Origin: Polyangiaceae bacterium | Lineage (GTDB): Bacteria; Myxococcota_A; Polyangia; Polyangiales; Polyangiaceae | Assembly (NCBI GenBank): GCA_947475525.1 | Contig: CANJMI010000003.1 | Coordinates: 207,501 to 271,500, forward strand | Length of the DNA stretch: 64,000 nt | Reading direction: 5' to 3' | The notes under the pieces: model-generated | What the model was told of the DNA's origin: nothing | What the model saw: the letters and a program-made list of their open reading frames with translations, nothing else | Databases searched by the model: none | Shown: positions 1-64,000 of the stretch, piece by piece | Layout of the letters: each line of letters begins with the position of its first letter | Position numbering within the stretch: position 1 is the stretch's first letter | Translations under genes and position numbers: made by a program

Positions 1-1062
<1,062 letters not shown>

Positions 1063-1221
1063 CATGCTTCTAGGGCAAACATTGAGCAATTCATGCACGG
1101 AGCTCGCTGAGACGCGTAAGCGTACAGCGTGGCACGTTGTGTCAGAGCACATAAACTGCGAAGAAAGATTAGGCTGCAACGGGCACGGGGCGATTACGTC
1201 CCTCCGAAGTGGTCGACAGAT

Positions 1222-1339
1222 TTCCGGTGGCGATAGCGAAGAGGTTCCACCCGATCCCATTCCGAACTCGGAAGTTAAGCTCTTCAGCGCCGATGGTACT
1301 GCCAGGGAGACTTGGTGGGAGAGTAGGACGTCGCCGGGA
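1222..1339 (+). rRNA. rrf: 5S ribosomal RNA
   Basis: The interior shows conserved 5S sequence (CCGAACTCGGAAGTTAAG, GCGCCGATGGTA, GAGAGTAGG). The terminal helix forms between TTCCGGTG at 1222 and CGCCGGGA ending at 1339, giving about 118 nt, the normal length. It lies about 160 bp after the 23S end, and no tRNA is visible in that spacer. It is therefore the last gene of the rrn operon, followed at once by an intrinsic terminator. Confidence 0.96.
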
Positions 1340-1350
1340 TTTATTTTCCC

Positions 1351-1383
1351 AAGGGCCCATGGAAACATGGGCCCTTTTTTTTT
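1351..1383 (+). terminator. Intrinsic terminator of the rrn operon
   Basis: A perfect 11-bp stem, AAGGGCCCATG / CATGGGCCCTT, closes a GAAA tetraloop and is followed by an unbroken run of T. It starts 12 nt after the 5S 3' end. This is the strongest factor-independent terminator in the window. Confidence 0.95.
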
Positions 1384-1603
1384 GTGATTTTCCATGTCCA
1401 GTGGGCGGCGCTAAAAGGCGTCGCTGACGGGCTGGCGGTTTTGCGGCCTTCCCCTGGCTCGCGCTCTCGGTGTGCGCTGGCAGACTCGGGCTGCTCGATG
1501 CTAGAGTCGGGTCGGTTCCAGGGTGGCTCGGTGGTGCTCTCCGGTCCGCAGCCGGTTCGAGTTGCGTTGGCTGATACTGTTGCCGGGTGTGGGTGACTAG
1601 CCG

Positions 1604-3916
1604 ATGAACAGGCGCTTCGCGATCGCAATGTCGGGCGGGGCCTTGGTCGGCGCCGCGGCTGTTTTGGGCTTTTTGCCGCTCGTGCGGTCGGCCGTCGCGG
1701 AGCGCGCGCGTGCCGTGGACGTTGACGTCTCGCTTGATGGTGCGTTGCCGGCCCTTGACGGGTTGCGACTGCGTGGGCTTTCGCTTGCGATCCACGGCGT
1801 ACCCGGCATTCGGGTCTGGTTCGATGAGGTTGTGGTCGGTTGGTCTTCGCGCCGTCCGCGTTTCGTGCGGGGCGGCAAGATCATTGCGGTGGGTGACCCT
1901 GCCGTGATTGCGAAGGCCGTGTCTGATTGGCGCTCACGGCAACAGCATTCGGCCGCTGGTTCGGCAGGCGGATCAAAGGAAGATCCGATTGAAGTAAGGG
2001 ACCTCCTGGTCGATTGGCGCGAGCGCGCGGAGATTGGCGAAGAAGTACCGTTCGCGCGAGCTCTTTTATCGAGCGTCTCGGCGGGGGCCGAAGGTCGGTT
2101 GGTGCTCGAAGTTGCGTCGGTTCAGGGTTCTTTTGCGGGATTTCGGATCGCGCTCGAGGGAGCCGATGTTGAATTGTCGCGGGTCGGGCCGGGGGCGCGA
2201 GTTCATCGGCTGGAAGCCGACACGTTTTCGCTGGAGCGACGAAGCGACGTATCCTTTGGTCGAGGCGGAGCGGCGGTTCCCGCGGCGTCGGGGCACGAGC
2301 TCGAGCGCGTAGATCGTGTTCGCGCCGTTCAGCGTTTGCTCCTTCGGTTTGGTGCAATGGCTGATTCGGTTCTCGCCGACGACGCCCTTGTTTCCTTACG
2401 GGGTACTCGCTTGAAGGTGTCGGTAGCGGGTGAGGAACTCGAGCTCGGTCCCGGGGTGCTCGAACTGCGGCGCGAACCGGCGGCGCTCGTTCTTCAATTG
2501 ACGCCTGTTGAAGGCCCGGCGCCAGAGTCGCGGCCGCTGATGTTGCGCCTTTCGGTGCCTCGAATGCCTGCGGGTGCCGTCTCGACGGAGCCGATTCGCG
2601 CGGAGGTTCGCGGGGGACCGATTTCGTTGGCGCAGCTCGGGCTCCGGGACGGCGAGTTCGGGCTGAATTCAGTCTCGCGCACTGCGGTGACGAGCGACGT
2701 TCGGGTTGAGCTCTCGCCCGACGCTGTGACGCTGATGGTTGAAGGCAGTGGCAAGGTTCAGCGCCTATCGGTGAAGCACGCGCGCCTCTCTCCTGATGTG
2801 GTTGAGGGTATCGACCTTGCGTGGCGGGGGCGTTTGGTGGGTCGAGTCGACGGCACCGCGTTGTCGATCCGCGACGGTGAGGTTGACCTTGGGCAGCTCA
2901 AGTTTCTCATCGAGGGGGCCGTCGAGCGCACGAAGCCCAGCGGTGTGGTTACCCCGTTGCTTCAGAACCTTATGGTGGATCTGGCCTTTGAGATTCCATT
3001 GACGAACTGTCAAGCGGCCTACGATTCGTTGCCGCGGGCGCTGATTCCGAATCTTCAAGGGATGCACTTTGCGGGTTCGTTGTCGGCGAAGGGGCATGCG
3101 CGTTTTGACACGGCGCGCCTCGACAAGGCCTTCGATGTCGACTGGGCAGGCGGCCTGAGTTGCCGCATCCTCGATGCCCCTGAAGCCATGCGGGTGGCGA
3201 AGTTCCGCAAGCCTTTTCCTAAGCTTGTGTACACGCCCGAGGGCGAAGAGCGGACCATGACGTTCGGCCCAGGCACTGACAGTTGGGTTCCCCTTGGGGG
3301 TGTCTCCAAGTTCATGGAGATCGCCGCACTGGTGTGTGAGGACGGACGGTTTCTCCGACATCACGGCTTTGATCAACAGGCGATCATCAATTCATTTCGC
3401 GACAACCTCGCCGCGGGTGCGTTCAAGCGGGGGGCGAGCACCCTGAGTATGCAACTCGCGAAGAACCTCTACCTTTCGCGGGACAAGGTCCTAGCGAGGA
3501 AGCTTCAGGAAGCCATCCTGACCATGTACTTGGAGCAGGAGCTGACCAAACAGGAGCTTCTTGAGCTCTACTTCAACGTCGTAGAGTTTGGGCCGATGGT
3601 CTACGGGATCGGGCCTGCCGCGCGCCACTGGTTCAACTCGTCGGCGGGCGAATTGTCCCTCGGTCAGTCGCTTTATCTCGCGTCGATTCTTCAAAACCCC
3701 AAGAAGCAGTTTTTCGGAAAGGATGGCGCAGTGCTGGCGAGCCGAGCACTCTATCTTCGCAAGCTGATGACGCTCGCCAAGAAGCTCCACCTCGTCAGTG
3801 ATGCCGAGGCGGAGGCTGGGCTCGCCGAATCGCTCGTGTTTGGGCAGGCTGCCGCGACGCCGCCTATGTCCGTGCCCGAAGGAACACCGGTCGCGACTGA
3901 CAGCGCGTTACCGTGA
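1604..3916 (+). CDS. GT51 peptidoglycan glycosyltransferase with long N-terminal extension
   Basis: 770 aa. The C-terminal third carries the glycosyltransferase-51 motifs of class A PBPs and MtgA: EDGRFLRHHGFD (catalytic Glu about residue 579), RGASTLSMQLAKN, RKLQE and the ELYFNVVEFG segment. It should polymerise lipid II into glycan strands on the periplasmic face. Residues about 7-30 form a single hydrophobic anchor. Residues about 30-550 are a beta-rich, largely non-motif region, possibly AsmA-like (weak inference). No penicillin-binding transpeptidase SxxK/SxN/KTG domain is present, so it is monofunctional yet about three times longer than MtgA (about 240 aa). The ATG at 1604 sets up the signal anchor directly. 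It converges on ssb with an 8-bp gap. Confidence 0.85.
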   Translation: MNRRFAIAMSGGALVGAAAVLGFLPLVRSAVAERARAVDVDVSLDGALPALDGLRLRGLSLAIHGVPGIRVWFDEVVVGWSSRRPRFVRGGKIIAVGDPAVIAKAVSDWRSRQQHSAAGSAGGSKEDPIEVRDLLVDWRERAEIGEEVPFARALLSSVSAGAEGRLVLEVASVQGSFAGFRIALEGADVELSRVGPGARVHRLEADTFSLERRSDVSFGRGGAAVPAASGHELERVDRVRAVQRLLLRFGAMADSVLADDALVSLRGTRLKVSVAGEELELGPGVLELRREPAALVLQLTPVEGPAPESRPLMLRLSVPRMPAGAVSTEPIRAEVRGGPISLAQLGLRDGEFGLNSVSRTAVTSDVRVELSPDAVTLMVEGSGKVQRLSVKHARLSPDVVEGIDLAWRGRLVGRVDGTALSIRDGEVDLGQLKFLIEGAVERTKPSGVVTPLLQNLMVDLAFEIPLTNCQAAYDSLPRALIPNLQGMHFAGSLSAKGHARFDTARLDKAFDVDWAGGLSCRILDAPEAMRVAKFRKPFPKLVYTPEGEERTMTFGPGTDSWVPLGGVSKFMEIAALVCEDGRFLRHHGFDQQAIINSFRDNLAAGAFKRGASTLSMQLAKNLYLSRDKVLARKLQEAILTMYLEQELTKQELLELYFNVVEFGPMVYGIGPAARHWFNSSAGELSLGQSLYLASILQNPKKQFFGKDGAVLASRALYLRKLMTLAKKLHLVSDAEAEAGLAESLVFGQAAATPPMSVPEGTPVATDSALP

Positions 3917-3924
3917 ACACCAAC

Positions 3925-4446
3925 TCAGAACGGGATGTCGTCGTCGTCGCCGCCGCCACCGCCACCGAAGCCGCCTTCGAAGGCCTCCGAGCCGCCACTT
4001 GGACCGCCGCCGCCGCCGTCGTAAGGCTCGGGTCCGCTTTCGAACGAATCACGCCGCTGGCCGCCTCCGCCGCCGGACTGGCTGCCGCCGCTTGGGCCCC
4101 CTCCGCCGCCTGCACCGCGGCCGCCTGCGAGGATGATCTCGCGGGCGTTGACCTCAGTCTTGTAGTGCTTTTGGCCGTCTTTTTCCCAATTCGTCGTGCG
4201 AAGTGAGCCTTCAACAAAGATGGACGAGCCTTTGCGTAGGATCTTGCTGAGACCCTCGGCGCGCTTGCCCCAGACGACGACGGAATGCCACTCGGTGCGG
4301 TCGGTCCAGTTGCCGCTCTGGTCCTTGAAGCGCTCCGTCGTGGCGATCCTGAGCTGCATCACAGCTTGGCCGCCCTTGGTGAAGCGGAGCTCCGGGTCGG
4401 CACCCAGGTTGCCGAGGAGCATCACGCGGTTCAATCCTTCAGACAT
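3925..4446 (-). CDS. ssb: Single-stranded DNA-binding protein SSB
   Basis: 173 aa. The N-terminal OB fold (residues about 1-110) starts MSEGLNRVMLLGNLGADPEL and contains TEWHSVVVWGK and GSSIFVEGSLRT, typical of bacterial SSB. A Gly-rich low-complexity linker follows. The C-terminal tail is acidic and ends DDDDIPF, the conserved partner-binding tip. SSB coats ssDNA and recruits replication, recombination and repair proteins. An AAAGGAAAG Shine-Dalgarno lies about 6 nt before the ATG. The Gly-rich linker gives a GC-rich triplet-repeat DNA stretch at about 3930-4130. Confidence 0.97.
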   Translation of the reverse strand: MSEGLNRVMLLGNLGADPELRFTKGGQAVMQLRIATTERFKDQSGNWTDRTEWHSVVVWGKRAEGLSKILRKGSSIFVEGSLRTTNWEKDGQKHYKTEVNAREIILAGGRGAGGGGGPSGGSQSGGGGGQRRDSFESGPEPYDGGGGGPSGGSEAFEGGFGGGGGGDDDDIPF

Positions 4447-4763
4447 TGGAACTTTCCTTTGAGAGGCGCGCTCTCGCTAAAGGCTCGCCGTCGAGCCGCC
4501 CGTTTGGGGTACGCGTCCATGCTCGACGCGTCAAGCGTTGGGGTGGGGGCGTTAGCGGGTGGCACCGTAGTTGTCTCCGGTTGGCAACCAAGTTGGCGGT
4601 TTACGAATTTTGTGGCCTGGAAGTGCTTTGATTGATGGGGATTGGCTTCGGCATCCACTTTGCTTTGTAGGAGTCCGTGCCCTTGAACGGCTGCCGCTCG
4701 GCTCGTTGTCCGGATTGCCTTTCCGGCGCGAGTCGACTTAGCGTCCAAACCCAGGAGATGACG
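4447..4763. other. Divergent intergenic region between ssb and the VWA lipoprotein gene
   Basis: About 315 bp separate the divergent starts and should hold promoters for both. No convincing -35/-10 pair was found by eye on either strand. The ssb Shine-Dalgarno is at 4452-4460 (minus strand), and AGGAG at 4753-4757 serves the plus-strand gene. Reading frames open here are short and lack any family signature, so no extra gene is called. Confidence 0.5.
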
Positions 4764-7166
4764 ATGACCACGAGAGAGAAAACTGTGTCGCGGACCCGGC
4801 TCCGTTCCGCCGGTACCATGCTGGTGCTCGCCGGCTTTGCGGCGATGCCCGCATGTCTGGACCGACCGATCGAGCCGGTCGAGCCCCGGACGACCTCGAC
4901 GATCGTCGACAAACTCACGCAGAGTTCGGTTGATAAGATCGACCTCTTGCTGATGATCGACAACTCGGGGTCGATGTCGGATAAGCAGCAAATTCTCAAG
5001 CTTGCCGTGCCCGATCTCGTGCAGGCGCTGGTCAATCCAAAGTGTCTCGACGAGACGGGCAAGGCGACGCCGGCGCAGCCAAAGGGCCCGCTCGATGACT
5101 GCCCCGTCATGGGCTCCAAACGTGAGTTCGAGCCGATCGTCAACATTCACATCGGCGTCACGTCATCCAGCGTTGGTGGTCACGGTGCGGACTCGTGCAT
5201 CGGCGACAAGACGCCGAGCGAAAATGATCACGGCCGGTTGATTAAGCGAACGTCGACCGACGGCTCGACCCCCGACGCGCTGACGTGGGCGGACAAAGGC
5301 TTCCTGGTTTGGGACCCGAACACGTCGAAGCCGACGCACTCGCCGCAAGGCGAGTCGGACATCGCCAAGTTTGCGAACGACGTCGATGCGATCGTGGCTG
5401 GTGCTGGCGAGGTTGGCTGCGGCTTCGAGTCGACCCTCGAGGCGTGGTACCGCTTCGCCGTGGAGCCGGATCCGTACAAGACGATTTCGGTTGAGAACAA
5501 CCAGGCAATGTTGAAGGACACGGATCAGGAACTGCTTAAGCAGCGCGCTGACTTCATTCGTCCGGATTCGCTGTTCGCGGTCGTCATGCTCAGCGACGAA
5601 AACGACTGCTCCGTTCGTGACGGAAGCCAGTTCTTTTTCGCCCTGCAACGCTACCAGCCGGGGACAAATAAATCGTATCGCCTACCGGCACCGACCGCTT
5701 CATGCGCGGTGGATCCGAACGGCGCGTGCTGCCGTTCGTGTGGGCAGGGCCCGGGTGCAGGCTGCGATGCAGCCAAGGACCAGTGCGACAAGAACATGGA
5801 CGGCAAGAAGGATTCGCTCGCGCCCGAAGAGGACCAGATCAATCTTCGCTGCTGGGACCAGAAGCACCGCTTCGGCATCGACTTTCTTCAGCCGATCCAG
5901 CGTTACGTCGATGGCTTGACCCGTCAGACGGTGCAGGACCGTTACGGCAACGTCGTAGCGAACCCGCTGTTCACCGACCTCAACTCGAAGGACGACAACA
6001 GCAACATTCGTGACCCGAGCCTCGTCTTCGTCGCCGGCATCGTCGGCGTGCCGTGGCAGGACATCGCCCGCAAAGACGCGAATGGCAATCCCGACCTCAT
6101 CAACGGGCTCGACTCCGACGGCAAAGTGGCCGGCGGCTTTCAGAGCGGCACCGAGCTCGCGGTCAATAAGACGTGGGACATCATCCTTGGTGACCCGACG
6201 TGCGACTACGTCAACCCGGCTTGCCGTCCTACGGACCCGCTGATGATCGAGTCGGTCGATGCTCGCACCGGTACGAATCCGGTTCTCAACGCGCCGCTGG
6301 CTCCGCCGGAGGCAGCGGAGGGAGCGAATCCAATCAACGGTCATGAGTGGTCGATCGCGGGGCGTAATGACCTCCAGTACGCCTGCATCTTCGATCTGCC
6401 GAAGCCGGTTGATTGCTCGACCGTCGGCGACAAGAGCTGCGACTGCAAGGACGCGGTGAACGCGAACAAGAGCCCGCTCTGCTCTGCAAGCAGCGCGACG
6501 ACCCAGGTGCGCGCGAAGGCCTACCCGGGCCGCCGCGAGTTGCAACTTCTCCGGTCGGTCGGTGATCAGGGCATCGTCGGCTCGATCTGCCCCGTGCAGC
6601 TCTCGAACCCCGGCACCAAGGATTACGGCTATACGCCGGCGGTCGGTGCCATCATCGAGCGCTTGAAGAAGGAGCTCGGTGGTCAGTGCCTGCCGCGCTC
6701 GCTCACGCCCAACAACGAAGGCCAGGTGCAGTGCTTGATCGTCGAGGCTCGCACTGCGGGGGATACCGCTGCGTGTGCGAAGCTTTGCGATGCGGACAAC
6801 GGGCGCAGTTTGCTCGACCCGGCCAGTCCGGCCGTGAAGGCGGCGAAGAGCGATCCGGCCAACGCCGCCGCGAAGTGGAATTGCTTTTGCGCGATCAACC
6901 AAACCGAAGGGGCAATTGGCACGAGCGGTCAGCCCATTGACCTTGCCGCTTGCCAGGATGCGCCGCCGAACAAGGAGCCGATTCTCAACGAGAAGAACGA
7001 GCAGGTTGACGGTTGGTGCTACATCGACGCGACGACGGTGCCACCGACGGGCAATACCGATGTCGTCGCCAACTGCCCGGAGTCCGAGCGGCGCCTGATC
7101 CGCTTCGTCGGCAAGGGAAACGCGGCGCCCGGTGCAACGTTGTTCATCACGTGCTCCGGCGAGTGA
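4764..7166 (+). CDS. VWA-domain lipoprotein, Cys-rich, surface or periplasmic
   Basis: About 800 aa from the chosen start. AGGAG at 4753-4757 sits 6 nt before ATG 4764 but touches the ATG at 4758, so 4764 is preferred over 4758 and over the longer frame from 4677. A basic N-terminus, a hydrophobic stretch and AAMPAC form a lipoprotein-like signal with Cys near residue 29. A von Willebrand A fold begins IDLLLMIDNSGSM, with the DxSGS MIDAS metal site, and continues FAVVMLSDENDC. The rest is rich in Cys, Asp and Asn. VWA domains bind protein ligands through a divalent metal; the ligand here is unknown. It is monocistronic, with a terminator 25 bp after the stop. Confidence 0.75.
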   Translation: MTTREKTVSRTRLRSAGTMLVLAGFAAMPACLDRPIEPVEPRTTSTIVDKLTQSSVDKIDLLLMIDNSGSMSDKQQILKLAVPDLVQALVNPKCLDETGKATPAQPKGPLDDCPVMGSKREFEPIVNIHIGVTSSSVGGHGADSCIGDKTPSENDHGRLIKRTSTDGSTPDALTWADKGFLVWDPNTSKPTHSPQGESDIAKFANDVDAIVAGAGEVGCGFESTLEAWYRFAVEPDPYKTISVENNQAMLKDTDQELLKQRADFIRPDSLFAVVMLSDENDCSVRDGSQFFFALQRYQPGTNKSYRLPAPTASCAVDPNGACCRSCGQGPGAGCDAAKDQCDKNMDGKKDSLAPEEDQINLRCWDQKHRFGIDFLQPIQRYVDGLTRQTVQDRYGNVVANPLFTDLNSKDDNSNIRDPSLVFVAGIVGVPWQDIARKDANGNPDLINGLDSDGKVAGGFQSGTELAVNKTWDIILGDPTCDYVNPACRPTDPLMIESVDARTGTNPVLNAPLAPPEAAEGANPINGHEWSIAGRNDLQYACIFDLPKPVDCSTVGDKSCDCKDAVNANKSPLCSASSATTQVRAKAYPGRRELQLLRSVGDQGIVGSICPVQLSNPGTKDYGYTPAVGAIIERLKKELGGQCLPRSLTPNNEGQVQCLIVEARTAGDTAACAKLCDADNGRSLLDPASPAVKAAKSDPANAAAKWNCFCAINQTEGAIGTSGQPIDLAACQDAPPNKEPILNEKNEQVDGWCYIDATTVPPTGNTDVVANCPESERRLIRFVGKGNAAPGATLFITCSGE

Positions 7167-7190
7167 TTCTCTTCTGATGCTGCGATGCTG

Positions 7191-7225
7191 AAGGGCAGGG
7201 CGAAGGTCCTGCCTTTCGGCTTTTT
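7191..7225 (+). terminator. Intrinsic terminator after the VWA lipoprotein gene
   Basis: A 10-bp stem (GAAGGGCAGG at 7191-7200 with CCTGCCTTTC at 7208-7217, one G-T wobble) is followed by GGCTTTTTG. It separates the VWA gene from the downstream regulator gene, which begins about 20 bp later and must use its own promoter or readthrough. Confidence 0.75.
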
Positions 7226-7245
7226 GTGCTACGAAACGAACCGTC

Positions 7246-7941
7246 TTGTCGCTAAAAAAGAAGATCTTGGTGATCGAAGACGAGCCGCACATTGCGCTCG
7301 GTCTCTTCGATGCCCTCACGTTCGAGGGTTTCGATGTCGTCACCGCCGACACCGGTAAGAGCGGCGTCGCCTTAGCGAAGCAGGTTCGCCCGAACGCGGT
7401 CGTGCTCGACCTGATGTTGCCCGACGACAACGGTTTTCACGTGTGCGAGCAGCTCCGCGCGGTGGATCGTCTCGTACCGATCGTGATGCTGACGGCGCGT
7501 AGCTCGGAGGCCGACAAGATTCGTGGGCTCGAGATGGGCGCCGATGATTACATGACCAAGCCCTTCAGCGTCGGCGAGCTTGTCGCGCGGATGCGGGCGA
7601 TTTTTCGTCGTGCGGACCGGAGCCCTGATGTGCCGGAGACGTTCCGCATCGGTAAGGCTCAAGTGAATCTTGCCGCGCAAACGGTGTCTCGCGGGAAGGC
7701 CGTCGAGCAGCTTTCTTTTTATGAGGTCGGGATTCTACGTTTGCTCGTCGAACGGAAAGGCGAGCCCGTCTCGCGCGATGAGATCCTCCAGAAAATTTGG
7801 GGCCTCGACGCCGCACCGACGAACCGGACCGTCGACAATTTCATCGTCAAGCTTCGCCGAAAAGTCGAGGTCATCGCGGACAAGCCCGAGTTCATTTTGA
7901 CGGTTTACGGCTACGGTTACAAACTCGTCGTCGCGGTTTGA
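7246..7941 (+). CDS. OmpR/PhoB-type response regulator (orphan)
   Basis: 231 aa. The receiver domain (about 4-120) has the acidic pair in VIEDEP, phospho-acceptor Asp about 55 in VVLDLMLPD, Thr in MLTAR and Lys about 105 in TKPFS. The C-terminal winged helix (about 135-230) ends with TVYGYGYKL, the usual OmpR/PhoB signature. It should be a DNA-binding transcription factor controlled by phosphorylation. The start is TTG, fixed by the conserved KKILVIEDE that follows. No histidine kinase is adjacent; the nearest kinase in the window (38228-39307) is remote and carries its own receiver. Confidence 0.92.
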   Translation: MSLKKKILVIEDEPHIALGLFDALTFEGFDVVTADTGKSGVALAKQVRPNAVVLDLMLPDDNGFHVCEQLRAVDRLVPIVMLTARSSEADKIRGLEMGADDYMTKPFSVGELVARMRAIFRRADRSPDVPETFRIGKAQVNLAAQTVSRGKAVEQLSFYEVGILRLLVERKGEPVSRDEILQKIWGLDAAPTNRTVDNFIVKLRRKVEVIADKPEFILTVYGYGYKLVVAV

Positions 7942-7975
7942 CCGCGAGTTGGCAGGTTTTTGGGCGCAGCCGAGC

Positions 7976-8767
7976 TCACGGGCGCAGGGGCAAGAGGTTG
8001 CGTGGATCCACGGCAAACCCAAGGAGGGGACTCTCGAGCTCGCTCAAATGCGAAGGGGGCTTCGCGAGGGGGGCCCGCAACTCGCGCACGTCGAGTTCGA
8101 GGGCGGCCGGGTCGCCTCCGAGGAAGCCAACTACCGCCAACGCACCGAGCTTCACGCCGACGCGCACGCTCGGTCCGGGCCGGGAGAGCCGTCCGTGAAA
8201 GACGAGATAGTCGCGTTCGCCACCGTCGCGCGCGACTCGATGCCGCGTGATGACGGTTATCCCTTTCAGTGCACCGACGGCAACGACTTCGCACTCCCCG
8301 CGCTGGCCGTCGAGCTCGACCAGAAGGACGGCGCTCCCTGCGGCAGTTGGTAGGCGAACGCTGATGGTGCCACGCGCAGCCGACGACTCCGATTCGAGCA
8401 CGGTTGGGGGAGCCGTCGCATCGACGGGTAGTTGGTAACGCTCCCATGGTTCGGGGCGGTCGGGTAGGCGTGGGACGAGGTCGCTGCGTGTGCCGCCACG
8501 TGCGTTCGCGGGTGGAGCTTCGTCCCCGACGAGGCGCTCGCGTGCCGGCTCTGGCGCCGGCGGCAGGGCCACGCAGGGTGTCGACGAGGCGAGGGTCACG
8601 GCGCCTTTCGGACATTCGGGGAAGCGCTCCCGCAGCGGCGGTGAGGGCGCATCGCTCGTCGGCAAGGAACTCGGAATCGCGGTGCCACGTTGCGGAGAGC
8701 GCGTCGCAAGTCCTCCGATCAAAGCGATGACCGCGACGACGGGGGAGGCTCGGACGAGAGCATGCAC
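7976..8767 (-). CDS. Membrane-anchored degenerate LytM/M23-like protein
   Basis: About 263 aa from the GTG at 8767, chosen because it begins just before the hydrophobic segment SPVVAVIALIGGLA. The frame stays open to 8863. After a Pro-rich linker the C-terminal half follows the outline of an M23/LytM fold: QLPVDATAPPTVLES where M23 enzymes have HxGxDxxAPxGTPV, GERDYLVFHGRLSRPGPSV, VGVKLGALAVVGFLGGD, and LELDVREL where enzymes have HLHFEVR. The zinc-binding HxxxD and HxH residues are not conserved. If it is LytM-like it should be non-catalytic, like activator proteins of the EnvC/NlpD class. The assignment is by pattern and moderately sure. Confidence 0.55.
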   Translation of the reverse strand: MHALVRASPVVAVIALIGGLATRSPQRGTAIPSSLPTSDAPSPPLRERFPECPKGAVTLASSTPCVALPPAPEPARERLVGDEAPPANARGGTRSDLVPRLPDRPEPWERYQLPVDATAPPTVLESESSAARGTISVRLPTAAGSAVLLVELDGQRGECEVVAVGALKGITVITRHRVARDGGERDYLVFHGRLSRPGPSVRVGVKLGALAVVGFLGGDPAALELDVRELRAPLAKPPSHLSELESPLLGFAVDPRNLLPLRP

Positions 8768-8865
8768 CGTCGCAGCATAGCCGCTCGCCCGCGCTTGCCT
8801 ATAGCGAGCACGCTCGGCTCTCGACGCGATGGAACGGGCGAGGCAGCTGTGGTACCTCCCCAACC

Positions 8866-9525
8866 GTGAACGAGATCGAAACTTCGCTTGAGGCCCTTTT
8901 CTCCGCAGAACGCGAATCGCGTCGCATCCACGATGAGCTGGCGAATGCAGCCGTGAACGATCGCTCCGCCATCATGGGCGCGTTGGTCGCGGTCATCGTG
9001 CAATCGAAGGAACTCGAGGACGAAAGCGAAGGCGCGATTCGCCTCGTTTCCGCTGCGCGGTTGCTCGGGGAACTCGACGGCGGCGACGTCGTCGATGCAT
9101 TGATCGACGTGCTCGATTCGGACATTCCGGATGCTCGCAGCGAAGCGGGAGAGCAACTGCAGGGCCTTGCGTACGATCGCTTCAAGGAAGTCGCGCTCGG
9201 TGTGGAGCGTGCGCTCGTGCGGCTCGGTGAAGGGTCGGCCGCATTGGTCGAGCTCCCGTACCTTCTGGTGGACATTCCGGAGGGTGGCGTCGTCAAGTTG
9301 CTCGGGATGTTTTTGCAACATGCCGACCCCGACGCTGTCGCTGCGGCGATCGAGACGCTCGTAATCCTCGGCGATGCCTCGGTGACCAAGCTCCTTCTCC
9401 CGCTGCAGGGCGACAAGCGCATCAGCGTGATTGGCGAAGACGAGGAGCAGAACGAAGTCACTGTTGGCGAGCTCGCGATCGAAGCCATCGAGTTGCTCCG
9501 GCACAACGAGAGCCCGTCCGAGTGA
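8866..9525 (+). CDS. HEAT-repeat-like cytoplasmic protein
   Basis: 219 aa from a GTG start. It is almost entirely helical, with repeating Leu/Ala-rich helices such as AIRLVSAARLLGEL, DVVDALIDVLDSD and AIETLVILGDASVTKLL, as in HEAT-type scaffolds. No signal peptide or membrane segment is seen. Such proteins usually mediate protein contacts; no partner can be named. It lies 98 bp from the divergent LytM-like gene and converges on the TssM-like gene with a 30-bp gap. Confidence 0.65.
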   Translation: MNEIETSLEALFSAERESRRIHDELANAAVNDRSAIMGALVAVIVQSKELEDESEGAIRLVSAARLLGELDGGDVVDALIDVLDSDIPDARSEAGEQLQGLAYDRFKEVALGVERALVRLGEGSAALVELPYLLVDIPEGGVVKLLGMFLQHADPDAVAAAIETLVILGDASVTKLLLPLQGDKRISVIGEDEEQNEVTVGELAIEAIELLRHNESPSE

Positions 9526-9555
9526 CGGGTGCACGGGTCGCGTATGCGGCGTGGC

Positions 9556-10644
9556 TCAGTGCGCCAACGTGAACGCGACCCACAGCACGGCCACGACAAT
9601 CCAACTTACCAACGCGAAGCCGCCGAGCACGAGCGTGAGCTTGTCATCTCGCCAACGCTTCGTAGTCGGCACGATGTCGCGCTCGGGGAGCAAAACTTTT
9701 TCGAGAATTGCGTGCAGTGGCATGCCGCCCGGCTGCCGTGTGCCGCTTTCCCTAGGCGGCGAATACCCCATGGCCGCGAACTGATCGGCGCGGTGACGAA
9801 GCCGCTGGCCCGTGCCGGGAACGCCGCTGCCGAGCGCGAGCGCGCGCATCCAAGGTGAGCGCTCGAATGCGTTTTGCGCCGTGAGGATCGACAGCACCTC
9901 ACCCGTTTTGGTGACCAGATCGCGCAGCTCCGCCAGGTGTTGGTACGCCCGGGCGCGCACCTCTGGATGTTCCTCGGATGAGAGCTTCGAAAAACAGGTC
10001 GATTCGAGTCTCGCGAGCAGTCCGTCGAGCTCGTGCTGAACGCGCTCGGTCACGCTCTGACCCCGCACGCCGTACGGCAACACGAAGCCCCAGGACTCTT
10101 CAGTTGCGCGCTCGGCGGTCCATTGAAAAGCGTCACCAAAGCCCCACAACACATCAATACCGGTGAGGAAAACGTATGTCGGAACGTCGGCATCGAGTGC
10201 TTGCCCCACCTCGACGAGGTAGCGCCGTAGCGTCTTCGCGTAGCGGTCGAGGGCTTCTTCGGTTGCGTCTGCGAGCACCCGCGCATCCACGACGATCAGC
10301 ACCCCGTCGAGTGGTTCACGCCGGCGTTTGACCTTCAACTCCTGACACAATTCCATCAGCGTCTCGGGCACCCGCCCAAGCCCGACGACGGAACGTCCTG
10401 GCTCGATGAACACGGCCTTTTCAGGGAGCCAGTACTGGCAGAGCTGACCCGGTACGTTGGTGGCGAGTGGCTGGTCGCCGTGCGGCCAGCTCACGTTCAG
10501 CGAGCGGATGAGCGTCGTGCGACCGGTCTGAGGTTCGCCGAGCACGAGGTACCAAGGGACCGCGTAGAGGGGATCTTTTGCGCTCGGGTGAAGCTGTCCC
10601 TGGACAGCGCCGAGTGCCGCGAGTTCGTAAGAAAACGTGGTCAT
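9556..10644 (-). CDS. Truncated TssM/IcmF-like protein (N-terminal GTPase domain plus one TM)
   Basis: 362 aa from ATG 10644. The ATG overlaps the stop of the TssL-like gene (ATGA), so the longer frame to 10731 is not used. PWYLVLGEPQTGRTTLI matches the Walker A region of TssM, with Arg in place of the invariant Lys. GVLIVVDARVL is the Walker-B-like strand, and the KRRREPLDG segment also fits TssM. One hydrophobic segment, LVLGGFALVSWIVVAVLWV, is at the C-terminus. Full TssM is about 1100 aa with a large periplasmic domain, all of which is missing here. With TssL it would form only an inner-membrane stub. Function unknown. Confidence 0.7.
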   Translation of the reverse strand: MTTFSYELAALGAVQGQLHPSAKDPLYAVPWYLVLGEPQTGRTTLIRSLNVSWPHGDQPLATNVPGQLCQYWLPEKAVFIEPGRSVVGLGRVPETLMELCQELKVKRRREPLDGVLIVVDARVLADATEEALDRYAKTLRRYLVEVGQALDADVPTYVFLTGIDVLWGFGDAFQWTAERATEESWGFVLPYGVRGQSVTERVQHELDGLLARLESTCFSKLSSEEHPEVRARAYQHLAELRDLVTKTGEVLSILTAQNAFERSPWMRALALGSGVPGTGQRLRHRADQFAAMGYSPPRESGTRQPGGMPLHAILEKVLLPERDIVPTTKRWRDDKLTLVLGGFALVSWIVVAVLWVAFTLAH

Positions 10645-11273
10645 AAGACGAACTTCACAACGCCAGCCGCGATCGCCGCCAAGAACAGGATGGCGCCGGT
10701 GGCTCTCGCGACCCAGAGCGACTCGTACCACGGACCGTCCGACGCCTGCGCCGCGGCGGCGTCTTCCTGCCGCACCTCGCGCAACACGCCACTATGCCAG
10801 TCGCGATCGGGGTCGACCCCCAGCTGCCGCGACAAATCTCGACGCAATTGGGTCAGCACATACCGGTCTTGACCAGGAAGTGCGTAGCTTCCGGTGAATC
10901 CCAATCCGAGAACCGCGGCGTAGGTCGCGACGACGCTCGTTGGGCCCTGTCGCACGCGAGCGAGTCGCTGGAAGACTTCGACGCCGCCATTGTTCGTGTT
11001 GAACCGCGTGGCCTGGAGCATGTACTGGCTCCACAACGGACGAAGGTCGGGCGCGCCCATGGCCATCTCGTCGATAAGCGCGCAAAGAGCGAATATACCG
11101 TCTTCGGCGCTCTGCACCGGGAGGGCGAGCGCCTCGCGGGAACGCTTCAGCTCATCGAGCAGCCAATTCGCGTGCTGAAGGACGAATTGAGGCTGTGGCC
11201 GCTGGGGACATTGCCGCAGCAGGCAGATCCACAAAAGCACATCCTGGCCAAATACGCCGATCGACTGTTCCAC
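10641..11273 (-). CDS. TssL/DotU (IcmH)-family inner-membrane protein
   Basis: 210 aa from GTG. The DotU-like helical cytoplasmic domain includes SAEDGIFALCALIDEMAMG, LWSQYMLQATRFNTNNGG and EVFQRLARV. It ends with one C-terminal transmembrane helix, the usual topology (cytoplasmic hook, C-terminal anchor). No OmpA-like extension follows. In type VI and IVb secretion, DotU/TssL partners IcmF/TssM, and here a short TssM-like gene follows with a 4-nt ATGA overlap. No sheath, tube, VgrG, baseplate or ClpV gene is in the window. It diverges from eno with about 80 bp between starts. Confidence 0.8.
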   Translation of the reverse strand: MEQSIGVFGQDVLLWICLLRQCPQRPQPQFVLQHANWLLDELKRSREALALPVQSAEDGIFALCALIDEMAMGAPDLRPLWSQYMLQATRFNTNNGGVEVFQRLARVRQGPTSVVATYAAVLGLGFTGSYALPGQDRYVLTQLRRDLSRQLGVDPDRDWHSGVLREVRQEDAAAAQASDGPWYESLWVARATGAILFLAAIAAGVVKFVL

Positions 11274-11300
11274 GCAGGCCCGAGCTTAGTTAAAAGATGA

Positions 11301-12638
<1,338 letters not shown>

Positions 12639-12687
12639 GCATCTCCGTGCACGTTCGGCGCACGCCCCACTTGCGATAACCTCGCTC

Positions 12688-13848
12688 GTGGGGCATACGC
12701 CCGGCATGGCGAAGAGCAAGGTGGCCGTCCTCAAGGTGCGGCCTGAGACCATCATCCAGGACATGCATCGGCTTTGCGAGCTCGCGGGGGTCAAGCAGGC
12801 GCTCGACCCGAATGCGACGACGATCCTGAAGGACAACATCTCCTGGCACTTCCCGTTCCCGGGGGCGAACACCACGCCGTGGCAGCTCGAGGGCACGATC
12901 CTCGCGCTCAAAGAGGCGGGCTTCAGCGACCAGTCATGCGTGCAGAACAAGACGGTCGTCACCGATGCGTTCAAGGGCGAGGACCTCAACAACTACCTAC
13001 CGATCCTGAAGAAGTACGACGTTCCCGTCCTCTACAATTTCAAGCCCGAGGACATGACGTGGATTGACTACAAGCCGCGCGCCAAGATGCACGTGCTCGA
13101 CCACATCTATCCGCAGGGCATTCAGCTTCCGGACTACTTCTTCGGTAAGAACATCGTCCACCTCCCGACCGTGAAGTGCCACATCTACACGACGACGACG
13201 GGGGCCATGAAGAACGCGTTCGGCGGGTTGCTCGCGACGCACCGCCACTACACGCACTCGTGGATCCATCGCACGCTCGTCGACCTCCTCGCGATTCAAA
13301 AGGAGATTCACTCCGGGCTCTTCGCGATCATGGACGGCACGACCGCCGGCAACGGGCCTGGTCCACGCACGATGATCCCGGTGATCAAGGATTACATGCT
13401 TGCGTCCGCGGATCAGGTCGCCATCGACGCGGTGGCCGCGAAGATGATGGGCTTCGATCCGATGAAGCTCGAGTACATCAACGTCGCGCACGGTGACAAA
13501 CTCGGCGTCGGTGATCCGCGCGAGATCGAGATCGTTGGCGACGACATTTCGAACGAAAGCTGGGGTTTTTCGGTCGGCGACAACGCGGCGAGTACCGTGG
13601 GCGATTTCATGTGGTTCGGACCCATGAAGCGCTTCCAAAAGCTGTTTTTCCACACGCCGCTCGTCAACGCGTTCATCTTCGGAAGTGAGGCGTACCACGA
13701 CTATTATCGCTGGCCGATGAAGGACAAAAAGACCTTCGAGCGCTGGCGTGAGGAGACCCAGTGGGGCAAGCTCTTCGCCGCGTACCGCCGCGGAGACGCC
13801 GATTCGGTCATGAAGATGGCCGCGGCATCGAGCAGCGTCCGGGGCTGA
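12688..13848 (+). CDS. DUF362 domain protein
   Basis: 386 aa. The DUF362 outline is visible: NIVHLPTVKCHIYTTTTGA with MKNAFGG (compare the typical LPKLKTH...KNLFG), then FAIMDGTTAGNGPGPR, then SADQVAIDAVAAKMMGF. The family is often found with iron-sulfur proteins, but no CxxCxxC ferredoxin motif occurs here. No signal peptide. The biochemical role is not established. The start may be GTG 12688 or ATG 12706. It follows eno by 49 bp and could be cotranscribed. Confidence 0.8.
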   Translation: MGHTPGMAKSKVAVLKVRPETIIQDMHRLCELAGVKQALDPNATTILKDNISWHFPFPGANTTPWQLEGTILALKEAGFSDQSCVQNKTVVTDAFKGEDLNNYLPILKKYDVPVLYNFKPEDMTWIDYKPRAKMHVLDHIYPQGIQLPDYFFGKNIVHLPTVKCHIYTTTTGAMKNAFGGLLATHRHYTHSWIHRTLVDLLAIQKEIHSGLFAIMDGTTAGNGPGPRTMIPVIKDYMLASADQVAIDAVAAKMMGFDPMKLEYINVAHGDKLGVGDPREIEIVGDDISNESWGFSVGDNAASTVGDFMWFGPMKRFQKLFFHTPLVNAFIFGSEAYHDYYRWPMKDKKTFERWREETQWGKLFAAYRRGDADSVMKMAAASSSVRG

Positions 13849-13864
13849 GGCCGGCCGGCGACGG

Positions 13865-14971
13865 TCAGGTGATTGGCGTGGCTTCGAAGTGCTTGCGTGT
13901 GCGCATGTAGAGCGCTTCGAGCTCGCCACTGGACGGCTTCAGTCTGCCTTGCGCGATTTCCCAAACGGCCTCGCGAATCGCTGAGTTGATCGGAGTGGCG
14001 ATCCCGTGCTGCGCGCCGCGGGTCACAACCTCGCCGTTTAGGAAGTCGACGGCCGGCGTCCGTCCGCGCTCAATCGCGCTCAGCATCGACGAGCGCAGGC
14101 GGCGGTAGCGAGTCCCCACTGCGAGCAGGAGCGCGTGCTTGGCGACGAGCGCGGGAGAGCCAAGTTTCGCGAGCCGCTCTTCTGCGGTGAGCGCGACCCA
14201 TTCGAGGTCCAACGTGCCGCTCACCTTCTCGAGGACAATCGATTCCGCGTGCGCGACCGCGACGGCTTCGGTCATTGTTTCGAGCGCGAGTCGCCGCACG
14301 AATCGGTGCTTCAAGAGAGGGCCGAGGCGTTCCCCGCCGATCGTTCCGAGCGACGAGACCGCACAATTGAGTGCGAGCTTCGACCAGCGCGCCCCAAGCA
14401 AATTGGTGCTCAAAGTGACAGGGCCGACCGCTTCGAGGAGGTTCCCAAGTTGCACGAGGCGCTCATCGATGGACCCGTCCAGGCGACCCAACACGAATCC
14501 GCCCGCCGAGGTTCGGTCGTAGACCCCAGGCTCGAGCATCGATGCTCCCCAAGCGACGATCGCGCCCATGACCCGGGAGGCGCCAGCGAGCTCGGCGAGG
14601 CGCACTTCACACAAGCCATTTTGAAGACAGATCAGTGCCCCATGCTCGGCGAGGTGAGGGAGCACGGAGCGCGCCGCCGCCTCCACTTCCGGCGGTTGAG
14701 TGGCGAGGATGATGAAGTCGAATGGACCGGCGTGCGCGGGGAGGGAACTTGTCGCGCTTGCCGTCACGTGGCCGAGCGCATTTTCGCCACGCACGACGAG
14801 CCCGCGATCGTTGATGACGTCGGCGGCTCGATCGTCGCGAGCAAGAAGAGTGACGTTGGCGCCGAGGTGAAACAGGTGCGCGGCTACGACTCCGCCGATC
14901 CCGCCGCTGCCAACGACCAGGAGTCGAGGCGACGTTTCGGTGGAAGATGAGGTCGCGTCCGGCTGAGTCAT
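13865..14971 (-). CDS. Ketopantoate reductase-like (ApbA/PanE family) oxidoreductase
   Basis: 368 aa from ATG 14971; the frame runs on to 15238 without homology. The N-terminal Rossmann fold has LLVVGSGGIGGVVAAHL (GxGxxG) and DFIILATQ, then LICLQNG. The C-terminal helical domain has RWSKLALNCAVSSLGTI, where PanE carries its catalytic Lys and Asn. This family reduces 2-dehydropantoate to pantoate with NADPH in coenzyme A synthesis, but paralogues act on other 2-keto acids. No other pan gene is nearby, so the substrate is uncertain. It is longer than E. coli PanE (303 aa). Confidence 0.78.
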   Translation of the reverse strand: MTQPDATSSSTETSPRLLVVGSGGIGGVVAAHLFHLGANVTLLARDDRAADVINDRGLVVRGENALGHVTASATSSLPAHAGPFDFIILATQPPEVEAAARSVLPHLAEHGALICLQNGLCEVRLAELAGASRVMGAIVAWGASMLEPGVYDRTSAGGFVLGRLDGSIDERLVQLGNLLEAVGPVTLSTNLLGARWSKLALNCAVSSLGTIGGERLGPLLKHRFVRRLALETMTEAVAVAHAESIVLEKVSGTLDLEWVALTAEERLAKLGSPALVAKHALLLAVGTRYRRLRSSMLSAIERGRTPAVDFLNGEVVTRGAQHGIATPINSAIREAVWEIAQGRLKPSSGELEALYMRTRKHFEATPIT

Positions 14972-15083
14972 GGCGTTCGAGGTTATCACGCGCGGCTCTG
15001 CATTGAGGCGTGGTCGCGCTCTTCTCGATTGTGCCGCGTTCGGCAGTGGACGTGCACGTCGAGGAGCGATAGCCGTAAAACTT

Positions 15084-15473
15084 ATGGGCGATAGCGTGCC
15101 GCCATCGATGACTGACCCCGCCGACCAGCGCTCCTCAGAGCGCATCGAGGTCGGGTGGTCCGTCGACTGCGAGACGGAGGACACGTTCCTGTTTGCGTCG
15201 ATCGCGAACATCTCCGACATGGGCGTCTTCGTCCGCACCGAGACGCCTTATGTGATCGGAACGTATTTGAGTCTTCGGTTCACGCCGCGCGATGGATTCG
15301 GGGAGTTCGTCTTGTCGGGTCGCGTGAAATGGGTAAACGAGATGCGACCGTTTCACGACAACATCAATCCCGGCATGGGGGTGATGATCCTCGACCTCAC
15401 GCCCGAGGACCGCGAGCGACTCGTCGACGTCATTCGCACGATCGCCTACTTGCGGCCCGACGCCGCGAGCTGA
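15084..15473 (+). CDS. PilZ-domain protein (TIGR02266-type)
   Basis: About 129 aa from ATG 15084; ATG 15108 is equally possible. Both c-di-GMP contact motifs are intact: RSSER (RxxxR) near the N-terminus and NISDMG (D/NxSxxG) about 25 residues later. GVFVRTETP and GTYLSLRFTPRDGFGEF fit the PilZ subfamily that is expanded in myxobacteria. It should be a small cytoplasmic c-di-GMP sensor. The start is divergent from the PanE-like gene, about 110 bp away. No cyclase or phosphodiesterase is adjacent. Confidence 0.85.
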   Translation: MGDSVPPSMTDPADQRSSERIEVGWSVDCETEDTFLFASIANISDMGVFVRTETPYVIGTYLSLRFTPRDGFGEFVLSGRVKWVNEMRPFHDNINPGMGVMILDLTPEDRERLVDVIRTIAYLRPDAAS

Positions 15474-15523
15474 CGTCTCACGCTTGCGAGTCTCGAGCTT
15501 GAGCTCGAGCCGAATGAGTGCGT

Positions 15524-17263
15524 TCACTCCGGCAAAGGGAACCGCCGCACAACGATGCCGTGGATTGGCTCCTCGAGTGACGTGTCTTGCCACCCAATTG
15601 CGACGTAGCTTTCCCCAATGGCCACGGCCGGCCCTTTGCGAACGTGGGCGACGCCCGGGTGTGACGCCAAGAAGTCTTCGTTTTGACCGTCGACATGGTT
15701 GAAACCGAAGCCCGCTTCCTGGCCGATGAAGCGCGACCACACCGTCCCGTCGCTCGCCAACCACGCGGCTACGAACCAACCTCCACCGGCCGCGACCGAA
15801 GGGACGGCGGGCACCGTCGCGGCGGGTGCGTTGCTCGAGAGAGGCGAGTCTTGGTCGCCTGCCAGCGGTTGCCCACTCGCGTCGAACCGCTGAATCACGA
15901 GCTGCTCTCCGCTCTGCCAGATGACCACGGCGCGCCCATCGGACTGCATGGCGACATCGGGTTGGTTCTGGAGGAGGTCGGTGGCGATGTTTACGCGCGT
16001 GGGCATGCCGATGACCGTACCGGTTGCGTCGATGGTCGTCGTGAAGACGTCGTCATCGCTCGCCCCGGTGAATGCGACGAGCCATCCTTTGCTCGAGCCC
16101 GCGACGTGCGGCTTGCCGGTCGGCGACATCGCGCCAAGCTCGATGTCGACGGCGGCCGGCACGAGCGTCCCGGTCGCACTCCGCAGTCGGGCCCGAAGCG
16201 AGCCGCCTTGGTTCCAGACGATCAGCGCGGAGCCTTCTGGACCGCCGGCGATGTCGGGAGCATCGCAGCTGGTGGCTGTGTTGGCGTTGACAATGGTGGG
16301 CTCGACGGTGGCGCAACCGTCCCCGCCAAGCACTGAAACGGACACGTTGTACTGTTGAGGTTGCGCCTTGTTGTCGAGGAACGCGACGGCGCTGAGGCCG
16401 GCCGACACCCGCGCGATGCTCGGCGAGTGTTGATCGCGTGCGATGCCCGTAACGAACACGTTGGCGCACGTCGCGGGCAGGCGCAGTTGTTTGCTCAGAG
16501 AGCCGGTGGCGATGGGCGTGAGGTTCGCCTTCATCGTGCGAAGATTGATGTCGTTTCCGCCGAGGCCTTCGGTGTCGGTGTAGACCGCGCGCAGCGAGCC
16601 GGGCACGTCGCCGGTGCCGGTGACCCCAGAAAACGCGAGGGAAAGCTCCGATTTGCTGTTCGGCGTGTTCGACGTCGTCGGAGACACACCCGGGATGCTG
16701 AGAACAATTTCGCGTGCGCGGCAGTCGCACTCGCAGACCTCGTCGGTGACGATCGCGATGCAGGATGCGTTACCGTTCGAGGGGGCTTCGCCAGCGCAGT
16801 TGGTCATCGCCTGGATGCCGTTGTCGCACTGCTCGGTCGATTGAAGTTTGCCGTCGTTGCAGCACCCAGGTTCGTTGTAGCGCTTCACTTTGACCGCGAC
16901 GTCGAGCGGGTCTTTGTCAATCGCGGCGGAGGTGCATCCCTCTGCGATTGGCTTGCCAGCCGTGGTCGCGAGGACATGGAAGATTCGCGTGGAGTCGTCC
17001 TTCTCCAGCTTGATTGTCTTGCACCAACTCGCCGAACCGCAATGGTCGAGCTGGAATGTTTCCGGGTCGGCTTCGTCGACCACGCTGCCCGTCGCGGGGT
17101 TGCAAGTGGAGCCCAGGCTCACCCGCAGTTCGACGCCCGTGGCTGAGTCCAGCAGCCCTGCCGGGGCACGCAGGTTCAATCCAATGTTGGCGGGCTCTCG
17201 GCTGCATGCAGCGATGACGAGGGTGCATGACCAGGACAGGACGGGAGCGACGAAGCGACGCAT
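15524..17263 (-). CDS. Large lipoprotein, function unknown
   Basis: 579 aa from ATG 17263, which starts a signal peptide ending VIAAC, a good lipobox. The N-terminal half contains many Cys residues (CNPATG, CCNDGK, CECDCRA). The C-terminal half has repeated beta-strand blades such as GSALIVWNQGG, GWLVAFTGASDDD, GRAVVIWQSGEQ and GWFVAAWLASDG, each about 45-50 residues apart. The spacing suggests a beta-propeller-like domain (inference). It is probably an outer-membrane or surface lipoprotein. The gene is convergent with the PilZ gene, 50 bp away. Confidence 0.7.
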   Translation of the reverse strand: MRRFVAPVLSWSCTLVIAACSREPANIGLNLRAPAGLLDSATGVELRVSLGSTCNPATGSVVDEADPETFQLDHCGSASWCKTIKLEKDDSTRIFHVLATTAGKPIAEGCTSAAIDKDPLDVAVKVKRYNEPGCCNDGKLQSTEQCDNGIQAMTNCAGEAPSNGNASCIAIVTDEVCECDCRAREIVLSIPGVSPTTSNTPNSKSELSLAFSGVTGTGDVPGSLRAVYTDTEGLGGNDINLRTMKANLTPIATGSLSKQLRLPATCANVFVTGIARDQHSPSIARVSAGLSAVAFLDNKAQPQQYNVSVSVLGGDGCATVEPTIVNANTATSCDAPDIAGGPEGSALIVWNQGGSLRARLRSATGTLVPAAVDIELGAMSPTGKPHVAGSSKGWLVAFTGASDDDVFTTTIDATGTVIGMPTRVNIATDLLQNQPDVAMQSDGRAVVIWQSGEQLVIQRFDASGQPLAGDQDSPLSSNAPAATVPAVPSVAAGGGWFVAAWLASDGTVWSRFIGQEAGFGFNHVDGQNEDFLASHPGVAHVRKGPAVAIGESYVAIGWQDTSLEEPIHGIVVRRFPLPE

Positions 17264-17347
17264 CCCGAGAGCATAGTCTGCGAAGAAAACGCGCAACAAG
17301 GAACATCGAGTGGAGGCACGCGATGAGTCCTCACGCGACGCGGCTCG

Positions 17348-18340
17348 TCAGTACGCCGAAGTGTCCGCGGGGCCGCTCGGTTTCGTGCTCTTCGCGCCGG
17401 CTGCAGGGCTCGACTTCGCGGCAGGCGCGGCAAGCCCGCCACGTCCGGTCGTGCCCGCGCCGCCGTCCCGGGCGAGCTCGGCCGCGGCTCGTTTTCCGTA
17501 CTCGGGATCATCTTCCAATTTTGCAAGCAGTTGCCGCGCCCGCGCGCGGTTCGCAAGCTCACGGTGGCATTGCGCTTCCTCGTAGGTCGCAGCCGCGCCG
17601 TAGCCCGTCGAGCCATAGCGATCGCGGAGCTTTTGGAAGTGGCTTATCGCAACTTTGCAGCCCGAAGCCGTACGCACGGCGCGGGCTTCGTTGAGCTCGG
17701 CCTCCTGAGCGTTCGTGCCGCCAACCGCGCTTGCGGCGGCGACCTCGCGCTTTGCATCCGCCGAATTTCCGTCTTGGAGATCTTTCTTGCTGCGGTCGGC
17801 TGCCGCGTCGTCCTCTCCCGCTGACCTCGATAAGGCGTCGGCGGGAGGAGCCGCGGCTGCGGGGCTCGGCGGAAGCGTGTCCGCGGCCACCGACCCGTTG
17901 GGGGCCCGTTGCGGCGATGCGACCCCCTCCGCCGTCACGCGCATCGCACCGGGCTTCGCGCGTAGGAGCAGCACGCTCGAACCGAGGACCATCACGAGCA
18001 ACGCTGCCATCGCAAACTGCGGGCGCATCGCGTGGCTCCCCGCCCAGGCCAACGAGCGCAGCAGTTTGCGGTGCCACGGCTCGCCCTGCGCCACCCGCGC
18101 CGCCGCTTCGAGAATGCGAGCTTCGAGGTCGTCGCTCGGCTCTTCGAGTGTGAGTTTCGCGAGGTCGAGGGCGCCGCGAAGCTTTGCCTCGAGCTCTCGG
18201 GCTGCGGCGTCGGTGTCGAGCCTCCGTTTGACCGAGGCGCGCGTAACCTCATCGAGCTCGTCGAAGAGGTAGTCCATCAGCTGCTGGTCGAAGGGGTCGC
18301 GGTCCATGGCTGAGTTTTCGGTTTCGAGTGCTTCGATCAC
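17348..18340 (-). CDS. Putative anti-sigma factor, zinc-less, with C-terminal repeat segment
   Basis: 330 aa from a GTG whose GTGA overlaps the sigma-factor stop, indicating coupling; ATG 18307 is an alternative. The N-terminal helices (MDYLFDELDEVTRASVKRR) look like an anti-sigma domain but lack the HxxxCxxC zinc motif. One transmembrane segment, FAMAALLVMVLGSSVLLL, sits at about residues 108-126. A low-complexity Ala/Pro/Ser region follows, then a TPR-like helix pair around ISHFQKLRDRYG. The topology (cytoplasmic sigma-binding end, membrane segment, periplasmic sensor) fits an ECF anti-sigma factor. The role is inferred mainly from gene order. Confidence 0.65.
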   Translation of the reverse strand: MIEALETENSAMDRDPFDQQLMDYLFDELDEVTRASVKRRLDTDAAARELEAKLRGALDLAKLTLEEPSDDLEARILEAAARVAQGEPWHRKLLRSLAWAGSHAMRPQFAMAALLVMVLGSSVLLLRAKPGAMRVTAEGVASPQRAPNGSVAADTLPPSPAAAAPPADALSRSAGEDDAAADRSKKDLQDGNSADAKREVAAASAVGGTNAQEAELNEARAVRTASGCKVAISHFQKLRDRYGSTGYGAAATYEEAQCHRELANRARARQLLAKLEDDPEYGKRAAAELARDGGAGTTGRGGLAAPAAKSSPAAGAKSTKPSGPADTSAY

Positions 18341-18948
18341 TTCCGAACACGTGCGAGGTCTTCGTACTCGATCAATGCTTCCTGGAGCCGCTCGAGAGCG
18401 TATCTCATTCGGCTTTTGACCGTATTTTCAGAGACTCCCGTGATCTCGGCGATGTCCTTGAAGGGGACTTGGCCAAGTTGTCTAAGGAGGAAGACTTCGC
18501 GCTGCTCGGCCGGGAGCGCATCGAGCGCCCGGTTGACGCGCGCGCCAATGTCGGCGCTCACGGCGGTACGTTCGGCGGACGATTCAGGGCGATTGTCGGC
18601 GATGCGCTCGCTGAGTGTCGCGCCTTGCGTGTCACCGTCGCGACCCACCGGTTGATCGAGCGACGCATGCCGCCTCAGGGCGCTCTTGCGCAAGTGGTCG
18701 ATGCACAGGTTGCGGGCGATCGCGTACGTCCAGGTCGAAAACCGGGCCTCATGCTTGAATGACGCCGCGCTCTGCACCACCCTCACGAACGTGTCTTGGG
18801 TGAGGTCTTCCGCGATGCCGCGGTCTCGGACTTGGCGGAGGATGAAATTGAACATCGACGTCTTGTGCCGCCCGACCAAAATCCCGAACGCCTTTCGGTC
18901 GCCGCCCTGGAATTGCCTCATCAGGGCTTCGTCCGATACCCCGCTCAC
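18337..18948 (-). CDS. ECF-type RNA polymerase sigma factor
   Basis: 203 aa from GTG 18948, chosen because MSGVSDEALMRQFQGGD begins a standard ECF N-terminus; upstream frame to 19230 has no homology. Sigma region 2 is seen in IAEDLTQDTFVRVVQ and FSTWTYAIARNLCIDHLR. Region 4 is seen in LPAEQREVFLLRQLGQ and FKDIAEITGVSENTVKSRM. It should direct transcription of a small envelope or stress regulon. It is translationally coupled to the downstream membrane protein, its likely antagonist. Confidence 0.9.
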   Translation of the reverse strand: MSGVSDEALMRQFQGGDRKAFGILVGRHKTSMFNFILRQVRDRGIAEDLTQDTFVRVVQSAASFKHEARFSTWTYAIARNLCIDHLRKSALRRHASLDQPVGRDGDTQGATLSERIADNRPESSAERTAVSADIGARVNRALDALPAEQREVFLLRQLGQVPFKDIAEITGVSENTVKSRMRYALERLQEALIEYEDLARVRK

Positions 18949-19240
18949 TTCGGCCAAACGAGCCCCCGTTCGGGCAATTGGCCCACCGGCGCTGGTCGTC
19001 GCCAAGTGCCTGGACGCGCGACGGCTCGGAAAGGTCTCCCGACCGGCTCTTTCCCTTCCTTGCCGCCCATGCGTCGAGGATACTACAGCCGCCGACCCTC
19101 CGAGCCCAAGCTCGTCGTCGGCTGGGCCGGTTTGAATGATTCGAAGCGCGACGTCATCGAAGCGTGTGATGCTGGGTGGAGCGCGAAGCCCGCAATTCGC
19201 CGGGCTGGCTGCTCGTGGCGGCCTCGGCAACGATCCGTCG

Positions 19241-19270
19241 TTGCCAGAAGCACGCCCGGGCGACTAGACT
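19241..19270 (+). promoter_or_regulatory. Possible sigma-70-like promoter for the TPR operon
   Basis: TTGCCA at 19241-19246 and TAGACT at 19265-19270 are separated by 18 nt. The match is partial (4 of 6 in the -10). It lies about 55 nt upstream of the first start codon and upstream of the hairpin at 19285. Confidence 0.35.
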
Positions 19271-19284
19271 TAGCGCACCGTTCT

Positions 19285-19310
19285 CTCCGTGACCGCAACG
19301 GAGCGTTTTT
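19285..19310 (+). promoter_or_regulatory. Terminator-like leader hairpin
   Basis: CTCCGT (19285-19290) pairs with ACGGAG (19298-19303) around a 7-nt loop, followed by CGTTTTT. It sits between the candidate promoter and the Shine-Dalgarno GAGGA of the first operon gene. It could act as an attenuator, but a 6-bp stem may be chance. Confidence 0.3.
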
Positions 19311-19324
19311 GTGTGAGGAATTTC

Positions 19325-20206
19325 ATGCACTTCGGAGACCGCATCGGTCAAAAGAGTCGCCGCTTGAGTGGCGCATGGGCAATGTTCGCGCTTACGGGGA
19401 CCCTGTTGGCAGGCGGCTCTGTGCTCGCTCAACAGCCGGCGCATTCGCCTGAGCCACCGGCCTCGCCTTCGTCGGCGTCACCTGCGTCGGCGCCACCTGC
19501 GTCCGCGCCACCTGCGTCGGCCTCCGGGACCGCTCCGCCAGTGGAGGCGGGCTCCGCGACCGCGACGGTGCCCGCGGCTCCCGCTACGGCGAGCGCAGTG
19601 GCTGCAACGCCACCCGCACCGCCTCCTGCGGCAACGGCCGTTGCTGCCGTCCCGTCCGACGGCGCCACGTACAGCGTGAGGCTGCGCGATCTGCAGCAGC
19701 GCATCGACCAGCTCAAGGAGCAAATTCGCCGCAGCCACACACGGTTGTCGCTGCTCAGCGACACCATCCTCTCGAGCGGCGCGGCGGGCTCACGCGCCTC
19801 GATTCAATTCGAGAACAAGCTCTCGAACCTATTCCAAGTCACGAAGGCGCTCGTCGTGCTCGATGGCGCCGTTCAGTACAATAAGAGCGATCGCTCGGGC
19901 GTACTCGGCGAGCAGAAGACCATTCCGATCTTCAACGGCTCGATTCCTCCCGGTGACCACTTGGTTCAGGTTCTCGTGAACCTTCGCGGAAACGGGTACG
20001 GCGTCTTTTCGTATCTTCGCGGGTACAAGTTTGAAGTCCGCTCGAGCCATTCCTTTACCGCGGTCGAAGGCAAGAGCACGGGCTTGCGGGTAGTCGCGTA
20101 CGAAAAGGGTGGGGCCACGACCCCGCTCGAAGAGCGCCCTGCTGTCCGCTACCTCGAGAAGGTCGTCGCGGGCCCACTCGATGGCGCCGCTGCTGGCGGA
20201 AATTGA
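19325..20206 (+). CDS. Secreted protein with Ala/Pro linker, coiled coil and C-terminal beta domain
   Basis: 293 aa from ATG 19325, which has GAGGA about 5 nt upstream; the frame is open from 19289. The signal peptide ends near GGSVLAQQ. Residues about 40-105 are an Ala/Pro/Ser linker with 15-bp DNA repeats. A coiled coil follows (RLRDLQQRIDQLKEQIRR). The last 120 residues are beta-rich: ALVVLDGAVQYNKSD, PIFNGSIPPGDHLVQVL, GYGVFSYLRGYKFEVRSSH. The linker can attract a false dihydrolipoamide acetyltransferase name; there is no lipoyl or catalytic domain. It leads the operon and is probably periplasmic. Confidence 0.75.
   Translation: MHFGDRIGQKSRRLSGAWAMFALTGTLLAGGSVLAQQPAHSPEPPASPSSASPASAPPASAPPASASGTAPPVEAGSATATVPAAPATASAVAATPPAPPPAATAVAAVPSDGATYSVRLRDLQQRIDQLKEQIRRSHTRLSLLSDTILSSGAAGSRASIQFENKLSNLFQVTKALVVLDGAVQYNKSDRSGVLGEQKTIPIFNGSIPPGDHLVQVLVNLRGNGYGVFSYLRGYKFEVRSSHSFTAVEGKSTGLRVVAYEKGGATTPLEERPAVRYLEKVVAGPLDGAAAGGN
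19479..19523 (+). repeat. Three 15-bp tandem repeats in coding sequence
   Basis: Three adjacent copies of CACCTGCGTCSGCSY encode the Ala-Pro-Pro-Ala-Ser linker of the secreted protein. They are in frame, so copy-number change would only alter linker length. Confidence 0.8.
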
Positions 20207-20283
20207 GGCCCGTGCTGCGCTGTGTCGTTTCTTCCAAGCCTGGGGCAGACGCTGCCGGCTCGCCCTACGATAGCGGAGGTCAT

Positions 20284-22707
20284 GTGTCTTTCGGCGCACG
20301 AGCGCGGCTGTTCACCAGCCGCTCGGTGATGGCGGCCGCGTTGCTGGCGTCGCTGGGCGCGGTGAGTCCGGCTCGTGCCGAGGACCCGGAGCAAGCCTTC
20401 CGGACCGCCTCGGAGCAGATATCGAACGCGAGCCAGGATGCCGGGGCTGTCGATACGGCGGTCGCCCGCCACAATGAGCCTGGGCGCGGTCCCCAACAAC
20501 GCATCGCCGACGCGGTGTTGCTGATGGGCGTGAAGGATTACGACCGGGCCGCCGACGTCTTGAACGAGATCGTCGAGCAGTACCAGAACCATTCGACGGC
20601 CTACCCGGATGGTTTGAACATGCTTGGCGAGACGTACTTTCTCTCGAAGCAGTATCTCGCGTCGCGCCGCGTCTTCATGAAGTTCATCGAGCAAGGCAGC
20701 GACCCGCGCTTTTCACCTTATCGAGAGCGCGCCGCGATTCGCATTGTCGACATTGCCCTACGGTTGCGCGACTTCTCGTCGCTGGACAAGCTCTTCTCGC
20801 TCGTAGGCTCGCTTGGCGGTGAGGCCACGAGTGGCCTTGCCTACGCGAAAGGCAAGGGGCTCCTCGCCCAAGGGAAAATCGACGCGGCCGATGCGTCACT
20901 GCGCCTCGTAGCGGCCGACAGCGCATTTTATCACCAGGCGCGGCATCTTGTTGGCGTCGCGGCGATGATGCGCGTGCCACCGCTCGATCCGAAGGATGCC
21001 CCCCGCAAGGGCTCCGCCGCGGCACTCGCGGCGCCCACCCGTTTTGACCAAGCCGTCGAGCGGTTTCGCGACGTCACCAAGCTTCCCGGGGATACCGCCG
21101 AACACCGCCGCGTGATCGACATGGCGTGGCTCGCGATCGGCCGCATCAAGTACGAGGTGGGAAGCTTTGCGGATGCCGCCGAGGCTTACAACCGGGTTGA
21201 TCGCACGTCGCCCGAGTTCGGGACGATGCTCTACGAGCTCGCGTGGGTCTACGTAAAAACCGGTGACTTCATGCGTGCCCAGCGGGCGCTCGAAGTGCTC
21301 GCGATCGCCGCCCCGAATAGCCAAGACGTGGCGGACGCTTCGCTGCTCCGTGCTGATTTGATGCTTCGAGCCGGCCAGTTCGAGAAGTCGCGCAAAGTCT
21401 ACGAGAGCGTGCGGGCCAGCTACGAGACGATGCGGGACCGGGTCGCGCAGTTCATGGCCGCGACCAAGGACCCGAGCGTGTACTTCGAGTTGCTGAGCTC
21501 CGAGCAACTCGAGGTGTTTGAGTCGGGCAATGCGCTCCCTACGATGGCGCTCAAATGGGCGCGCGATGGGGAAGACGGACCAACGGCGTTCGCGGTGATA
21601 GACGACGTGGTGTTGTCCCGACGGCTCGTTAAAGAGTCCAACGACATGATCGAGCGGCTCAACGCCGTTCTCGCTTCGCCCAACAAGATCCGAGCGATTC
21701 CTGGTCTCCGGGTTGGCGCCGAGCGCGGCCTTGGTCTTGTGAACGCACTCGCTCTCGCGCGGTTGAAGCTCGGGCAAGGCCTGGATGGAATCGAGGCCGA
21801 CAACCTGACGGCGGGGCTGCAGCAAGCGCGGGCCGAGCGAAAGATCCTCGAGGACCGCCTTGGCGTCGTGCCAGTGACATCGAGCGACTTCGCGACGCGC
21901 GACCAGCAGGCGAAGCGTCAGTGGAACAAGGCATCGCAGGAGCTGAAGCGAATCGAGCTCGAAGTCGACACGCTTCAGGCGACGATCAATGGTCTTGAGC
22001 GGGTGATCTCGGATGGGCCTACGCAAGGTGTGGTGCGCAGCCCACAGGATCTCGAGTCGTACCGTCGCTCAATCGAAGAACAGAAGAAGCTCGTCGTGCA
22101 GTATCACGAAGCGGCAGTGGAGCTGCGCCGGGTGATCGAAGCCGCAAAATTGCAGGTCGGATTCGGGGACAAGCGGTTCGTCGAGGACGAGGAGGTTCGC
22201 AAGCAGTACACCCGGGCCTTGTGGCGCGAAGTGAAGCTCGCGGAACAGGGGGAGGGCGGCGCTGCTCTCGGCGCATATGCCCGCCGGGCTCGCCCCCTCC
22301 TTTTGAAGGCCGACGATACCGAAGCGCAGGTAGAAGGTGCGTTGAAGCGCCTCTACGAGCTGGTCACGGGCAAGGTTTTGGAGCTTCGGGGTCTCGTTAA
22401 AAAGGAGACTCAGAACATCGTCACCTACTCGTTCGCTCTCGAAGCTCTCGATGCCGAGGCACGGCTCGTGGTCGGCGGCGTCGCAATGCGAAATTTCGCG
22501 ACCGTCCGCGATCGGCTCCGCAACATCGTCCTTCGTGCAGACGTCGGGATCACCGAGGAAGCTTGGGAGGTTCGTGAGTCGCAGCAGACGCGGGTACGCC
22601 GTCTGAAGGTGGAGAAGGCGCGGACCGAGTCGCGGCTCCAGGAGGAGCTCGACGAGGTGCTCGACGACAGCGGCGACGCTGACCAGGAGACGAAAAATGC
22701 GCAGTGA
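20284..22707 (+). CDS. Periplasmic TPR protein, GltC/NfsC-like position
   Basis: 807 aa from GTG 20284, which follows CGGAGGT by 3 nt and opens a clear signal peptide (MAAALLASLGAVSPARA). The frame is also open from TTG 20203. TPR helices include GVKDYDRAADVLNEIVEQY, LNMLGETYFLSKQYLASRR, VGSFADAAEAYNRV and KTGDFMRAQRALEVL. The C-terminal half (about 520-800) is a long coiled-coil region (KASQELKRIELEVDTL, RRSIEEQKKLVVQYHEAA). It overlaps the next gene by 11 bp. In Myxococcus, TPR proteins in this position form the periplasmic part of the Glt and Nfs machines. Orthology to GltC is inferred from order and architecture. Confidence 0.7.
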   Translation: MSFGARARLFTSRSVMAAALLASLGAVSPARAEDPEQAFRTASEQISNASQDAGAVDTAVARHNEPGRGPQQRIADAVLLMGVKDYDRAADVLNEIVEQYQNHSTAYPDGLNMLGETYFLSKQYLASRRVFMKFIEQGSDPRFSPYRERAAIRIVDIALRLRDFSSLDKLFSLVGSLGGEATSGLAYAKGKGLLAQGKIDAADASLRLVAADSAFYHQARHLVGVAAMMRVPPLDPKDAPRKGSAAALAAPTRFDQAVERFRDVTKLPGDTAEHRRVIDMAWLAIGRIKYEVGSFADAAEAYNRVDRTSPEFGTMLYELAWVYVKTGDFMRAQRALEVLAIAAPNSQDVADASLLRADLMLRAGQFEKSRKVYESVRASYETMRDRVAQFMAATKDPSVYFELLSSEQLEVFESGNALPTMALKWARDGEDGPTAFAVIDDVVLSRRLVKESNDMIERLNAVLASPNKIRAIPGLRVGAERGLGLVNALALARLKLGQGLDGIEADNLTAGLQQARAERKILEDRLGVVPVTSSDFATRDQQAKRQWNKASQELKRIELEVDTLQATINGLERVISDGPTQGVVRSPQDLESYRRSIEEQKKLVVQYHEAAVELRRVIEAAKLQVGFGDKRFVEDEEVRKQYTRALWREVKLAEQGEGGAALGAYARRARPLLLKADDTEAQVEGALKRLYELVTGKVLELRGLVKKETQNIVTYSFALEALDAEARLVVGGVAMRNFATVRDRLRNIVLRADVGITEEAWEVRESQQTRVRRLKVEKARTESRLQEELDEVLDDSGDADQETKNAQ

Positions 22708-25700
22708 CAGCGGAGTAGGAAGCCGGCGAATCCTCCGAGTCGCCAGCGCGCTCGCGCTCGTGTTCTTCGGGGGCCAAGCCATCTCGCAGCCCGCGAGGCC
22801 GAGTGCGTCAGCCGCCCCGGCGGGATCGGCTGTCAGCAGCGTCGCGCCGGTTGCAGCCACCGCAGTTGCGGCCATCGCACCGAGCGGATCGGCGACGCCC
22901 GCGACGAGCGGCGCACCCGATGTGGGGCCCGCATTTGGAGCCCGGCCGCGTGTGCCCAAGCCAACCGATCCAACGGTTGCGCAAAAATCTGCGCTCGAGG
23001 AACTGCAACGCGAAGCGAAGCTCTACGAGTCGGATGCCCGCGACTACCGCGCCTCGATGACGCGGATTGTCCAGCATCATTACCGCGAGAAAAAGAAGCG
23101 CGTCCTTCGTGCGCTCGACCGCGAAATCGACATCGAGAACAAAGCGCTGCGCGAGGCACGAGACGAAGCCATTCGTCGCCTCGAGGTGTTCGTCGCCCGC
23201 TACAGCGGAACAAACTCGCACCCTGAGAACACCCCCGATGCGATGTTCCGACTCGCCGCGCTCTTCGAGGAGCGCGCCCGCGATCTCGCCGAGCCCGCCG
23301 AGATCGACCTCAACGTGGCGCAGCCCGAGCCGGACCTCGGCCCGGCTATCGCCCTCTACAAGCGCATCGTCCACGAGTTTCCGAAGTACAAAGAGCGTGC
23401 TGGCGTCTTTTACTACCTTGGCCACGCGCTGAACGACGGCGGACGACTCGAGGAAGCCCAGCAGGTTTGGCGCTCGCTTGTGTGCAACAACCGCTACGCC
23501 TACCCCGTGGCGGCGGATCCGAAGAACCCGAGTCGCGATACGCTGACGCGGATCCCCCAGGATCACGCTGCGGATTGGTGGCTCGGCTGGCTGTCTCGGC
23601 ACCCCGACCCGATGGACCAGAAGCGGCAAAAAGACGCGGCGCGCCAGGCCCTTCGCGAGAAGGGCGCGCGTCAGCGGGGGCGGGCGGTGGAGCCACCCGT
23701 GCCCGATGTGCCTTCGATCGAGGACGACGAGGATTCCTTCAAGAATCCATTCCCCGAGGAATGTCGCCCCGTGGCCCAGGAAATCATCGCGGGCGAGCCT
23801 CCGCGTTATATCGGCGAGGTGTGGTGGCGCATCGCTGACTACCACTTCGACGAGATCGATCCGTACGGCGGCCCGTACAATTTGTCTCGCGCGGAGGCCG
23901 CGTACGGTCAGGCGATGAAGTTCGACCGCCCGCCTGTCTACGACGTGAGCATGTACAAGCTCGCGTGGACGTACTTCAAACAGCAGCGCTACGAGACTGC
24001 CGTCCAACAGTACATCAAGCTCCTAGACCTCACCGATCGTCGTGAGATCGAGACCGGCAATCCCGGCGCGGATTTCCGCACCGAGGCCTACGCGTACATC
24101 GCCGGCTCGATGACCTATCTCGATTTTAAGGGACCACCGGCGGGCGACCCCTACATCGCGCGCAACGACGTCTTCGATCTCTATTCGGATACGGCCCAGA
24201 TCGAACAGGCGATGCACGCGGCCATCGACCGGATACAAGAACGCTCCCTTCTCCCGCAGGATCGCAAGTGGACGATCGAGGTCTACAAGGCGCTCGCGTT
24301 CGAGTTCAAGGAGTACAGCCAGTTCCAGAACTTGATTGAGGTAAACGAGCTCATCCTGAAGAAGTGGCCGAACCATCGGGACGCTCCGATGGTCCAGAAT
24401 CAAATCGCCCTGACGTACGAGACCCTCTCGTTCGGCGCGCGAGGGGCCGAAGCGGAAGCTCTGGCGGCGAAGGCGCTCGAGGCGCGCGGCAAGCTCGTCA
24501 ATTACGTTGAGCAGCCCGGGAACATCCCCGAATGGGTCGAGAAGAACAAGGAAGACCCAGAGGCGATCCGTGCCGCTGAGCAGCTCGTGCGTGGCGGACT
24601 TCGCCGTGCCGCTGCAGACCACACGAACGCTGCGCGACGTTGGGTCAGTGAAGCGCGGAGCGCCGCCGCCGATAGTGAGCGCGAGGAGGATTTCACGCGG
24701 GCTTTGAATGAGTACCGTGCAGCCGCTGTCGCATGGGGCAGCTACCTGAACCAAGACGAGAACGCCGACGACTCGTACGACAGCCGCTTCTGGCTCGCCG
24801 ATTCGTACACCGGCGCCGTCCTCGTTCAAGTCGAGCTCTCACGCCTTCCACCCGAAAAGGACATCGCCCTTGCGCAACAGGCGGCCCGTGACGTGCGCGA
24901 CTCGAATGACAACGACGAGAAGCTGCAGCCCGCCGCCCAGATGGTGGTGTACGTCGCGCAGGCTGTTTTACGGGCGAATTACAAGCGCCACGCCGCCTCC
25001 GGTGGAACCGAAGGCATCGCGGAGCTGAAGGAAGTTCAGACCGAGAAATACGAGGACGGCGGAGACAAGCGCGAGCGCGCGGTGAAGGTCGACCTGCCCC
25101 CCGCGATCCAGAATGTGTTGAGCTCCCTCGATGAGTACGTGGCTCGCGTGCCACTCGAGAAGGAGCCGGACCCGAAGGACCCGAACCATTATCTCTACGC
25201 GTACAACGCTGGTGAGACGGCCTTCATCTACGGTCAGTTCGACGAGGCGAAGAAGCGCCTTTTGCCGATCTACAAGTCGCAGTGCGGCACGACGAAGTTC
25301 GCCTTTAACTCATGGAAGAAGCTCGTCACGATCGCTGCGCTCGAACGAGACTTCGATCGCTCGAAGGCGCTCGCTGAGGAGAACAAGAAAAAATCCTGCG
25401 CGATCACGGACGCCGATCGCGTCGTCGCCAGTAGCCTCGGCACCGACATCTTGAACTCGGCGATCTTCAAAGAAGCTTACGCCGCGTTTGAGAAGGCGCA
25501 GGCGCTTCCCGATGTGCCCGAAAACGCAGCCCAGCGCCGCGTTCTCTACACCCGCGCAGCAAGCCTCTATGAAGAGGGACTGAGCGTCGATCCCAGCCGG
25601 GATGAAGCACCGGAGGCGGCAATCAACGGTGCGATCGCTCACAAGCAGCTCAGCAATTACGACAAGGCGATCTCCATGTACGAGCTGTTCATCGGCGCGT

Positions 25701-27172
25701 ACGGCAAGGACGACGCTCTCGATGCCTTGCAGAAGGGCGACAAAAAAGGGGCGGCACCGCAGCCCGAGAAGTACGCCCAACGCGTTCGATACCTCCGTCG
25801 CGCCTACGATGAACTCGCCGAAGCGTACGTGCTTTTCTTCGACTACCGACAGGCGGCCCAGACCTACGATCGAATCAGCAACATCGACCGCGAGGTGCCG
25901 CCGTCGAAGGAGCCCGACGGCAAGGAAAAACTTGGGTCACGCGGCTTCGACCCTGAGTCGCGTCGGAACGCGGCTCAAAATGCGGTGTTCCTCTACTTGA
26001 ACATCGGCGAGCAGGCCCGGGTTGAGGCGACAAAGAAGCGTTTTTTCGCGATGAATCCGCCGAAAGAACAGCAAGCCGAAATCGAATGGCTGATCGCGCA
26101 GGGTGATCTGAAGAGCTGGGACGAACGCTCGCCGGACCGTGGTGACAATCGAGCGGCGCGCCTGCGGGCTATCGCAGCGATGGACGGGTTTTACCTCAAA
26201 TGGGCGAAGGACCAGGCGGGCTACGCGACGTCCGTGCTCGCGGCCGGATACGCGGCCAAGTTGCGTCGGTTGGGCAGTGACTTGAAGGCCGATGACTGGT
26301 GTGACAACGCCGTCTCGACGTTCGACTCGTTCAAGGCTTCCGCGCCCAAGGACGAAAAGGGCGCGAGCAAGGCGACCGCTACTCCGCAAGCCGACGTCGC
26401 CGCCGAGTGCGAGTACCGCCGCGTCGACGATGAGCTAAAGAAAAACTTCGATTACGAGACTGGCCACCACCGCTACACGGGCGTGATCACGGACATCACC
26501 AAGGCGTACGAAGAAGACGTCAACAAGGTAGCCAAGGGATACGCGGATAAGCTGCAGAGCATCGTCGAGAAGTACAACTCGGGCCGGTGGACCGTAGCTT
26601 CGCGAGCGCGCCGGGGAACCTTGTACGACTCGTGCCGCACCGGTCTCTTCAATGCACGCGAGCCCGGCCTGAAGCTCTACAGCGACGAGCCGCAGCCGCT
26701 GAAGGCGTGCGTCATCCTCAAGAAGAAAAAATGCAGCGAAGTCGAGCTTCTAAAAGAACTCGACAAGCAGTGCACGGAAACGGGAAACGAGTCCTCGTGC
26801 AATGGGTATGACTCCTTCACGTCGAAGCGTCGCCTCGACTGGCGCAAGAAACGTGATGAGCTCCTCGACGGAACCGACAAGCTGATGGTGGCGAGCTACA
26901 CCGACGCCATTGTGCTCGGGCAGTTCTTCCGACAACGCGTCAAGGAGGTCGACCTCGCCGTCGCGCGCCTCGCGTTCCACCAGGACATCATCGGCGACAT
27001 GAAATTGCGCGATTACTCGGGGCTCGTGAAGGACCCGAATCACAAGGACGACGACGGCAAGCCCATGACATTCGATTACCAAGATGGCATGTTCCCGCGG
27101 ATGCGCCGCGGCCTTGGAATGCCTCTCGCGGATCAGGTCATGACGGCCCCGGTGCCGCTCACGAGCCAATGA
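22697..27172 (+). CDS. Very large periplasmic TPR protein, GltD/NfsD-like
   Basis: 1491 aa. The signal peptide VASALALVFFGGQAIS is followed by an Ala/Pro/Ser stretch to about residue 80 and a helical region rich in Arg, Glu and Lys. TPR motifs run through much of the chain, e.g. MFRLAALFEERARDLA, KLAWTYFKQQRYETAVQQY, AINGAIAHKQLSNYDKAISMY and AYVLFFDYRQAAQTY. A Lys/Cys-containing C-terminal region follows (KACVILKKKKCSEVE). Size, position and content match the large TPR component (AgmU/GltD type) of the Glt/Nfs family. It overlaps the neighbouring genes by 11 bp upstream and 4 bp (ATGA) downstream, so the genes are tightly coupled. Confidence 0.72.
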   Translation: MRSDSGVGSRRILRVASALALVFFGGQAISQPARPSASAAPAGSAVSSVAPVAATAVAAIAPSGSATPATSGAPDVGPAFGARPRVPKPTDPTVAQKSALEELQREAKLYESDARDYRASMTRIVQHHYREKKKRVLRALDREIDIENKALREARDEAIRRLEVFVARYSGTNSHPENTPDAMFRLAALFEERARDLAEPAEIDLNVAQPEPDLGPAIALYKRIVHEFPKYKERAGVFYYLGHALNDGGRLEEAQQVWRSLVCNNRYAYPVAADPKNPSRDTLTRIPQDHAADWWLGWLSRHPDPMDQKRQKDAARQALREKGARQRGRAVEPPVPDVPSIEDDEDSFKNPFPEECRPVAQEIIAGEPPRYIGEVWWRIADYHFDEIDPYGGPYNLSRAEAAYGQAMKFDRPPVYDVSMYKLAWTYFKQQRYETAVQQYIKLLDLTDRREIETGNPGADFRTEAYAYIAGSMTYLDFKGPPAGDPYIARNDVFDLYSDTAQIEQAMHAAIDRIQERSLLPQDRKWTIEVYKALAFEFKEYSQFQNLIEVNELILKKWPNHRDAPMVQNQIALTYETLSFGARGAEAEALAAKALEARGKLVNYVEQPGNIPEWVEKNKEDPEAIRAAEQLVRGGLRRAAADHTNAARRWVSEARSAAADSEREEDFTRALNEYRAAAVAWGSYLNQDENADDSYDSRFWLADSYTGAVLVQVELSRLPPEKDIALAQQAARDVRDSNDNDEKLQPAAQMVVYVAQAVLRANYKRHAASGGTEGIAELKEVQTEKYEDGGDKRERAVKVDLPPAIQNVLSSLDEYVARVPLEKEPDPKDPNHYLYAYNAGETAFIYGQFDEAKKRLLPIYKSQCGTTKFAFNSWKKLVTIAALERDFDRSKALAEENKKKSCAITDADRVVASSLGTDILNSAIFKEAYAAFEKAQALPDVPENAAQRRVLYTRAASLYEEGLSVDPSRDEAPEAAINGAIAHKQLSNYDKAISMYELFIGAYGKDDALDALQKGDKKGAAPQPEKYAQRVRYLRRAYDELAEAYVLFFDYRQAAQTYDRISNIDREVPPSKEPDGKEKLGSRGFDPESRRNAAQNAVFLYLNIGEQARVEATKKRFFAMNPPKEQQAEIEWLIAQGDLKSWDERSPDRGDNRAARLRAIAAMDGFYLKWAKDQAGYATSVLAAGYAAKLRRLGSDLKADDWCDNAVSTFDSFKASAPKDEKGASKATATPQADVAAECEYRRVDDELKKNFDYETGHHRYTGVITDITKAYEEDVNKVAKGYADKLQSIVEKYNSGRWTVASRARRGTLYDSCRTGLFNAREPGLKLYSDEPQPLKACVILKKKKCSEVELLKELDKQCTETGNESSCNGYDSFTSKRRLDWRKKRDELLDGTDKLMVASYTDAIVLGQFFRQRVKEVDLAVARLAFHQDIIGDMKLRDYSGLVKDPNHKDDDGKPMTFDYQDGMFPRMRRGLGMPLADQVMTAPVPLTSQ

Positions 27173-28602
27173 GGTGTGACGTGCCGACGAACATCAAGTC
27201 GATGAGTTTCCGCTGGCTCTCCGCGCCTGCTGCACTTGTGGCGCTCGTCGCGCTCGGTGGGGCTGCGGCGATTGGCTGCGAATCGACCCCGGTGGCGAAG
27301 AGTCCGCTCGATCCGGGGAGCAACTCCACAGAGTCGGGGCCCCCCGTCGAGCCTGGGGCGGAGGCTGCCATTCCCACAGCCGGCGCGAATCCCGGCGATG
27401 TGCCGCCGCCCGCACCCGTTGCGCCCGATCAGCCTGCGGCGCCGACGATGAGCCCTCAGGCGCTTGCCGACTACGAGCAGGGCTTCGCGGCGTTCAACAA
27501 CGCGGACATCTCCGGCGCCGTGCAAGCGTTCACTTCGGCAACGAAGGTCGACCCTCGTGCGTACAAGGCGTTCTTCGCGCTTGGCGCGATGCACGAGCGC
27601 GCTGGCAACGTCTCGGGCGCGTTGTCGGCCTACCAGCAATCCTTTGTGATCCAACCGGATTTTAGCGCCGGAATTGTCGCCTACGCGCTGCTCCAAGCTG
27701 AGACCGGAAACCTCGGTGCGGCCGAGACAATTCTCGTGCAAAAGCGTTCTGCGCTGACGAAGAGTGCCGCTCTGGCCGCCGCCCTCGCTGAAGTCAAATC
27801 GCAGTCCAAGGACAGCGCAAGCGCTCAGCAGTTGGCCCAGGAATCGCTCAAGCTCGACCCGACGTTTGCGCCTGCGATGTTGGCCGTCGCGCGCGACCAC
27901 TATCGGGCTCGTCGACTCGATCTTTCCCTCTATGCACTGAAGGCGATTCTTGATGGGTTTGGGCCGCTGAATCCGCCGCGGGACAAGAGCAACGCGGAGG
28001 CCCGATTGCTACGCGCGACGATTTGGCTTGAGCAGGATCGGCGCGTGATGGCGATGGACGAGTACAAGGTGGTGCTCGAGGCCCGTCCCGATCTCGTTGT
28101 GCCGCGGCTCCGTTATGCAACGTATCTGCTCGAGTCAGGCGGCGTTGGCGATGCGATCCCCATTCTCCAAAAAGCACTCCAGTACGATTCCAACAACGTC
28201 GCGGCGCACCTGAGCCTTGGCGACGCGTATCGCCTCAAGGGTGACTACACGAAGGCGCGTCAAGAGTTCGAATGGGTGCAGCGGCAGAACCCCGGCCTCG
28301 CCGCGGCGCACTACAACATGGGTCTGCTTTTTCTTTTCGCGCCAAGCGTCGATGGCCTGTCGACCCGCGAGCAAGTCGACGCGGCGACGGCATCGCTGAA
28401 CAAGTTCAAAGAGTTCGCGACCAAAGGCGAGCAAGGGGACGTCGACGAGCTCTTGAAGCGCGCCTCGCTGAAGAAAGCCGAACTCGATGCCCTCGCGGCT
28501 GCATCCGCTGCTGCTGCGGCCCCTCCGCCTCCGCCTCCGCCGCCGGCGAATGGCGACGCCACGCCACCTGCCGATGCCGCAACGACCACTGGAGGAGGTT
28601 GA
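27169..28602 (+). CDS. TPR outer-membrane lipoprotein, GltE/AglT-like
   Basis: 477 aa. The ATG overlaps the previous stop (ATGA). The signal peptide ends ALGGAAAIGC, a lipobox with Cys about residue 37, followed by a Pro/Ala-rich tether. At least seven TPR-like units follow, e.g. YEQGFAAFNNADISGAVQ, AFFALGAMHERAGNVSGA, PAMLAVARDHYRARRLD, NVAAHLSLGDAYRLKGDYT and AHYNMGLLFLF. The C-terminus is a poly-Pro/Ala tail. A TPR lipoprotein directly after a large TPR protein matches AglT/GltE (or NfsE), which anchors the complex at the outer membrane. Equivalence is inferred. Confidence 0.75.
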   Translation: MRCDVPTNIKSMSFRWLSAPAALVALVALGGAAAIGCESTPVAKSPLDPGSNSTESGPPVEPGAEAAIPTAGANPGDVPPPAPVAPDQPAAPTMSPQALADYEQGFAAFNNADISGAVQAFTSATKVDPRAYKAFFALGAMHERAGNVSGALSAYQQSFVIQPDFSAGIVAYALLQAETGNLGAAETILVQKRSALTKSAALAAALAEVKSQSKDSASAQQLAQESLKLDPTFAPAMLAVARDHYRARRLDLSLYALKAILDGFGPLNPPRDKSNAEARLLRATIWLEQDRRVMAMDEYKVVLEARPDLVVPRLRYATYLLESGGVGDAIPILQKALQYDSNNVAAHLSLGDAYRLKGDYTKARQEFEWVQRQNPGLAAAHYNMGLLFLFAPSVDGLSTREQVDAATASLNKFKEFATKGEQGDVDELLKRASLKKAELDALAAASAAAAAPPPPPPPPANGDATPPADAATTTGGG

Positions 28603-28605
28603 CCT

Positions 28606-28896
28606 ATGAGGACTGTCTTCAATCGATTCGATCGGACTCTCTGTCGCCGTGTGTTCACGCTCGTTCTCGTCGCGTTAGCGTTGGCGCCGAATGACGCGGC
28701 GGCCCAGGAGACCAAGAGCAAAGGCCGCGCGCCGCGGGGTGTCATTACGCTCGCGGAGGTGACGATCACGGGCCGGCTTCAGAAGCCGATCGCGGCTGTC
28801 GATGTCGCCCGAATTCGACCGTCGCTCACCTTGTCCGAGCTCAAGCAGCCGTTCTTGAAGCGGATCGAAGCCGCCATCTACAAAGATCCGTTTTGA
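28606..28896 (+). CDS. Small secreted protein of the TPR operon
   Basis: 96 aa. GGAGG lies about 8 nt before the ATG, and the gap to the previous stop is 3 bp, so translation is well supported. The signal peptide is VFTLVLVALALAPNDAAAQ. The mature part is about 65 residues with a Lys-rich start, a short beta segment (GVITLAEVTITGRLQKP) and a helix ending KRIEAAIYKDPF. No family recognised. Its place inside the operon suggests a small structural or adaptor part of the envelope complex. Confidence 0.75.
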   Translation: MRTVFNRFDRTLCRRVFTLVLVALALAPNDAAAQETKSKGRAPRGVITLAEVTITGRLQKPIAAVDVARIRPSLTLSELKQPFLKRIEAAIYKDPF

Positions 28897-28984
28897 CGGC
28901 ATCGCTTGCGTGATGACGCTTACCTTTGCCTTGACCGTCGTTGCCCTGAAAGAGCCGGCGCCCCGAGCGTGAACGGACGCCGAA

Positions 28985-29467
28985 ATGCTCGGGTACGCGG
29001 TCGGCCTCGGAATTGCGTTCGCGTGCGGTGGACTCGCCTGGCGTGCTGTTGTGCGCATGCAGCGCCGTTTCGATGATTGGCGAGTGGCTTTTCGTCTCGC
29101 GCTTGATGATGCGGCATCGGACGCGCAGCGCGCCACGCGGGTGGACGAGCTGCTCGGGGACTTGGAACGGGACCTCGATACCGACGCATTTCTCTCGGGT
29201 GCCGCGGTGCGGCTCGCCGTGGTTGGTGGCGCGGCCTGTGGTCTCGCGTTCGGCCTCGGCGGGGCTTGGCGCGAAGGCTTGGGCGTCTTGCCTGGGGCGG
29301 CATTCGGCGCCCTCGTGGCGGCTCGTCTTGGCCGTGTGCGAGCGACGAGGAGCGCGGCTATTCGTGATGGTGTTTCTGGGATCGTCGAGCGCGAGGCCTC
29401 TGGGCTACTCGTGCAAACGGTCACCCATGCGCTCCGGCCCCGGCGAACGCCTTTCGGGAAGCGCTGA
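28985..29467 (+). CDS. Small membrane protein, unknown
   Basis: 160 aa. An N-terminal transmembrane helix (AVGLGIAFACGGLAWRAV) is followed by a charged cytoplasmic helix (VDELLGDLERDLDTD) and two more hydrophobic segments (LAVVGGAACGLAFGLGG, VLPGAAFGALVAARLG). It is less certain than its neighbours because no strong ribosome-binding site was seen. It sits between the small secreted protein and the AgmX/PglI-type protein, in the same direction. Confidence 0.55.
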   Translation: MLGYAVGLGIAFACGGLAWRAVVRMQRRFDDWRVAFRLALDDAASDAQRATRVDELLGDLERDLDTDAFLSGAAVRLAVVGGAACGLAFGLGGAWREGLGVLPGAAFGALVAARLGRVRATRSAAIRDGVSGIVEREASGLLVQTVTHALRPRRTPFGKR

Positions 29468-29603
29468 ATGACCGTCGAACCCGTGCCGCAGAAGAGCGTA
29501 CGGCCCCGTCGCACGTAGACTCGAAAGTCACGACTCTGGACCCTCTGTCCACCAGCGTGTACGCTCCCCAAAACCACCCCGCTACCGGAGGCTTGAGCCA
29601 CCA

Positions 29604-31121
29604 GTGAGCGAGGCCGGAGACAAGTCGATGCAGCAGACAACTCAGAGCCCACGCTCCTCCGTTCGCCCAGGTCGCATGACCGCTGTGATGCGGGCCGTTT
29701 CGCAGCAGGCCGGCCCGAAAATCCTCCGGATTGGCGTCGTTCAAGGCGGCAAGGTCATCGACGAGCGCCTGATTAAGCAGCGCACGCACGTCACCATCGG
29801 CCCAAGCGAAAAGTCGATGTTCGTGGTGCCGAGTCGTAAAATCCCGCCAAGCTTCAAGCTGTTTGAGCTGATCGGTACCGACTACCATCTCAACTACCTC
29901 GAGGGGATGACCGGTCGCGTCGCGCTGAAGACGGGCGTCAGCGATCTCGCTGGTCTCGGCGCGCAGGCGAAGGCCGTCCAAGACAAGAGCGGTAATTTCC
30001 AACGAGTTCGGCTCACGGAGGATTCCCGCGGCAAGGTCGTCGTCGGCGAGATGACGTTCCTTTTCCAATTCGTCGCGCCGCCTCCGGTGCAGCCGAAGCC
30101 GCAGCTCCCGATGTCCGTGAAACAGGGCGTCGCGGGTGACATCGACTGGTTCACGACGATCGTGGCTTCGTTCTCGTTTCTCTTGCACTTCTTCTTCGTG
30201 GCCTTGGTCTATTCCGATTGGATGGACCCGATCGTGCGCGACGAAGATGCGGTCGTCAGCCAATTGGTTGAGTCGATCAAGAGCTTGCCTCCGCCGCCAC
30301 AGATCGAGAAGCAGAAGAGCGACGCCACGACGGAGAAGACCTCGGCTGCGGCTACCGATGCCAACGCGCCGAAGGCAACGGCTCCTTCTGCGGGCAGCCA
30401 AGCCAACAAATCTCCTGGTGCCGGCGACAAATCCCCCGGCGACAAAGCCGCGGGCGAGCGGGCGGCTGCTGACGCGAAGGCCTCCGAGTTGTCGAGCGCA
30501 CTTGCCGAACTCGACGTTCAGACTCTCGGGGCACTCGGTAGCGGCGGGGTCGCAGTCGACAACGTGCTCGGTAGCGGTGAAGTGCCGGCCGGTATGCTCG
30601 ATGAAGCCGCGCGTTCAGGCTCAGGCGCTGGCGCGGGAGATCCCGGTGGATTGAAAGGCTTTGGCGGCAGTGGCCGAGGCGGCACGGGACCGCTCGGGGG
30701 CGGCAGCGGCGGCGGCGATCTGAGCACGAAAGGCGAGCGCGGCGGCAGCGAAGGCGGCGGCGCTACGGGTGAGGGCAAGAAGGCTGAAGTCAAGGGGCCC
30801 ACCGGCGATGCAAGCGTCGGCGGTGCCAGCGTCGGGGGCGGGGCCGTGGCCAACGCGAGTTCGGTCGTCGCCCGCATGAAGGGGCGGTTTCGCTCGTGTT
30901 ATCAAGCCGGGCTGAACTCGAATCCCGAGATGAGCGGCAACGTGACGCTGGTGGCCACCATTGGCCCGAACGGTGAAGTTCTGAGTGTCGGTGGCGGTGG
31001 TGGCGGCGGGCTCGGAGCAATCGTCGGGTGCCTCAAGTCGGTCGTGCAGGGAGCCTCATTTTCTCCACCGGAAGGCGGCAAGGCGATCGTGTCGATCCCG
31101 ATCACGTTCGTGAAGCAGTGA
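29604..31121 (+). CDS. Inner-membrane AgmX/PglI C-terminal-domain protein, GltG-like
   Basis: 505 aa from GTG. Residues about 38-155 form a cytoplasmic FHA-like beta domain (VIDERLIKQRTHVTIGPSE, VPSRKIPPSFKLFELIG). One membrane helix follows (TTIVASFSFLLHFFFVALVY), then a long Ala/Gly/Ser-rich periplasmic linker. The last 85 residues are the AgmX/PglI C-terminal (TonB-like) domain: RMKGRFRSCYQAGL, GNVTLVATIGPNGEV, IVGCLKSVVQGASFSPP, VSIPITF. In Myxococcus such proteins span the cell wall and couple the inner-membrane motor to outer components. No ExbB/MotA-type motor gene is in the window. Confidence 0.82.
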   Translation: MSEAGDKSMQQTTQSPRSSVRPGRMTAVMRAVSQQAGPKILRIGVVQGGKVIDERLIKQRTHVTIGPSEKSMFVVPSRKIPPSFKLFELIGTDYHLNYLEGMTGRVALKTGVSDLAGLGAQAKAVQDKSGNFQRVRLTEDSRGKVVVGEMTFLFQFVAPPPVQPKPQLPMSVKQGVAGDIDWFTTIVASFSFLLHFFFVALVYSDWMDPIVRDEDAVVSQLVESIKSLPPPPQIEKQKSDATTEKTSAAATDANAPKATAPSAGSQANKSPGAGDKSPGDKAAGERAAADAKASELSSALAELDVQTLGALGSGGVAVDNVLGSGEVPAGMLDEAARSGSGAGAGDPGGLKGFGGSGRGGTGPLGGGSGGGDLSTKGERGGSEGGGATGEGKKAEVKGPTGDASVGGASVGGGAVANASSVVARMKGRFRSCYQAGLNSNPEMSGNVTLVATIGPNGEVLSVGGGGGGGLGAIVGCLKSVVQGASFSPPEGGKAIVSIPITFVKQ

Positions 31122-31263
31122 TCGCGCGAGGCGTCTCAGCCTCAAACTCTGAACGGCAGCCCACGCGGTCCACAAAGCCCGTCTTTTCGGGCACGATGAA
31201 TGCCCACCGGCGCGGGTGCATCGGAAGGGGATACGGGGAGCGACGCCTGGCATTCGTCGGCGT

Positions 31264-31293
31264 TTGACATCAACGAAGGTCGGGCGATATAGT
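31264..31293 (+). promoter_or_regulatory. Near-consensus sigma-70 promoter
   Basis: TTGACA (31264-31269, perfect) and TATAGT (31288-31293, 5 of 6) are separated by 18 nt. A start site near 31300 would leave a leader of only about 16 nt containing the GGAGGA Shine-Dalgarno before the ATG at 31316. This is the clearest promoter in the window. Confidence 0.8.
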
Positions 31294-31315
31294 CTCGACA
31301 GCACGGAGGAACGGT

Positions 31316-31897
31316 ATGGGGCGCAGCACCAAGCGATTGTTGACGTACGCGATTGGCGGAATCTTTGCCTTAGTTGGCTCAGGGATCGCGACTGCGCAGC
31401 AGCCTGTCTCCGGCGTGCCGGAGTTCGATGTTCCCGCAGGTAAGGTCGTCAAGCTTAGCGCGGCCGAGCAACTCGAACAAGCGACGGGCTTCGTGGCGGG
31501 CATGGAGCGGGTCCGCGAGAGCGTGCGCCGCGAGCTCGAGGAAGCGCGCAGCAAAGGCGACATCGTCAAGAAGCTCTGTCTCGACGATAAGCTGAACCAG
31601 CTTGACGTGGCGCTCCGCAAGGCGACCGAGCGCGAAAAGGCGCTTGAAAATGCCGTTAAGGTCAACGACGCCGAGCTGACGAACCACGAATTTACGATTC
31701 TCAGCGTCCTCAACCAACGGGCGACGGCGCTCGATGCCGAAGCGAAGCTCTGCATCGGCAAAGAGATTGTCGCGGTTGGCGATAGCTCGACCCAAATGGA
31801 CATCGAAGGCTCGATGCCCGACGAGTCGCAGACGACGGCGTTCCCAACTCCGCCTCTCGTCACGGAGCCCCCGGCTTGCGCCTCCTGTTTTCGTTGA
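31316..31897 (+). CDS. Secreted coiled-coil protein, unknown
   Basis: 193 aa. GGAGGA sits 6 nt before the ATG. The signal peptide is YAIGGIFALVGSGIATAQQ. The mature protein is mostly a Glu/Lys/Arg helix with coiled-coil spacing (MERVRESVRRELEEARSKG, VALRKATEREKALENAV) and two Cys at the C-terminus (PPACASCF). No enzymatic motif. It has its own strong promoter and precedes the OPX/barrel pair in the same direction, which may make it part of that locus. Confidence 0.75.
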   Translation: MGRSTKRLLTYAIGGIFALVGSGIATAQQPVSGVPEFDVPAGKVVKLSAAEQLEQATGFVAGMERVRESVRRELEEARSKGDIVKKLCLDDKLNQLDVALRKATEREKALENAVKVNDAELTNHEFTILSVLNQRATALDAEAKLCIGKEIVAVGDSSTQMDIEGSMPDESQTTAFPTPPLVTEPPACASCFR

Positions 31898-32082
31898 GTG
31901 CGGTCTCTTTGCAGCGCGCGCGAGTCACGTCACCATTGGGGCGACTAAGCTGAGTGCGCGTTGGACGCAACCCAGGCTCGTGGCTTGGGAGGCTGCCGTA
32001 TTGTCGATTGGCGGGCTTGTCCATCGATCGATGTTGTGTCCGGGATGGATGACGGTCTAAACTTCGCGCCGGTTCGGTCCCG

Positions 32083-33441
32083 ATGAGGATGAAATCTGCC
32101 CTGCTTGCTTTTCTTGCCACTTCGGCTGTCGCGTTGACGGCCGGAGCGCAAGTCACTGTGTCCGGGCAGGAACCAGCCTGGCTGCCGGATCGGCAGTTCC
32201 GCGAGGGTGCCGGCATTCTGGCCGGAAATCTCGAGCTGCATCCGGGCGTTGCGATGGACTTCGGCTACGACTCGAACTTCACGCGGCGCGCATCCGACGA
32301 GAGTCCGGTCGGTTCGCTCCAACTTCGGGTGTCACCGTCTTTTTCAATGACGACGCTCGGGGCGCAGCGGCGTGCGGACGGTGCTCAACCGACGGTTAAC
32401 TTTCGGCTTGAGACCGGGCTCACCTACCACGAGTTCATTCCGATTCGGGGTGGGACGCAACTCGATCGCGACGTGTTGCGCGCGCAGCGGAACGTCGACG
32501 GATTTTTGAGGTTCAACCTCGATGTGTTGCCCGGGCGCCCGTGGTCGGGGCGACTCTACGGTGGCCTGACCCGCGCGATTCGCCCGACTCAGCAAGCGAT
32601 TGCCGGCACGAACTTTAACCGGCTCATGCCTGGGGCCGGCACGGAAATCGTCTACACGCCAGGGAGCGGGTTGCTCGATTGGCGATTGGGTTACGAGTTC
32701 AGCGGCACGGTCTTCGAGAAGGGTGACTTCTCTGCTCTCAGCAGCTTTCGCAATGAAGTGCTGACTCGCGGGCGGTGGCGTTTCTTGCCCCGCACGGCCC
32801 TGATTTACGACGGTCGCTTCGCCGCGATAAACTACCCGAAGACCGGCCTCAGCAAGACGGGCTCGCACCCCGTACGCACTCGGTTGGGCGCGACGGGCCT
32901 GATCACGCCCTCTTTCGGTGCGCTCGCGATGGTGGGTTGGGGCGCGAGCTTCTACTCGAACGACGCTCAGGATTTCAACAGCGTCATCGCGCAACTCGAA
33001 CTCAAGTGGTACTTGCAGCCGACACTGACCACCGACCCCCTCAAGGTGAACCCGCTGCTTTCGGCAGTGTCGGTCGGCTTCGTGCGTGACTTCGACGACA
33101 GCCTCATCGGTACCTACCTCGAGAAAAACCAGGGTTTCGTCAAGTTCAACTACCTCTTCGGGGGGAGATTCCTCTTCAACGCGGAGCTCGCGGCGGGAGC
33201 CATTGTTTTCCCGGTTCAGGACAATCCCGACTACGGGCATCCCGCGGGTTGGTCGGACATGCGAGTCGATGGCCGCGTTTTCGGTGAGTACCGCGTCAAG
33301 GACTGGTTGGGCCTCGACGCTCAGCTCGATTACATCGGCTACTTCAGCCAGACACGTCTTGCGTTCCCGAATGCCAATGGTACCGACAACCTTGCTTATC
33401 AGCAGGTGTCGCTCTTCGGCGGAGCGCGCGTCTTCTGGTGA
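32083..33441 (+). CDS. Outer-membrane beta-barrel, probable partner of the OPX protein
   Basis: 452 aa. The signal peptide is LLAFLATSAVALTAGAQ. The rest is alternating beta strands with aromatic ends (VAMDFGYDSNFTRRAS, LDWRLGYEFSGTVFEKG, LGLDAQLDYIGYFSQTRL), and the last residue is aromatic (GGARVFW), the usual BamA-recognised end. Barrel size and position directly upstream of a short OPX gene (16-bp gap) match the Wzp-type porins that pair with OPX proteins lacking their own membrane-spanning helix in myxobacteria. This pairing is inferred; the barrel itself is well supported. Confidence 0.75.
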   Translation: MRMKSALLAFLATSAVALTAGAQVTVSGQEPAWLPDRQFREGAGILAGNLELHPGVAMDFGYDSNFTRRASDESPVGSLQLRVSPSFSMTTLGAQRRADGAQPTVNFRLETGLTYHEFIPIRGGTQLDRDVLRAQRNVDGFLRFNLDVLPGRPWSGRLYGGLTRAIRPTQQAIAGTNFNRLMPGAGTEIVYTPGSGLLDWRLGYEFSGTVFEKGDFSALSSFRNEVLTRGRWRFLPRTALIYDGRFAAINYPKTGLSKTGSHPVRTRLGATGLITPSFGALAMVGWGASFYSNDAQDFNSVIAQLELKWYLQPTLTTDPLKVNPLLSAVSVGFVRDFDDSLIGTYLEKNQGFVKFNYLFGGRFLFNAELAAGAIVFPVQDNPDYGHPAGWSDMRVDGRVFGEYRVKDWLGLDAQLDYIGYFSQTRLAFPNANGTDNLAYQQVSLFGGARVFW

Positions 33442-33457
33442 CGGAGTCGCACGGAGG

Positions 33458-34096
33458 ATGAAAACGCTGCACGCATTGGCGGCGGCGGGGCTCCTCGCGT
33501 TCACGCGGCGCCGTAGCGCGGCGCTGGTTGGGGTTGTAGGGCTGCTCGTGGTCGGTTGCGTGGCGGACATCCCGAAGGCCGTGTCCTTGCCTCCAGTGAT
33601 TGAAGGCAGCACGCTCGGCGTGGGTGATGTCTTCGTGATGGTGATCGTCGGCGAGGAGAAACTGCCCGTCGAGTACACCGTTGCGCCGGACGGGTCCGTC
33701 GACGTCCCGTACATTCACCGCATCAAGGTGCTCGGGCTCGAGCCGCAGCAGGTGACCGATGTCGTTCGGCAGAAACTGATCGAAGGGCAGTTCCTTACGA
33801 ACCCCAGCGTCTCGGTCGAGATCAAGGCTTACAACTCGAAGCGCGTCGTCGTCGCGGGTGAAGTCAAGGTTGCAGGGTCGATGGCGCTCGAGCCGGGGAT
33901 GACGCTCGTGCGGGCGGTGTCTCAAGCCGGAGGGCTCACGTCGCTCGCGCGGAAAAGCGCCGTTGTGCTGAAGCGCACGTCGGCCGGCAAGACTCGCGCG
34001 GTGATCGTTGACTACGACGCCATCACGAACAATCAGATCCCCGATGTGCCGCTTCAAGCCGGCGACACGATCTTCGTTCCGCAGCGCCCATTCTGA
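33458..34096 (+). CDS. Short OPX (Wza-like) polysaccharide-export lipoprotein
   Basis: 212 aa. CGGAGG touches the ATG at 33458, unusually close, so a slightly different start is possible; the frame extends back to 33086 inside the barrel gene and that part is rejected. The signal ends GLLVVGC, a lipobox. The PES domain is recognised by LGVGDVFVMVIVGEEKLPVE, YTVAPDGSVDVPYIHRI and SVSVEIKAYNSKRVVVAGEV, and one SLBB-like repeat follows. The protein stops right after GDTIFVPQ, so the C-terminal amphipathic helix that lets E. coli Wza span the outer membrane is absent. Confidence 0.88.
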   Translation: MKTLHALAAAGLLAFTRRRSAALVGVVGLLVVGCVADIPKAVSLPPVIEGSTLGVGDVFVMVIVGEEKLPVEYTVAPDGSVDVPYIHRIKVLGLEPQQVTDVVRQKLIEGQFLTNPSVSVEIKAYNSKRVVVAGEVKVAGSMALEPGMTLVRAVSQAGGLTSLARKSAVVLKRTSAGKTRAVIVDYDAITNNQIPDVPLQAGDTIFVPQRPF

Positions 34097-34110
34097 GGAC
34101 GGCTGCCCCC

Positions 34111-35088
34111 TCAGGGCGTGAAGGAGACGGACGCCACGGTCCGCAGAGCCGGCGCGGTGACGTCGCTCCCGGTGCCAGTTGGAAGTGCGCCACCCATCCC
34201 GACGCGCATGCGGAGTTTGCCTTCGAGGGCGCGCGCCGTCGAGAAGGTGGCGAGCCACTCCGCAGGAATCAATGGCCCGCCCGTGTCGTCTCGGCCGGTC
34301 GCATCGGCACCGAGCGTGTACTGCTGCTCGAGGCCGAACAGGCCGAAGACTTCGAGGCCCATGGTCAAGAGTGCATTGGGAACGAGGTCAATCGTGGCCC
34401 CAACACCGAGGGTCATCTGGTGGCCGATAACCGCGTCCGCGAGCTCGACGGACTTGCGTAAACGTGCGCCGATGTCCGCGCCAAGTTGGACGGCCCGGTA
34501 CCGGTACGCTGCGCTAATACCGGGTGCCACGGTCACGCTACCGAAGGTGGCGAACGCATCGGTGCTGCCTGTTGGCGCGACAACTTGGACCCGCGCGGCG
34601 AGGTTGAAGGCGCGTCCGCGTACGAGGCTGACCGAGGGTCCGAACCGCAAGTCGCCCGACGCGCTGCGAGGCAAGACGGCATCGGAGCCGGTCAAAAAAC
34701 CAACGCCCGCCCCCGACTGATACAACGTCATCGGTGCGGCGACATCGAAGCTGAGCCGCGACGAGAGGCCGATCGTTGCGAGCAGGTGCGCCCCGATAGC
34801 GTGTTCCACCGGGTAGACCGTCGCACCCTCGGGTGCCGTCGAACCGACCGTCAACGCGATGGGGCGGTAGACCCAGCTGGTCGTTACTCCGAAAATCACG
34901 TTGCGCGCCGCCGTGGTCGTTGCGGGAGCGAGCCATGTAAATTCACCCCCGGCGCTTGGCCAAAGGTTGTCCGCTGGCAGGCAGGTCGTCGGAGCTATGC
35001 CGGATCCGCATGCGCGCTGTGCGTATGCCGCACCGGGCGTTAGCGCGGCGGCCAGCGAAACGATAAGGGTGATGCGCCAAGCCTTCAT
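34111..35088 (-). CDS. Outer-membrane beta-barrel protein, unknown
   Basis: 325 aa from ATG 35088 (frame open to 35106). The signal peptide is TLIVSLAAALTPGAAYAQ. The mature protein is beta-strand rich with Gly- and aromatic-containing strands (LSFDVAAPMTLYQSGAGVGF, LRFGPSVSLVRGRAFNLAA, LTMGLEVFGLFGLEQQY) and ends VASVSFTP. This resembles the barrel part of myxobacterial proteins that often carry a C-terminal OmpA domain, which is absent here. It converges on the OPX gene (14-bp gap) and diverges from maf. Confidence 0.7.
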   Translation of the reverse strand: MKAWRITLIVSLAAALTPGAAYAQRACGSGIAPTTCLPADNLWPSAGGEFTWLAPATTTAARNVIFGVTTSWVYRPIALTVGSTAPEGATVYPVEHAIGAHLLATIGLSSRLSFDVAAPMTLYQSGAGVGFLTGSDAVLPRSASGDLRFGPSVSLVRGRAFNLAARVQVVAPTGSTDAFATFGSVTVAPGISAAYRYRAVQLGADIGARLRKSVELADAVIGHQMTLGVGATIDLVPNALLTMGLEVFGLFGLEQQYTLGADATGRDDTGGPLIPAEWLATFSTARALEGKLRMRVGMGGALPTGTGSDVTAPALRTVASVSFTP

Positions 35089-35135
35089 CGACAAACCGAC
35101 TAGCACGGCCCGGCCCGCGGGTGTGTTAGCTGAGC

Positions 35136-35717
35136 TTGGTGATACCGCACGTTGACGCGATCATCCTGGGCTCGGCGTCCCCGCGCCGAAGAGAGTTGCT
35201 CGAGCGAGTTGGCCTCGTCGTTTCCGTGTCGCCGGCGGATGTCGATGAGACGGTGCTGCCGGGTGAGACGCCTTGCGCTTACCTCGAGAGGGTGGTGGAG
35301 GCGAAGCTTCTCGCCGTGCGCGAGCGCGTGGGGGAAGGACGTCTCGTGGTCGTCGCGGACACCTCAGTCATTCGCGATGAGGTGCTACTTGGCAAACCGC
35401 GTGACGACGTTGAGGCGACGAGCATGCTCGCGCACCTTAGCGGGCGGCGTCATCGCGTGGCGACTCGGTTTGCGGTCGCGCGGGGTTCGTCCATCATCGC
35501 CGAGACGGTGAACACCGAGGTCGAGTTTAGGGGGCTGTCGGAAGGGGAGATCGCTCGCTACGTGGCCGCTGGAGAAGGGCGCGACAAGGCGGGGTCCTAC
35601 GCGATTCAAGGCGTTGGTGCGGCTTTCGTCAGGCGGATCGAAGGCTCTTACACCAACGTGGTGGGGCTGCCGCTCTGCGAGGTACTGGAAGCGATTGAGC
35701 GGGTGCGAGCGCACTGA
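35136..35717 (+). CDS. maf: Maf-family nucleotide pyrophosphatase
   Basis: 193 aa. Maf proteins hydrolyse non-canonical or regulatory nucleoside triphosphates to monophosphates. Motifs seen: LGSASPRRRELLERVG, VVVADTSVI, LLGKPRDD, LAHLSGRRHRV, GRDKAGSYAIQGVGAAFV and IEGSYTNVVGLPL. The start is TTG 35136 or GTG 35139. The 3' 70 bp overlap the convergent glycosyltransferase gene. Confidence 0.93.
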   Translation: MVIPHVDAIILGSASPRRRELLERVGLVVSVSPADVDETVLPGETPCAYLERVVEAKLLAVRERVGEGRLVVVADTSVIRDEVLLGKPRDDVEATSMLAHLSGRRHRVATRFAVARGSSIIAETVNTEVEFRGLSEGEIARYVAAGEGRDKAGSYAIQGVGAAFVRRIEGSYTNVVGLPLCEVLEAIERVRAH

Positions 35718-37072
35718 CGAAACCGGCCGGTGGCTGCGACGGCTGCGAGAAATCCGAGCACCGGAACTTGGTAGCGCCCGCCACCGAAGAATGCGCCATG
35801 AACGACGAGGGTCGAGGCGAGCGTAGCGAAGGCGAGCGTGACGACCGGCTCGAAGGCCTTGCCGACAGCGCGTACGCCAAGCGTAACCGTCAACGCGACA
35901 TGCGCGACATAGCCCCACGGTGATAACGCGAAGGCTGCACCAATCCACGCGATGGCGCGTGCAACCCTCGCGGCGCGACGCCGTCCAGCCGCGCGTCGCG
36001 GAAGGGTGGGCGCGGTCACGAGCAGGGCTGCAATGAGCACGAGCCGGTTGAAGGCGGTCTCGACGACGCCGAGCACGAGTTTCGCCCGGTCGCCGAAGGC
36101 CGCAGCATTCGCATGGTGGAGGTAGAAGCCAGCCGCTCCGCAGTAGTCGAAGGTGGCGGCCAATTTGCCAGGCACGAGCGACAGCCAGCCCGCGGGGTTT
36201 TCGCGGATGCGACGTTGGGCGGCGGCCCCGAAACATCGGTCTTTGCCCGCTTCGTCGAACACCTCGCGGCACTCCGCAGGAACGTCGATTGCGGCATAGG
36301 CTCCTCGCGCGTTGGGATTCGTACCGATAAGCAGGTTCCAACCGCCGTTGACGCTGACGAAGGCGCAGCGGTTCATTCGACTGCAGTTGCGGAGCGTCCA
36401 GGGCACGCATGTCGCGAGGGCGAGGGCGGTGACGAGCGTCGCCCCGAAAAGCCGCTGACGCCAAGCGGGGCGGGCGGCCGCGCAGCCAAGGAACGGCGCG
36501 AGCACGACGAGTTGAGGTCGCACGAGAGTTGCGACACCGAGCAAAATACCAGCCAAAACTAAGAAAAAGGAGGCACCCCCGGCGCGTCGCGGCTGCTGTC
36601 GCGCGACGGTGGCGGACCATGTGGCGAGCAGCAAGACCGAGCCCGCCAGCCCTTCGGTCATCACCGCGGGCGTGTAGGCGACGAGGGCGGGGTGGAGGGC
36701 GACGAGGACTCCACCGACGGGTGCCGCGGGGCCGAGTCGTGCGAGCATGCGGTGGACCGCGAGGGCTCCGAGTGCACCTACGATTGCATTGATTCCCATG
36801 GCCACGGTCGGCGAGCTGCCAAAGGCCGCGTAGGCCGCACCGATGATTGCTGGATAGCCGATGGGGTAGTGTGCCGCGTAGGTCACGACCCCGTCTGGCC
36901 AGAGCCAGGTGTATCCATGGCCCGCGGCGATTCGCTCCGCGATTGTCTGATAATAGGTGCCGTCTGCGGTGGGCGGAATACGGCCGTGCGCCCACACGAC
37001 GGTGGCGAGCCGGACGACCAGTGCGAGCCCGAAGACAGCCCACGATTCGCGCCAGCAGCGCCGCTTTACCAT
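35648..37072 (-). CDS. GT-C family membrane glycosyltransferase (ArnT/PMT-like)
   Basis: 474 aa from ATG 37072; the frame is open to 37321 but that part overlaps the neighbouring gene. About ten hydrophobic helices are seen. The first luminal loop contains PTADGTYYQTIAERIAAG and HYPIGYPAIIG, where GT-C enzymes place their catalytic acidic residue (ADGTYY resembles the DExxY-type motif). It probably transfers a sugar from a polyprenyl-phosphate donor to a lipid or protein on the periplasmic face; acceptor unknown. The C-terminal 23 codons overlap maf on the other strand. Confidence 0.75.
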   Translation of the reverse strand: MVKRRCWRESWAVFGLALVVRLATVVWAHGRIPPTADGTYYQTIAERIAAGHGYTWLWPDGVVTYAAHYPIGYPAIIGAAYAAFGSSPTVAMGINAIVGALGALAVHRMLARLGPAAPVGGVLVALHPALVAYTPAVMTEGLAGSVLLLATWSATVARQQPRRAGGASFFLVLAGILLGVATLVRPQLVVLAPFLGCAAARPAWRQRLFGATLVTALALATCVPWTLRNCSRMNRCAFVSVNGGWNLLIGTNPNARGAYAAIDVPAECREVFDEAGKDRCFGAAAQRRIRENPAGWLSLVPGKLAATFDYCGAAGFYLHHANAAAFGDRAKLVLGVVETAFNRLVLIAALLVTAPTLPRRAAGRRRAARVARAIAWIGAAFALSPWGYVAHVALTVTLGVRAVGKAFEPVVTLAFATLASTLVVHGAFFGGGRYQVPVLGFLAAVAATGRFRQCARTRSIASSTSQSGSPTTLV

Positions 37073-37092
37073 CGACGCGGCGGGCTCGGCGC

Positions 37093-37989
37093 TCACGGCA
37101 AGAGGCCGCCGTCGACCCAACGCTTTACGGTGTCGATTTCGGCGGGCTTGACGCAGCCCGGGCAATCTTTGGGCATCGAGCCTTCTTGCATTCGAAAGAG
37201 CGAGCACCAGCCCTTGCTCTCCGAAGGGCAATAGAGCGAAGGCAGAAGCAGCGTTTCGTACTTCGTGATCACCCAGCCGCCCGCGCCAATCCCTTCGATG
37301 TGGCAAGCCCCTCCGGCGCAACGTGTGGCGAAGATGGCCTTCACGTCCTTCGCGTAGGTGGGCACGCAGCCAACGTCGCCTTTGCAGTCGGTGTCATCGC
37401 AGTCGACCTGCCCATCGGCATCTTCATCCGCGCCGCCTGAGCAGAGCTCGTTGCAGCCGCTATCGGCAACCCAGCAATCGCTGTCGGCGCAGTCGATCTG
37501 CGCGTCGCCATCTTCATCCGCGCCGCCCGAGCAGAGCTCTTTGCAGCCGCTATCGGCAACCCAGCAATCGCTGTCGGCGCAGTCGGTCTTCCCGTCGACG
37601 TCTTCGTCTTTGCCTCCACTGCATTGTTCAATGCAGGCCTCGAATGAAGCGCAGTCGCTGTCGGCGCAGTCGGTCTTCCCGTCGCCATCTTCGTCTTTGG
37701 CGCCTTCACAGACTTCCTCGCAGCCGGCGCCTTTCACCCAGCAATTCGGGTCCAAACAACCGATGAGGCCGTCGGCGTCTTGGTCGTCGGTGTCGCTGTC
37801 GCACGCCTGCTTGCATGCGCCGTTGGCGCGCCAGCAAGCGGAGTCCTCGCAGTCGGCGAGGCCGTTGCCGTCCTCGTCTCCAACAAGGAAACATTGCTCG
37901 ACCGCCGGCTTCGAGCCGCAGCTGGTCGTTTCAACCGCAGCCAGCAAAGCCGACGACCAGAGCAACATCACCCAAGCTACGCGCGCCAT
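37093..37989 (-). CDS. Asp/Cys tandem-repeat protein with cytochrome c-like C-terminus
   Basis: 298 aa. The N-terminal signal (VMLLWSSALLAAVETTSC) may end in a weak lipobox. Six repeats of about 30 residues follow, each of the form DEDxDGxxDCxDxDC plus GC; the Asp spacing resembles EF-hand or thrombospondin-type calcium loops. The C-terminal 90 residues resemble planctomycete-type cytochrome c domains: KAIFATRCAGGACH, with a CX4CH in place of CXXCH, and EIDTVKRWVDGG at the end. Whether heme is bound is unclear. Probably exported. It lies 20 bp upstream of the glycosyltransferase gene in the same direction. Confidence 0.7.
   Translation of the reverse strand: MARVAWVMLLWSSALLAAVETTSCGSKPAVEQCFLVGDEDGNGLADCEDSACWRANGACKQACDSDTDDQDADGLIGCLDPNCWVKGAGCEEVCEGAKDEDGDGKTDCADSDCASFEACIEQCSGGKDEDVDGKTDCADSDCWVADSGCKELCSGGADEDGDAQIDCADSDCWVADSGCNELCSGGADEDADGQVDCDDTDCKGDVGCVPTYAKDVKAIFATRCAGGACHIEGIGAGGWVITKYETLLLPSLYCPSESKGWCSLFRMQEGSMPKDCPGCVKPAEIDTVKRWVDGGLLP
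37366..37893 (-). repeat. Six in-frame ~90-bp tandem repeats
   Basis: About 30-codon units encode the Asp/Cys repeats. Units beginning near 37441, 37531 and 37621 keep an exact 90-bp period, and the first two share long identical stretches (TTGCAGCCGCTATCGGCAAC and beyond), which implies recent duplication. The outer units are more diverged. Confidence 0.85.
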
Positions 37990-38036
37990 GGCACTCCATT
38001 GTACCCGTGCGCGCGATCTGTCAAGGGATTGAGCTG

Positions 38037-38118
38037 TGCGAAGAGGGGGACTCGAACCCCCACAGTGTTACCCGCTAGCACCTCAAGCTAGTGCGTCTAC
38101 CAATTCCGCCACCTTCGC
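38037..38118 (-). tRNA. tRNA-Leu (anticodon GAG)
   Basis: The minus strand folds into a class II tRNA: acceptor GCGAAGG with TCTTCGC (one G-T), D arm, anticodon stem CTAGC/GCTAG with loop TTGAGGT (GAG), a 13-nt variable arm, and T arm GGGGG-TTCGAGT-CCCCC. Discriminator A. CCA is not encoded. It reads CUU/CUC codons. Confidence 0.95.
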
Positions 38119-38131
38119 GTTTGGGAGCGCG

Positions 38132-38159
38132 AACCTACACGCAATACCGTGGAAGTCAA
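38132..38159 (-). promoter_or_regulatory. Probable promoter of tRNA-Leu
   Basis: Reading on the minus strand, TTGACT (38159-38154) and TAGGTT (38137-38132) are separated by 16 nt, ending 13 nt before the mature tRNA. Position and -35 quality are good, the -10 is only a partial match. Confidence 0.5.
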
Positions 38160-38227
38160 TCCAAGAAAAAGTCGACGCGCGCTTTCGGCTCCCCGTTCGG
38201 CATCTTGCCTCAGCATCGCCCACGCCG

Positions 38228-39307
38228 TCAGGGTGCGTCACCCCTTGCGCGGAGGATTGCGTCGACGAGCTCCGTGGGCGTGAACGGCTTACGGAGCCAC
38301 GGCACCTTGTCGCTCGGGAAGCTCGCGACGCTCCCCGAGATGGCCAGCACCGTGAGCTGCGCCACTCGCACTCGGCCGAGCGCCGTCAGTCGCGGCAGTT
38401 CGAGTTGCGCACCTAGCGCCGACAGGGATGACGCTTCGAGGGGCGAGAGGTCGAGCAGCATGACGTCGAAAGGTGCGGAGGCCAATGCGGCCTCGAGCTC
38501 GGGAACCGTGCGGACGGCCGTGACGGAAGCGCCCCGCGCGCGCAGACTGAGATCCAGCAGTTCGACGATGGCCGAATCGTCCTCGAGCAACACGATTCGA
38601 AGCCCGGTGACGGATGAGGGTGCCGGCGCCGCCTTCGTTGGCCATTCAACTTCGAACCTTGCGCCGCGTGTTCGCGATGCCGCCAGGACGAGGTCTCCGC
38701 CGTGTTCGCGAGCGAGCGCCCGCGCGCCTCGTAGACCGATGCCGGCGCCACCGATTCGGGTGGAGCGACGGCCCGTGAACAGAGCGTCGCGACCCGCAAG
38801 CGGGATACCGGGCCCGTCGTCTTCGACAGCGAAGCGAACACGGCCAGCCCCGCTCGAGCTCGCGGTGATCGTGATGCTCCCTCTACGCGGTGAGACCGCG
38901 AGTGCATTGAGGAGGAGGTTCGTCAGCACCTGCCAGGCTTCGAGTGGCGCGGTTACGAGGGTGGCAGCGGCGTCGTCGGCGAAGTGGAGTTCAAACGACG
39001 CGTCCGCTCGCGCGGCTTCGAGCGCAAGGTCGTCGGTGGTGCGACGAATCAGTGCCGACACTGCTTGCGCGTCGACGGTGGGAGCTGCCAGAGCTTGCGG
39101 TTCACGCGCCCCGATGAGGCCGCGCAGTTGGTCCCGGGCCCAGCGGGCGTGGGTTGCGGCGCGTTCCAAGGCGTACTCGCGGTCAACCTCCGGCTGTGAC
39201 GCGCGTTCGATCCAACCGAGCACCACCGTGAGCGCGTTGGTCGTGTCGTGAATCGTTGCCGCTAGCGCAGCAGGCACGTCGCAAGGATCTGAGTCGTTCG
39301 GACTCAC
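38228..39307 (-). CDS. Soluble hybrid histidine kinase with C-terminal receiver
   Basis: 359 aa from GTG 39307, chosen because the longer frame runs into the neighbouring gene. The H-box is IHDTTNALTVVLGWIE. The ATPase domain has WQVLTNLLLNALAV (N box), DDGPGIP (G1) and GGAGIGLRGA (G2). A receiver follows: VLLEDD, VMLLDLSP (phospho-Asp) and WLRKPFT (Lys). There is no transmembrane segment and no recognisable sensor domain, only about 20 residues before the H-box, so input must come from partner proteins. No DNA-binding output is fused. Regulon unknown. Confidence 0.85.
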   Translation of the reverse strand: MSPNDSDPCDVPAALAATIHDTTNALTVVLGWIERASQPEVDREYALERAATHARWARDQLRGLIGAREPQALAAPTVDAQAVSALIRRTTDDLALEAARADASFELHFADDAAATLVTAPLEAWQVLTNLLLNALAVSPRRGSITITASSSGAGRVRFAVEDDGPGIPLAGRDALFTGRRSTRIGGAGIGLRGARALAREHGGDLVLAASRTRGARFEVEWPTKAAPAPSSVTGLRIVLLEDDSAIVELLDLSLRARGASVTAVRTVPELEAALASAPFDVMLLDLSPLEASSLSALGAQLELPRLTALGRVRVAQLTVLAISGSVASFPSDKVPWLRKPFTPTELVDAILRARGDAP

Positions 39308-39344
39308 GGCGCGCACCGTACCCCGGAAGTCGTCGAGCTGCGAG

Positions 39345-41141
39345 TCACTCGGACGCCGACGCGGGCAGGAGGAGACGGTAGTGGCCGGAGGCATCGCTGG
39401 TCGCTTCGCCAAGGCCGATCGCCGAGGGGCGCGCATCGGCATCCGAGGGCTCGGAGGCGAGCCACGCGCGAATCGTTACGCCGGCGACGGAGGTGCCATC
39501 GGTCGTCACGACCGTCCCGACGAGCACGACGGGGGCGGTGAACGTCAACTCGCCGAGCTCAAGGACTTGGGGCTCGCTCGCCGCGACGAAGATGTTCCGA
39601 CGCACGAGCCACGGCAGGTTTGTCGTGCTCGACGGGCGAAGAGAAAGATCAACGAATCCTGGGTCGAGCGGCAACTCGAATGCGCCTACAGCGTTCGTGT
39701 ACGCCGTGGAGGTCCGTGGGAGCGACGCGAGCAAAGAGGATTGCCCTGGCGAAAATGCCGCTTCGAGCAGCGAGACGTCCTCGGTTGCAGACGGCGCGAG
39801 CTGGGCGGCAATGTTGGCCGCTACCTCGTCCATCGGAGTCCGCGCCGAGCCGAGCACTCGCGAGACCGGCTTGACCTCGAACGTGCGGCCTTTCCCGAGG
39901 TCTCCGTCGCCGAACGTCCAGGTCTTGACCGTCACCGAGTGGTTGCTGTTCGCACCCGGAATCGCCACGATGTCGTAGTTGCCCGGGAGGATGTTCGCGG
40001 CGAAATTACCGGCCTTGTCGGTCGTGACGGCAGTCTGGTAGAGCGCGTTGTCCCCATAGGTCCCGCCGAGGAGTTGGCGGCTCGAGATGAGCACGTTGGC
40101 CGGCACGGGCTCACCTTCGGGAGTACGCACGCTCGCCTCGAGCGCGATGAACCGCGAGGTTGCCGCGGCGAGCGTCGCGACTTGCAGCGACACGTCCAGG
40201 TCCCCAAAGGGATCGATCGCGGCGAGCTTCCAGAAGAGATCCGGCATGCCAACTTGCTTCATCGAGGTCGGCGGGTGAATGACGAGCACCGGATCGATGG
40301 TCGTGCTCGCGTCGATGTCCGGCCGCCAGAATTGGAGGACGAAGCGCTCGGTCTGCAACTCCCCCTCTGCCTCGAGTCGCAGTGCGCCCCCAACGACGCG
40401 CCCCCGTTCGTTGTCGAGCAACTCGACGCGCCAGCATCGCGACGGGTCCGTGTCGCACTCGGGAGGGTGGGGCACGTCGAGGTGTCCCACGAGCGTCGCG
40501 GGCTTGCTGCGTGTGTAACGCAGCTCGGTGTAATTTTCGATGGCCTGCCGTTTGATCAGCACCGGCGGCAAGGTGCACCCCGGCGCAGCCTCGATGTCGG
40601 GTTTGAGGTAGATGTCGTACGTTCCCTCGGGGACGAGCACGTGCGGCCCACCACGCGCGTCATCGTGTTGCCCGCTGTACGGTGCCAGCGACACGCCGAC
40701 AGGTTGGCCGACCGGATGAAGCTCGATCGTCGAGCGGATGGAGTCGCCGGTGCTAAGGGCTTCGCACGAGGTCGGCAGCTCCGTCACCGTGAGTGTGGCG
40801 AAGACTTCGATCGGCTGGCCGACGCTCAGCGCCCCACCGTGGATGAAGCCTTGCGGTGAGTCTCCCTGGAGGTTCAATCCGAACGCCGCGGCCGGTCGCA
40901 CCGAGTGGAGCCCCGCCGCAACGGCCGCATTGTTGGGAACGTCGAGCTCGAGAAACAGGTGCTGTAGCTCCGAATGCGTTGCTACGCAGAGCGATTCGGT
41001 GCCGTCGCTTGCGCAGACACCAACCCGACAATCCGCATTGGAAACGCATGAATTTAACCGCTCGGGTTGGAGCCGTACCGATTCGGACGCGCAGCCACTC
41101 GCGAGGAGGGCCACCGTGACGAGCAAAGCTCGAGGCGTCAT
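39345..41141 (-). CDS. Lipoprotein with carboxypeptidase-regulatory-like (CNA-B-like) segments
   Basis: 598 aa from ATG 41141, which overlaps the previous stop (ATGA); the frame continues to 41300 without support. The signal ends VALLASGC, a clear lipobox. A Cys-rich N-terminal part (SCVSNADCRVGVC) resembles myxobacterial surface proteins. At least two segments look like CarboxypepD_reg/CNA-B beta sandwiches (TTDKAGNFAANILPGNYDI, TTDGTSVAGVTIRAWLAS with SDASGHYRLLLP). Probably a surface lipoprotein. Function unknown. Confidence 0.75.
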   Translation of the reverse strand: MTPRALLVTVALLASGCASESVRLQPERLNSCVSNADCRVGVCASDGTESLCVATHSELQHLFLELDVPNNAAVAAGLHSVRPAAAFGLNLQGDSPQGFIHGGALSVGQPIEVFATLTVTELPTSCEALSTGDSIRSTIELHPVGQPVGVSLAPYSGQHDDARGGPHVLVPEGTYDIYLKPDIEAAPGCTLPPVLIKRQAIENYTELRYTRSKPATLVGHLDVPHPPECDTDPSRCWRVELLDNERGRVVGGALRLEAEGELQTERFVLQFWRPDIDASTTIDPVLVIHPPTSMKQVGMPDLFWKLAAIDPFGDLDVSLQVATLAAATSRFIALEASVRTPEGEPVPANVLISSRQLLGGTYGDNALYQTAVTTDKAGNFAANILPGNYDIVAIPGANSNHSVTVKTWTFGDGDLGKGRTFEVKPVSRVLGSARTPMDEVAANIAAQLAPSATEDVSLLEAAFSPGQSSLLASLPRTSTAYTNAVGAFELPLDPGFVDLSLRPSSTTNLPWLVRRNIFVAASEPQVLELGELTFTAPVVLVGTVVTTDGTSVAGVTIRAWLASEPSDADARPSAIGLGEATSDASGHYRLLLPASASE

Positions 41142-41824
41142 TGGCCGACCTCGGGGGGAGCGTCGGTGCAGAAGTGCGGAGATTCGGTCGTCTCCGTGGG
41201 GCAATCGACGATGGGGCACGCAGTCGCGGAGGCGTCGGAGCCGGCGCACAGCACAACGAACCAGCTCGTTTGGTCGGAGTCTGATAGCGCGACGGGGCAA
41301 AAACGGTCGCCGCTCGTACGAAATTCGTGGCTCACGATCAACGTGACCGTTCGGCAGCTCCGAGCGTCGTTGTTGTCTGGCGAATACTGCAAGCGAGAGA
41401 GCTTGCGGTCGATGATGGCTTTCTTCTCGAGCGGGCGTGGCCCATCGCTGAGGGTGCCGGGTTCGATGCTCTCGCCGAGGTCGTAATCGAAGCCGGGATT
41501 CGTTGCAGGATCGAGGCCGTAGTCAATCACCATACGGGAATCGACGCGCTGTCCGGCGTCCTCGGCGACGACCTGAAATTGGAACGACGGCAATTCGTAG
41601 TTCGCGCCGGTGACGGGAACTCGAATCAAGTTCGTCGGCTCCGGGCTGACGTTGACCAGTCGCGGAGCGGTCCGCTGTGGGCCTTCAAAACTTGGCGATT
41701 CGGTCACCACGCATCCCGCCCCGCCGGCCGTGTTCATCGCCATCGCCACGCATGCAAGCGAACAGCGTGCCAGGCGTGCAAACCGTGGTGAACCTGCGTG
41801 CTCGTGTTGCTCGAACCCTGGCAT
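41138..41824 (-). CDS. Lipoprotein, unknown
   Basis: 228 aa. The signal region RCSLACVAMAMNTAGGAGC ends in a lipobox-like AGC. The mature part has eight further Cys and no recognised domain. It is translationally coupled by ATGA to the larger lipoprotein downstream, so the two probably work together in the outer envelope. Confidence 0.68.
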   Translation of the reverse strand: MPGFEQHEHAGSPRFARLARCSLACVAMAMNTAGGAGCVVTESPSFEGPQRTAPRLVNVSPEPTNLIRVPVTGANYELPSFQFQVVAEDAGQRVDSRMVIDYGLDPATNPGFDYDLGESIEPGTLSDGPRPLEKKAIIDRKLSRLQYSPDNNDARSCRTVTLIVSHEFRTSGDRFCPVALSDSDQTSWFVVLCAGSDASATACPIVDCPTETTESPHFCTDAPPEVGQ

Positions 41825-41865
41825 GGATGTCGCGGTCGTTCGTGGTAAGGCCGTCGATGAGGATA

Positions 41866-44800
41866 CTAGCGCATCGCGTTGTGAGGGGGCGCAACGGTGG
41901 CGCGCCGCCAGCGGCAGGCGGCGTAGGATGGCTCGAGGGCCAGATCGACGAGGTTGGCGATTGACGGGTGCGTGCAGAGCTCGCGCAGCGCGTCCGGATG
42001 TTGGAGTGACAGGCTCGTCGAAATATCGAGCTCAGCCGCTGTCTGGATGAGCGCGGTGTGCAGGTTCCCGCATGCGAAGAGGCCCATGCGACGCCGTGCC
42101 CAACCGGCTCCGTGGCGCGCGACGCCGACTGCCACGCGGTTCGGCTCGTAACACAGCTCGCGGAGCATGCGATCCTCCGACCCGCGCACGATGCTCCAGA
42201 GATCTTGAGCCAACTGAGCGAGCGCCACCCTCTCGGGTTCCGATGATGCGCTGACCACCGGTCCAAACGCTCCGAGAAATCCCTGGATGAGCTGTTCGAG
42301 TTCAACGCTGTCGAGCGCCTCGACGTACGCGCATTGTGGCGTCGCGGCCGCGAGCGCATTGCCGAGGACGAAGGCGAGCGCAGGCGACAACTCGTCCGCC
42401 GAGCCATGAACGATCGCGCTCACCGGCGATAGAAGCTCGATTCGGTAGCCCAATGGGCCTCGCTGTCGATGGTGGTACAGCCGAACCCCTTCGAGGGGTA
42501 CGAGCCGCTGCAGCGAGCCGAATACGCGGCCGAGGACGCTGGGTGAACTTGGTGTAACGAGGTCGGACCCATCGAGCGCGGCAGCCCCGTCGGCGGTGCG
42601 ATAGAGCCCCGCGCGGCACGCGAGCGCGAGGGCGTCGTTCACGGTGCCCTCGAGGTGACCAAATAGAAGGCGGGCGGTCGCTTCGGTGCGTGCGGGCAGT
42701 TCTTCGAGGCGCGGCGGGTTTGGTCCAGGAAGCCCACGAAACATTGCCAAAACGTGCTCGATCGCGTCGCCGTGCCACCTGTCTCCGCCGGCTCTGACGG
42801 CATCGAGAAGGTCGGCGAGGCTCGCTTCATTTCCGCGGCGAAGGGTCGCCTGTTTGCGGCGGACGTCGATGAGTTCGCCGCGGAACCGGACCGGATCGTC
42901 GGCGAAGAAAGCCGCGAGTTCCTCGCCCGCCGCGAACTCGCCGTCGTCGAGCCTGCCCTGAAAGAGGTCAAGCTCTCCGCGCGCCAGTGAGTCGGGTGAG
43001 GGCGCTCCCGAGAGGAGCTTTCGTTGCACGCGGTCCGCCCCATGCAGCGGAGGATGGGAGCCGGCCGGGATCCCCCTCGACTCGTGGTTCGAGGGCCGTG
43101 CCGACTCGGGAGCAGGCGGGTCGCCAGGCAGGGTGCCGTTGTCGTCGTCGAGTTCGTCGGGGCCTGCGAGCGCGCTCGAGACGGCAAGGCGCATCAAAAT
43201 TAAGTCGGTGGTCGGAGGGATGCTGACGAGGTGTGCGAGTGAGGACTCGGCACGGCTCGGGTCGCCGGCTGCGAGAAAGTTCTCGCAGGCGTGCACCGCG
43301 GCATGGACCGATTCCTCGATGTTCGAAGCTTCGTGCGAGAGGCGCTCCCAACGCTCCGCGGATTCGCGATGGCGACCGAGTCCTTCGAGAAGCCGCGCGT
43401 GCTGACGGCTGGTGTCGACGTCGGGGATCCGCGATTCGGCAAGAATCAGCTCGAGCTCGCGGCATGCGGCGTCCGGCTCGCCGAGGCTCGTCTCGAAAAG
43501 TGCGGCGCGCCGTAGCCTGAGTAGCGCGCGGGTCGGTGGTGGGGCGCTCGCAATGCGCGATTCAAGGTGATTTGCGAGCGCACGGTGGTTCGATGTAAGC
43601 TCAAAAGCACGTTCCTCGTCGGAGAGGACGAGTTGGGCCGAGCGTTCCCAAAGGCACCACTCGGTCGGTTCGATTGCCGGTAGCGCGGTGGCGAGCGCGA
43701 TGCCGAGCCCAAGTTCGCGGTCGCCGCCGATGTCCGACGTTACTCGCGAGTGGCGGCGCGTCGTCGGTTGCGCGGCCGCGAGAGGTACGGCTTTCGCGAG
43801 CTTGGCCAGGCGCAATCCTGGGGCATCGGACCGGTGCTTGGCGTCGAATGGGTTCCGGAGGCCGAGTGCCTCAAACACGAGGGGCGTTACCTTGGTGATG
43901 GCCGGCATGCGGCCCACGCGTTCGGGAATCGCGATGGCCACGAGCCGAGCGGCTTCGAGGTGCTCTTCCTTTGGGAGGGACTCACCGGTTGTGACGAGTT
44001 GCTCGAGTGCTCGCTCGACGAGTGCGATGGTCGAACCAAGTTTGCCCGAGGCCCCCATCGCGCACCACGCGAACTCGAGTGCCTGTCCGTGCGCGCCGAG
44101 TGCCTGCAAAATTCGAGCGCCTCGATGATACGCGGCGCGGGCACCATGGGGTCCGGCGGCACGGCGGGCGAGCAACTCGTATGCGCCTGCGACGAGGGAT
44201 TGCGCAGCGTCGACCGCTCCGTTTACCGCGAGCCGTTCGACTTCGGAGTCGATCGAATTGAGTTCGGATGTGGTGGGGGCGATCCGCCGCAGTGCGGCGG
44301 TCACGAGTTCAACGGAGAGTTCGTGGCGTCCGGTCGAGCCTGCGAGGTCCGCTGCGGCAGCCAAGAGAGGCGCACAGAGAATCGCGTCGTCCACCTCGTC
44401 GAGAAGAATGACCCGAGCTTGAATGCGCTCGAGCGCAAGGTCGACGCCGCCCCTCTCGACGAGGTCATCCCGATACGTGGCCACCCCGCTCTTCGGGGCA
44501 CGCGCGCACGCATAGAAAAGCGCATCTTCCGCGCCGCCGACGTCCGACGCGAGATCCCATCGGAGGATGCCCAGTTGCCGCCAGAGCGCTGCGGCTTCCG
44601 ACGCTCCTTCGTTGTTCTCGGCGAGCCATGCTCGCGCAGTCGCGAGGTCGATCCTTGCATCGGCGCGCGCCTCGTCGCTGAGCTCCGCGAGGTTCGCTTC
44701 GATCCGTTCGAGGCGCTCGCGCGTTGCCGTGGCAGCCGACCGACTCACGGCGGCTTGGCTCAGGTGGGCGGCTGCAGCTTCGGCATCGACTCCCAACGCT

Positions 44801-46479
44801 GCGTCGACGGCTCGGAGCCATCGATCGGGGGCGTCCGTCCCGCCGGCGACCGCGTGTGCAACGATAACGTCGAGTGCGCAGCGGCTCTCAGCGCAACTCG
44901 AAGCTGCACGGATCACTTCTTCGACGAGGTCGTCGAGCGGGCCGGTAATTTGCAGCAGGCTGCGACCGACGTGGGCGCCGCGTTTGGGGTCGTGTGCTGC
45001 GAGTGCGGCGATTGCACGAGCGAGCCATGGGGAGACTTCCGCGGCCGGATGTGGCTCCGAACCGAGCGCGACGAGAGCGGCGCCGAATGCTTCCGGACCG
45101 AGCGCCGCAACCGAGGACGTGAGGTTCGCCAAAAGCCGCTGGCGAAGTTCCGAGTCGCCCGGGCGCAGCGCCAACGCTCGGCGAAGCCACGGGCTCGCGA
45201 GGTCGTGGCGGCCCAGCCGCGCGGCCTTGCGCCCGAGGGTGCGGTAATGGCTCGCGCGTGGCGGGATGAGGCCCATGCAATCTTCGAGCTCTCCCATGGT
45301 GGCGTCGTCGTCGCCTCCGAGTCCGATGAGGACGGTTCGCGGCCGCGCGTCGGCTTTCGTGAGCCCGCACGCCTGTCTCGCCAACTTAAGCGCGGCCTCG
45401 CGGTTTCCGGCCTCGCCGTACGCCTCGCTCGCGAACGTAAGGGTGACAGCGCGAGGAGCTCCGCGGAGTTTTTCGGACAACCGGCACAGGGCATCGCCGC
45501 GGCTCGGGGCGGCGCTCATTCGGGTGGCATCGACCAGTGCGGCAGCGAGTCCACGCGCGCCGGCCGGTGGGGTGTCATTCGCTAGGCCGAGGTGCGAGTC
45601 ATCGATCAGCGATGCGAGCGATGCCGTTGCCTCTTCCGCGGACATCCCGTGGGCCGCTGCGTCCAAAGTCGCTCCGAATGCGGCCGCAGCCGAGCCTCGC
45701 GCGCGTGCTTGCTCGATGCGATGGATCGCCGTCGCAAGGGAGGTTCCGGACGCCTGCGCGAATTCCCGCAGGACCTCGTCGGCGGCCTCGTGCCGTTCTT
45801 GGCGAGCCAGCGCGGCCGCGAACTCGAATGCGGCTCGTTCGTGATTCGGTGCAATCTCGAAGGCTCGCGCGATGTCGAGGAAGGCAGCGTCGCCTTCGAC
45901 GATGCGCGATGCGGCTTCGAGCCATGCTTCGCTCGCGCGCTCGGCGGTGACTGGCGTCTGGCTCCAAGCGGCGATGCTCGCTAGGCGCTCGAGGGGTCGC
46001 GGATCTCGAAGGCTTGCGACCGCGAGCTCTCGGTAGATGACGGCCGCGCCCGCCGCGTCTCCCGCGCGCACGGCCGCGTCTCCGGCGGCAAGGCCCAACT
46101 CAAGTCGGTCACCGTCGTGGGTGGGCGTTCCGGCCCGCAGGAGCTCCGCGGCTTCATCGTGCCGTCCGAGGGCGGCGAGTTGGAAAGCCGCCTCCATCCG
46201 TACCTCACGGTGATCGGTGTCGCCCGCCAGCTCGAGCGCGCGGAGCAGCAGCGAGACGGCGTCCGCCACATGAACTCCCCGAGTCAAACATAGCCGCGCG
46301 AGCGCCACTGCGGCATCGCTCTCCGCGCTGGCGTCGTCCCGCTGCGCTGCGTTGCGCATGCGAGCGACGAGCGATGCTCGCGGCGGAATGGCGCCCGTCT
46401 GCCGCGACAGCGGCTCGTCCTCGCACGCGTTCGCGCGCGGCAAGGGGTACGGAAGGAACGCGTGCGTCGCGGCGGCCAT
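41866..46479 (-). CDS. Giant TPR-rich cytoplasmic protein (myxobacterial family)
   Basis: 1537 aa, no signal peptide. Most of the chain is Ala/Leu/Arg-rich helical pairs of TPR type, for example MEAAFQLAALGRHDEAAELL, AVALARLCLTRGVHVADAV, TFASEAYGEAGNREAALKLA, and a block near residue 1000 (HARLLEGLGRHRESAERWE). The C-terminal 250 residues form a distinct conserved-looking domain (RLVPLEGVRLYHHRQRG, GSADELSPALAFVLGNALA, RMGLFACGNLHTALIQTAAE) found, from memory, at the end of other huge myxobacterial TPR proteins. Function unknown. It starts 5 bp after the sppA stop and is presumably cotranscribed. Confidence 0.75.
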   Translation of the reverse strand: MAAATHAFLPYPLPRANACEDEPLSRQTGAIPPRASLVARMRNAAQRDDASAESDAAVALARLCLTRGVHVADAVSLLLRALELAGDTDHREVRMEAAFQLAALGRHDEAAELLRAGTPTHDGDRLELGLAAGDAAVRAGDAAGAAVIYRELAVASLRDPRPLERLASIAAWSQTPVTAERASEAWLEAASRIVEGDAAFLDIARAFEIAPNHERAAFEFAAALARQERHEAADEVLREFAQASGTSLATAIHRIEQARARGSAAAAFGATLDAAAHGMSAEEATASLASLIDDSHLGLANDTPPAGARGLAAALVDATRMSAAPSRGDALCRLSEKLRGAPRAVTLTFASEAYGEAGNREAALKLARQACGLTKADARPRTVLIGLGGDDDATMGELEDCMGLIPPRASHYRTLGRKAARLGRHDLASPWLRRALALRPGDSELRQRLLANLTSSVAALGPEAFGAALVALGSEPHPAAEVSPWLARAIAALAAHDPKRGAHVGRSLLQITGPLDDLVEEVIRAASSCAESRCALDVIVAHAVAGGTDAPDRWLRAVDAALGVDAEAAAAHLSQAAVSRSAATATRERLERIEANLAELSDEARADARIDLATARAWLAENNEGASEAAALWRQLGILRWDLASDVGGAEDALFYACARAPKSGVATYRDDLVERGGVDLALERIQARVILLDEVDDAILCAPLLAAAADLAGSTGRHELSVELVTAALRRIAPTTSELNSIDSEVERLAVNGAVDAAQSLVAGAYELLARRAAGPHGARAAYHRGARILQALGAHGQALEFAWCAMGASGKLGSTIALVERALEQLVTTGESLPKEEHLEAARLVAIAIPERVGRMPAITKVTPLVFEALGLRNPFDAKHRSDAPGLRLAKLAKAVPLAAAQPTTRRHSRVTSDIGGDRELGLGIALATALPAIEPTEWCLWERSAQLVLSDEERAFELTSNHRALANHLESRIASAPPPTRALLRLRRAALFETSLGEPDAACRELELILAESRIPDVDTSRQHARLLEGLGRHRESAERWERLSHEASNIEESVHAAVHACENFLAAGDPSRAESSLAHLVSIPPTTDLILMRLAVSSALAGPDELDDDNGTLPGDPPAPESARPSNHESRGIPAGSHPPLHGADRVQRKLLSGAPSPDSLARGELDLFQGRLDDGEFAAGEELAAFFADDPVRFRGELIDVRRKQATLRRGNEASLADLLDAVRAGGDRWHGDAIEHVLAMFRGLPGPNPPRLEELPARTEATARLLFGHLEGTVNDALALACRAGLYRTADGAAALDGSDLVTPSSPSVLGRVFGSLQRLVPLEGVRLYHHRQRGPLGYRIELLSPVSAIVHGSADELSPALAFVLGNALAAATPQCAYVEALDSVELEQLIQGFLGAFGPVVSASSEPERVALAQLAQDLWSIVRGSEDRMLRELCYEPNRVAVGVARHGAGWARRRMGLFACGNLHTALIQTAAELDISTSLSLQHPDALRELCTHPSIANLVDLALEPSYAACRWRRATVAPPHNAMR

Positions 46480-46484
46480 GTCGA

Positions 46485-48296
46485 TTACTTCACGGTGAGT
46501 ACGAACGGGCTCGTCGCAAGGACGTGTTCGTTCTGCGACAGCGGAGCGAGCAGCCCCGCGAATGCGAGAACGTCATCGCGCAACGGGCCGGCCACGTCGA
46601 GTGGAGAGAGCCATGCTTCGACGGCCTTCGCTTTGGCCTCCCGTTCGAGCCGGCGGCGCGAAGCCTCTCCGTCATTGCCCCCTCGAAGCAACTCGAGGAA
46701 GCCGCCCGCTTCGCGTTCGATGTGAACCGGCAAGCGGGGACCTTCGTGGGCGAGTGCACGCGCGAGCGCGATGGCCTCGGTGAGGCCTCCGAGTTCGTCG
46801 ATGAGGCCGCGCTCCTTGGCCTCGTCACCGGCCATGATCCGGCCTTCGGCCGCTGGCTCGATTGCGCTGACATTCGTGCCCCGTCCCTCGGCAATTCGCT
46901 CGAGAAACAGGCGGTATGTCGATTTCATCGCGTGCTCGAGTTTGCCGCGAGTGGCGTCGTCCCAAGGCACGAGGGGCGACCCGTAGGCCGCGCGTGCGCC
47001 TCCACCTTCGCGAGCCGGCACGACGGTCACGTGAACGCCGGCTTGCGCCAGGGTGCCGCCGAGCACGAGCTTGCCCATCACAACGCCGATCGACCCGATG
47101 ATGCTGGTGCGCTCGGCCACGATCTTGTTGGCCGCCGCCGCGATGTAATACCCGCCGCTTGCGGCCATCCCGCCGATGGAGACCACGACCGGTTTCGTCT
47201 TTCGCAGGTCCATGACTTCACGCCAGAGCAAGTCCGAAGCGAGCGCCGAGCCCCCGGGAGAATCGATTCGAAGCACGACGGCGCGCGTGAGCGGGTCTCG
47301 GGCGAGACGTCGCAGGACGGGCCCAAACTCTTGTTGTGTGATCCCCTCGCTCGAGCCGAGGCCGGCGCCTCCGGCCATGCTAATGGCGCCCGTTGCGCGC
47401 ACGACCGTGACGTGTGGAATGCCGAGTTGCGGGGTACCGGCGAGCGCTCGAAAGAGCTCTCCGAGCCCGGAATGGGGCTCATTTCCGCGGCCGAAGACGA
47501 CGGCCCGGGTCTTCACTCCGGCGAGCTCGAGGGTGCGGTCGCGCGCCTCTGCTTCAAAGCCGAGTTTGTCGACGAGCTTCAAGTCGCGGGCATCGTTGGC
47601 CGTATACGGTCCGTCTTCGAGGCGGAGGGATTCCGCGGTCGCGCCGCGCCCACGTTCGATTCCATCCAGCCAAGCCCGGCGAATCCCGCCGAGCGCCGCC
47701 TCGAGCGAGCTGCGCGCATCGGGGCTCGGTTCGTCGCGCGTGAACGGTTCTTCGGCTCCTTTGAAGCGGCCCTCCTGCATGAAGTCGACCTTGACGCCGA
47801 GCTTGTCGAAGAGTGCCCGCGCGAAGACGAGTTGCGCCGCCAGACCCACGGCTTCGACAGTGCCTGCGGGCGTCAGCCACACCTCGCTGCACGCGCCCGC
47901 GACGGCGAGGAGTGACGCGTTGCCGTAGCCGTCCGCGTGACACACGACAGGCATCGATTTGCGCAGCGGCCCCATGATTCGAGCGAACTCTTCCGCGCGG
48001 GCCATCGCGAACGCCGCACCGCCGAGGCGAACGAACACGCCGCGGGTTGCGCCGTTGGTCGACAACTCGTCAATTTTCGCGGTCAGCTCGGCGAAGCCGT
48101 TCGCTCCGCTACCGCCAAGGAGAGAACTCGACCCGGCCTCCGTCGCGCCGTCGCGCAAATCAAATTCCGCGACGTGGGGTGCGAGCAGACTCCCGCCTTC
48201 GTTGCTCTCGGTCACCTCGTCGACGTGTCGTGGTCTTCCGTCGCAGGCCGCGAGGGCCCACACGAGCATCGTCAAACTTCGTAGCCGCCGCACCAC
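46485..48296 (-). CDS. sppA: Signal peptide peptidase SppA (long form, lipoprotein)
   Basis: 603 aa. Membrane Ser/Lys protease that degrades leftover signal peptides. Two tandem S49 domains are seen. The first carries the Lys in MQEGRFKGAEEPFTRDEP. The second carries the nucleophile Ser in IGGMAASGGYYIAAAANKI, preceded by LRIDSPGGSALASDLLW and followed by TSIIGSIGVVMGK. Length matches the 67K type. In place of the usual N-terminal transmembrane helix there is a short signal ending LVWALAAC, a lipobox, so the enzyme looks like a lipoprotein. Confidence 0.9.
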   Translation of the reverse strand: MVRRLRSLTMLVWALAACDGRPRHVDEVTESNEGGSLLAPHVAEFDLRDGATEAGSSSLLGGSGANGFAELTAKIDELSTNGATRGVFVRLGGAAFAMARAEEFARIMGPLRKSMPVVCHADGYGNASLLAVAGACSEVWLTPAGTVEAVGLAAQLVFARALFDKLGVKVDFMQEGRFKGAEEPFTRDEPSPDARSSLEAALGGIRRAWLDGIERGRGATAESLRLEDGPYTANDARDLKLVDKLGFEAEARDRTLELAGVKTRAVVFGRGNEPHSGLGELFRALAGTPQLGIPHVTVVRATGAISMAGGAGLGSSEGITQQEFGPVLRRLARDPLTRAVVLRIDSPGGSALASDLLWREVMDLRKTKPVVVSIGGMAASGGYYIAAAANKIVAERTSIIGSIGVVMGKLVLGGTLAQAGVHVTVVPAREGGGARAAYGSPLVPWDDATRGKLEHAMKSTYRLFLERIAEGRGTNVSAIEPAAEGRIMAGDEAKERGLIDELGGLTEAIALARALAHEGPRLPVHIEREAGGFLELLRGGNDGEASRRRLEREAKAKAVEAWLSPLDVAGPLRDDVLAFAGLLAPLSQNEHVLATSPFVLTVK

Positions 48297-48336
48297 GCAA
48301 GGTTACTGCGGCCGATCGGCCGTGTCGATTACGGCT

Positions 48337-50541
48337 TCAGGGCGGGAGATCGGTGGTGTCGATTTCGGGGTTCGAGACCGGCCTCGGCGCCGGCGTCGGT
48401 TCGCGCTTCGGCTCGGGTTTTGCCCCACGTTTTGCGGGGCTCTTGCCGCCGGCCGGCTTGCTGGTCGATGCTCCGCCGCTCGCTCCCGAGCCATGGCCGG
48501 AAGCTTCCTGGATTCTTAGGTACGCTTGATCCGCGTACGCTGTTCCCGGGGCATTTTGGATCACCTGACGGTAGAGTTCGACAGCTCCGCCCTTGTCGCC
48601 GCGCTGCCACTTCAAGTCCGCGATGCCGACGAGTCCCGGCACGAAATGCGGGTTGTCTTTCAGCATGTCCTGGTAGCGACGCTCGGCGCCCGCCGTATCG
48701 CCGCGCCCGCGGGCGACCTCAGCCAAACCCGTTTGAGCCTCGCTGTTGCCGGGGCTCTTGGCGAGCGCTTGTTCGTACATGCTCTCCGCTTCGTCGTAAT
48801 TCCCGCGCTTTTGCGCGGCTCGAGCGCGTCGCAAGGCTTCGCGAAAATCGAGGGCGGAGAGCGGATCTCCCGCGTTCGCTGAGGACGCCGGTGCCGCACT
48901 GCTCGCGCCCGCTGCCGGCTTCGCGCGGCCTACGTACTCGCGAAGGGCCGCGAGGACCGGGTGCTCGGGGGCGAGCTCGGTGAGCTTGTCGAGTTCGCGT
49001 TTTGCAGCTTCGACGTCGCCGCGGCGCGCGAGCGCGTACGACAGGAGCGCCTGTGATTGACCGAGTTTTTTTTCTGTGTTCGCCGCCGCGCGGAGCCGCT
49101 CGATGACGGTGTCCCAGCTCGGTTCTGGCTCGCAGAGGTCGAGGGTCGCCAGTGCTCGGCCGGCACCTGGGTCATTGCCCTTGATCTTCGACACATGACG
49201 TCGAGCGTCGCCGAGCTTGCCTTGCAGCCGCAGGGCATCGAGCTCGAGAACGGCGGAGAGCGCTTCGTCATGGTTGACCTTGAGCGCGGCATCGACCGCG
49301 GCACGGGCACGCTCGACGGTCTTCGCGAGGTCGTCTGCGTCTTTGCCCTCGAGGCGCGAACGCAGCCAAACGCGGTCGGCTTGTAGAATCGCTACCCTTG
49401 CGAGCCCACGTGCTCCGCGAGCATCGAGTTCGGCGGCGCCGCTCGCCTTCGCGAATTGCTCTTTCGCGCCTTCGATGTCTCCCTCCAGCAGCAGCTTGTC
49501 GCCTTCCTGCATGAGTAGAGTGACGCGCTCGTTGTCGACTGAACTCGCCGCGACGGGTTTGCCTTCGCCACCGAGCTTGCGTAACGCCGTGACGCCGAGA
49601 AGTCCGGCGATGCCGACCGCGACGATGCCCGTCGTCCATCGACCGAAACTCGGACGTGACGCGCGCCTGCCGTACTCACTGAACCGTGGGTCCGTGGTGC
49701 TCGAACGACGCAGTACCGACGGGCGCACTCCGGGGCCGTCGGGGCCTGACGAACGGCGGCCGTCCTTCTCCGGCGGAATCGATTGCCCGGGCGGCACCGA
49801 TGATTCGGGAGGGCTTGAGCTCTCGGGCCCGCCCGACCCGACCTTGCCGTGGTCGCTGTCGCGCGGCGGGCTGCTCTCGTCGATTGCCAGGCTCACCCGC
49901 TCGAGCGCGTCATTGACGTCGTCCTCGAGGTTGGTCCCCTGGAACATCGCTTCTGGTGCCGGCTCGGGAGTCGACGGTTGAGTTGGCGGCTTTACAGGCG
50001 GTGGACGTAGTGGGGCCAAGAACCCGAGCGAGGTTGCGCCTGACTTTGCCTCCTGGAACGAACCGGCCACGCGCGGGAGCGCGGGGTTCGTCGCGAGCAT
50101 GTCGAGGTCGTCGGTGATGATGGTGGTCGCGATTTTCGGGGTCACCGGCGGAGCTACCGGCCGCCCTTGGCGTTCGGCTCTCTCAATGCGCTGGCGTCGC
50201 GTCGTGTCGGCTTCGAGCGGGTCGGCCGCCTGAAAAAAACTACGCAGTTCTTCGATTGCGCCGAGCCGCTGCGGCTTGCTGCCGTCATCGGGTACGAGGA
50301 GGTCCATCTCGGTGACCTGAGCCGACGAGATCGCCGACTGGAGCTCGCGCATCGCGAGGTAGCGCAGCTCGCTCCCATCGGCCTTGCGCACCGTCCATCC
50401 AGAGAGTCCGCCGGAGCCGGCGGGACGGAACACGCGGAACTGGTGTTCGCAGCTCGTGCATTTTACCGTCGTGCCGCGGCTTGACACGAGGGCCGCGTCG
50501 AACTCGTAGCGGGTTTTGCAGCGGTCGCAGGTAACGTCCAT
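48337..50541 (-). CDS. Zinc-ribbon, GYF-like and TPR membrane protein
   Basis: 734 aa. It opens with an MJ0042-type zinc ribbon (MDVTCDRCKTRYEF with CTSCEHQFRV, CxxC x ~20 CxxC). Residues about 48-106 resemble a GYF_2 domain (GWTVRKADGSELRYLAMREL). A Pro/Ser-rich region follows, then one membrane helix (TTGIVAVGIAGLLGVTAL) near residue 310. The rest is TPR units including YDEAESMYEQALAKSPGN, RGDTAGAERRYQDMLKDNP and GDKGGAVELYRQVIQNAP, presumably periplasmic. This zinc-ribbon plus TPR layout recurs in myxobacteria and may act in signalling or envelope scaffolding. Confidence 0.78.
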   Translation of the reverse strand: MDVTCDRCKTRYEFDAALVSSRGTTVKCTSCEHQFRVFRPAGSGGLSGWTVRKADGSELRYLAMRELQSAISSAQVTEMDLLVPDDGSKPQRLGAIEELRSFFQAADPLEADTTRRQRIERAERQGRPVAPPVTPKIATTIITDDLDMLATNPALPRVAGSFQEAKSGATSLGFLAPLRPPPVKPPTQPSTPEPAPEAMFQGTNLEDDVNDALERVSLAIDESSPPRDSDHGKVGSGGPESSSPPESSVPPGQSIPPEKDGRRSSGPDGPGVRPSVLRRSSTTDPRFSEYGRRASRPSFGRWTTGIVAVGIAGLLGVTALRKLGGEGKPVAASSVDNERVTLLMQEGDKLLLEGDIEGAKEQFAKASGAAELDARGARGLARVAILQADRVWLRSRLEGKDADDLAKTVERARAAVDAALKVNHDEALSAVLELDALRLQGKLGDARRHVSKIKGNDPGAGRALATLDLCEPEPSWDTVIERLRAAANTEKKLGQSQALLSYALARRGDVEAAKRELDKLTELAPEHPVLAALREYVGRAKPAAGASSAAPASSANAGDPLSALDFREALRRARAAQKRGNYDEAESMYEQALAKSPGNSEAQTGLAEVARGRGDTAGAERRYQDMLKDNPHFVPGLVGIADLKWQRGDKGGAVELYRQVIQNAPGTAYADQAYLRIQEASGHGSGASGGASTSKPAGGKSPAKRGAKPEPKREPTPAPRPVSNPEIDTTDLPP

Positions 50542-50637
50542 GGTGCGCTTCGGGGCCGAAAGCTAGCATGGAACTCGCCGTACATTTGTGTGCAAATACG
50601 CGGCGGGGCGGGGTGCCGACGGTGTTATGGAGGCGAC

Positions 50638-51945
50638 ATGCTCGATCTCCGTCAAGTCGTCGATCAACTCGACGAGGTTCGCGCGGGTCTCGCGCGTAGG
50701 TCGCCTGCCGCGGCGGCTCAGCTTGGCCCAATCGCTCCGCTCGCCGCCGAGCGTCGTCGATTGATCGCCGAGTCCGAGAAGATGCAATCCGAGCGCAACG
50801 TCGCCAGCAAGGAGATGGCTCGCGCGGACAAACACTCTCCCGAGTTTGCGGCTCGCCGCGACGAGCTGAAGCAGCTCAGCGCCACCGTCAAGGACCTCGA
50901 GGCCCGCACGACGGCCTGCGAAAGTGAACTGCAGGAGCTCCTCGCGCGTATCCCGAACCTCCCGGCTGAGTCCGTGCCGAACGGTACGGGAGAGGCGGAC
51001 AACGTCGTGGTCAAGGTTTGGGGGAGCGCTCCCGATCAGCCGTTCCCCGTGAAGGCTCACTACGACATCGGCACGGACCTCGGCGTGCTCGACTTCGAGC
51101 GCGCGACCAAACTCTCCGGACCGCGCTTCACCGTGCTCTGGGGCGATGGGGCTCGACTCGAACGCGCACTCATCCACTTCATGCTCGAGCTCCACACGCG
51201 CGAGCACGGCTACACCGAGGTGCTGCCGCCTTTTCTCGTCAAGGGCGAGACGCTTTTCGGCACGGGGCAACTTCCCAAATTCGAAGAGGACCTTTTCAAG
51301 ACCCGCAAGAGCGATCCCGAGCGCAGTTACGACCTCTACTTGAGCCCAACCGCGGAGGTTCCTTTGACGAATCTCCACGCCGACGAAATTCTCGAAGGCG
51401 AAGTTTTGCCTCTCGCCTACACCGCCTACACACCGTGCTTCCGCAGTGAAGCGGGCAGCTACGGCCAAGACGTGCGCGGGATGATTCGACAACACCAGTT
51501 CGACAAGGTCGAGCTTGTGCGCGTGTGCGAACCGGAGCGATCCGACGAGGAACTCGAGCTTCTCACGCGGCATGCCGAGACGGTTCTCGAACGTCTAGGG
51601 CTGCATTATCGGCGCGTTGCCCTGTGCGCGGCGGACCTCGGCTTTTCTGCTGCACGGACCTACGACCTCGAGGTTTGGCTGCCGTCGCAGAACAAGTTTC
51701 GCGAGATCTCGAGCTGCTCCAACTGCGGGGATTTTCAGGCGCGCCGCGCGAAGATTCGGTACCGCCCGCAAAAAGGGGACAAGCCGCGGTTGCTGCATAC
51801 GCTGAACGGGTCGGCGCTCGCGGTCGGCCGAACGCTGATCGCGATCCTCGAGCAAGGGCAGCGGGCCGACGGTAGCGTCGTTATCCCCGAGGTGCTGCGC
51901 GCGTTCATGGGCAGCGACACTCTCCGACCGACCCCGCGACGCTGA
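50638..51945 (+). CDS. serS: Seryl-tRNA synthetase
   Basis: 435 aa. Charges tRNA-Ser with serine. The N-terminal coiled-coil arm (about 30-100) is followed by the class II core. Motif 2 is CFRSEAGSYGQDVRGMIRQHQF, given here in family terms, and motif 3 is LNGSALAVGRTLIAILE. TAEVPLTNLHADEIL is also typical. GGAGG at about 50629 sits before ATG 50638, so this start is preferred over the frame start at 50590. Length is standard. It diverges from the zinc-ribbon/TPR gene. Confidence 0.97.
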   Translation: MLDLRQVVDQLDEVRAGLARRSPAAAAQLGPIAPLAAERRRLIAESEKMQSERNVASKEMARADKHSPEFAARRDELKQLSATVKDLEARTTACESELQELLARIPNLPAESVPNGTGEADNVVVKVWGSAPDQPFPVKAHYDIGTDLGVLDFERATKLSGPRFTVLWGDGARLERALIHFMLELHTREHGYTEVLPPFLVKGETLFGTGQLPKFEEDLFKTRKSDPERSYDLYLSPTAEVPLTNLHADEILEGEVLPLAYTAYTPCFRSEAGSYGQDVRGMIRQHQFDKVELVRVCEPERSDEELELLTRHAETVLERLGLHYRRVALCAADLGFSAARTYDLEVWLPSQNKFREISSCSNCGDFQARRAKIRYRPQKGDKPRLLHTLNGSALAVGRTLIAILEQGQRADGSVVIPEVLRAFMGSDTLRPTPRR

Positions 51946-52039
51946 GGCTCCCGAGAGCGCGGCCGATTGCCGGGCCGACGGCTATGTATTTGGGTCATTA
52001 AGTTGGCCTGACCGGAGCGCCCATGGAACAGAGTCCACT

Positions 52040-52723
52040 ATGGGCGCGGCCGAGCGCATCTCTCGTAGCTCCGATCACGCGTCGCAGCGTCGCTCTCTCA
52101 GTTCTTGGGAGGGCGAGGAGACGTGCGACTACGACCAGTGGTGCGTTGAGCTCGACGGCTCGATAACCTGCCTCTCGAAGCGGCAACTCTGGACGGCCCT
52201 CGCACGCGGTCGCGTGGCTCCCGAGACCCCAGTCTGGCGTGATGGTCTTGGACACTGGGTGGCGATTGCCGACGTCGCCGAGCTCACCGTGGACGACGAA
52301 GACTTGCGTGTTTCGGTGCCTGAGCGCTCAGAGATTCGCGTGCGGCGCGTTCCTTCACCCTTGGCGGTTTCGGCATTGGACCGGCCGAGTCGGTGGCGGA
52401 CGCGGTCTGTCGAGCTCGCGACCTTGCCGTTCACGTTGATCCGCCTCGGGGCTGCCGCGACCGGCACGGCTTCGGCTCGCGCTGTTCGCTCCGTCGGGCG
52501 TCGGCTCACACGCCGCGCGGTGTTGCGAGCGGCCGCGATCGTCACGCTTGCCGTGGCCGGGGCCGTCGCTGGCATTCACGGCGCGAGCCTCGCCGACGAC
52601 GATGTGCCTCGGGCGCAGCGCGTTGGGGTGGACGTGGCTGAATACGCTCGATTTCTCTCCGCACGGGTCCACATGCGGACCGTCGAGAACGAACGCATCT
52701 GGTGGAGCGAACGCTGGCGCTGA
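52040..52723 (+). CDS. GYF-like domain protein with one membrane segment
   Basis: 227 aa. Residues about 34-83 resemble a GYF_2 domain (WCVELDGSITCLSKRQLW, TPVWRDGLGHWVAIADV). A basic linker follows, then a hydrophobic segment, AAAIVTLAVAGAVAGIHGA, near residue 170, and a short tail of about 45 residues. The inner-membrane topology would leave the GYF-like part in the cytoplasm. Function unknown. A related domain occurs in the protein on the other side of serS. Confidence 0.7.
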   Translation: MGAAERISRSSDHASQRRSLSSWEGEETCDYDQWCVELDGSITCLSKRQLWTALARGRVAPETPVWRDGLGHWVAIADVAELTVDDEDLRVSVPERSEIRVRRVPSPLAVSALDRPSRWRTRSVELATLPFTLIRLGAAATGTASARAVRSVGRRLTRRAVLRAAAIVTLAVAGAVAGIHGASLADDDVPRAQRVGVDVAEYARFLSARVHMRTVENERIWWSERWR

Positions 52724-52835
52724 CCCGCGCGCGCGCCTCAAAAATCCCGAGCGGGCGCCCATCGGGCCGTCATTGAAATTCTTCGGATCCGACGGTTGGA
52801 GTGGGACGCGACGGTGTGTTAACGTCCGCCGCTCC

Positions 52836-52906
52836 TCCGGCATCGTCTAAAGGCAGGACAGAGGACTTTGAATCCTCGAATCGTGGTTCGAATCCACGTG
52901 CCGGAA
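52836..52906 (+). tRNA. tRNA-Gln (anticodon UUG)
   Basis: Acceptor TCCGGCA pairs with TGCCGGA. The anticodon stem AGGA/TCCT holds loop CTTTGAA (TTG), and the T arm is CGTGG-TTCGAAT-CCACG. Discriminator A at 52906; CCA is not encoded. The only CAA-reading tRNA in the window. Confidence 0.95.
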
Positions 52907-52976
52907 CCCGCTGCATCGCTCCTCTATCCCGCACCGAACGGGCTCTTCCCGCTCGCTTTTACAGGGGAATGGTGAC

Positions 52977-54590
52977 TTGCCTATGGCGCACCGGCTTCCC
53001 GAAGAAATCACCATCGAGCTCGGTCTCGACGACCCCGACGACGACGCTTCGCTGCGCCAGGCGGTCGCCCGTCGACTCGGCGTGGCGGTCGAACATCTTC
53101 CCGAGGTCGAGGTCTATCGTCGGTCGATCGACGCACGCGATTCTCGGGTGCGATTTCGGCTTCTGCTCGGCCTCGGGTCGCACGAAGCCACCTTCGAGCT
53201 CGGGGGCGTGACGCCGCGCGAGGTCGACGGCCCGGCAGAGGTCGTGATCGTCGGCGACGGACCTGCGGGCATGTTCTGCGCATACGAACTCGCGCGACGT
53301 GGCATAGCCTCGATCGTTCTCGATCGCGGCAAGGAGGTCCAGCCGCGCCGCATCGATCTGCGAGGCCTCAATCAGCGTGGACTGGTCGATACCGACAGCA
53401 ATTACTGCTTCGGCGAAGGCGGCGCCGGCACGTACAGCGATGGCAAGCTCTACACGCGAGCGCACAAGCGCGGCAACGTGCGCGACGTCATCGAGGTCCT
53501 CGCCATTCACGGCGCACCCGCGGCCATTCTCACCGATGCGCGCCCTCACATCGGTTCGAACCGTCTGCCCAAAGTGGTGACGCGAATTCGCGAAAGACTC
53601 GAATCGGTCGGTGTCGTGTTCCGCTTCGGCGCGAGGGTCACCGACTTGCTCGTCGCCGGCGAAGGCGATGCGCGGACGGTTCGTGGGGTGCGTCTCGCGG
53701 ATGGGAGCGAGCTTGGCGCGCGCGCGGTCGTGTTGGCGACGGGCCATTCGGCGCGTGACGTCTTCGAGCTCGTTGACCGCGCGGGTGTGCGTCTCGAAGC
53801 GAAGGCGTTCGCGCTCGGCGTTCGCATCGAGCATCCGCAGCCACTGATCAATCGCATTCAATACGGTCAAGACGCCGGGCATCCTCGCCTGCCGAACGCC
53901 GCATACCGTCTGGCGACGACGGTCGAGGAGCGCGGCGTGTTCTCGTTTTGCATGTGCCCCGGCGGATGGGTCGTGCCAGCCTCGACCGAGCCCGGGGCAC
54001 TCGTCGTCAACGGCATGAGCCTCGCCAAGCGAAACTCCCCGTTCGCGAATTCGGGCTTCGTGGTTTCGGTGGAGCTCGCGGACCTCGCGGCTGCGGGCTA
54101 TTCGGGTCCGCTCGCGGGGGTTCAATTGCAGACCGAACTCGAGCGGATGGCGTTCGTTGCGGGGGGCTCTTCGCTGCAGGCTCCGGCGACGCGCGTGACG
54201 GACTTCGTGGCCGGGCGCGGTTCGACGACGCTGCCGCCCTCGAGCTACATCCCAGGTCTCGTACCTTGCGACGTAGGCGAGGTGCTCGATGCCGGACGTC
54301 TGCCTCTCGCCGCGAAAATGCGCGAAGCTCTGCGGCGCTTCGATCGGAGCCTGCGCGGCTACATGACCGAAGACGCCGTGTTGATTGGGGTCGAGACGCG
54401 AACGAGCTCGCCGGTCCGCATTCCGAGGGACCCGACCACGACCGAATCGCATGACCTCGGTGGGCTCTTTCCGACCGGGGAGGGTGCCGGCTACGCGGGG
54501 GGAATTGTCAGCGCAGCGCTCGATGGCATTCGTGTCGCCGAGTCGGTCGCCGCAAAGCTCACGCGAAGCTCGAGCTTATCCCAACGGTAG
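52977..54590 (+). CDS. FAD-dependent dehydrogenase (COG2509-type)
   Basis: 537 aa. After an about 80-residue N-terminal domain there is a dinucleotide fold (EVVIVGDGPAGMFCAYEL, GxGxxG). NYCFGEGGAGTYSDGKLYTR is the signature of this uncharacterised flavoprotein family. FCMCPGGWVVPAST and the FAD end motif GLFPTGEGAGYAGGIVSAA complete it. The family's substrate is unknown. The start may be TTG 52977 (AGGGGA about 8 nt upstream) or ATG 52983. Confidence 0.88.
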   Translation: MPMAHRLPEEITIELGLDDPDDDASLRQAVARRLGVAVEHLPEVEVYRRSIDARDSRVRFRLLLGLGSHEATFELGGVTPREVDGPAEVVIVGDGPAGMFCAYELARRGIASIVLDRGKEVQPRRIDLRGLNQRGLVDTDSNYCFGEGGAGTYSDGKLYTRAHKRGNVRDVIEVLAIHGAPAAILTDARPHIGSNRLPKVVTRIRERLESVGVVFRFGARVTDLLVAGEGDARTVRGVRLADGSELGARAVVLATGHSARDVFELVDRAGVRLEAKAFALGVRIEHPQPLINRIQYGQDAGHPRLPNAAYRLATTVEERGVFSFCMCPGGWVVPASTEPGALVVNGMSLAKRNSPFANSGFVVSVELADLAAAGYSGPLAGVQLQTELERMAFVAGGSSLQAPATRVTDFVAGRGSTTLPPSSYIPGLVPCDVGEVLDAGRLPLAAKMREALRRFDRSLRGYMTEDAVLIGVETRTSSPVRIPRDPTTTESHDLGGLFPTGEGAGYAGGIVSAALDGIRVAESVAAKLTRSSSLSQR

Positions 54591-54653
54591 AGCCACGCCT
54601 GTGCGCGACGCTCGGTCGCGGGTGCCGTCGGTGATAGCCTCTCGCGGAGGCGG

Positions 54654-55265
54654 ATGGACGAGGAGGAGGCGAAGTTTGTAGGGCGCCTCATCGCGCGTGA
54701 TGAGACGGCGTTCAACGAACTGGTGGTGCTCTTCGAACGGCGGGTGTTCAGCCTCGTGCTCCGCATGCTCGGCCGCCAAGCCGATGCCGAGGAGGTCACG
54801 CAGGACGTCTTCATTCAGGTGTTCCGCAACGTCGAGTCGTTTCGCGGTGACTCGAAACTCTCGACTTGGATCTTCCGGATTGGCATCAATCTCTGCAAAA
54901 ATCGCATGAACTACGATGCGCGGCGTCAGAGCCGGCGCCACGATGACCTCGGCGACTACGAAGAAAGTGACGCGCTTCAAGGCGGCGACGGGGTGAGCGT
55001 CGGGGCGGTAGCGAGGCCCGATCACGCTGCCGAAGAGCGGCAGCTCATCGAGGTGGTTCGCGAGGCTCTCGAGACGCTCGACCCCGAGCACCGCCAGCTC
55101 GTTATCTTGCGCGACGTCGAAGACCTCGCCTACGAAGAGATCGCCGAAGTGACGGGACTCAACATCGGAACTGTGAAAAGCCGCATCCACCGTGGCCGCT
55201 CGCAACTGCGTGAGAAGGTCGAGAGACTGATGCTGCAACGTAAAGTGAGAAAGGCGGAGCCATGA
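54654..55265 (+). CDS. ECF RNA polymerase sigma factor, RpoE-like
   Basis: 203 aa. Region 2: FNELVVLFERRVFSLVLRM, DAEEVTQDVFIQVFRNVES and LSTWIFRIGINLCKNRM. Region 4: LDPEHRQLVILRDVEDLAYE and GLNIGTVKSRIHRGRSQLRE. This is the RpoE/SigW type that usually governs envelope stress. It is coupled by an ATGA overlap to a single-pass membrane protein that is its likely inhibitor. Confidence 0.93.
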   Translation: MDEEEAKFVGRLIARDETAFNELVVLFERRVFSLVLRMLGRQADAEEVTQDVFIQVFRNVESFRGDSKLSTWIFRIGINLCKNRMNYDARRQSRRHDDLGDYEESDALQGGDGVSVGAVARPDHAAEERQLIEVVREALETLDPEHRQLVILRDVEDLAYEEIAEVTGLNIGTVKSRIHRGRSQLREKVERLMLQRKVRKAEP

Positions 55266-55657
55266 GTGAGGACAGCGAACGAGAGGCCGAGCGACCTCAG
55301 TCGCAGCCGGGGGAAGGCGAGGCTCCGCAGGCGAGCGTAGATGCGGTGGCGTCGGCTCCCGCGGGAGAGGACATGGACGCTGCGCCTTTCGACGAAGTGG
55401 ACGTGCGGGACTTGCTGCGCCGCGCGCTCGACGGCGAGCCGAAGGGTGACTCGGGCAGCGTACTTGCCAACGTGCAGCGACGCCTGCGGGACGAGTCGAA
55501 GGGTCAGTACTTCGCAGACGGCTGGGCCACGGCGCCTACCCCCCGCGAAACGTATCTGATCACAGCAGCCGTGATGTTCGCCCTGCTCGTTGCCGCGTGG
55601 TTCCTTCTCGGACCGTACGGCATTCACCGGGTCGAGGCCGCGGTCAGAGCGCGCTGA
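55262..55657 (+). CDS. Small single-pass membrane protein, probable anti-sigma partner
   Basis: 131 aa. The ATG overlaps the sigma stop. The cytoplasmic N-terminal half is acidic and disordered-looking (to about residue 40), followed by a helix (DVRDLLRRALDGEPKG). One membrane helix, YLITAAVMFALLVAAWFLL, is near the C-terminus and only about 15 residues follow it. There is no HxxxCxxC zinc motif and no periplasmic sensor. The anti-sigma role is inferred from position and topology. Confidence 0.65.
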   Translation: MSEDSEREAERPQSQPGEGEAPQASVDAVASAPAGEDMDAAPFDEVDVRDLLRRALDGEPKGDSGSVLANVQRRLRDESKGQYFADGWATAPTPRETYLITAAVMFALLVAAWFLLGPYGIHRVEAAVRAR

Positions 55658-55664
55658 TTTCGAA

Positions 55665-56444
55665 TTAGACCGCGGTCCAACGAATGAGGATCGCGGTGAT
55701 GTTGTCCGGTCCGCCGTTGGCGTTTGCGCGCTCAATCAGCTTAGAAGCCGTCTCTTTGATGTCGCCGGTCGACTCGTTGAGAATCTCTTCAATCTGCGCG
55801 TCCGACACCGGGCCCGCAAGGCCATCCGAGCACAGCAAGTAGGTGTCACCGATCTCCGGCACCTCGAAGCGCGTGTCGACCTTCACGGTGTCCTTCATGC
55901 CTAGTGCGCGCACGATCACGTTCTTGTGCGGGAAGTTCTCGATCTCTTCCGCTGTGAGACGCTTCATCTTGATGTAGTCGTTCAGCAGCGAGTGGTCTTC
56001 CGTCATCGCTTCGAGGCGACCTTTGCGGAAGCGGTAGCATCGGCTGTCGCCGACGTGGGCGATGTAGACGCCTTCGTCCGCGGCGTAGAGGCAGACGAAG
56101 GTCGTGCCCATGCCGCGCTTCTTCCCGTCTCGCTGCGACGTCTGGTAGATGCGGAGGTTGGCGAGCTTGACTCCGGTGATGAGGCGATTTTCCTCGTACC
56201 CCTTCGACCGGTCCATCTTGTAGGGCCACGTCCGCTCCGGGTCGTCGGAGGTCTCGGCCAAGAAGTCGCCCATCGCCTCGATCGACATTTTGGACGCCAC
56301 TTCGCCGGAAGCGTGGCCGCCCATGCCGTCAGCGACCAAATAGAGGCCGAACTCCGTCATCAGCGCGAAGTTGTCCTCGTTGTGGTTGCGCTTGCGCCCG
56401 ACGTTCGTCTCGCCGGCGACCTCAATCCTCACTTCTTGCGCCAA
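55665..56444 (-). CDS. PP2C-type protein serine/threonine phosphatase
   Basis: 259 aa from TTG. All metal-site motifs are present: GRKRNHNEDNF, LVADGMGGHASGEVAS, GMGTTFVCLY, IAHVGDSRCYRFRKG, LLCSDGLAG and GGPDNITAIL. A soluble bacterial Stp/PrpC-like enzyme that reverses Ser/Thr kinase phosphorylation, which myxobacteria use heavily. No kinase gene is adjacent. It converges on the anti-sigma-like gene with an 8-bp gap. Confidence 0.95.
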   Translation of the reverse strand: MAQEVRIEVAGETNVGRKRNHNEDNFALMTEFGLYLVADGMGGHASGEVASKMSIEAMGDFLAETSDDPERTWPYKMDRSKGYEENRLITGVKLANLRIYQTSQRDGKKRGMGTTFVCLYAADEGVYIAHVGDSRCYRFRKGRLEAMTEDHSLLNDYIKMKRLTAEEIENFPHKNVIVRALGMKDTVKVDTRFEVPEIGDTYLLCSDGLAGPVSDAQIEEILNESTGDIKETASKLIERANANGGPDNITAILIRWTAV

Positions 56445-56558
56445 GGCTGTGCTCGATTTCTCAGGTTACCGAAAAGGACCCCGATGGTAAGCGCAAGGTC
56501 CCTCGCCTACCAGGATTTCTTGTTCCATTTTGCGAATCGCTGGTGCACAAATATTTGT

Positions 56559-56792
56559 ATGCACGAAGCCTTTGATCCTGAGCCGATCCGCGAACTCCCT
56601 GCGGACGAGCCTCGCACGCCAATGTGGTTGCCGGCGGTGGGGGTGGCGCTCTTCGTCGCGCTCGGGGCGCTCTTTTGCCTGACCGGTCCGCGCGTGACTA
56701 GCCCAGGCGCCACAAGTGCCAGCGCTGTCGCTCCGTCGTCGAGCGCGAGCGCGAGCGCGGCCCAGGCTCCAGCCGCAGCGGCGCACCCATGA
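56559..56792 (+). CDS. Small single-pass membrane protein
   Basis: 77 aa. Its TGA overlaps the ATG of the next gene (ATGA), which supports translation. Pro-rich N-terminus, one membrane helix (WLPAVGVALFVALGALFCL), then an Ala/Ser-rich tail of about 35 residues. The frame is open far upstream (from 55926) but there it is antisense to the phosphatase gene. No family recognised. Confidence 0.6.
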   Translation: MHEAFDPEPIRELPADEPRTPMWLPAVGVALFVALGALFCLTGPRVTSPGATSASAVAPSSSASASAAQAPAAAAHP

Positions 56793-57664
56793 AGAGCGTG
56801 TTGGTTGTCGGCACCGGTACGATGGGTCGGGGCATCGCTCAGGTCACCGCATCGGCAGGCCTCGAGACGCGAGTCTGCGATGTCAACCTCGGCGTCGCCG
56901 AGCGGGCGGTAGCAAGCATCGCCGAGGCCCTCGACCGTCGCGTCGTGCAGGGCAAACTCGACGCGGTGGAGCGTTCGGCAATCGTCGCGCGGCTTCACGC
57001 GAGCGATGACCTGGTGGCCGCCGCTGCTGGAATCGAGCTCGCGATCGAGGCGGTGCCGGAAGACATGGCGCTGAAGGTGCGTGTCCTTGCGACGGTCGCG
57101 AAAGCGGCGCCGCCTACGGCGATTCTCGCCAGCAACACGTCGAGCCTCTCCGTCACCGAGCTTGGCCAGCGACTCGAAGCGGGGGACCGCACCGTTGGCC
57201 TCCATTTTTTCAATCCGCCGCCGGCGATGGCGCTGCTCGAGATCGTTCGAGGCCTGCACACGACGGAGGCCGTTGTCGACCAATGCCAGGTGCTCGCGAA
57301 GCGCCTCGGTAAGACCTCGATCCTCGTCAACGATTCGCCCGGCTTTGCGACGAGCCGTCTCGGCGTCGCGCTTGGCGCGGAAGCCATTCGGATGCTCGAG
57401 GCGGGCGTCGCCTCGGTGGAGGACATCGATCGCGCGATGGAGCTCGGTTACCGCCATCCGATGGGCCCCCTCAAGCTCGGTGATCTCGTCGGACTCGATG
57501 TGCGCCTTGCGATTCTCGAGCACCTTCACCGCGAGGTCGGCGAACAATTTCGGCCGCCCCAGCTGCTGCGACAGATGGTGCGCGCGGGTTGGTTGGGTAA
57601 GAAGTCGGGCAAGGGTTTCTATGACTGGTCGGGCGAGACGCCCATCGCGCGGAAGTTGGTGTAG
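56789..57664 (+). CDS. 3-hydroxyacyl-CoA (3-hydroxybutyryl-CoA) dehydrogenase
   Basis: 291 aa, the stand-alone length. NAD site VLVVGTGTMGRGIAQVTA, active-site segment GLHFFNPPPAMALLEIV (catalytic His and Glu), NDSPGFATSRLGVALGAEA, and YRHPMGPLKLGDLVGLD plus KSGKGFYDW at the C-terminal domain. It oxidises 3-hydroxyacyl-CoA to 3-ketoacyl-CoA (or the reverse) in fatty-acid or polyhydroxybutyrate/butyrate metabolism. No thiolase or crotonase is adjacent, so the pathway is unspecified. Confidence 0.93.
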   Translation: MKSVLVVGTGTMGRGIAQVTASAGLETRVCDVNLGVAERAVASIAEALDRRVVQGKLDAVERSAIVARLHASDDLVAAAAGIELAIEAVPEDMALKVRVLATVAKAAPPTAILASNTSSLSVTELGQRLEAGDRTVGLHFFNPPPAMALLEIVRGLHTTEAVVDQCQVLAKRLGKTSILVNDSPGFATSRLGVALGAEAIRMLEAGVASVEDIDRAMELGYRHPMGPLKLGDLVGLDVRLAILEHLHREVGEQFRPPQLLRQMVRAGWLGKKSGKGFYDWSGETPIARKLV

Positions 57665-57673
57665 GGTTAATCC

Positions 57674-58309
57674 ATGCGAATCTTCTTCGCGACACTCCTC
57701 ACCGCCATCACGTTGACTTCGGCAGGCGCTCTTGCCGCCGGCGCCCGCCCGAAGGAGGCGAGTGGCGCCGCGGAGGCCAAGGTGAAGCCCCAAAAGGTTG
57801 TGCCCAAGGATCCGCAGAACGTTCGCGGCATCAGCGCCTACGAGGAGACCATCGCTCGCGGCAAAGAGTTCGCCGGGCGGAAGGACTGGTCGGCCGCGGC
57901 GGGGGTCTTCGGAGACGCGATCGCGATGGCGCCAGACGATGCTCGCGGCTACTTGCTGCTTGCTCAAGCGAAGCGCGACGCCGACGTGCTGGAGATCGTT
58001 GAGAAGGGTCGCACGAAGAAGGGCACCGAGCCCGTCGAAGCGAAGTTGATGTTCGTGCGTGCCGAGTTGCTCGAGCGAAAAGCGTCGCTCACGCCGACGA
58101 ATGCGGCGGCAGCGGATTTTGGCGAGGCGCTGAAAACGGTTTGGGATCAGTCCGTACAGGCCTGGGGAGCGTATGCCGCATACGTGACGACTCACACCCG
58201 CGCGCCGGACTACACCGCAACGGCGGACGCGCGCCGCAAGGCCATCGCCGAGCGTGGCGTGCGTGAGCAGCAGTACAGCGTCGTGCGCTCGAAGCGCGAC
58301 AACAAGTAA
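57674..58309 (+). CDS. Secreted TPR-like protein
   Basis: 211 aa. The signal peptide is LLTAITLTSAGALAAG. A Lys-rich linker is followed by one or two TPR-like helix pairs (GKEFAGRKDWSAAAGVFGDA, RGYLLLAQAKRDADVL). No catalytic motif. It follows the dehydrogenase gene by 9 bp in the same direction. Probably periplasmic, function unknown. Confidence 0.7.
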   Translation: MRIFFATLLTAITLTSAGALAAGARPKEASGAAEAKVKPQKVVPKDPQNVRGISAYEETIARGKEFAGRKDWSAAAGVFGDAIAMAPDDARGYLLLAQAKRDADVLEIVEKGRTKKGTEPVEAKLMFVRAELLERKASLTPTNAAAADFGEALKTVWDQSVQAWGAYAAYVTTHTRAPDYTATADARRKAIAERGVREQQYSVVRSKRDNK

Positions 58310-58362
58310 GCCCGCCTCGTTCAAGCGACCGCGCCGGCAGCGCCGCTATCGAGGCCGCACCG

Positions 58363-61300
58363 TCACTCTTTCTTGAAGAGCTTTCCGAAGAGGCTGCCCT
58401 GCGGCGATGTCGGTGCCTGGCCGGGCTTCGATTGCGGCGCATTCTGCTTCCGCATGCTGTGAAGGCGAAGCTCGCGGGCGGCGTCGATGTTGCGGGGGTT
58501 GAGTTGGGCGACGCGTTTGTAATCGTGCAGAGCAAGCTCATAGGCACCCGAGCGCTTGTGGACCTCGGCGCGGTAAAAGATGCCGCGCTCGTAGTCGGGG
58601 CTTAGCGCGAGCGCCTGATCCAGCAGCTTGAGGTGCGCCACATACGTATCGAGTTTCTGTCCCGGTTGGAGCACCGGTGGATCGCCGAGTCGCAGCACCT
58701 GAACCCAGGCCAGCAAAGAGAGGTATTCGGGCTGGGGGTCCGAATCGACGCAGCGCTGCAAGATGAGCTCGGCTTGCGCGAGTGAACCGCGCTTGAAGAG
58801 CACCTCGGCTTTTTGAAACATCATCGCCGAATCAACGGCTTTTTCGAGGAGATCGCGCTCCGCTCCGCTCCCGCTCTTCAATGACTCGAGGTAAGCCGCG
58901 CGTCTCGCCGCGTCGGTCAGCGTTTGGAAGGCCTCAGTGATCCGTGCGAACACCTTCGCCACGACCGGCTTGAGATCGTGAAGGTCGGCCGGTGAACGGT
59001 CGGGGTGCCAGACTTTCGCGAGGCTGAAGTATGCGCTCTGCACAGCCGAGTTGGGTGTTTCCGCGTCAACGCCGAGGAGTTGGAAGAAGTTCTCCGATTC
59101 GAGGGAGGCCGCGCGCGCCGCGACTTCCTCGCGAGTCAGTCCTTTTCGACTCCCACCTAGCGCCACCGCCGGGGGGGCGGGTGTACCCGACGCCAATGGG
59201 CCCGCGCTTGCCGCGCCGGATTGGGCTGACGGTAACGTAAAAGACCCCGTTGCACCCCGACTCTGCTCGACGGCCGGTCGCGATCTCACGGACGCAGGTG
59301 CGCTCGACGTCGAGGCGGCGAGTTTCGCGGGGGGTGCCGAAGGGGGCGACATCAGCGGAGCTGCGGGCGCGCGGGCAGGGCCGGGCGCCGAACCCGCGGG
59401 CGGCGCGAACGACGGAGGTAGGCTCGGAGGGGCGACGGCGTTGCCAGAGACCGGCGCCGCGCCGTCGACCTCGACCCCGACCGGCGGCCGCGCTTGCGCC
59501 CCGAGGTTCAGCGAGCGCGTGATCGCCAGTGTGTACACGGTGCGCTTGACGATCGCGGCGGAGACTGCGGCTGTTTGTAGGAGCGCGGCGAGTGGGCGCG
59601 GCCGCTCGAGGAGGAGCTCGATGACGGAGTTCTCCTCGGCCTCGAAGCCGAGGCGCAAAACCTCGGCGCGGGGGTGGATGGAGAGCACGAGGTTTGCGAG
59701 GCGACCGAGCGTGTGTTCGATCAGCGCACTTTGGCCCGGGCGTCGCACGCCCGCTGTGATGAGCGCCAGTGGATCGACGGGGGTGGATTCGGTGCCGCCA
59801 TAGCTCGCGAGCAATTGATGCCCTGCGAAGAACATGTAGGACGTCTCCTCGCCGAGCTCGAACATGTGCTCGAGTTTGCGTGATGCCTGCAAATTAAGAC
59901 CGATTTCGAGCATCGACGGATCGATGAGCTCGCGGTTGACGAGGTGCGCGCCGAGGAGCTCGCCTGTTCGCTCGATGGCCTGAACGGCAGGCTCGAGAAC
60001 TTCGGCCTCGGCGAGGCCAATCGATGCGAGGACCTCGTCGAGCGGCGCGATGCCCGGCGGCGCGCGTACTTTTGATGGCACGCCGGCCTCGCATTGGAAT
60101 GCGCACAGGGCGTCTCCCGCGGCGGCGAACACCACGGTGCCGGAGAGGCGCTGGTCGAGGAGGTAGACGAGCAAATGAATCAGCGGCGTCTTCTTCAACC
60201 CGCCTTGTGCCGTAGGAGTCAGCCCGTCGGCGCGCTCCTCGAACCACTCGGTCGTCGGTTGCGCCCGCTCGAACATTCGTCGCGATGCGTCCTCGTCGAG
60301 CAGGGGCTCTTCGAACGCCTCGGACGAGAGCTCGATTCGTGCGAAGGCGGCGGCGACATCGGCTGCCGCTTCGTCAAAAAAATCCGCCGACGGCATCGTC
60401 TCCGAAGCGTCGAGTGAAAGCTCCAACAGCGGGGCTGCGGTGGCAATGCGCGGCGGAGCTGGAGGTGGAGGCGGAGGTGCAGGTGGCGCTGAATCGAACT
60501 CTTCCTCGAGTTCGAGTTCGAGTTCGAGTTCTTCGTCGAGCTGAAAGCCGACATCGAGCGCGTCGTCGGCCTCCGGTGCGAACTGAACCGCCAGTGGGTC
60601 GTCGACGAACGGGGACTCACGATTCGCCCCATCGGTAAGCGCCGACGCAAAGTCGACGGCCAATTCATCGCCAGTCTCGCTTATGCCGACCTGCGCATCG
60701 GTCTGCACCTCGGCACCGAACGGCGCGAGCTCGCCTCCGTCCTCGGGCACCTCCAGCGCGAGCGCGTCGGATGTATCCGCCGTGCGTCCGAGGTTTTGGC
60801 CAAAGTCGATCGCCTCGAGCGGCGGAAGCGATTCACTCGGCGTGCGCGGCACCGGGAATGTTGGGAGAGATAGCGGCGTGTGCGGGGTCGCCGGCGACGT
60901 TCGTGATGCCGGTGTCACCGGCGATGTAGCCGCGGGCGCACGCGGCGGTGCGACTGCCACACGCGGCTGGGCAGCTGGCATGGCTGGCGACCCGAGCGCG
61001 ACGACTCGCGTGATGCGAACGCCGTCTGCGCACGCTTGCTCGAGGTCGATGGGTTCCGCGCCGTCGATGCGTCCGCCGCTCGCGTCGAGTACCGGCACGA
61101 CGACAGGGAAACCGAAACGTTTCGGATCGTTCGGCGTGCGCACGACCCGGGCAACCTGGCCCGTGGAGAGCTCGACCATGGTGCCGGTTGGGTACATGCC
61201 GAGTGCCGCCATCAAGAGACGCGCGGTCGTTCGGTCGGCTTCATCGCGCGTCTCGCCGAGCACCGCCATCATGGCCTGTTCGGCCGTGCGCTCTTCGTCG

Positions 61301-62406
61301 GCATCGGCCAGGAGTTCGGTGAAGCGGCGCGAAGTCGCCACGACACGTGCCTCGAGCGAGTACGGGTGGGCGCTGCCGTACGCTGGTTGCGCGTTGTCCC
61401 GCAGATTGAGGCTCAGCGCCTCGTAGACGAGAGCTGTGTGCATGACGCCCGCGTCGCTGCACCCGCTCAGAGCCGTCAGCACCATCGCGGTCGCCGCCGG
61501 AAGTTCCCGCTCTTGTTCGATGCCGACGCGCGGCATCATCACGCCGACGCGGTCTTCGCCGTCGGGTCCGGTGCCCGCGACACGGGGAAGGCCGACATCG
61601 TACAACAGCGACGCGATGGCGATACGCGACAAGGTCGAGAGCTGTTCGGTCAGCTTTCGCGCCATCGCGAGGGAGAGCAAGGCCGCGTTGACCGCGCGTC
61701 CGGCGGACTCGTGACGCACGTTGTAGAGGACGACGCCTGCGAGGAACGCGGGCGATTGATTCGTCGTCATCTCGTTCGTGATGTCGACGAGCTGTTCGGC
61801 AACGCGCTGGACGTTTTGGATGCTCTCGAATTTTCCCCGTTGGACCGACTCGAGGAAGCGCCGCACGGCCACGACCGCGAGGCAGTAACTTCGCACGAGC
61901 ACCTCTTGCGGTGACGCTTGCTCGTTCATCCGTCGCGCTTTGAGGGGACGGCCTTTGCGGAGCCGCAGCCGCGAATAGCGCACCGTTTGCGGGGGCGGTC
62001 CGGCGTTGCGAAGTGCCAGGCCAAGTGCTTGCTGGAATGATTTCAGCTCGTCTACTTGAATGTCGTAGCCAATCGCGATCTCGTCGATGCCGAATCGTGC
62101 GAGCACGCTCGCCACGTCGAGCGCGGCCTCGTAGACGTGGCGCCCCGCGCGAAACAAACGGCGGCCGATGTAGACGGATTTATCAGCGAAGTAGATGCGG
62201 GGATTCGAGCCGGTCTGGCGGCCGAATTCGAGCACGGCTTGCTGCACGGCGAGGATCTGCTGTCGCTGCGCTTCGTTCTCCGAGACGTAGAGCGTCGCCT
62301 GCTTCACCATGCGGTGAAATTCGACCATGACGGTGGCGGCGAGGGCGTCTTCGTCGGCGTCGTTCCTGCGCGGTCGGGCCGCTTGCTGCGCGTCGGGTGT
62401 GCTCAC
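58363..62406 (-). CDS. Degenerate HD-GYP / DUF4388 / J-domain / TPR fusion protein
   Basis: 1347 aa from GTG 62406. AAGGAGG lies 7 nt upstream and GTGA overlaps the previous stop, so the longer frame to 62502 is rejected. Domains in order: an N-terminal part (SVYIGRRLFRAGRHVYEAA); a degenerate HD-GYP-like region about 170-410 (LLYDVGLP where HD is expected, no HHExxDGxGYP); a low-complexity region with a Glu/Leu repeat; a DUF4388-like region about 770-960 (LIHLLVYLLDQRLSGTVVF); an Ala/Pro linker; a J domain with intact HPD (VWHPDRSP) near residue 1175; and C-terminal TPRs. It should bind DnaK through the J domain; the rest looks regulatory or scaffolding. Confidence 0.8.
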   Translation of the reverse strand: MSTPDAQQAARPRRNDADEDALAATVMVEFHRMVKQATLYVSENEAQRQQILAVQQAVLEFGRQTGSNPRIYFADKSVYIGRRLFRAGRHVYEAALDVASVLARFGIDEIAIGYDIQVDELKSFQQALGLALRNAGPPPQTVRYSRLRLRKGRPLKARRMNEQASPQEVLVRSYCLAVVAVRRFLESVQRGKFESIQNVQRVAEQLVDITNEMTTNQSPAFLAGVVLYNVRHESAGRAVNAALLSLAMARKLTEQLSTLSRIAIASLLYDVGLPRVAGTGPDGEDRVGVMMPRVGIEQERELPAATAMVLTALSGCSDAGVMHTALVYEALSLNLRDNAQPAYGSAHPYSLEARVVATSRRFTELLADADEERTAEQAMMAVLGETRDEADRTTARLLMAALGMYPTGTMVELSTGQVARVVRTPNDPKRFGFPVVVPVLDASGGRIDGAEPIDLEQACADGVRITRVVALGSPAMPAAQPRVAVAPPRAPAATSPVTPASRTSPATPHTPLSLPTFPVPRTPSESLPPLEAIDFGQNLGRTADTSDALALEVPEDGGELAPFGAEVQTDAQVGISETGDELAVDFASALTDGANRESPFVDDPLAVQFAPEADDALDVGFQLDEELELELELEEEFDSAPPAPPPPPPAPPRIATAAPLLELSLDASETMPSADFFDEAAADVAAAFARIELSSEAFEEPLLDEDASRRMFERAQPTTEWFEERADGLTPTAQGGLKKTPLIHLLVYLLDQRLSGTVVFAAAGDALCAFQCEAGVPSKVRAPPGIAPLDEVLASIGLAEAEVLEPAVQAIERTGELLGAHLVNRELIDPSMLEIGLNLQASRKLEHMFELGEETSYMFFAGHQLLASYGGTESTPVDPLALITAGVRRPGQSALIEHTLGRLANLVLSIHPRAEVLRLGFEAEENSVIELLLERPRPLAALLQTAAVSAAIVKRTVYTLAITRSLNLGAQARPPVGVEVDGAAPVSGNAVAPPSLPPSFAPPAGSAPGPARAPAAPLMSPPSAPPAKLAASTSSAPASVRSRPAVEQSRGATGSFTLPSAQSGAASAGPLASGTPAPPAVALGGSRKGLTREEVAARAASLESENFFQLLGVDAETPNSAVQSAYFSLAKVWHPDRSPADLHDLKPVVAKVFARITEAFQTLTDAARRAAYLESLKSGSGAERDLLEKAVDSAMMFQKAEVLFKRGSLAQAELILQRCVDSDPQPEYLSLLAWVQVLRLGDPPVLQPGQKLDTYVAHLKLLDQALALSPDYERGIFYRAEVHKRSGAYELALHDYKRVAQLNPRNIDAARELRLHSMRKQNAPQSKPGQAPTSPQGSLFGKLFKKE

Positions 62407-64000
62407 GCGTCGACCTCCTTCGCAGTGGAAACGCGACCGAGTCGGACCGTGAGCAACTCGATGGCTTTGCCGGCTGCCCGCCGCAGGTCGGGCGTGTTCC
62501 ACGGGCGTCGTCGTGCCGCGCCCTCGAGGGCCTCGATCGGCGCTTGGCTGTCACCGTGTTTGCCGAGGAGCTCGGCCGCGATCGTTCGGGTGCGATCGAG
62601 CAACGCATCTGACATAAGCCCGTGTTGGTCGACTACCTGGATCAGCATGGTCTCGGCTCGCGGCGGATTCAGGGCGTAAAGTGCCTCGAATACTTGGCGC
62701 TGTTCTTCTGCGGGGCGCTTGCGAAAGGTGTCGAACGCGTCGATCGCTTTGACGAGACCCGGTCCGGCTGCGCGAACGTGGTGGTGGCGCATCGTCGTAA
62801 GCGCGGCCATTCGGAGCTTCGGGTCGCTGGATTCGAGCCACTCGGTGAGGAGCTTCGCGAGCTGTTCATCGGAGGGTGTGAGGAGCGCGGCCGCTTCGCA
62901 TCGGAGAGCCGCGTTCGAGCTGCTGAGTAGCGGCTTCAAGAGAGCGAGCGCCTCTGGATTTTGCGTCGCCGTGACGAGCGCGAGACAACGCTGAGCGAGC
63001 GCCGGCTTCAATTGGTCGAGACGCTGGATGACGAATGCCTCGCGGCCTAGAACGTGGCGTTGGATGTAGGCCATCACGAGCTCGAGCGCGTCGCCGTCGT
63101 CGAGTTGGTTCGTCGTCGCGAGTGCGTCCTCGAACCAGCTTGCATCGAGCGCGCCGAGGACGCCCCGCAATCCGTCGAAAAGAACCTCGCGTGCGGCCGG
63201 TGTTAACTCCTCGCTCAAGAGTGAGCGCAAAAGCTCACGCAGGACCTCCGCTGGGAACAAATTGCGGGTGAGCGAGGCGGTCGTGAGCTCGCGGGGACAG
63301 AGGGAACCACGCCGCTGCTCGGTTACCGGCCTCCGCGCGAATTGCTCGATGCGTTTGTGCAAGGTGGAGTGAAGCGCGAAAAGCTCGCCTGCGCGGTCCC
63401 GCGCGACGAAGTGGTGTCCGTAGCGAGCAATCGGCTCGAGGAGGATCGTGGCATCACCGCGTGCTTCCGCGTCGGCGTAGGCCTCGATGATGTAGTCCAT
63501 GAAGCGATCACGCCACGCATCAGCATTGCTCGTCAGTCGCGCGTTCAACGCCGTTCGTTCGATGGGGCTGAGCTCAAGAGCGGCAGACGCTGCCATCGAT
63601 TCGAGGCCGTTCTGATTCGTCGACACGGCCATCGCGGCGACCTCACGAAGATCCTCGCGGGCAAGCGACTCGAGATGGGCGACTTCGGTGAGCAGTTTGT
63701 CTTCCTCGCCGTCGGCGGCTACCTCTTCGAAGACCCGGTACGTGATGTGCTCGAAATCCGCCTCCCAGAGCAGGCGCTTGATGTCGATGGAGGCACCCTC
63801 GGTTGACGCGTCGGCCAGCAGCGCCCGCACGAGCAGCTCGATCTCGTCTTCGGTTACGCCCGGCGCGATGCTCATCTCCTCGATGCCTGAGGCGCATAGA
63901 TTGTAGGGGATGATGTCGCTCGGCGTGGTCGGTTCCCAGACGGGTACCGTCTCGTCGCTGCCTGCGACGCCCGCCACGAAACAGAAGGGATGCACCGCGA
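62403..64000 (-). CDS. HEAT-like repeat protein, N-terminus outside window (partial)
   Basis: At least 530 aa; the frame is open to the window edge and the true start is probably beyond it, because YNLCASGIEEMSIAPGVTEDE reads as an internal segment. Helical repeats dominate (PEALALLKPLLSSSNAALRCE, LAKLLTEWLESSDPKLRMA, RQVFEALYALNPPRAETML), as in HEAT-type scaffolds. The stop overlaps the GTG of the fusion protein (GTGA), indicating coupled translation and a shared complex. Confidence 0.75.
   Translation of the reverse strand, partial: AVHPFCFVAGVAGSDETVPVWEPTTPSDIIPYNLCASGIEEMSIAPGVTEDEIELLVRALLADASTEGASIDIKRLLWEADFEHITYRVFEEVAADGEEDKLLTEVAHLESLAREDLREVAAMAVSTNQNGLESMAASAALELSPIERTALNARLTSNADAWRDRFMDYIIEAYADAEARGDATILLEPIARYGHHFVARDRAGELFALHSTLHKRIEQFARRPVTEQRRGSLCPRELTTASLTRNLFPAEVLRELLRSLLSEELTPAAREVLFDGLRGVLGALDASWFEDALATTNQLDDGDALELVMAYIQRHVLGREAFVIQRLDQLKPALAQRCLALVTATQNPEALALLKPLLSSSNAALRCEAAALLTPSDEQLAKLLTEWLESSDPKLRMAALTTMRHHHVRAAGPGLVKAIDAFDTFRKRPAEEQRQVFEALYALNPPRAETMLIQVVDQHGLMSDALLDRTRTIAAELLGKHGDSQAPIEALEGAARRRPWNTPDLRRAAGKAIELLTVRLGRVSTAKEVDA

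What the first reader, a model, noticed from the sequence alone, without database searches (positions are those of the whole stretch)
9556..11273. Orphan TssL plus truncated TssM with altered P loop
A DotU/TssL protein is coupled by ATGA to an IcmF/TssM-like protein of only about 362 aa. It keeps the N-terminal GTPase-like domain and ends in one TM helix; the whole periplasmic arm is missing. Its Walker A reads GEPQTGRTT, with Arg replacing the usual Lys. No other type VI gene is nearby. The pair cannot form the usual membrane complex and may serve a different inner-membrane role.
Basis: partly seen in the sequence, partly recalled or inferred. Interest (0 to 1): 0.72.

Follow-up and report, generated by a model that had tools for sequence, protein, structure and literature searches.

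The report
Repurposed mini-TssM/TssL pair beside enolase
Two genes derived from the membrane anchor of the type VI secretion "crossbow" have been shortened, have lost their GTPase signature motifs, and have been kept intact next to the enolase gene in one branch of the myxobacterial family Polyangiaceae, alongside a complete ordinary crossbow; they are a conserved inner-membrane module of unknown task rather than a broken gene.

Summary
A 210-aa TssL/DotU and a 362-aa TssM are coupled by ATGA. The TssM keeps only the cytosolic GTPase-like domain and one C-terminal TM; TM1-2 and the periplasmic arm are absent. It is no frameshift or relic: 30 of 108 Polyangiaceae genomes (one enolase-tree clade) carry the pair, always divergent from enolase, always short, under purifying selection. 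The altered P-loop is part of a larger change: Walker-A Arg in 26/30 (Lys in 4), G3 DTAG replaced by E(P/A)x, and the G4 Lys lost, while full-length TssMs of the same clade keep all three motifs. The genome does have a complete T6SS elsewhere with its own TssL/TssM (1248 aa), so the pair is neither an orphan remnant nor a missing part. A second orphan TssM (~970-1000 aa, lacking IcmF_C) occurs in exactly the same 30 genomes. Best reading: a T6SS-derived, cytosol-facing accessory platform or regulator at the inner membrane, probably working with the resident T6SS and/or the mid-length TssM; that functional step is inferred. A T6SS-independent scaffold is the main rival. New variant of a known kind.

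The parts
10641..11273 (-). Short-form TssL/DotU, 210 aa, cytosolic domain plus one C-terminal TM
   Evidence: PF09850 3e-28; AlphaFold model matches TssL of A. baumannii 6y4r (E 1.4e-4, TMt 0.77), EAEC 3u66, V. cholerae 4v3i and Francisella DotU 4ack; orthologs in 30 genomes
9556..10644 (-). Short TssM, 362 aa: GTPase-like cytosolic domain plus one C-terminal TM; no TM1-2, no periplasmic domain
   Evidence: PF14331 1.6e-49; TIGR03348 aligns 104-450 of 1168; orthologs all about 350-385 aa
10641..10644 (-). ATGA stop/start overlap coupling tssL to tssM
   Evidence: ATGA/GTGA overlap in most orthologs, a few bases apart in the rest
10513..10539 (-). Altered P-loop (G1) GEPQTGRTT, residues 36-44
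   Evidence: Arg in 26 and Lys in 4 of 30 carrier genomes
10396..10404 (-). Degenerate G3: EPG, residues 81-83, where full-length TssM has DTAG
   Evidence: MAFFT alignment; E81 invariant in A1
10153..10164 (-). Degenerate G4: TGID, residues 161-164, where full-length TssM has TKxD
   Evidence: D164 invariant in A1
9577..9633 (-). Single C-terminal TM helix of short TssM (residues 338-356)
   Evidence: Kyte-Doolittle 2.52; confident helix 331-361 in the AlphaFold model
10647..10718 (-). C-terminal TM helix of TssL (residues 186-209)
   Evidence: AlphaFold helix with high pLDDT
11355..12638 (+). Enolase, divergent neighbour of tssL in all 30 carriers
   Evidence: Enolase_N/C; adjacency in the 30 carriers
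11301..11325 (-). Hairpin with a T-rich tail in the tssL leader, between tssL and eno
   Evidence: terminator-like hit, no more frequent than in shuffles; function not shown

Best explanation
A duplicated TssL-TssM gene pair lost the T6SS envelope function and became a fixed accessory module in one clade of Polyangiaceae. Shown: both proteins are single-C-tail-anchored inner-membrane proteins by prediction, with their folded domains on the cytosolic side; the TssM has a G-domain fold with G3 and the G4 lysine lost, so GTP/ATP hydrolysis is unlikely; the pair is under purifying selection and fixed beside enolase. Inferred: TssL and short TssM bind each other through the same cytosolic faces as in T6SS and form a passive platform that holds or competes for cytosolic T6SS parts (baseplate TssK, Hcp) and/or supplies the missing TssL to the mid-length TssM, which has no TssL gene beside it; in this way it tunes where or whether the resident T6SS docks.
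For: Single gain, no loss: carriers form one side of one branch of the enolase tree (SH-aLRT 99), 30 of 108 family genomes. dN/dS about 0.12 (short TssM) and 0.08 (TssL) between window and L043. Short TssM is one clade on a very long branch (4.6 changes per site), 100% SH-aLRT; TssL likewise. Motif loss confined to the short form. Mid-length TssM (IcmF_N + IcmF-related, no IcmF_C or helical domain) occurs in exactly the same 30 genomes. All 30 have sheath-family genes, versus about 35 of 78 non-carriers; 28 of 30 have a full-length TssM, the other two being MAGs 86% and 89% complete. Literature: A. [quoted passage not shown]
Against: No direct evidence of contact with T6SS parts or with the mid-length TssM. 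The co-occurrence rests on one clade, that is, one evolutionary event. Mirror-tree partial correlation with mid TssM (0.82) is higher than with canonical TssM (0.70) and with its own operon partner TssL (0.57), but mid-canonical is 0.86, so shared species history probably explains most of it. The genes sit beside a housekeeping gene, far from the T6SS cluster.
Confidence: 0.4

Rival explanations
1. T6SS-independent scaffold: the pair was freed from secretion and now acts as a membrane landmark or localisation factor for something else, as DotU/IcmF help place the Legionella Dot/Icm machine at the cell pole.
For: Only eno-tssL-tssM is kept together across genera while all other neighbours change; G1/G3/G4 degenerate; very long stem branch. 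DotU and IcmF localise to the pole and stabilise the Dot/Icm machine (PMC7029142).
Against: All 30 carriers retain T6SS sheath genes, although about half of the non-carriers in the family lack them. No Dot/Icm family score is reached.
Confidence: 0.3
2. Inhibitor or decoy: the pair titrates TssK/Hcp away from the real membrane complex and keeps T6SS assembly low under active metabolism (it lies beside enolase).
For: It has the cytosolic faces but cannot build a channel; degenerate motifs; constant eno linkage.
Against: No interaction or expression data; no sigma-70-type promoter found by the consensus scan.
Confidence: 0.15
3. Subunit of a distinct reduced envelope complex made of mid-length TssM, TssL and short TssM, with no outer-membrane contact.
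For: 30/30 co-occurrence of both loci; mid TssM has no DotU-family gene beside it, and the genome has only two DotU genes, one of them within the T6SS locus.
Against: The two loci are unlinked; the profile reflects one clade; mid TssM could share the canonical TssL.
Confidence: 0.12
4. Frameshifted, truncated or decaying gene pair, or assembly error.
For: Only the short length.
Against: 30 orthologous loci, same ends, low dN/dS, 31 bp to the next gene.
Confidence: 0.01

Closest known systems
T6SS TssM (IcmF, TIGR03348/PF14331)
   Same: Cytosolic IcmF-N GTPase-like domain; partner TssL adjacent; one TM at the place of TM3
   Different: No TM1-2, no IcmF-related, helical or IcmF_C periplasmic domains; G3 and the G4 Lys lost, G1 mostly Arg; not in a T6SS cluster
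T6SS TssL short form (DotU, PF09850; solved 6y4r, 3u66, 4v3i)
   Same: Hook-like helical fold and C-tail anchor; full-length DotU domain
   Different: About 23% identity to the T6SS TssL of the same genome; own clade
IcmF/DotU of the Legionella Dot/Icm T4BSS
   Same: IcmF/DotU pair used outside a T6SS; there a pole-targeting and stabilising role (PMC7029142)
   Different: Far below NCBIfam IcmF_IVB and IcmH_DotU_IVB cut-offs; no periplasmic domain here
Mid-length orphan TssM of the same clade (own genome C10:31519-34413)
   Same: TssM-derived, C-terminally shortened, outside the T6SS cluster, identical genome distribution
   Different: Keeps TM1-2, intact GPPGAGKTT, DTAG and TKxD, and the first periplasmic domain; derived from the family's own T6SS TssM

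Membership tests
T6SS TssM (TssJLM membrane complex) | IcmF-related_N domain | tested here: met
   PF14331 169 bits, cut-off 25
T6SS TssM (TssJLM membrane complex) | Whole-protein equivalog score TIGR03348 | tested here: not met
   181 bits against cut-off 388
T6SS TssM (TssJLM membrane complex) | Three TMs, two of them N-terminal | tested here: not met
   one TM, 338-356; canonical TssM has TM1-2 and TM3
T6SS TssM (TssJLM membrane complex) | Periplasmic IcmF-related, helical and IcmF_C domains (TssJ contact) | tested here: not met
   absent in the window protein and impossible by length in orthologs; present in the C7 TssM
T6SS TssM (TssJLM membrane complex) | Walker A/G3/G4 motifs (not in all TssMs) | tested here: not met
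   PMC9972734 says only some TssMs have nucleotide-binding motifs
T6SS TssM (TssJLM membrane complex) | Gene within a T6SS cluster | tested here: not met
T6SS TssL/DotU family | DotU domain and fold | tested here: met
T6SS TssL/DotU family | C-terminal TM anchor | tested here: met
   helix 186-209
T4BSS IcmF/IcmH(DotU) | NCBIfam IcmF_IVB / IcmH_DotU_IVB score | tested here: not met
   30 of 1000 and 12.8 of 50 bits
T4BSS IcmF/IcmH(DotU) | Dot/Icm core genes in the genome | not tested
   not searched
Functional GTPase | Nucleotide binding and hydrolysis | not testable with these tools
   G-domain fold by model, catalytic motifs degraded

The most novel reading that the evidence does not exclude
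Mid-length TssM, this TssL and the pseudo-GTPase short TssM together form a separate inner-membrane machine exapted from T6SS, without outer-membrane contact and not used for secretion, peculiar to one clade of Polyangiaceae (Sorangium, Polyangium, Chondromyces, Minicystis and relatives).
Probability: 0.18. Interest if true: 0.75.

Novelty: new variant of a known kind. Interest (0 to 1): 0.55.

Why it matters
T6SS membrane complexes are normally read as all-or-nothing anchors. Here is a conserved TssL-TssM pair in which the periplasmic half was dropped and the GTPase motifs degraded, kept for the whole span of a clade beside a complete T6SS. It isolates the cytosolic half of the anchor and so gives a natural test of what that half does (baseplate recruitment, positioning, nucleotide switching), a question on which published TssMs disagree. 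It parallels the non-T6SS use of IcmF/DotU in Legionella.

Tried and rejected
Frameshift or assembly error: rejected. Pair as the missing TssL/TssM of the resident T6SS: rejected, C7 has its own. Pair as an inactive relic: rejected by dN/dS and 30/30 retention. F3, a 233-aa protein beside mid-TssM, as a specific partner: rejected, it is in 100 of 108 genomes regardless of carrier state. Fused TssBC-like sheath as part of the module: not specific, also in non-carriers. PDB sequence search with the TssM profile gave no significant hit; the fold search gave TRAFAC/Ras-like GTPases (Z about 11-12) and no TssM entry among the rows shown, which does not exclude TssM. Mirror-tree test uninformative. 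The first TssL tree had shortened canonical rows; rebuilt with the same grouping. Literature: the searches made found no description of such a pair.

Full report
The observation. Two minus-strand ORFs, 10641-11273 (210 aa) and 9556-10644 (362 aa), overlap by ATGA. The first is a DotU/TssL (PF09850 3e-28), the second an IcmF/TssM cytosolic domain (PF14331 1.6e-49) that aligns only to positions 104-450 of the 1168-position TssM model. It has one TM helix at its C terminus and stops 31 bp from a convergent gene, so there is no room for a periplasmic part. Neighbours are housekeeping or unknown genes: SSB, response regulator, HEAT protein, enolase, DUF362, ketopantoate reductase.

The rest of the genome. 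The window lies in a 5.15-Mb, 59-contig genome. It has a second DotU on contig C7 and two further IcmF proteins on C7 and C10. C7 holds a T6SS: TssB, TssC, TssA, TagF, TssM (1248 aa with IcmF_N, IcmF-related, helical and IcmF_C domains), TssL, TssK, ClpV, FHA, Hcp, TssE, TssF. The C10 TssM (965 aa) has the IcmF_N and IcmF-related domains but lacks IcmF_C and the helical domain; no DotU-family gene lies beside it.

Distribution. Searching 290 genomes of the class, close relatives of the short TssM (43-76% identity) occur only in the window's own family; all other hits are about 20-30% identical TssMs, most of them long. A scan of 84,980 species found the family in Sorangium, Polyangium, Minicystis, Byssovorax and Polyangiaceae MAGs, plus two near-identical groundwater MAG contigs labelled Deltaproteobacteria and Desulfarculus, one of which is genome G290, placed in the window's own family. 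Adding the family survey gives 30 carriers among 108 genomes. In the carriers the TssL lies next to and divergent from enolase and is coupled to the TssM, apart from one genome in which the TssM is split between two contigs. Beyond these three genes the neighbourhood differs between genera. None of the 30 non-carrier enolase loci read has a TssL or TssM hit. On the enolase tree carriers and non-carriers are separated by one branch (SH-aLRT 99): one gain, no loss seen.

Not a broken gene. The short TssM is about 350-385 aa in every complete copy. Nei-Gojobori dN/dS between the window and its nearest relative is about 0.12 for TssM and 0.08 for TssL; for the mid TssM it is about 0.10 (computed).

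Anatomy. The AlphaFold model (mean pLDDT 79) is a G-domain followed by helices and a TM helix; its closest solved folds are translation-factor- and Ras-type GTPases (VIA Z about 11-12). Aligned to TssMs, the G1 motif GPPGAGKTT has become GEPxxGR[ST] (Arg in 26 genomes, Lys in 4), the G3 motif DTAG has become E(P/A)x, and the G4 motif TKxD has lost its Lys while keeping Asp. Full-length and mid-length TssMs of the same clade keep all three. TssL folds like solved TssL cytosolic domains, best 6y4r. By prediction each protein faces the cytosol from a single C-terminal anchor; TssL is known to be C-tail anchored in EAEC (PMC3426401, title).

Origin. In a tree of the N-terminal domain the short TssMs form one clade (SH-aLRT 100) on a 4.6-changes-per-site branch outside all full-length forms sampled; its exact sister is not resolved because long branches meet. 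The mid TssMs branch beside the clade's own T6SS TssM, as expected from a duplication. TssL gives the same separation.

The link with the mid TssM and with T6SS. The ~970-1000-aa TssM occurs in exactly the same 30 genomes (29 near full length, one partial at a contig edge in G264) and has the same domain set in all eight further copies scanned. All 30 carriers have T6SS sheath-family genes, against about 35 of 78 non-carriers; 28 of 30 show a full-length TssM, the other two being MAGs 86% and 89% complete. This fits a functional link but is one clade, hence one event. Correlated branch lengths do not separate the hypotheses.

Mechanism. The pair retains what a T6SS anchor uses on the cytosolic side and lacks what spans the periplasm. 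[quoted passage not shown] In Legionella, DotU and IcmF mark the pole and stabilise another machine (PMC7029142). I therefore favour a passive inner-membrane platform that binds cytosolic T6SS parts or the mid TssM (0.4), ahead of a T6SS-independent landmark (0.3), a decoy inhibitor (0.15) and a separate reduced complex (0.12). Sequence, distribution, selection and motif loss are shown; partners and effect are inferred.

Verdict. Filed as a new variant of a known kind: TssM-like and TssL-like, not a member of the TssJLM complex family by the features tested.

Noticed in passing
L006:6351-8318 (own genome C7:191350-193314, +): 655-aa protein with a partial TssB (VipA) and a partial TssC (VipB) domain fused, on the opposite strand beside tssC of the T6SS; orthologs at 41% identity or more in the same 30 genomes and at 32-37% in about 11 other Polyangiaceae. 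Looks like a fused, truncated sheath paralog of unknown role.
   Followed up: partly
G000:C10:31519-34413 (L063:7517-10414): Orphan mid-length TssM without IcmF_C, beside sucCD-type genes, with exactly the same genome distribution as the short pair.
   Followed up: yes
L126:3880-5757, L127:3758-5641, L129:3693-5570: Independent orphan TssMs of 625-627 aa beside an acyl-CoA dehydrogenase in another family of the order, without a TssL: recurrent TssM truncation.
   Followed up: partly
G000:C6:160727-161611 (-): Another weak TssC-like sheath match (608-aa frame) in the own genome; possibly a different contractile system.
   Followed up: no
window 11301-11325: Hairpin with T-rich tail in the leader between tssL and eno; possible attenuator.
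   Followed up: no
L064, L066, L067, L072-L074: In Sorangium, Polyangium and Chondromyces the mid TssM lies a few genes from an MglA-like GTPase (196 aa) and a possible roadblock-type protein (160 aa).
   Followed up: no

Follow-up and report, generated by a model that had tools for sequence, protein, structure and literature searches.

Gene content and extent of the operon

The window analysed here is a stretch of 64,000 nucleotides from a Polyangiaceae bacterium (GCA_947475525.1, contig CANJMI010000003.1, positions 207,501-271,500 of the forward strand), and all gene coordinates below are window positions. As stated in the preliminary description, seven co-directional genes lie on the + strand at 19325-31121, and all seven ORFs are present. 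Gene A (19325..20206; ATG start, with a GTG at 19289) encodes a secreted coiled-coil protein with a conserved C-terminal domain. Its alignment contains 20 invariant columns among 23 sequences, and no significant relative was found in Pfam (best E 0.0081) or the PDB (best E 0.16). Gene C (20284..22707; GTG start, in an ORF that opens at 20203) encodes a GltC-like secreted TPR protein of 807 aa. It is followed by D (22697..27172), a GltD-like large secreted TPR protein of 1491 aa, and by E (27169..28602), a GltE-like TPR lipoprotein of 477 aa with a lipobox read from the sequence. The overlaps of 11 bp (C/D) and 4 bp (D/E) were also reported correctly. F (28606..28896) is a GltF-like small secreted protein of 96 aa, assigned by its position and a weak hhalign match (88%) to canonical F. 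The small membrane protein M (28985..29467) occupies the slot of the motor genes in other genomes. The last of the seven is the GltG-like protein G (29604..31121; GTG start; 505 aa), which has an FHA-like domain, a TM segment, a Gly-rich linker and a TonB-like tail.

The operon does not end at 31121 but extends to 34096, adding three genes on the same strand. These are dn1 (31316..31897), a secreted coiled-coil protein as judged from its sequence, a Wzp-like outer-membrane beta-barrel of 452 aa with 18 predicted strands (32083..33441), and a class 3 OPX (Wza-family) lipoprotein (33458..34096). Hence the earlier view that no barrel gene is adjacent was mistaken. The ORF after OPX (34111-35106) lies on the opposite strand. 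Two genes on the - strand are divergent from the operon. One encodes an ECF-type sigma factor with Sigma70_r2 and r4 domains in Pfam (18337..19230), which is a possible regulator of the operon. It occurs in the same position in L034, L036, L052, L053, L105, L116, L129, L137, L138 and L142. The other encodes a putative anti-sigma factor (17348..18340) with one hydrophobic segment (one TM helix) and no Pfam match, whose homologue adjoins the sigma gene in L034, L036 and L052. D is kept in all four other genomes of the genus at 59-79% identity (BLASTP), and its neighbours are unchanged in all four over the stretches compared. Thus the operon genes are real.

Homology to the Glt/Nfs class

Window-type profiles were compared by hhalign with their canonical counterparts of C, D and G in the same genome, the controls being four unrelated TPR proteins and two other unrelated proteins. 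C matched canonical C at 99.4% and D matched canonical D at 99.9% over 959 columns, while across the C, D and G profiles the six controls gave at most 15%. Non-cognate canonical pairs gave 74% (C against D) and 19% (D against C). As the unrelated TPR controls show, the C and D matches are not explained by generic TPR similarity. E is not cleared in the same way, because it scored 99.0 against canonical E and 98.5 against a generic TPR protein, and is therefore not specific. G matched canonical G at 99.4% over 105 columns, mostly in the AgmX/PglI tail, and over 412 columns when three canonical sequences were used. By these profile comparisons GltC, GltD and GltG have distant homologues in C, D and G, in agreement with the initial proposal of a Glt/Nfs-related trans-envelope machine with the gene order C-D-E-F-G. 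All window scores fall below the NCBIfam equivalog cut-offs (GltC 53/450, GltE 90/225 and GltG 82/650 bits). For GltJ the best score in the NCBIfam search was 19.5 bits at a cut-off of 450, and no GltI/J-like gene was seen in the operon.

The domain reading of G as FHA-like/TM/AgmX-PglI fits its structural model. Although G has no Pfam match, it scored 46 bits for NCBIfam myxo_SS_tail (cut-off 40). The mean pLDDT of the model is 68, with the N and C domains mostly above 80. The N domain is predicted to be all-beta with FHA folds as its best PDB matches (best E 2e-3, a weak score), followed by a helix (182-203) and then by a C domain resembling TonB/TolA.

Another Glt set lies on contig C12, and it also falls under the equivalog cut-offs (254, 44 and 288 bits for GltC, GltE and GltG). 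GltC and GltG are far closer there than in the window (254 vs 53 and 288 vs 82 bits), whereas GltE is nearer in the window (90 vs 44 bits). The outcome named beforehand as refuting the proposal, a closer Glt set elsewhere, was thus found in part, for GltC and GltG but not for GltE. Because of this set and of two AglRQS-type motors in the genome, we regard the operon as a third paralogue and not as Glt proper. The suggestion of a third variant with a different cargo was the right idea. Compared with the Agl-Glt machine of M. xanthus (clusters G1/G2/M1), C, D and G correspond by homology and E and F by position, and G combines FHA-like, TM and TonB-like parts in both. In contrast, the window scores are far under the NCBIfam cut-offs and the window operon adds a polysaccharide exporter, whose barrel (452 aa, 18 strands) differs from GltA/B/H of 209-275 aa (excerpts of PMC3169522).

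The adjoining putative polysaccharide exporter

The AlphaFold2 model of the barrel has a pLDDT of 83 and 18 long strands. Its best matches by VIA-align are OprD/Occ porins and the alginate exporter AlgE (Z 17-20), and Foldseek returned generic barrels at low TM, including AlgE and the polysaccharide secretin 4y25. Since OprD/Occ porins and AlgE rank together, the model supports the fold but not the function. The OPX protein matched the polysaccharide export protein 9n9a in the PDB (E 7.6e-21) and also E. coli Wza. In Pfam it comprises Poly_export and SLBB without a C-terminal helix, the SLBB domain ending 5 aa before the C terminus as in class 3, and the 18-stranded outer-membrane barrel lies next to it as in class 3 OPX/Wzp pairs. 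At an E threshold of 0.001 it is the only Poly_export match in this genome, which is 98.9% complete.

The same OPX-barrel adjacency characterises the composite exporters WzaX/WzpX, WzaS/WzpS and WzaB/WzpB, which combine a class 3 OPX with an 18-stranded barrel (excerpts of PMC9603273 and PMC9601211). Here, by contrast with those accounts, the exporter genes and those of a Glt-like complex share one co-directional series. Contig C5 carries a PCP with a fused kinase, an epimerase and glycosyltransferases without an OPX. This PCP/OPX split resembles that of M. xanthus BPS, where WzcB is a PCP-2A and wzaB lies apart (excerpts of PMC7310880).

Motor genes

The five MotA/ExbB matches of the genome are located on contigs C2, C15 and C19, and none is in the window. 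Hence the earlier statement that no motor is adjacent holds for the window. It does not hold for the locus type, because ExbB-type motor genes precede G in 10 of the 47 loci with at least 4 kb after D. They lie between F and G, or between E and G in L099, and the one triplet checked by Pfam (L081) reads MotA_ExbB-ExbD-ExbD. M is 55% identical in L033, and between F and G the loci L034, L036 and L052 have ORFs of M-like topology with little similarity. The idea that M is a degenerate motor was unsupported, as hhalign gave 0.2% to AglR-like motors.

Both AglRQS-type motors of the genome (ExbB-ExbD-ExbD sets) are on C15. Compared with the in-operon motors of relatives, R1 is 41-46% and R2 36-43% identical. 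In the AglR tree two in-operon motors fall weakly together with R1 (84/87), and R2 is equally near others. The tree thus singles out neither of the two, if either serves this operon at all. The lack of a motor gene at the window locus, and of a clear assignment of a C15 motor to it, counts against the coupling proposed below.

Recurrence of the block in Myxococcota

Among 80 loci surveyed, 42 extend at least 8.5 kb and 47 at least 4 kb after D. The block A-C-D-E-F-G-dn1-Wzp-OPX recurs in Myxococcota: dn1 was found in 33, Wzp in 33 and OPX in 27 of the 42 longer loci, and a + strand match to F in 45 of the 47. Of the 15 loci that lack a match to OPX, six stop no more than 125 bp past their last match and cannot be judged. 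In the other nine of the 42, which have room, no OPX was found over 4.4 to 9.8 kb past the last match; L075, L076, L078 and L079, all without OPX, retain dn1 and the barrel. A looser count (either strand, any score; dn1 34/42, E 10/47) was set aside. Its count for E is an artefact, because the ORFs of E begin before D has ended, and a doubtful dn1 match (L139) was dropped in the stricter count. A, dn1, Wzp and OPX were all absent from two canonical Glt loci taken as a control.

The Wzp/OPX adjacency was seen in Myxococcaceae/Citreicoccus (L094, L096), Archangium (L101), Anaeromyxobacter (L141), Sandaracinaceae (L105, L138) and Polyangiaceae (L052), spread across the deep D tree. Downstream of OPX, polysaccharide genes (Wzy_C, nucleotide-sugar enzymes, Wzx) are present in 5 of 8 tested loci and unrelated genes in 3. 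In 12 of 30 OPX-bearing loci, as in the window, OPX is followed by a called ORF of the opposite strand. The nine OPX-less loci with room, the opposite-strand followers and the unrelated followers weigh against the reading we prefer.

Possible correspondence with the G4 cluster of M. xanthus

A locus of this type has a precedent in the G4 paralogue cluster of M. xanthus, whose gltD homologue, MXAN_1922, was of unknown function in 2011 (excerpts of PMC3169522). The BPS exporter WzaB/WzpB is MXAN_1915/1916. In the excerpted text of PMC7310880 wzaB is described as orphan-like, far from its biosynthesis genes. The gltD homologue is therefore seven locus numbers from wzaB. Five loci of the Myxococcaceae/Archangiaceae side (L087, L088, L094, L101 and L144) show the order D-E-F-G-x-dn1-Wzp-OPX, where x is cNMP-binding in the two checked. 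This eight-gene spacing from D to OPX equals that from MXAN_1922 to MXAN_1915, with M. xanthus represented by its locus numbers. The extra small gene between G and dn1 in these loci contrasts with M and the divergent sigma/anti-sigma pair of the window. Among the matches listed, abstracts and passages of open-licence PMC papers contained no earlier link of G4 or MXAN_1922 to WzaB/WzpB. A polar MXAN_1922 mutant showed no appreciable motility defect (excerpts of PMC3169522), whereas an effect on swarm spreading is ascribed to BPS (excerpts of PMC12288465). Some phenotype of this mutant would be expected if MXAN_1922 formed one system with BPS, which speaks against our preferred explanation.

Proposed role in surface polysaccharide

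As the Glt-like set stands directly beside exporter genes in many myxobacterial genomes, the data suggest a part for a relative of the gliding machine in the secretion or deposition of a surface polysaccharide. We consider it somewhat better than an even chance that the operon at 19325-34096 encodes a paralogue of the Glt/Nfs-type complex joined to a composite OPX/beta-barrel exporter, with motor work used on the polymer via Wzp. The homologies, the conserved gene order, the in-operon motors of relatives and the sole OPX of the genome are observed, and we infer from homology and synteny that in this third paralogue a motor is probably coupled to the export or handling of polysaccharide. In the proposed scheme the inner membrane would hold an AglRQS-type proton motor, encoded on C15, that acts on G through the TM and TonB-like parts of G. 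G would then pull or move a periplasmic assembly of A, C, D, E, F and dn1, which in turn would engage the Wzp/OPX translocon. The motor work might be spent on secreting, or on moving and laying down, the polymer leaving via Wzp. This polymer may belong to the M. xanthus BPS type and be supplied by a kinase-fused PCP pathway such as that on C5.

The block would unite the G4 paralogue and the orphan-like wzaB as a single, testable system in Myxococcota. If the proposal is true, the Glt/Nfs class gains a common theme, the motor-driven handling of surface polysaccharide, and outer-membrane polysaccharide export gains a possible energy source. A bolder form, which we put forward tentatively and hold to be the less probable side, is a proton-motor-driven secretion machine. 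In it the Glt-like transducer would put mechanical work directly on the OPX/beta-barrel translocon or on the polymer inside, so that export is energised across the envelope. Nfs and Glt would possibly be later offshoots of such a polymer-handling machine, not the reverse.

Two known relatives help to place the operon. The Nfs spore-coat machine (nfsA-H) has the C-to-G order in common with it, by description, and also acts on an OPX-exported polysaccharide, but the window operon itself carries Wzp and OPX. The gammaproteobacterial core complex (gltC, D, E, G and aglRQS) has the same core genes, and 10 of 47 relatives' loci likewise hold in-operon motors. Unlike the window operon, it is described without exporter genes in the excerpts of PMC3169522.

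The foremost competing explanation, which we judge unlikely, is an autonomous exporter, the Glt-like complex serving only to carry, wrap or anchor the polymer at the surface once it has been exported. In the spore coat, Nfs uses the AglRQS motor to move glycan that has already been exported (excerpts of PMC3858216 and PMC12288465), and the homology of C, D and G to the Glt/Nfs class agrees with it. However, nfs of M. xanthus (~MXAN_3374) and its spore-coat OPX (MXAN_3225) are not one block by locus number, whereas here the exporter and Glt-like genes stand together. Still less probable is a scaffold whose motor was lost in this lineage and structurally replaced by M, and which only bridges the envelope so that Wzp/OPX is held in position. 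The M-like ORFs in the motor slot in the genus and L052, and the 37 of 47 loci with no motor match, would suit such a scaffold. Yet the genome keeps two AglRQS-type motors similar to the in-operon ones, and G retains its TonB-like tail.

That the operon is this organism's own gliding machine is very improbable: gene order, homology and the higher GltE score would fit, but the far closer GltC and GltG on C12 were reason to reject the gliding machine proper, and MXAN_1922, the M. xanthus counterpart by gene spacing, is dispensable for gliding (excerpts of PMC3169522). Finally, Wzp and OPX are almost certainly not chance neighbours, since the adjacency, though 9 of the 42 loci have room and show no OPX, is repeated from Myxococcaceae to Polyangiaceae across the deep D tree.

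Extension of the operon beyond gene G

In the source genome (5.15 Mb, 59 contigs, completeness 98.9%), ORF reading recovered all seven genes of the preliminary description (A, a secreted coiled-coil protein; the TPR proteins C, D and E; the small secreted F; the small membrane protein M; and G) together with the C/D and D/E overlaps. The operon end placed at 31121 was not borne out, as three further co-directional genes follow on the + strand: dn1 (31316-31897), a secreted coiled coil; Wzp (32083-33441), an outer-membrane protein of 452 aa; and an OPX export lipoprotein (33458-34096). The next gene, 34111-35106, lies on the opposite strand. The AlphaFold2 model of the 452-aa protein (alignment of 27 sequences, pLDDT 83) is a barrel with 18 long strands. 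Among solved folds, OprD/Occ porins come nearest to it, together with the alginate exporter AlgE (Z 17-20). Because the OPX protein consists of Poly_export and SLBB domains and ends just past them, it belongs to class 3 as defined in the available text of PMC9603273. Its best PDB match is 9n9a, a polysaccharide export protein (7.6e-21), and the nine matches include E. coli Wza. This lipoprotein is the sole Poly_export match in the genome.

Conservation of the block

D identity was 59-79% in four of four further genomes of the genus, and their flanking gene order was the same within the extent of the stretches compared. For the wider survey, an alignment of ten D proteins was scanned against named genomes, giving 250 relatives, of which 80 loci, mostly MAGs, were kept; HMMs for the remaining genes were built from the genus and class relatives. 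Since five of these class relatives recur among the 80 loci (L053/L137, L054/L068, L055/L066, L056/L080 and L061/L104), those pairs are not independent and score highly by construction. On a strict recount (+ strand, at least 40 bits), loci with at least 4 kb after D contained F in 45 of 47 and G in 46 of 47, and those with at least 8.5 kb contained dn1 in 33, Wzp in 33 and OPX in 27 of 42. Six of the 15 loci without OPX are not judgeable, stopping within 125 bp of the last match (L085, L099, L107, L118, L122, L139); in the other nine, OPX was absent from 4.4-9.8 kb of further sequence (L075, L076, L078, L079, L082, L086, L123, L128, L133). No block gene at all was matched after D in L133. L075, L076, L078 and L079 keep dn1 and the barrel with no OPX match in 5 kb past it, and OPX may have moved there; in L104, a 3.6-kb insertion (18676-22303) separates Wzp from OPX. 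A, dn1, Wzp and OPX were found in neither of two canonical Glt loci (contig C12 of the same genome and genome G021), a small control.

In a D tree of 47 rows built by a quick method, the canonical pair separates at 100, and the window D clusters with two family members beside a Sandaracinaceae clade, a placement from which the genome is taken to belong to Myxococcota.

Relationship to the canonical Glt set

A canonical-type Glt set lies on C12 (56000-75500; locus positions 6672-17549, - strand), with GltC (598 aa), GltD (1263 aa), GltE-like and GltF-like proteins, GltG with an N-terminal FHA match, a lipoprotein with TPRs and, running off the stretch examined, a very large TPR protein of at least 2196 aa. 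Profiles of the window-type proteins were compared with single C12 proteins: C scored 99.4%, D 99.9% across 959 columns and G 99.4% across 105 columns, mostly its tail. Six unrelated controls (a GltI-like TPR protein, the C12 lipoprotein, two further TPR proteins, SerRS and a 1537-aa window protein) scored at most 15% against these profiles, and the top non-cognate canonical scores were 74% for C against D and 19% for D against C. With small canonical alignments instead of single proteins, the G match grew to 412 columns and F reached 88%. The E profile was unspecific (99.0 against canonical, 98.5 against a generic TPR protein). At the level of sequence profiles, these scores and controls make C, D and G remote paralogues of their Glt counterparts, and the assignment of E and F rests mainly on position; the proposed Glt-like identity thus holds for the first three. 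The model of G combines an N-terminal domain resembling FHA (weak E) with a membrane helix and a C-terminal domain of TonB/TolA type.

A closer Glt set elsewhere in the genome, also considered at the outset, is found in part: with NCBIfam curated models, GltC and GltG score higher on C12 (254 and 288 bits against 53 and 82 in the window), and GltE scores lower there (44 against 90). All window scores are far under the cut-offs, and those of C12 are likewise under them. Another GltG-like protein (125 bits, nearest to C12 GltG) lies on contig C7 (L024, 8877-10391, - strand), with no other Glt genes among HMM matches within the 19 kb examined. In L060 (6706-12924, -) and L058 (1-4747, -), a single open frame (2072 and 1582 aa, respectively) spans the C and D signals, and the two genes may be fused there.

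Candidate motors

None of the genome's five MotA/ExbB matches falls inside the window, as the reported lack of an adjoining motor gene had it, and M, which occupies the motor slot, showed no detectable similarity to motor proteins. A motorless scaffold, one of two main rivals to a motor-coupled machine, would agree with this. On the other side, two of the five matches head divergent, back-to-back ExbB-ExbD-ExbD triplets on contig C15 (73000-90000; locus positions 5749-7852, -, and 8248-10180, +). Their ExbB proteins, R1 and R2, share 33-34% identity and are 41-46% and 36-43% identical, respectively, to in-operon motors of relatives; "AglRQS-type" here means this triplet plus that likeness, not comparison with a named AglR. 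Either could be the partner of the window machine. Ten of the 47 loci with at least 4 kb after D have an AglR-like gene ahead of G, nine in the F-G interval and one between E and G (L099, whose F match is on the other strand). The L081 triplet reads MotA_ExbB, ExbD, ExbD by Pfam; the middle protein of the L141 triplet had no Pfam match. L064, from the wider clade of the window, reads D-E-motor before its contig ends. In-operon motors are scattered over the D tree (4 changes), a pattern that fits repeated motor loss or relocation.

Polysaccharide context and the M. xanthus counterpart

Among 30 loci with an OPX match, the following called ORF is on the opposite strand in 12. Ten proteins from eight loci with co-directional ORFs were surveyed, and polysaccharide genes lie downstream of OPX in five. 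Wzy_C occurs in L073 and L084; L073 and L129, as well as L098 at a distance of 2 kb, carry an epimerase or UDP-sugar dehydrogenase; and L142 has a Wzx-type flippase. The downstream genes in L096, L136 and L141 are unrelated to polysaccharide. In the window's genome, contig C5 encodes a PCP of 769 aa fused to a P-loop kinase (GNVR and AAA_31; Wzz at 22 bits, below cut-off). It lies beside genes for an epimerase, for glycosyltransferases and for a protein of several helices that has no Pfam match; this gene set contains no OPX. Such a kinase-fused PCP without an OPX beside it resembles the M. xanthus BPS polysaccharide arrangement, in which, according to the available part of PMC7310880, WzcB is a PCP-2A and wzaB (MXAN_1915) an orphan-like gene 1 Mb away.

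Five loci from the Myxococcaceae/Archangiaceae side (L087, L088, L094, L101, L144) have the order D-E-F-G-x-dn1-Wzp-OPX. The x protein is conserved, measures about 150 aa and, in the two checked by Pfam (L087, L101), has a cyclic-nucleotide-binding domain. In L091 and L096, where the G-dn1 gap is short, no x-type ORF was found. The OPX-to-D span in x-type loci is eight genes, exactly that from MXAN_1915 to MXAN_1922. As far as the cited texts go, MXAN_1915 is WzaB with MXAN_1916 as its barrel (PMC9603273, PMC9601211), and MXAN_1922 is the gltD homologue of the G4 paralogue cluster (Luciano et al. 2011, PMC3169522). From locus numbering and synteny, rather than M. xanthus DNA, we infer that the x-type locus corresponds to the G4 plus WzaB/WzpB region.

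Proposed mechanism

The anatomy suggests a chain in which a motor would act through G on a periplasmic TPR/coiled-coil assembly and then on Wzp/OPX, either driving export or moving polymer already exported. A coupled export/handling machine is the moderately favoured reading of the sequence. Its other main rival is a purely Nfs-like role after export; Nfs is described in PMC3858216, in the part available, as moving exported spore-coat polymer. Against this rival, the Wzp and OPX genes stand in the same operon here. For the coupled machine there is a real tension between the motility of an MXAN_1922 mutant, given as unaffected in the accessible text of PMC3169522, and the effect of BPS on swarm spreading reported in that of PMC12288465.

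Neighbouring genes

The 1537-aa ORF product (41866-46479, -) had no Pfam match at E 1e-5. Upstream of the operon lies a PilZ-domain protein (14970-15473, +), possibly c-di-GMP related, which may not be part of it. An ECF sigma factor and a putative anti-sigma factor (17348-19230), divergent from the operon, are conserved across the genus and also occur in L052 and the adjoining clade.
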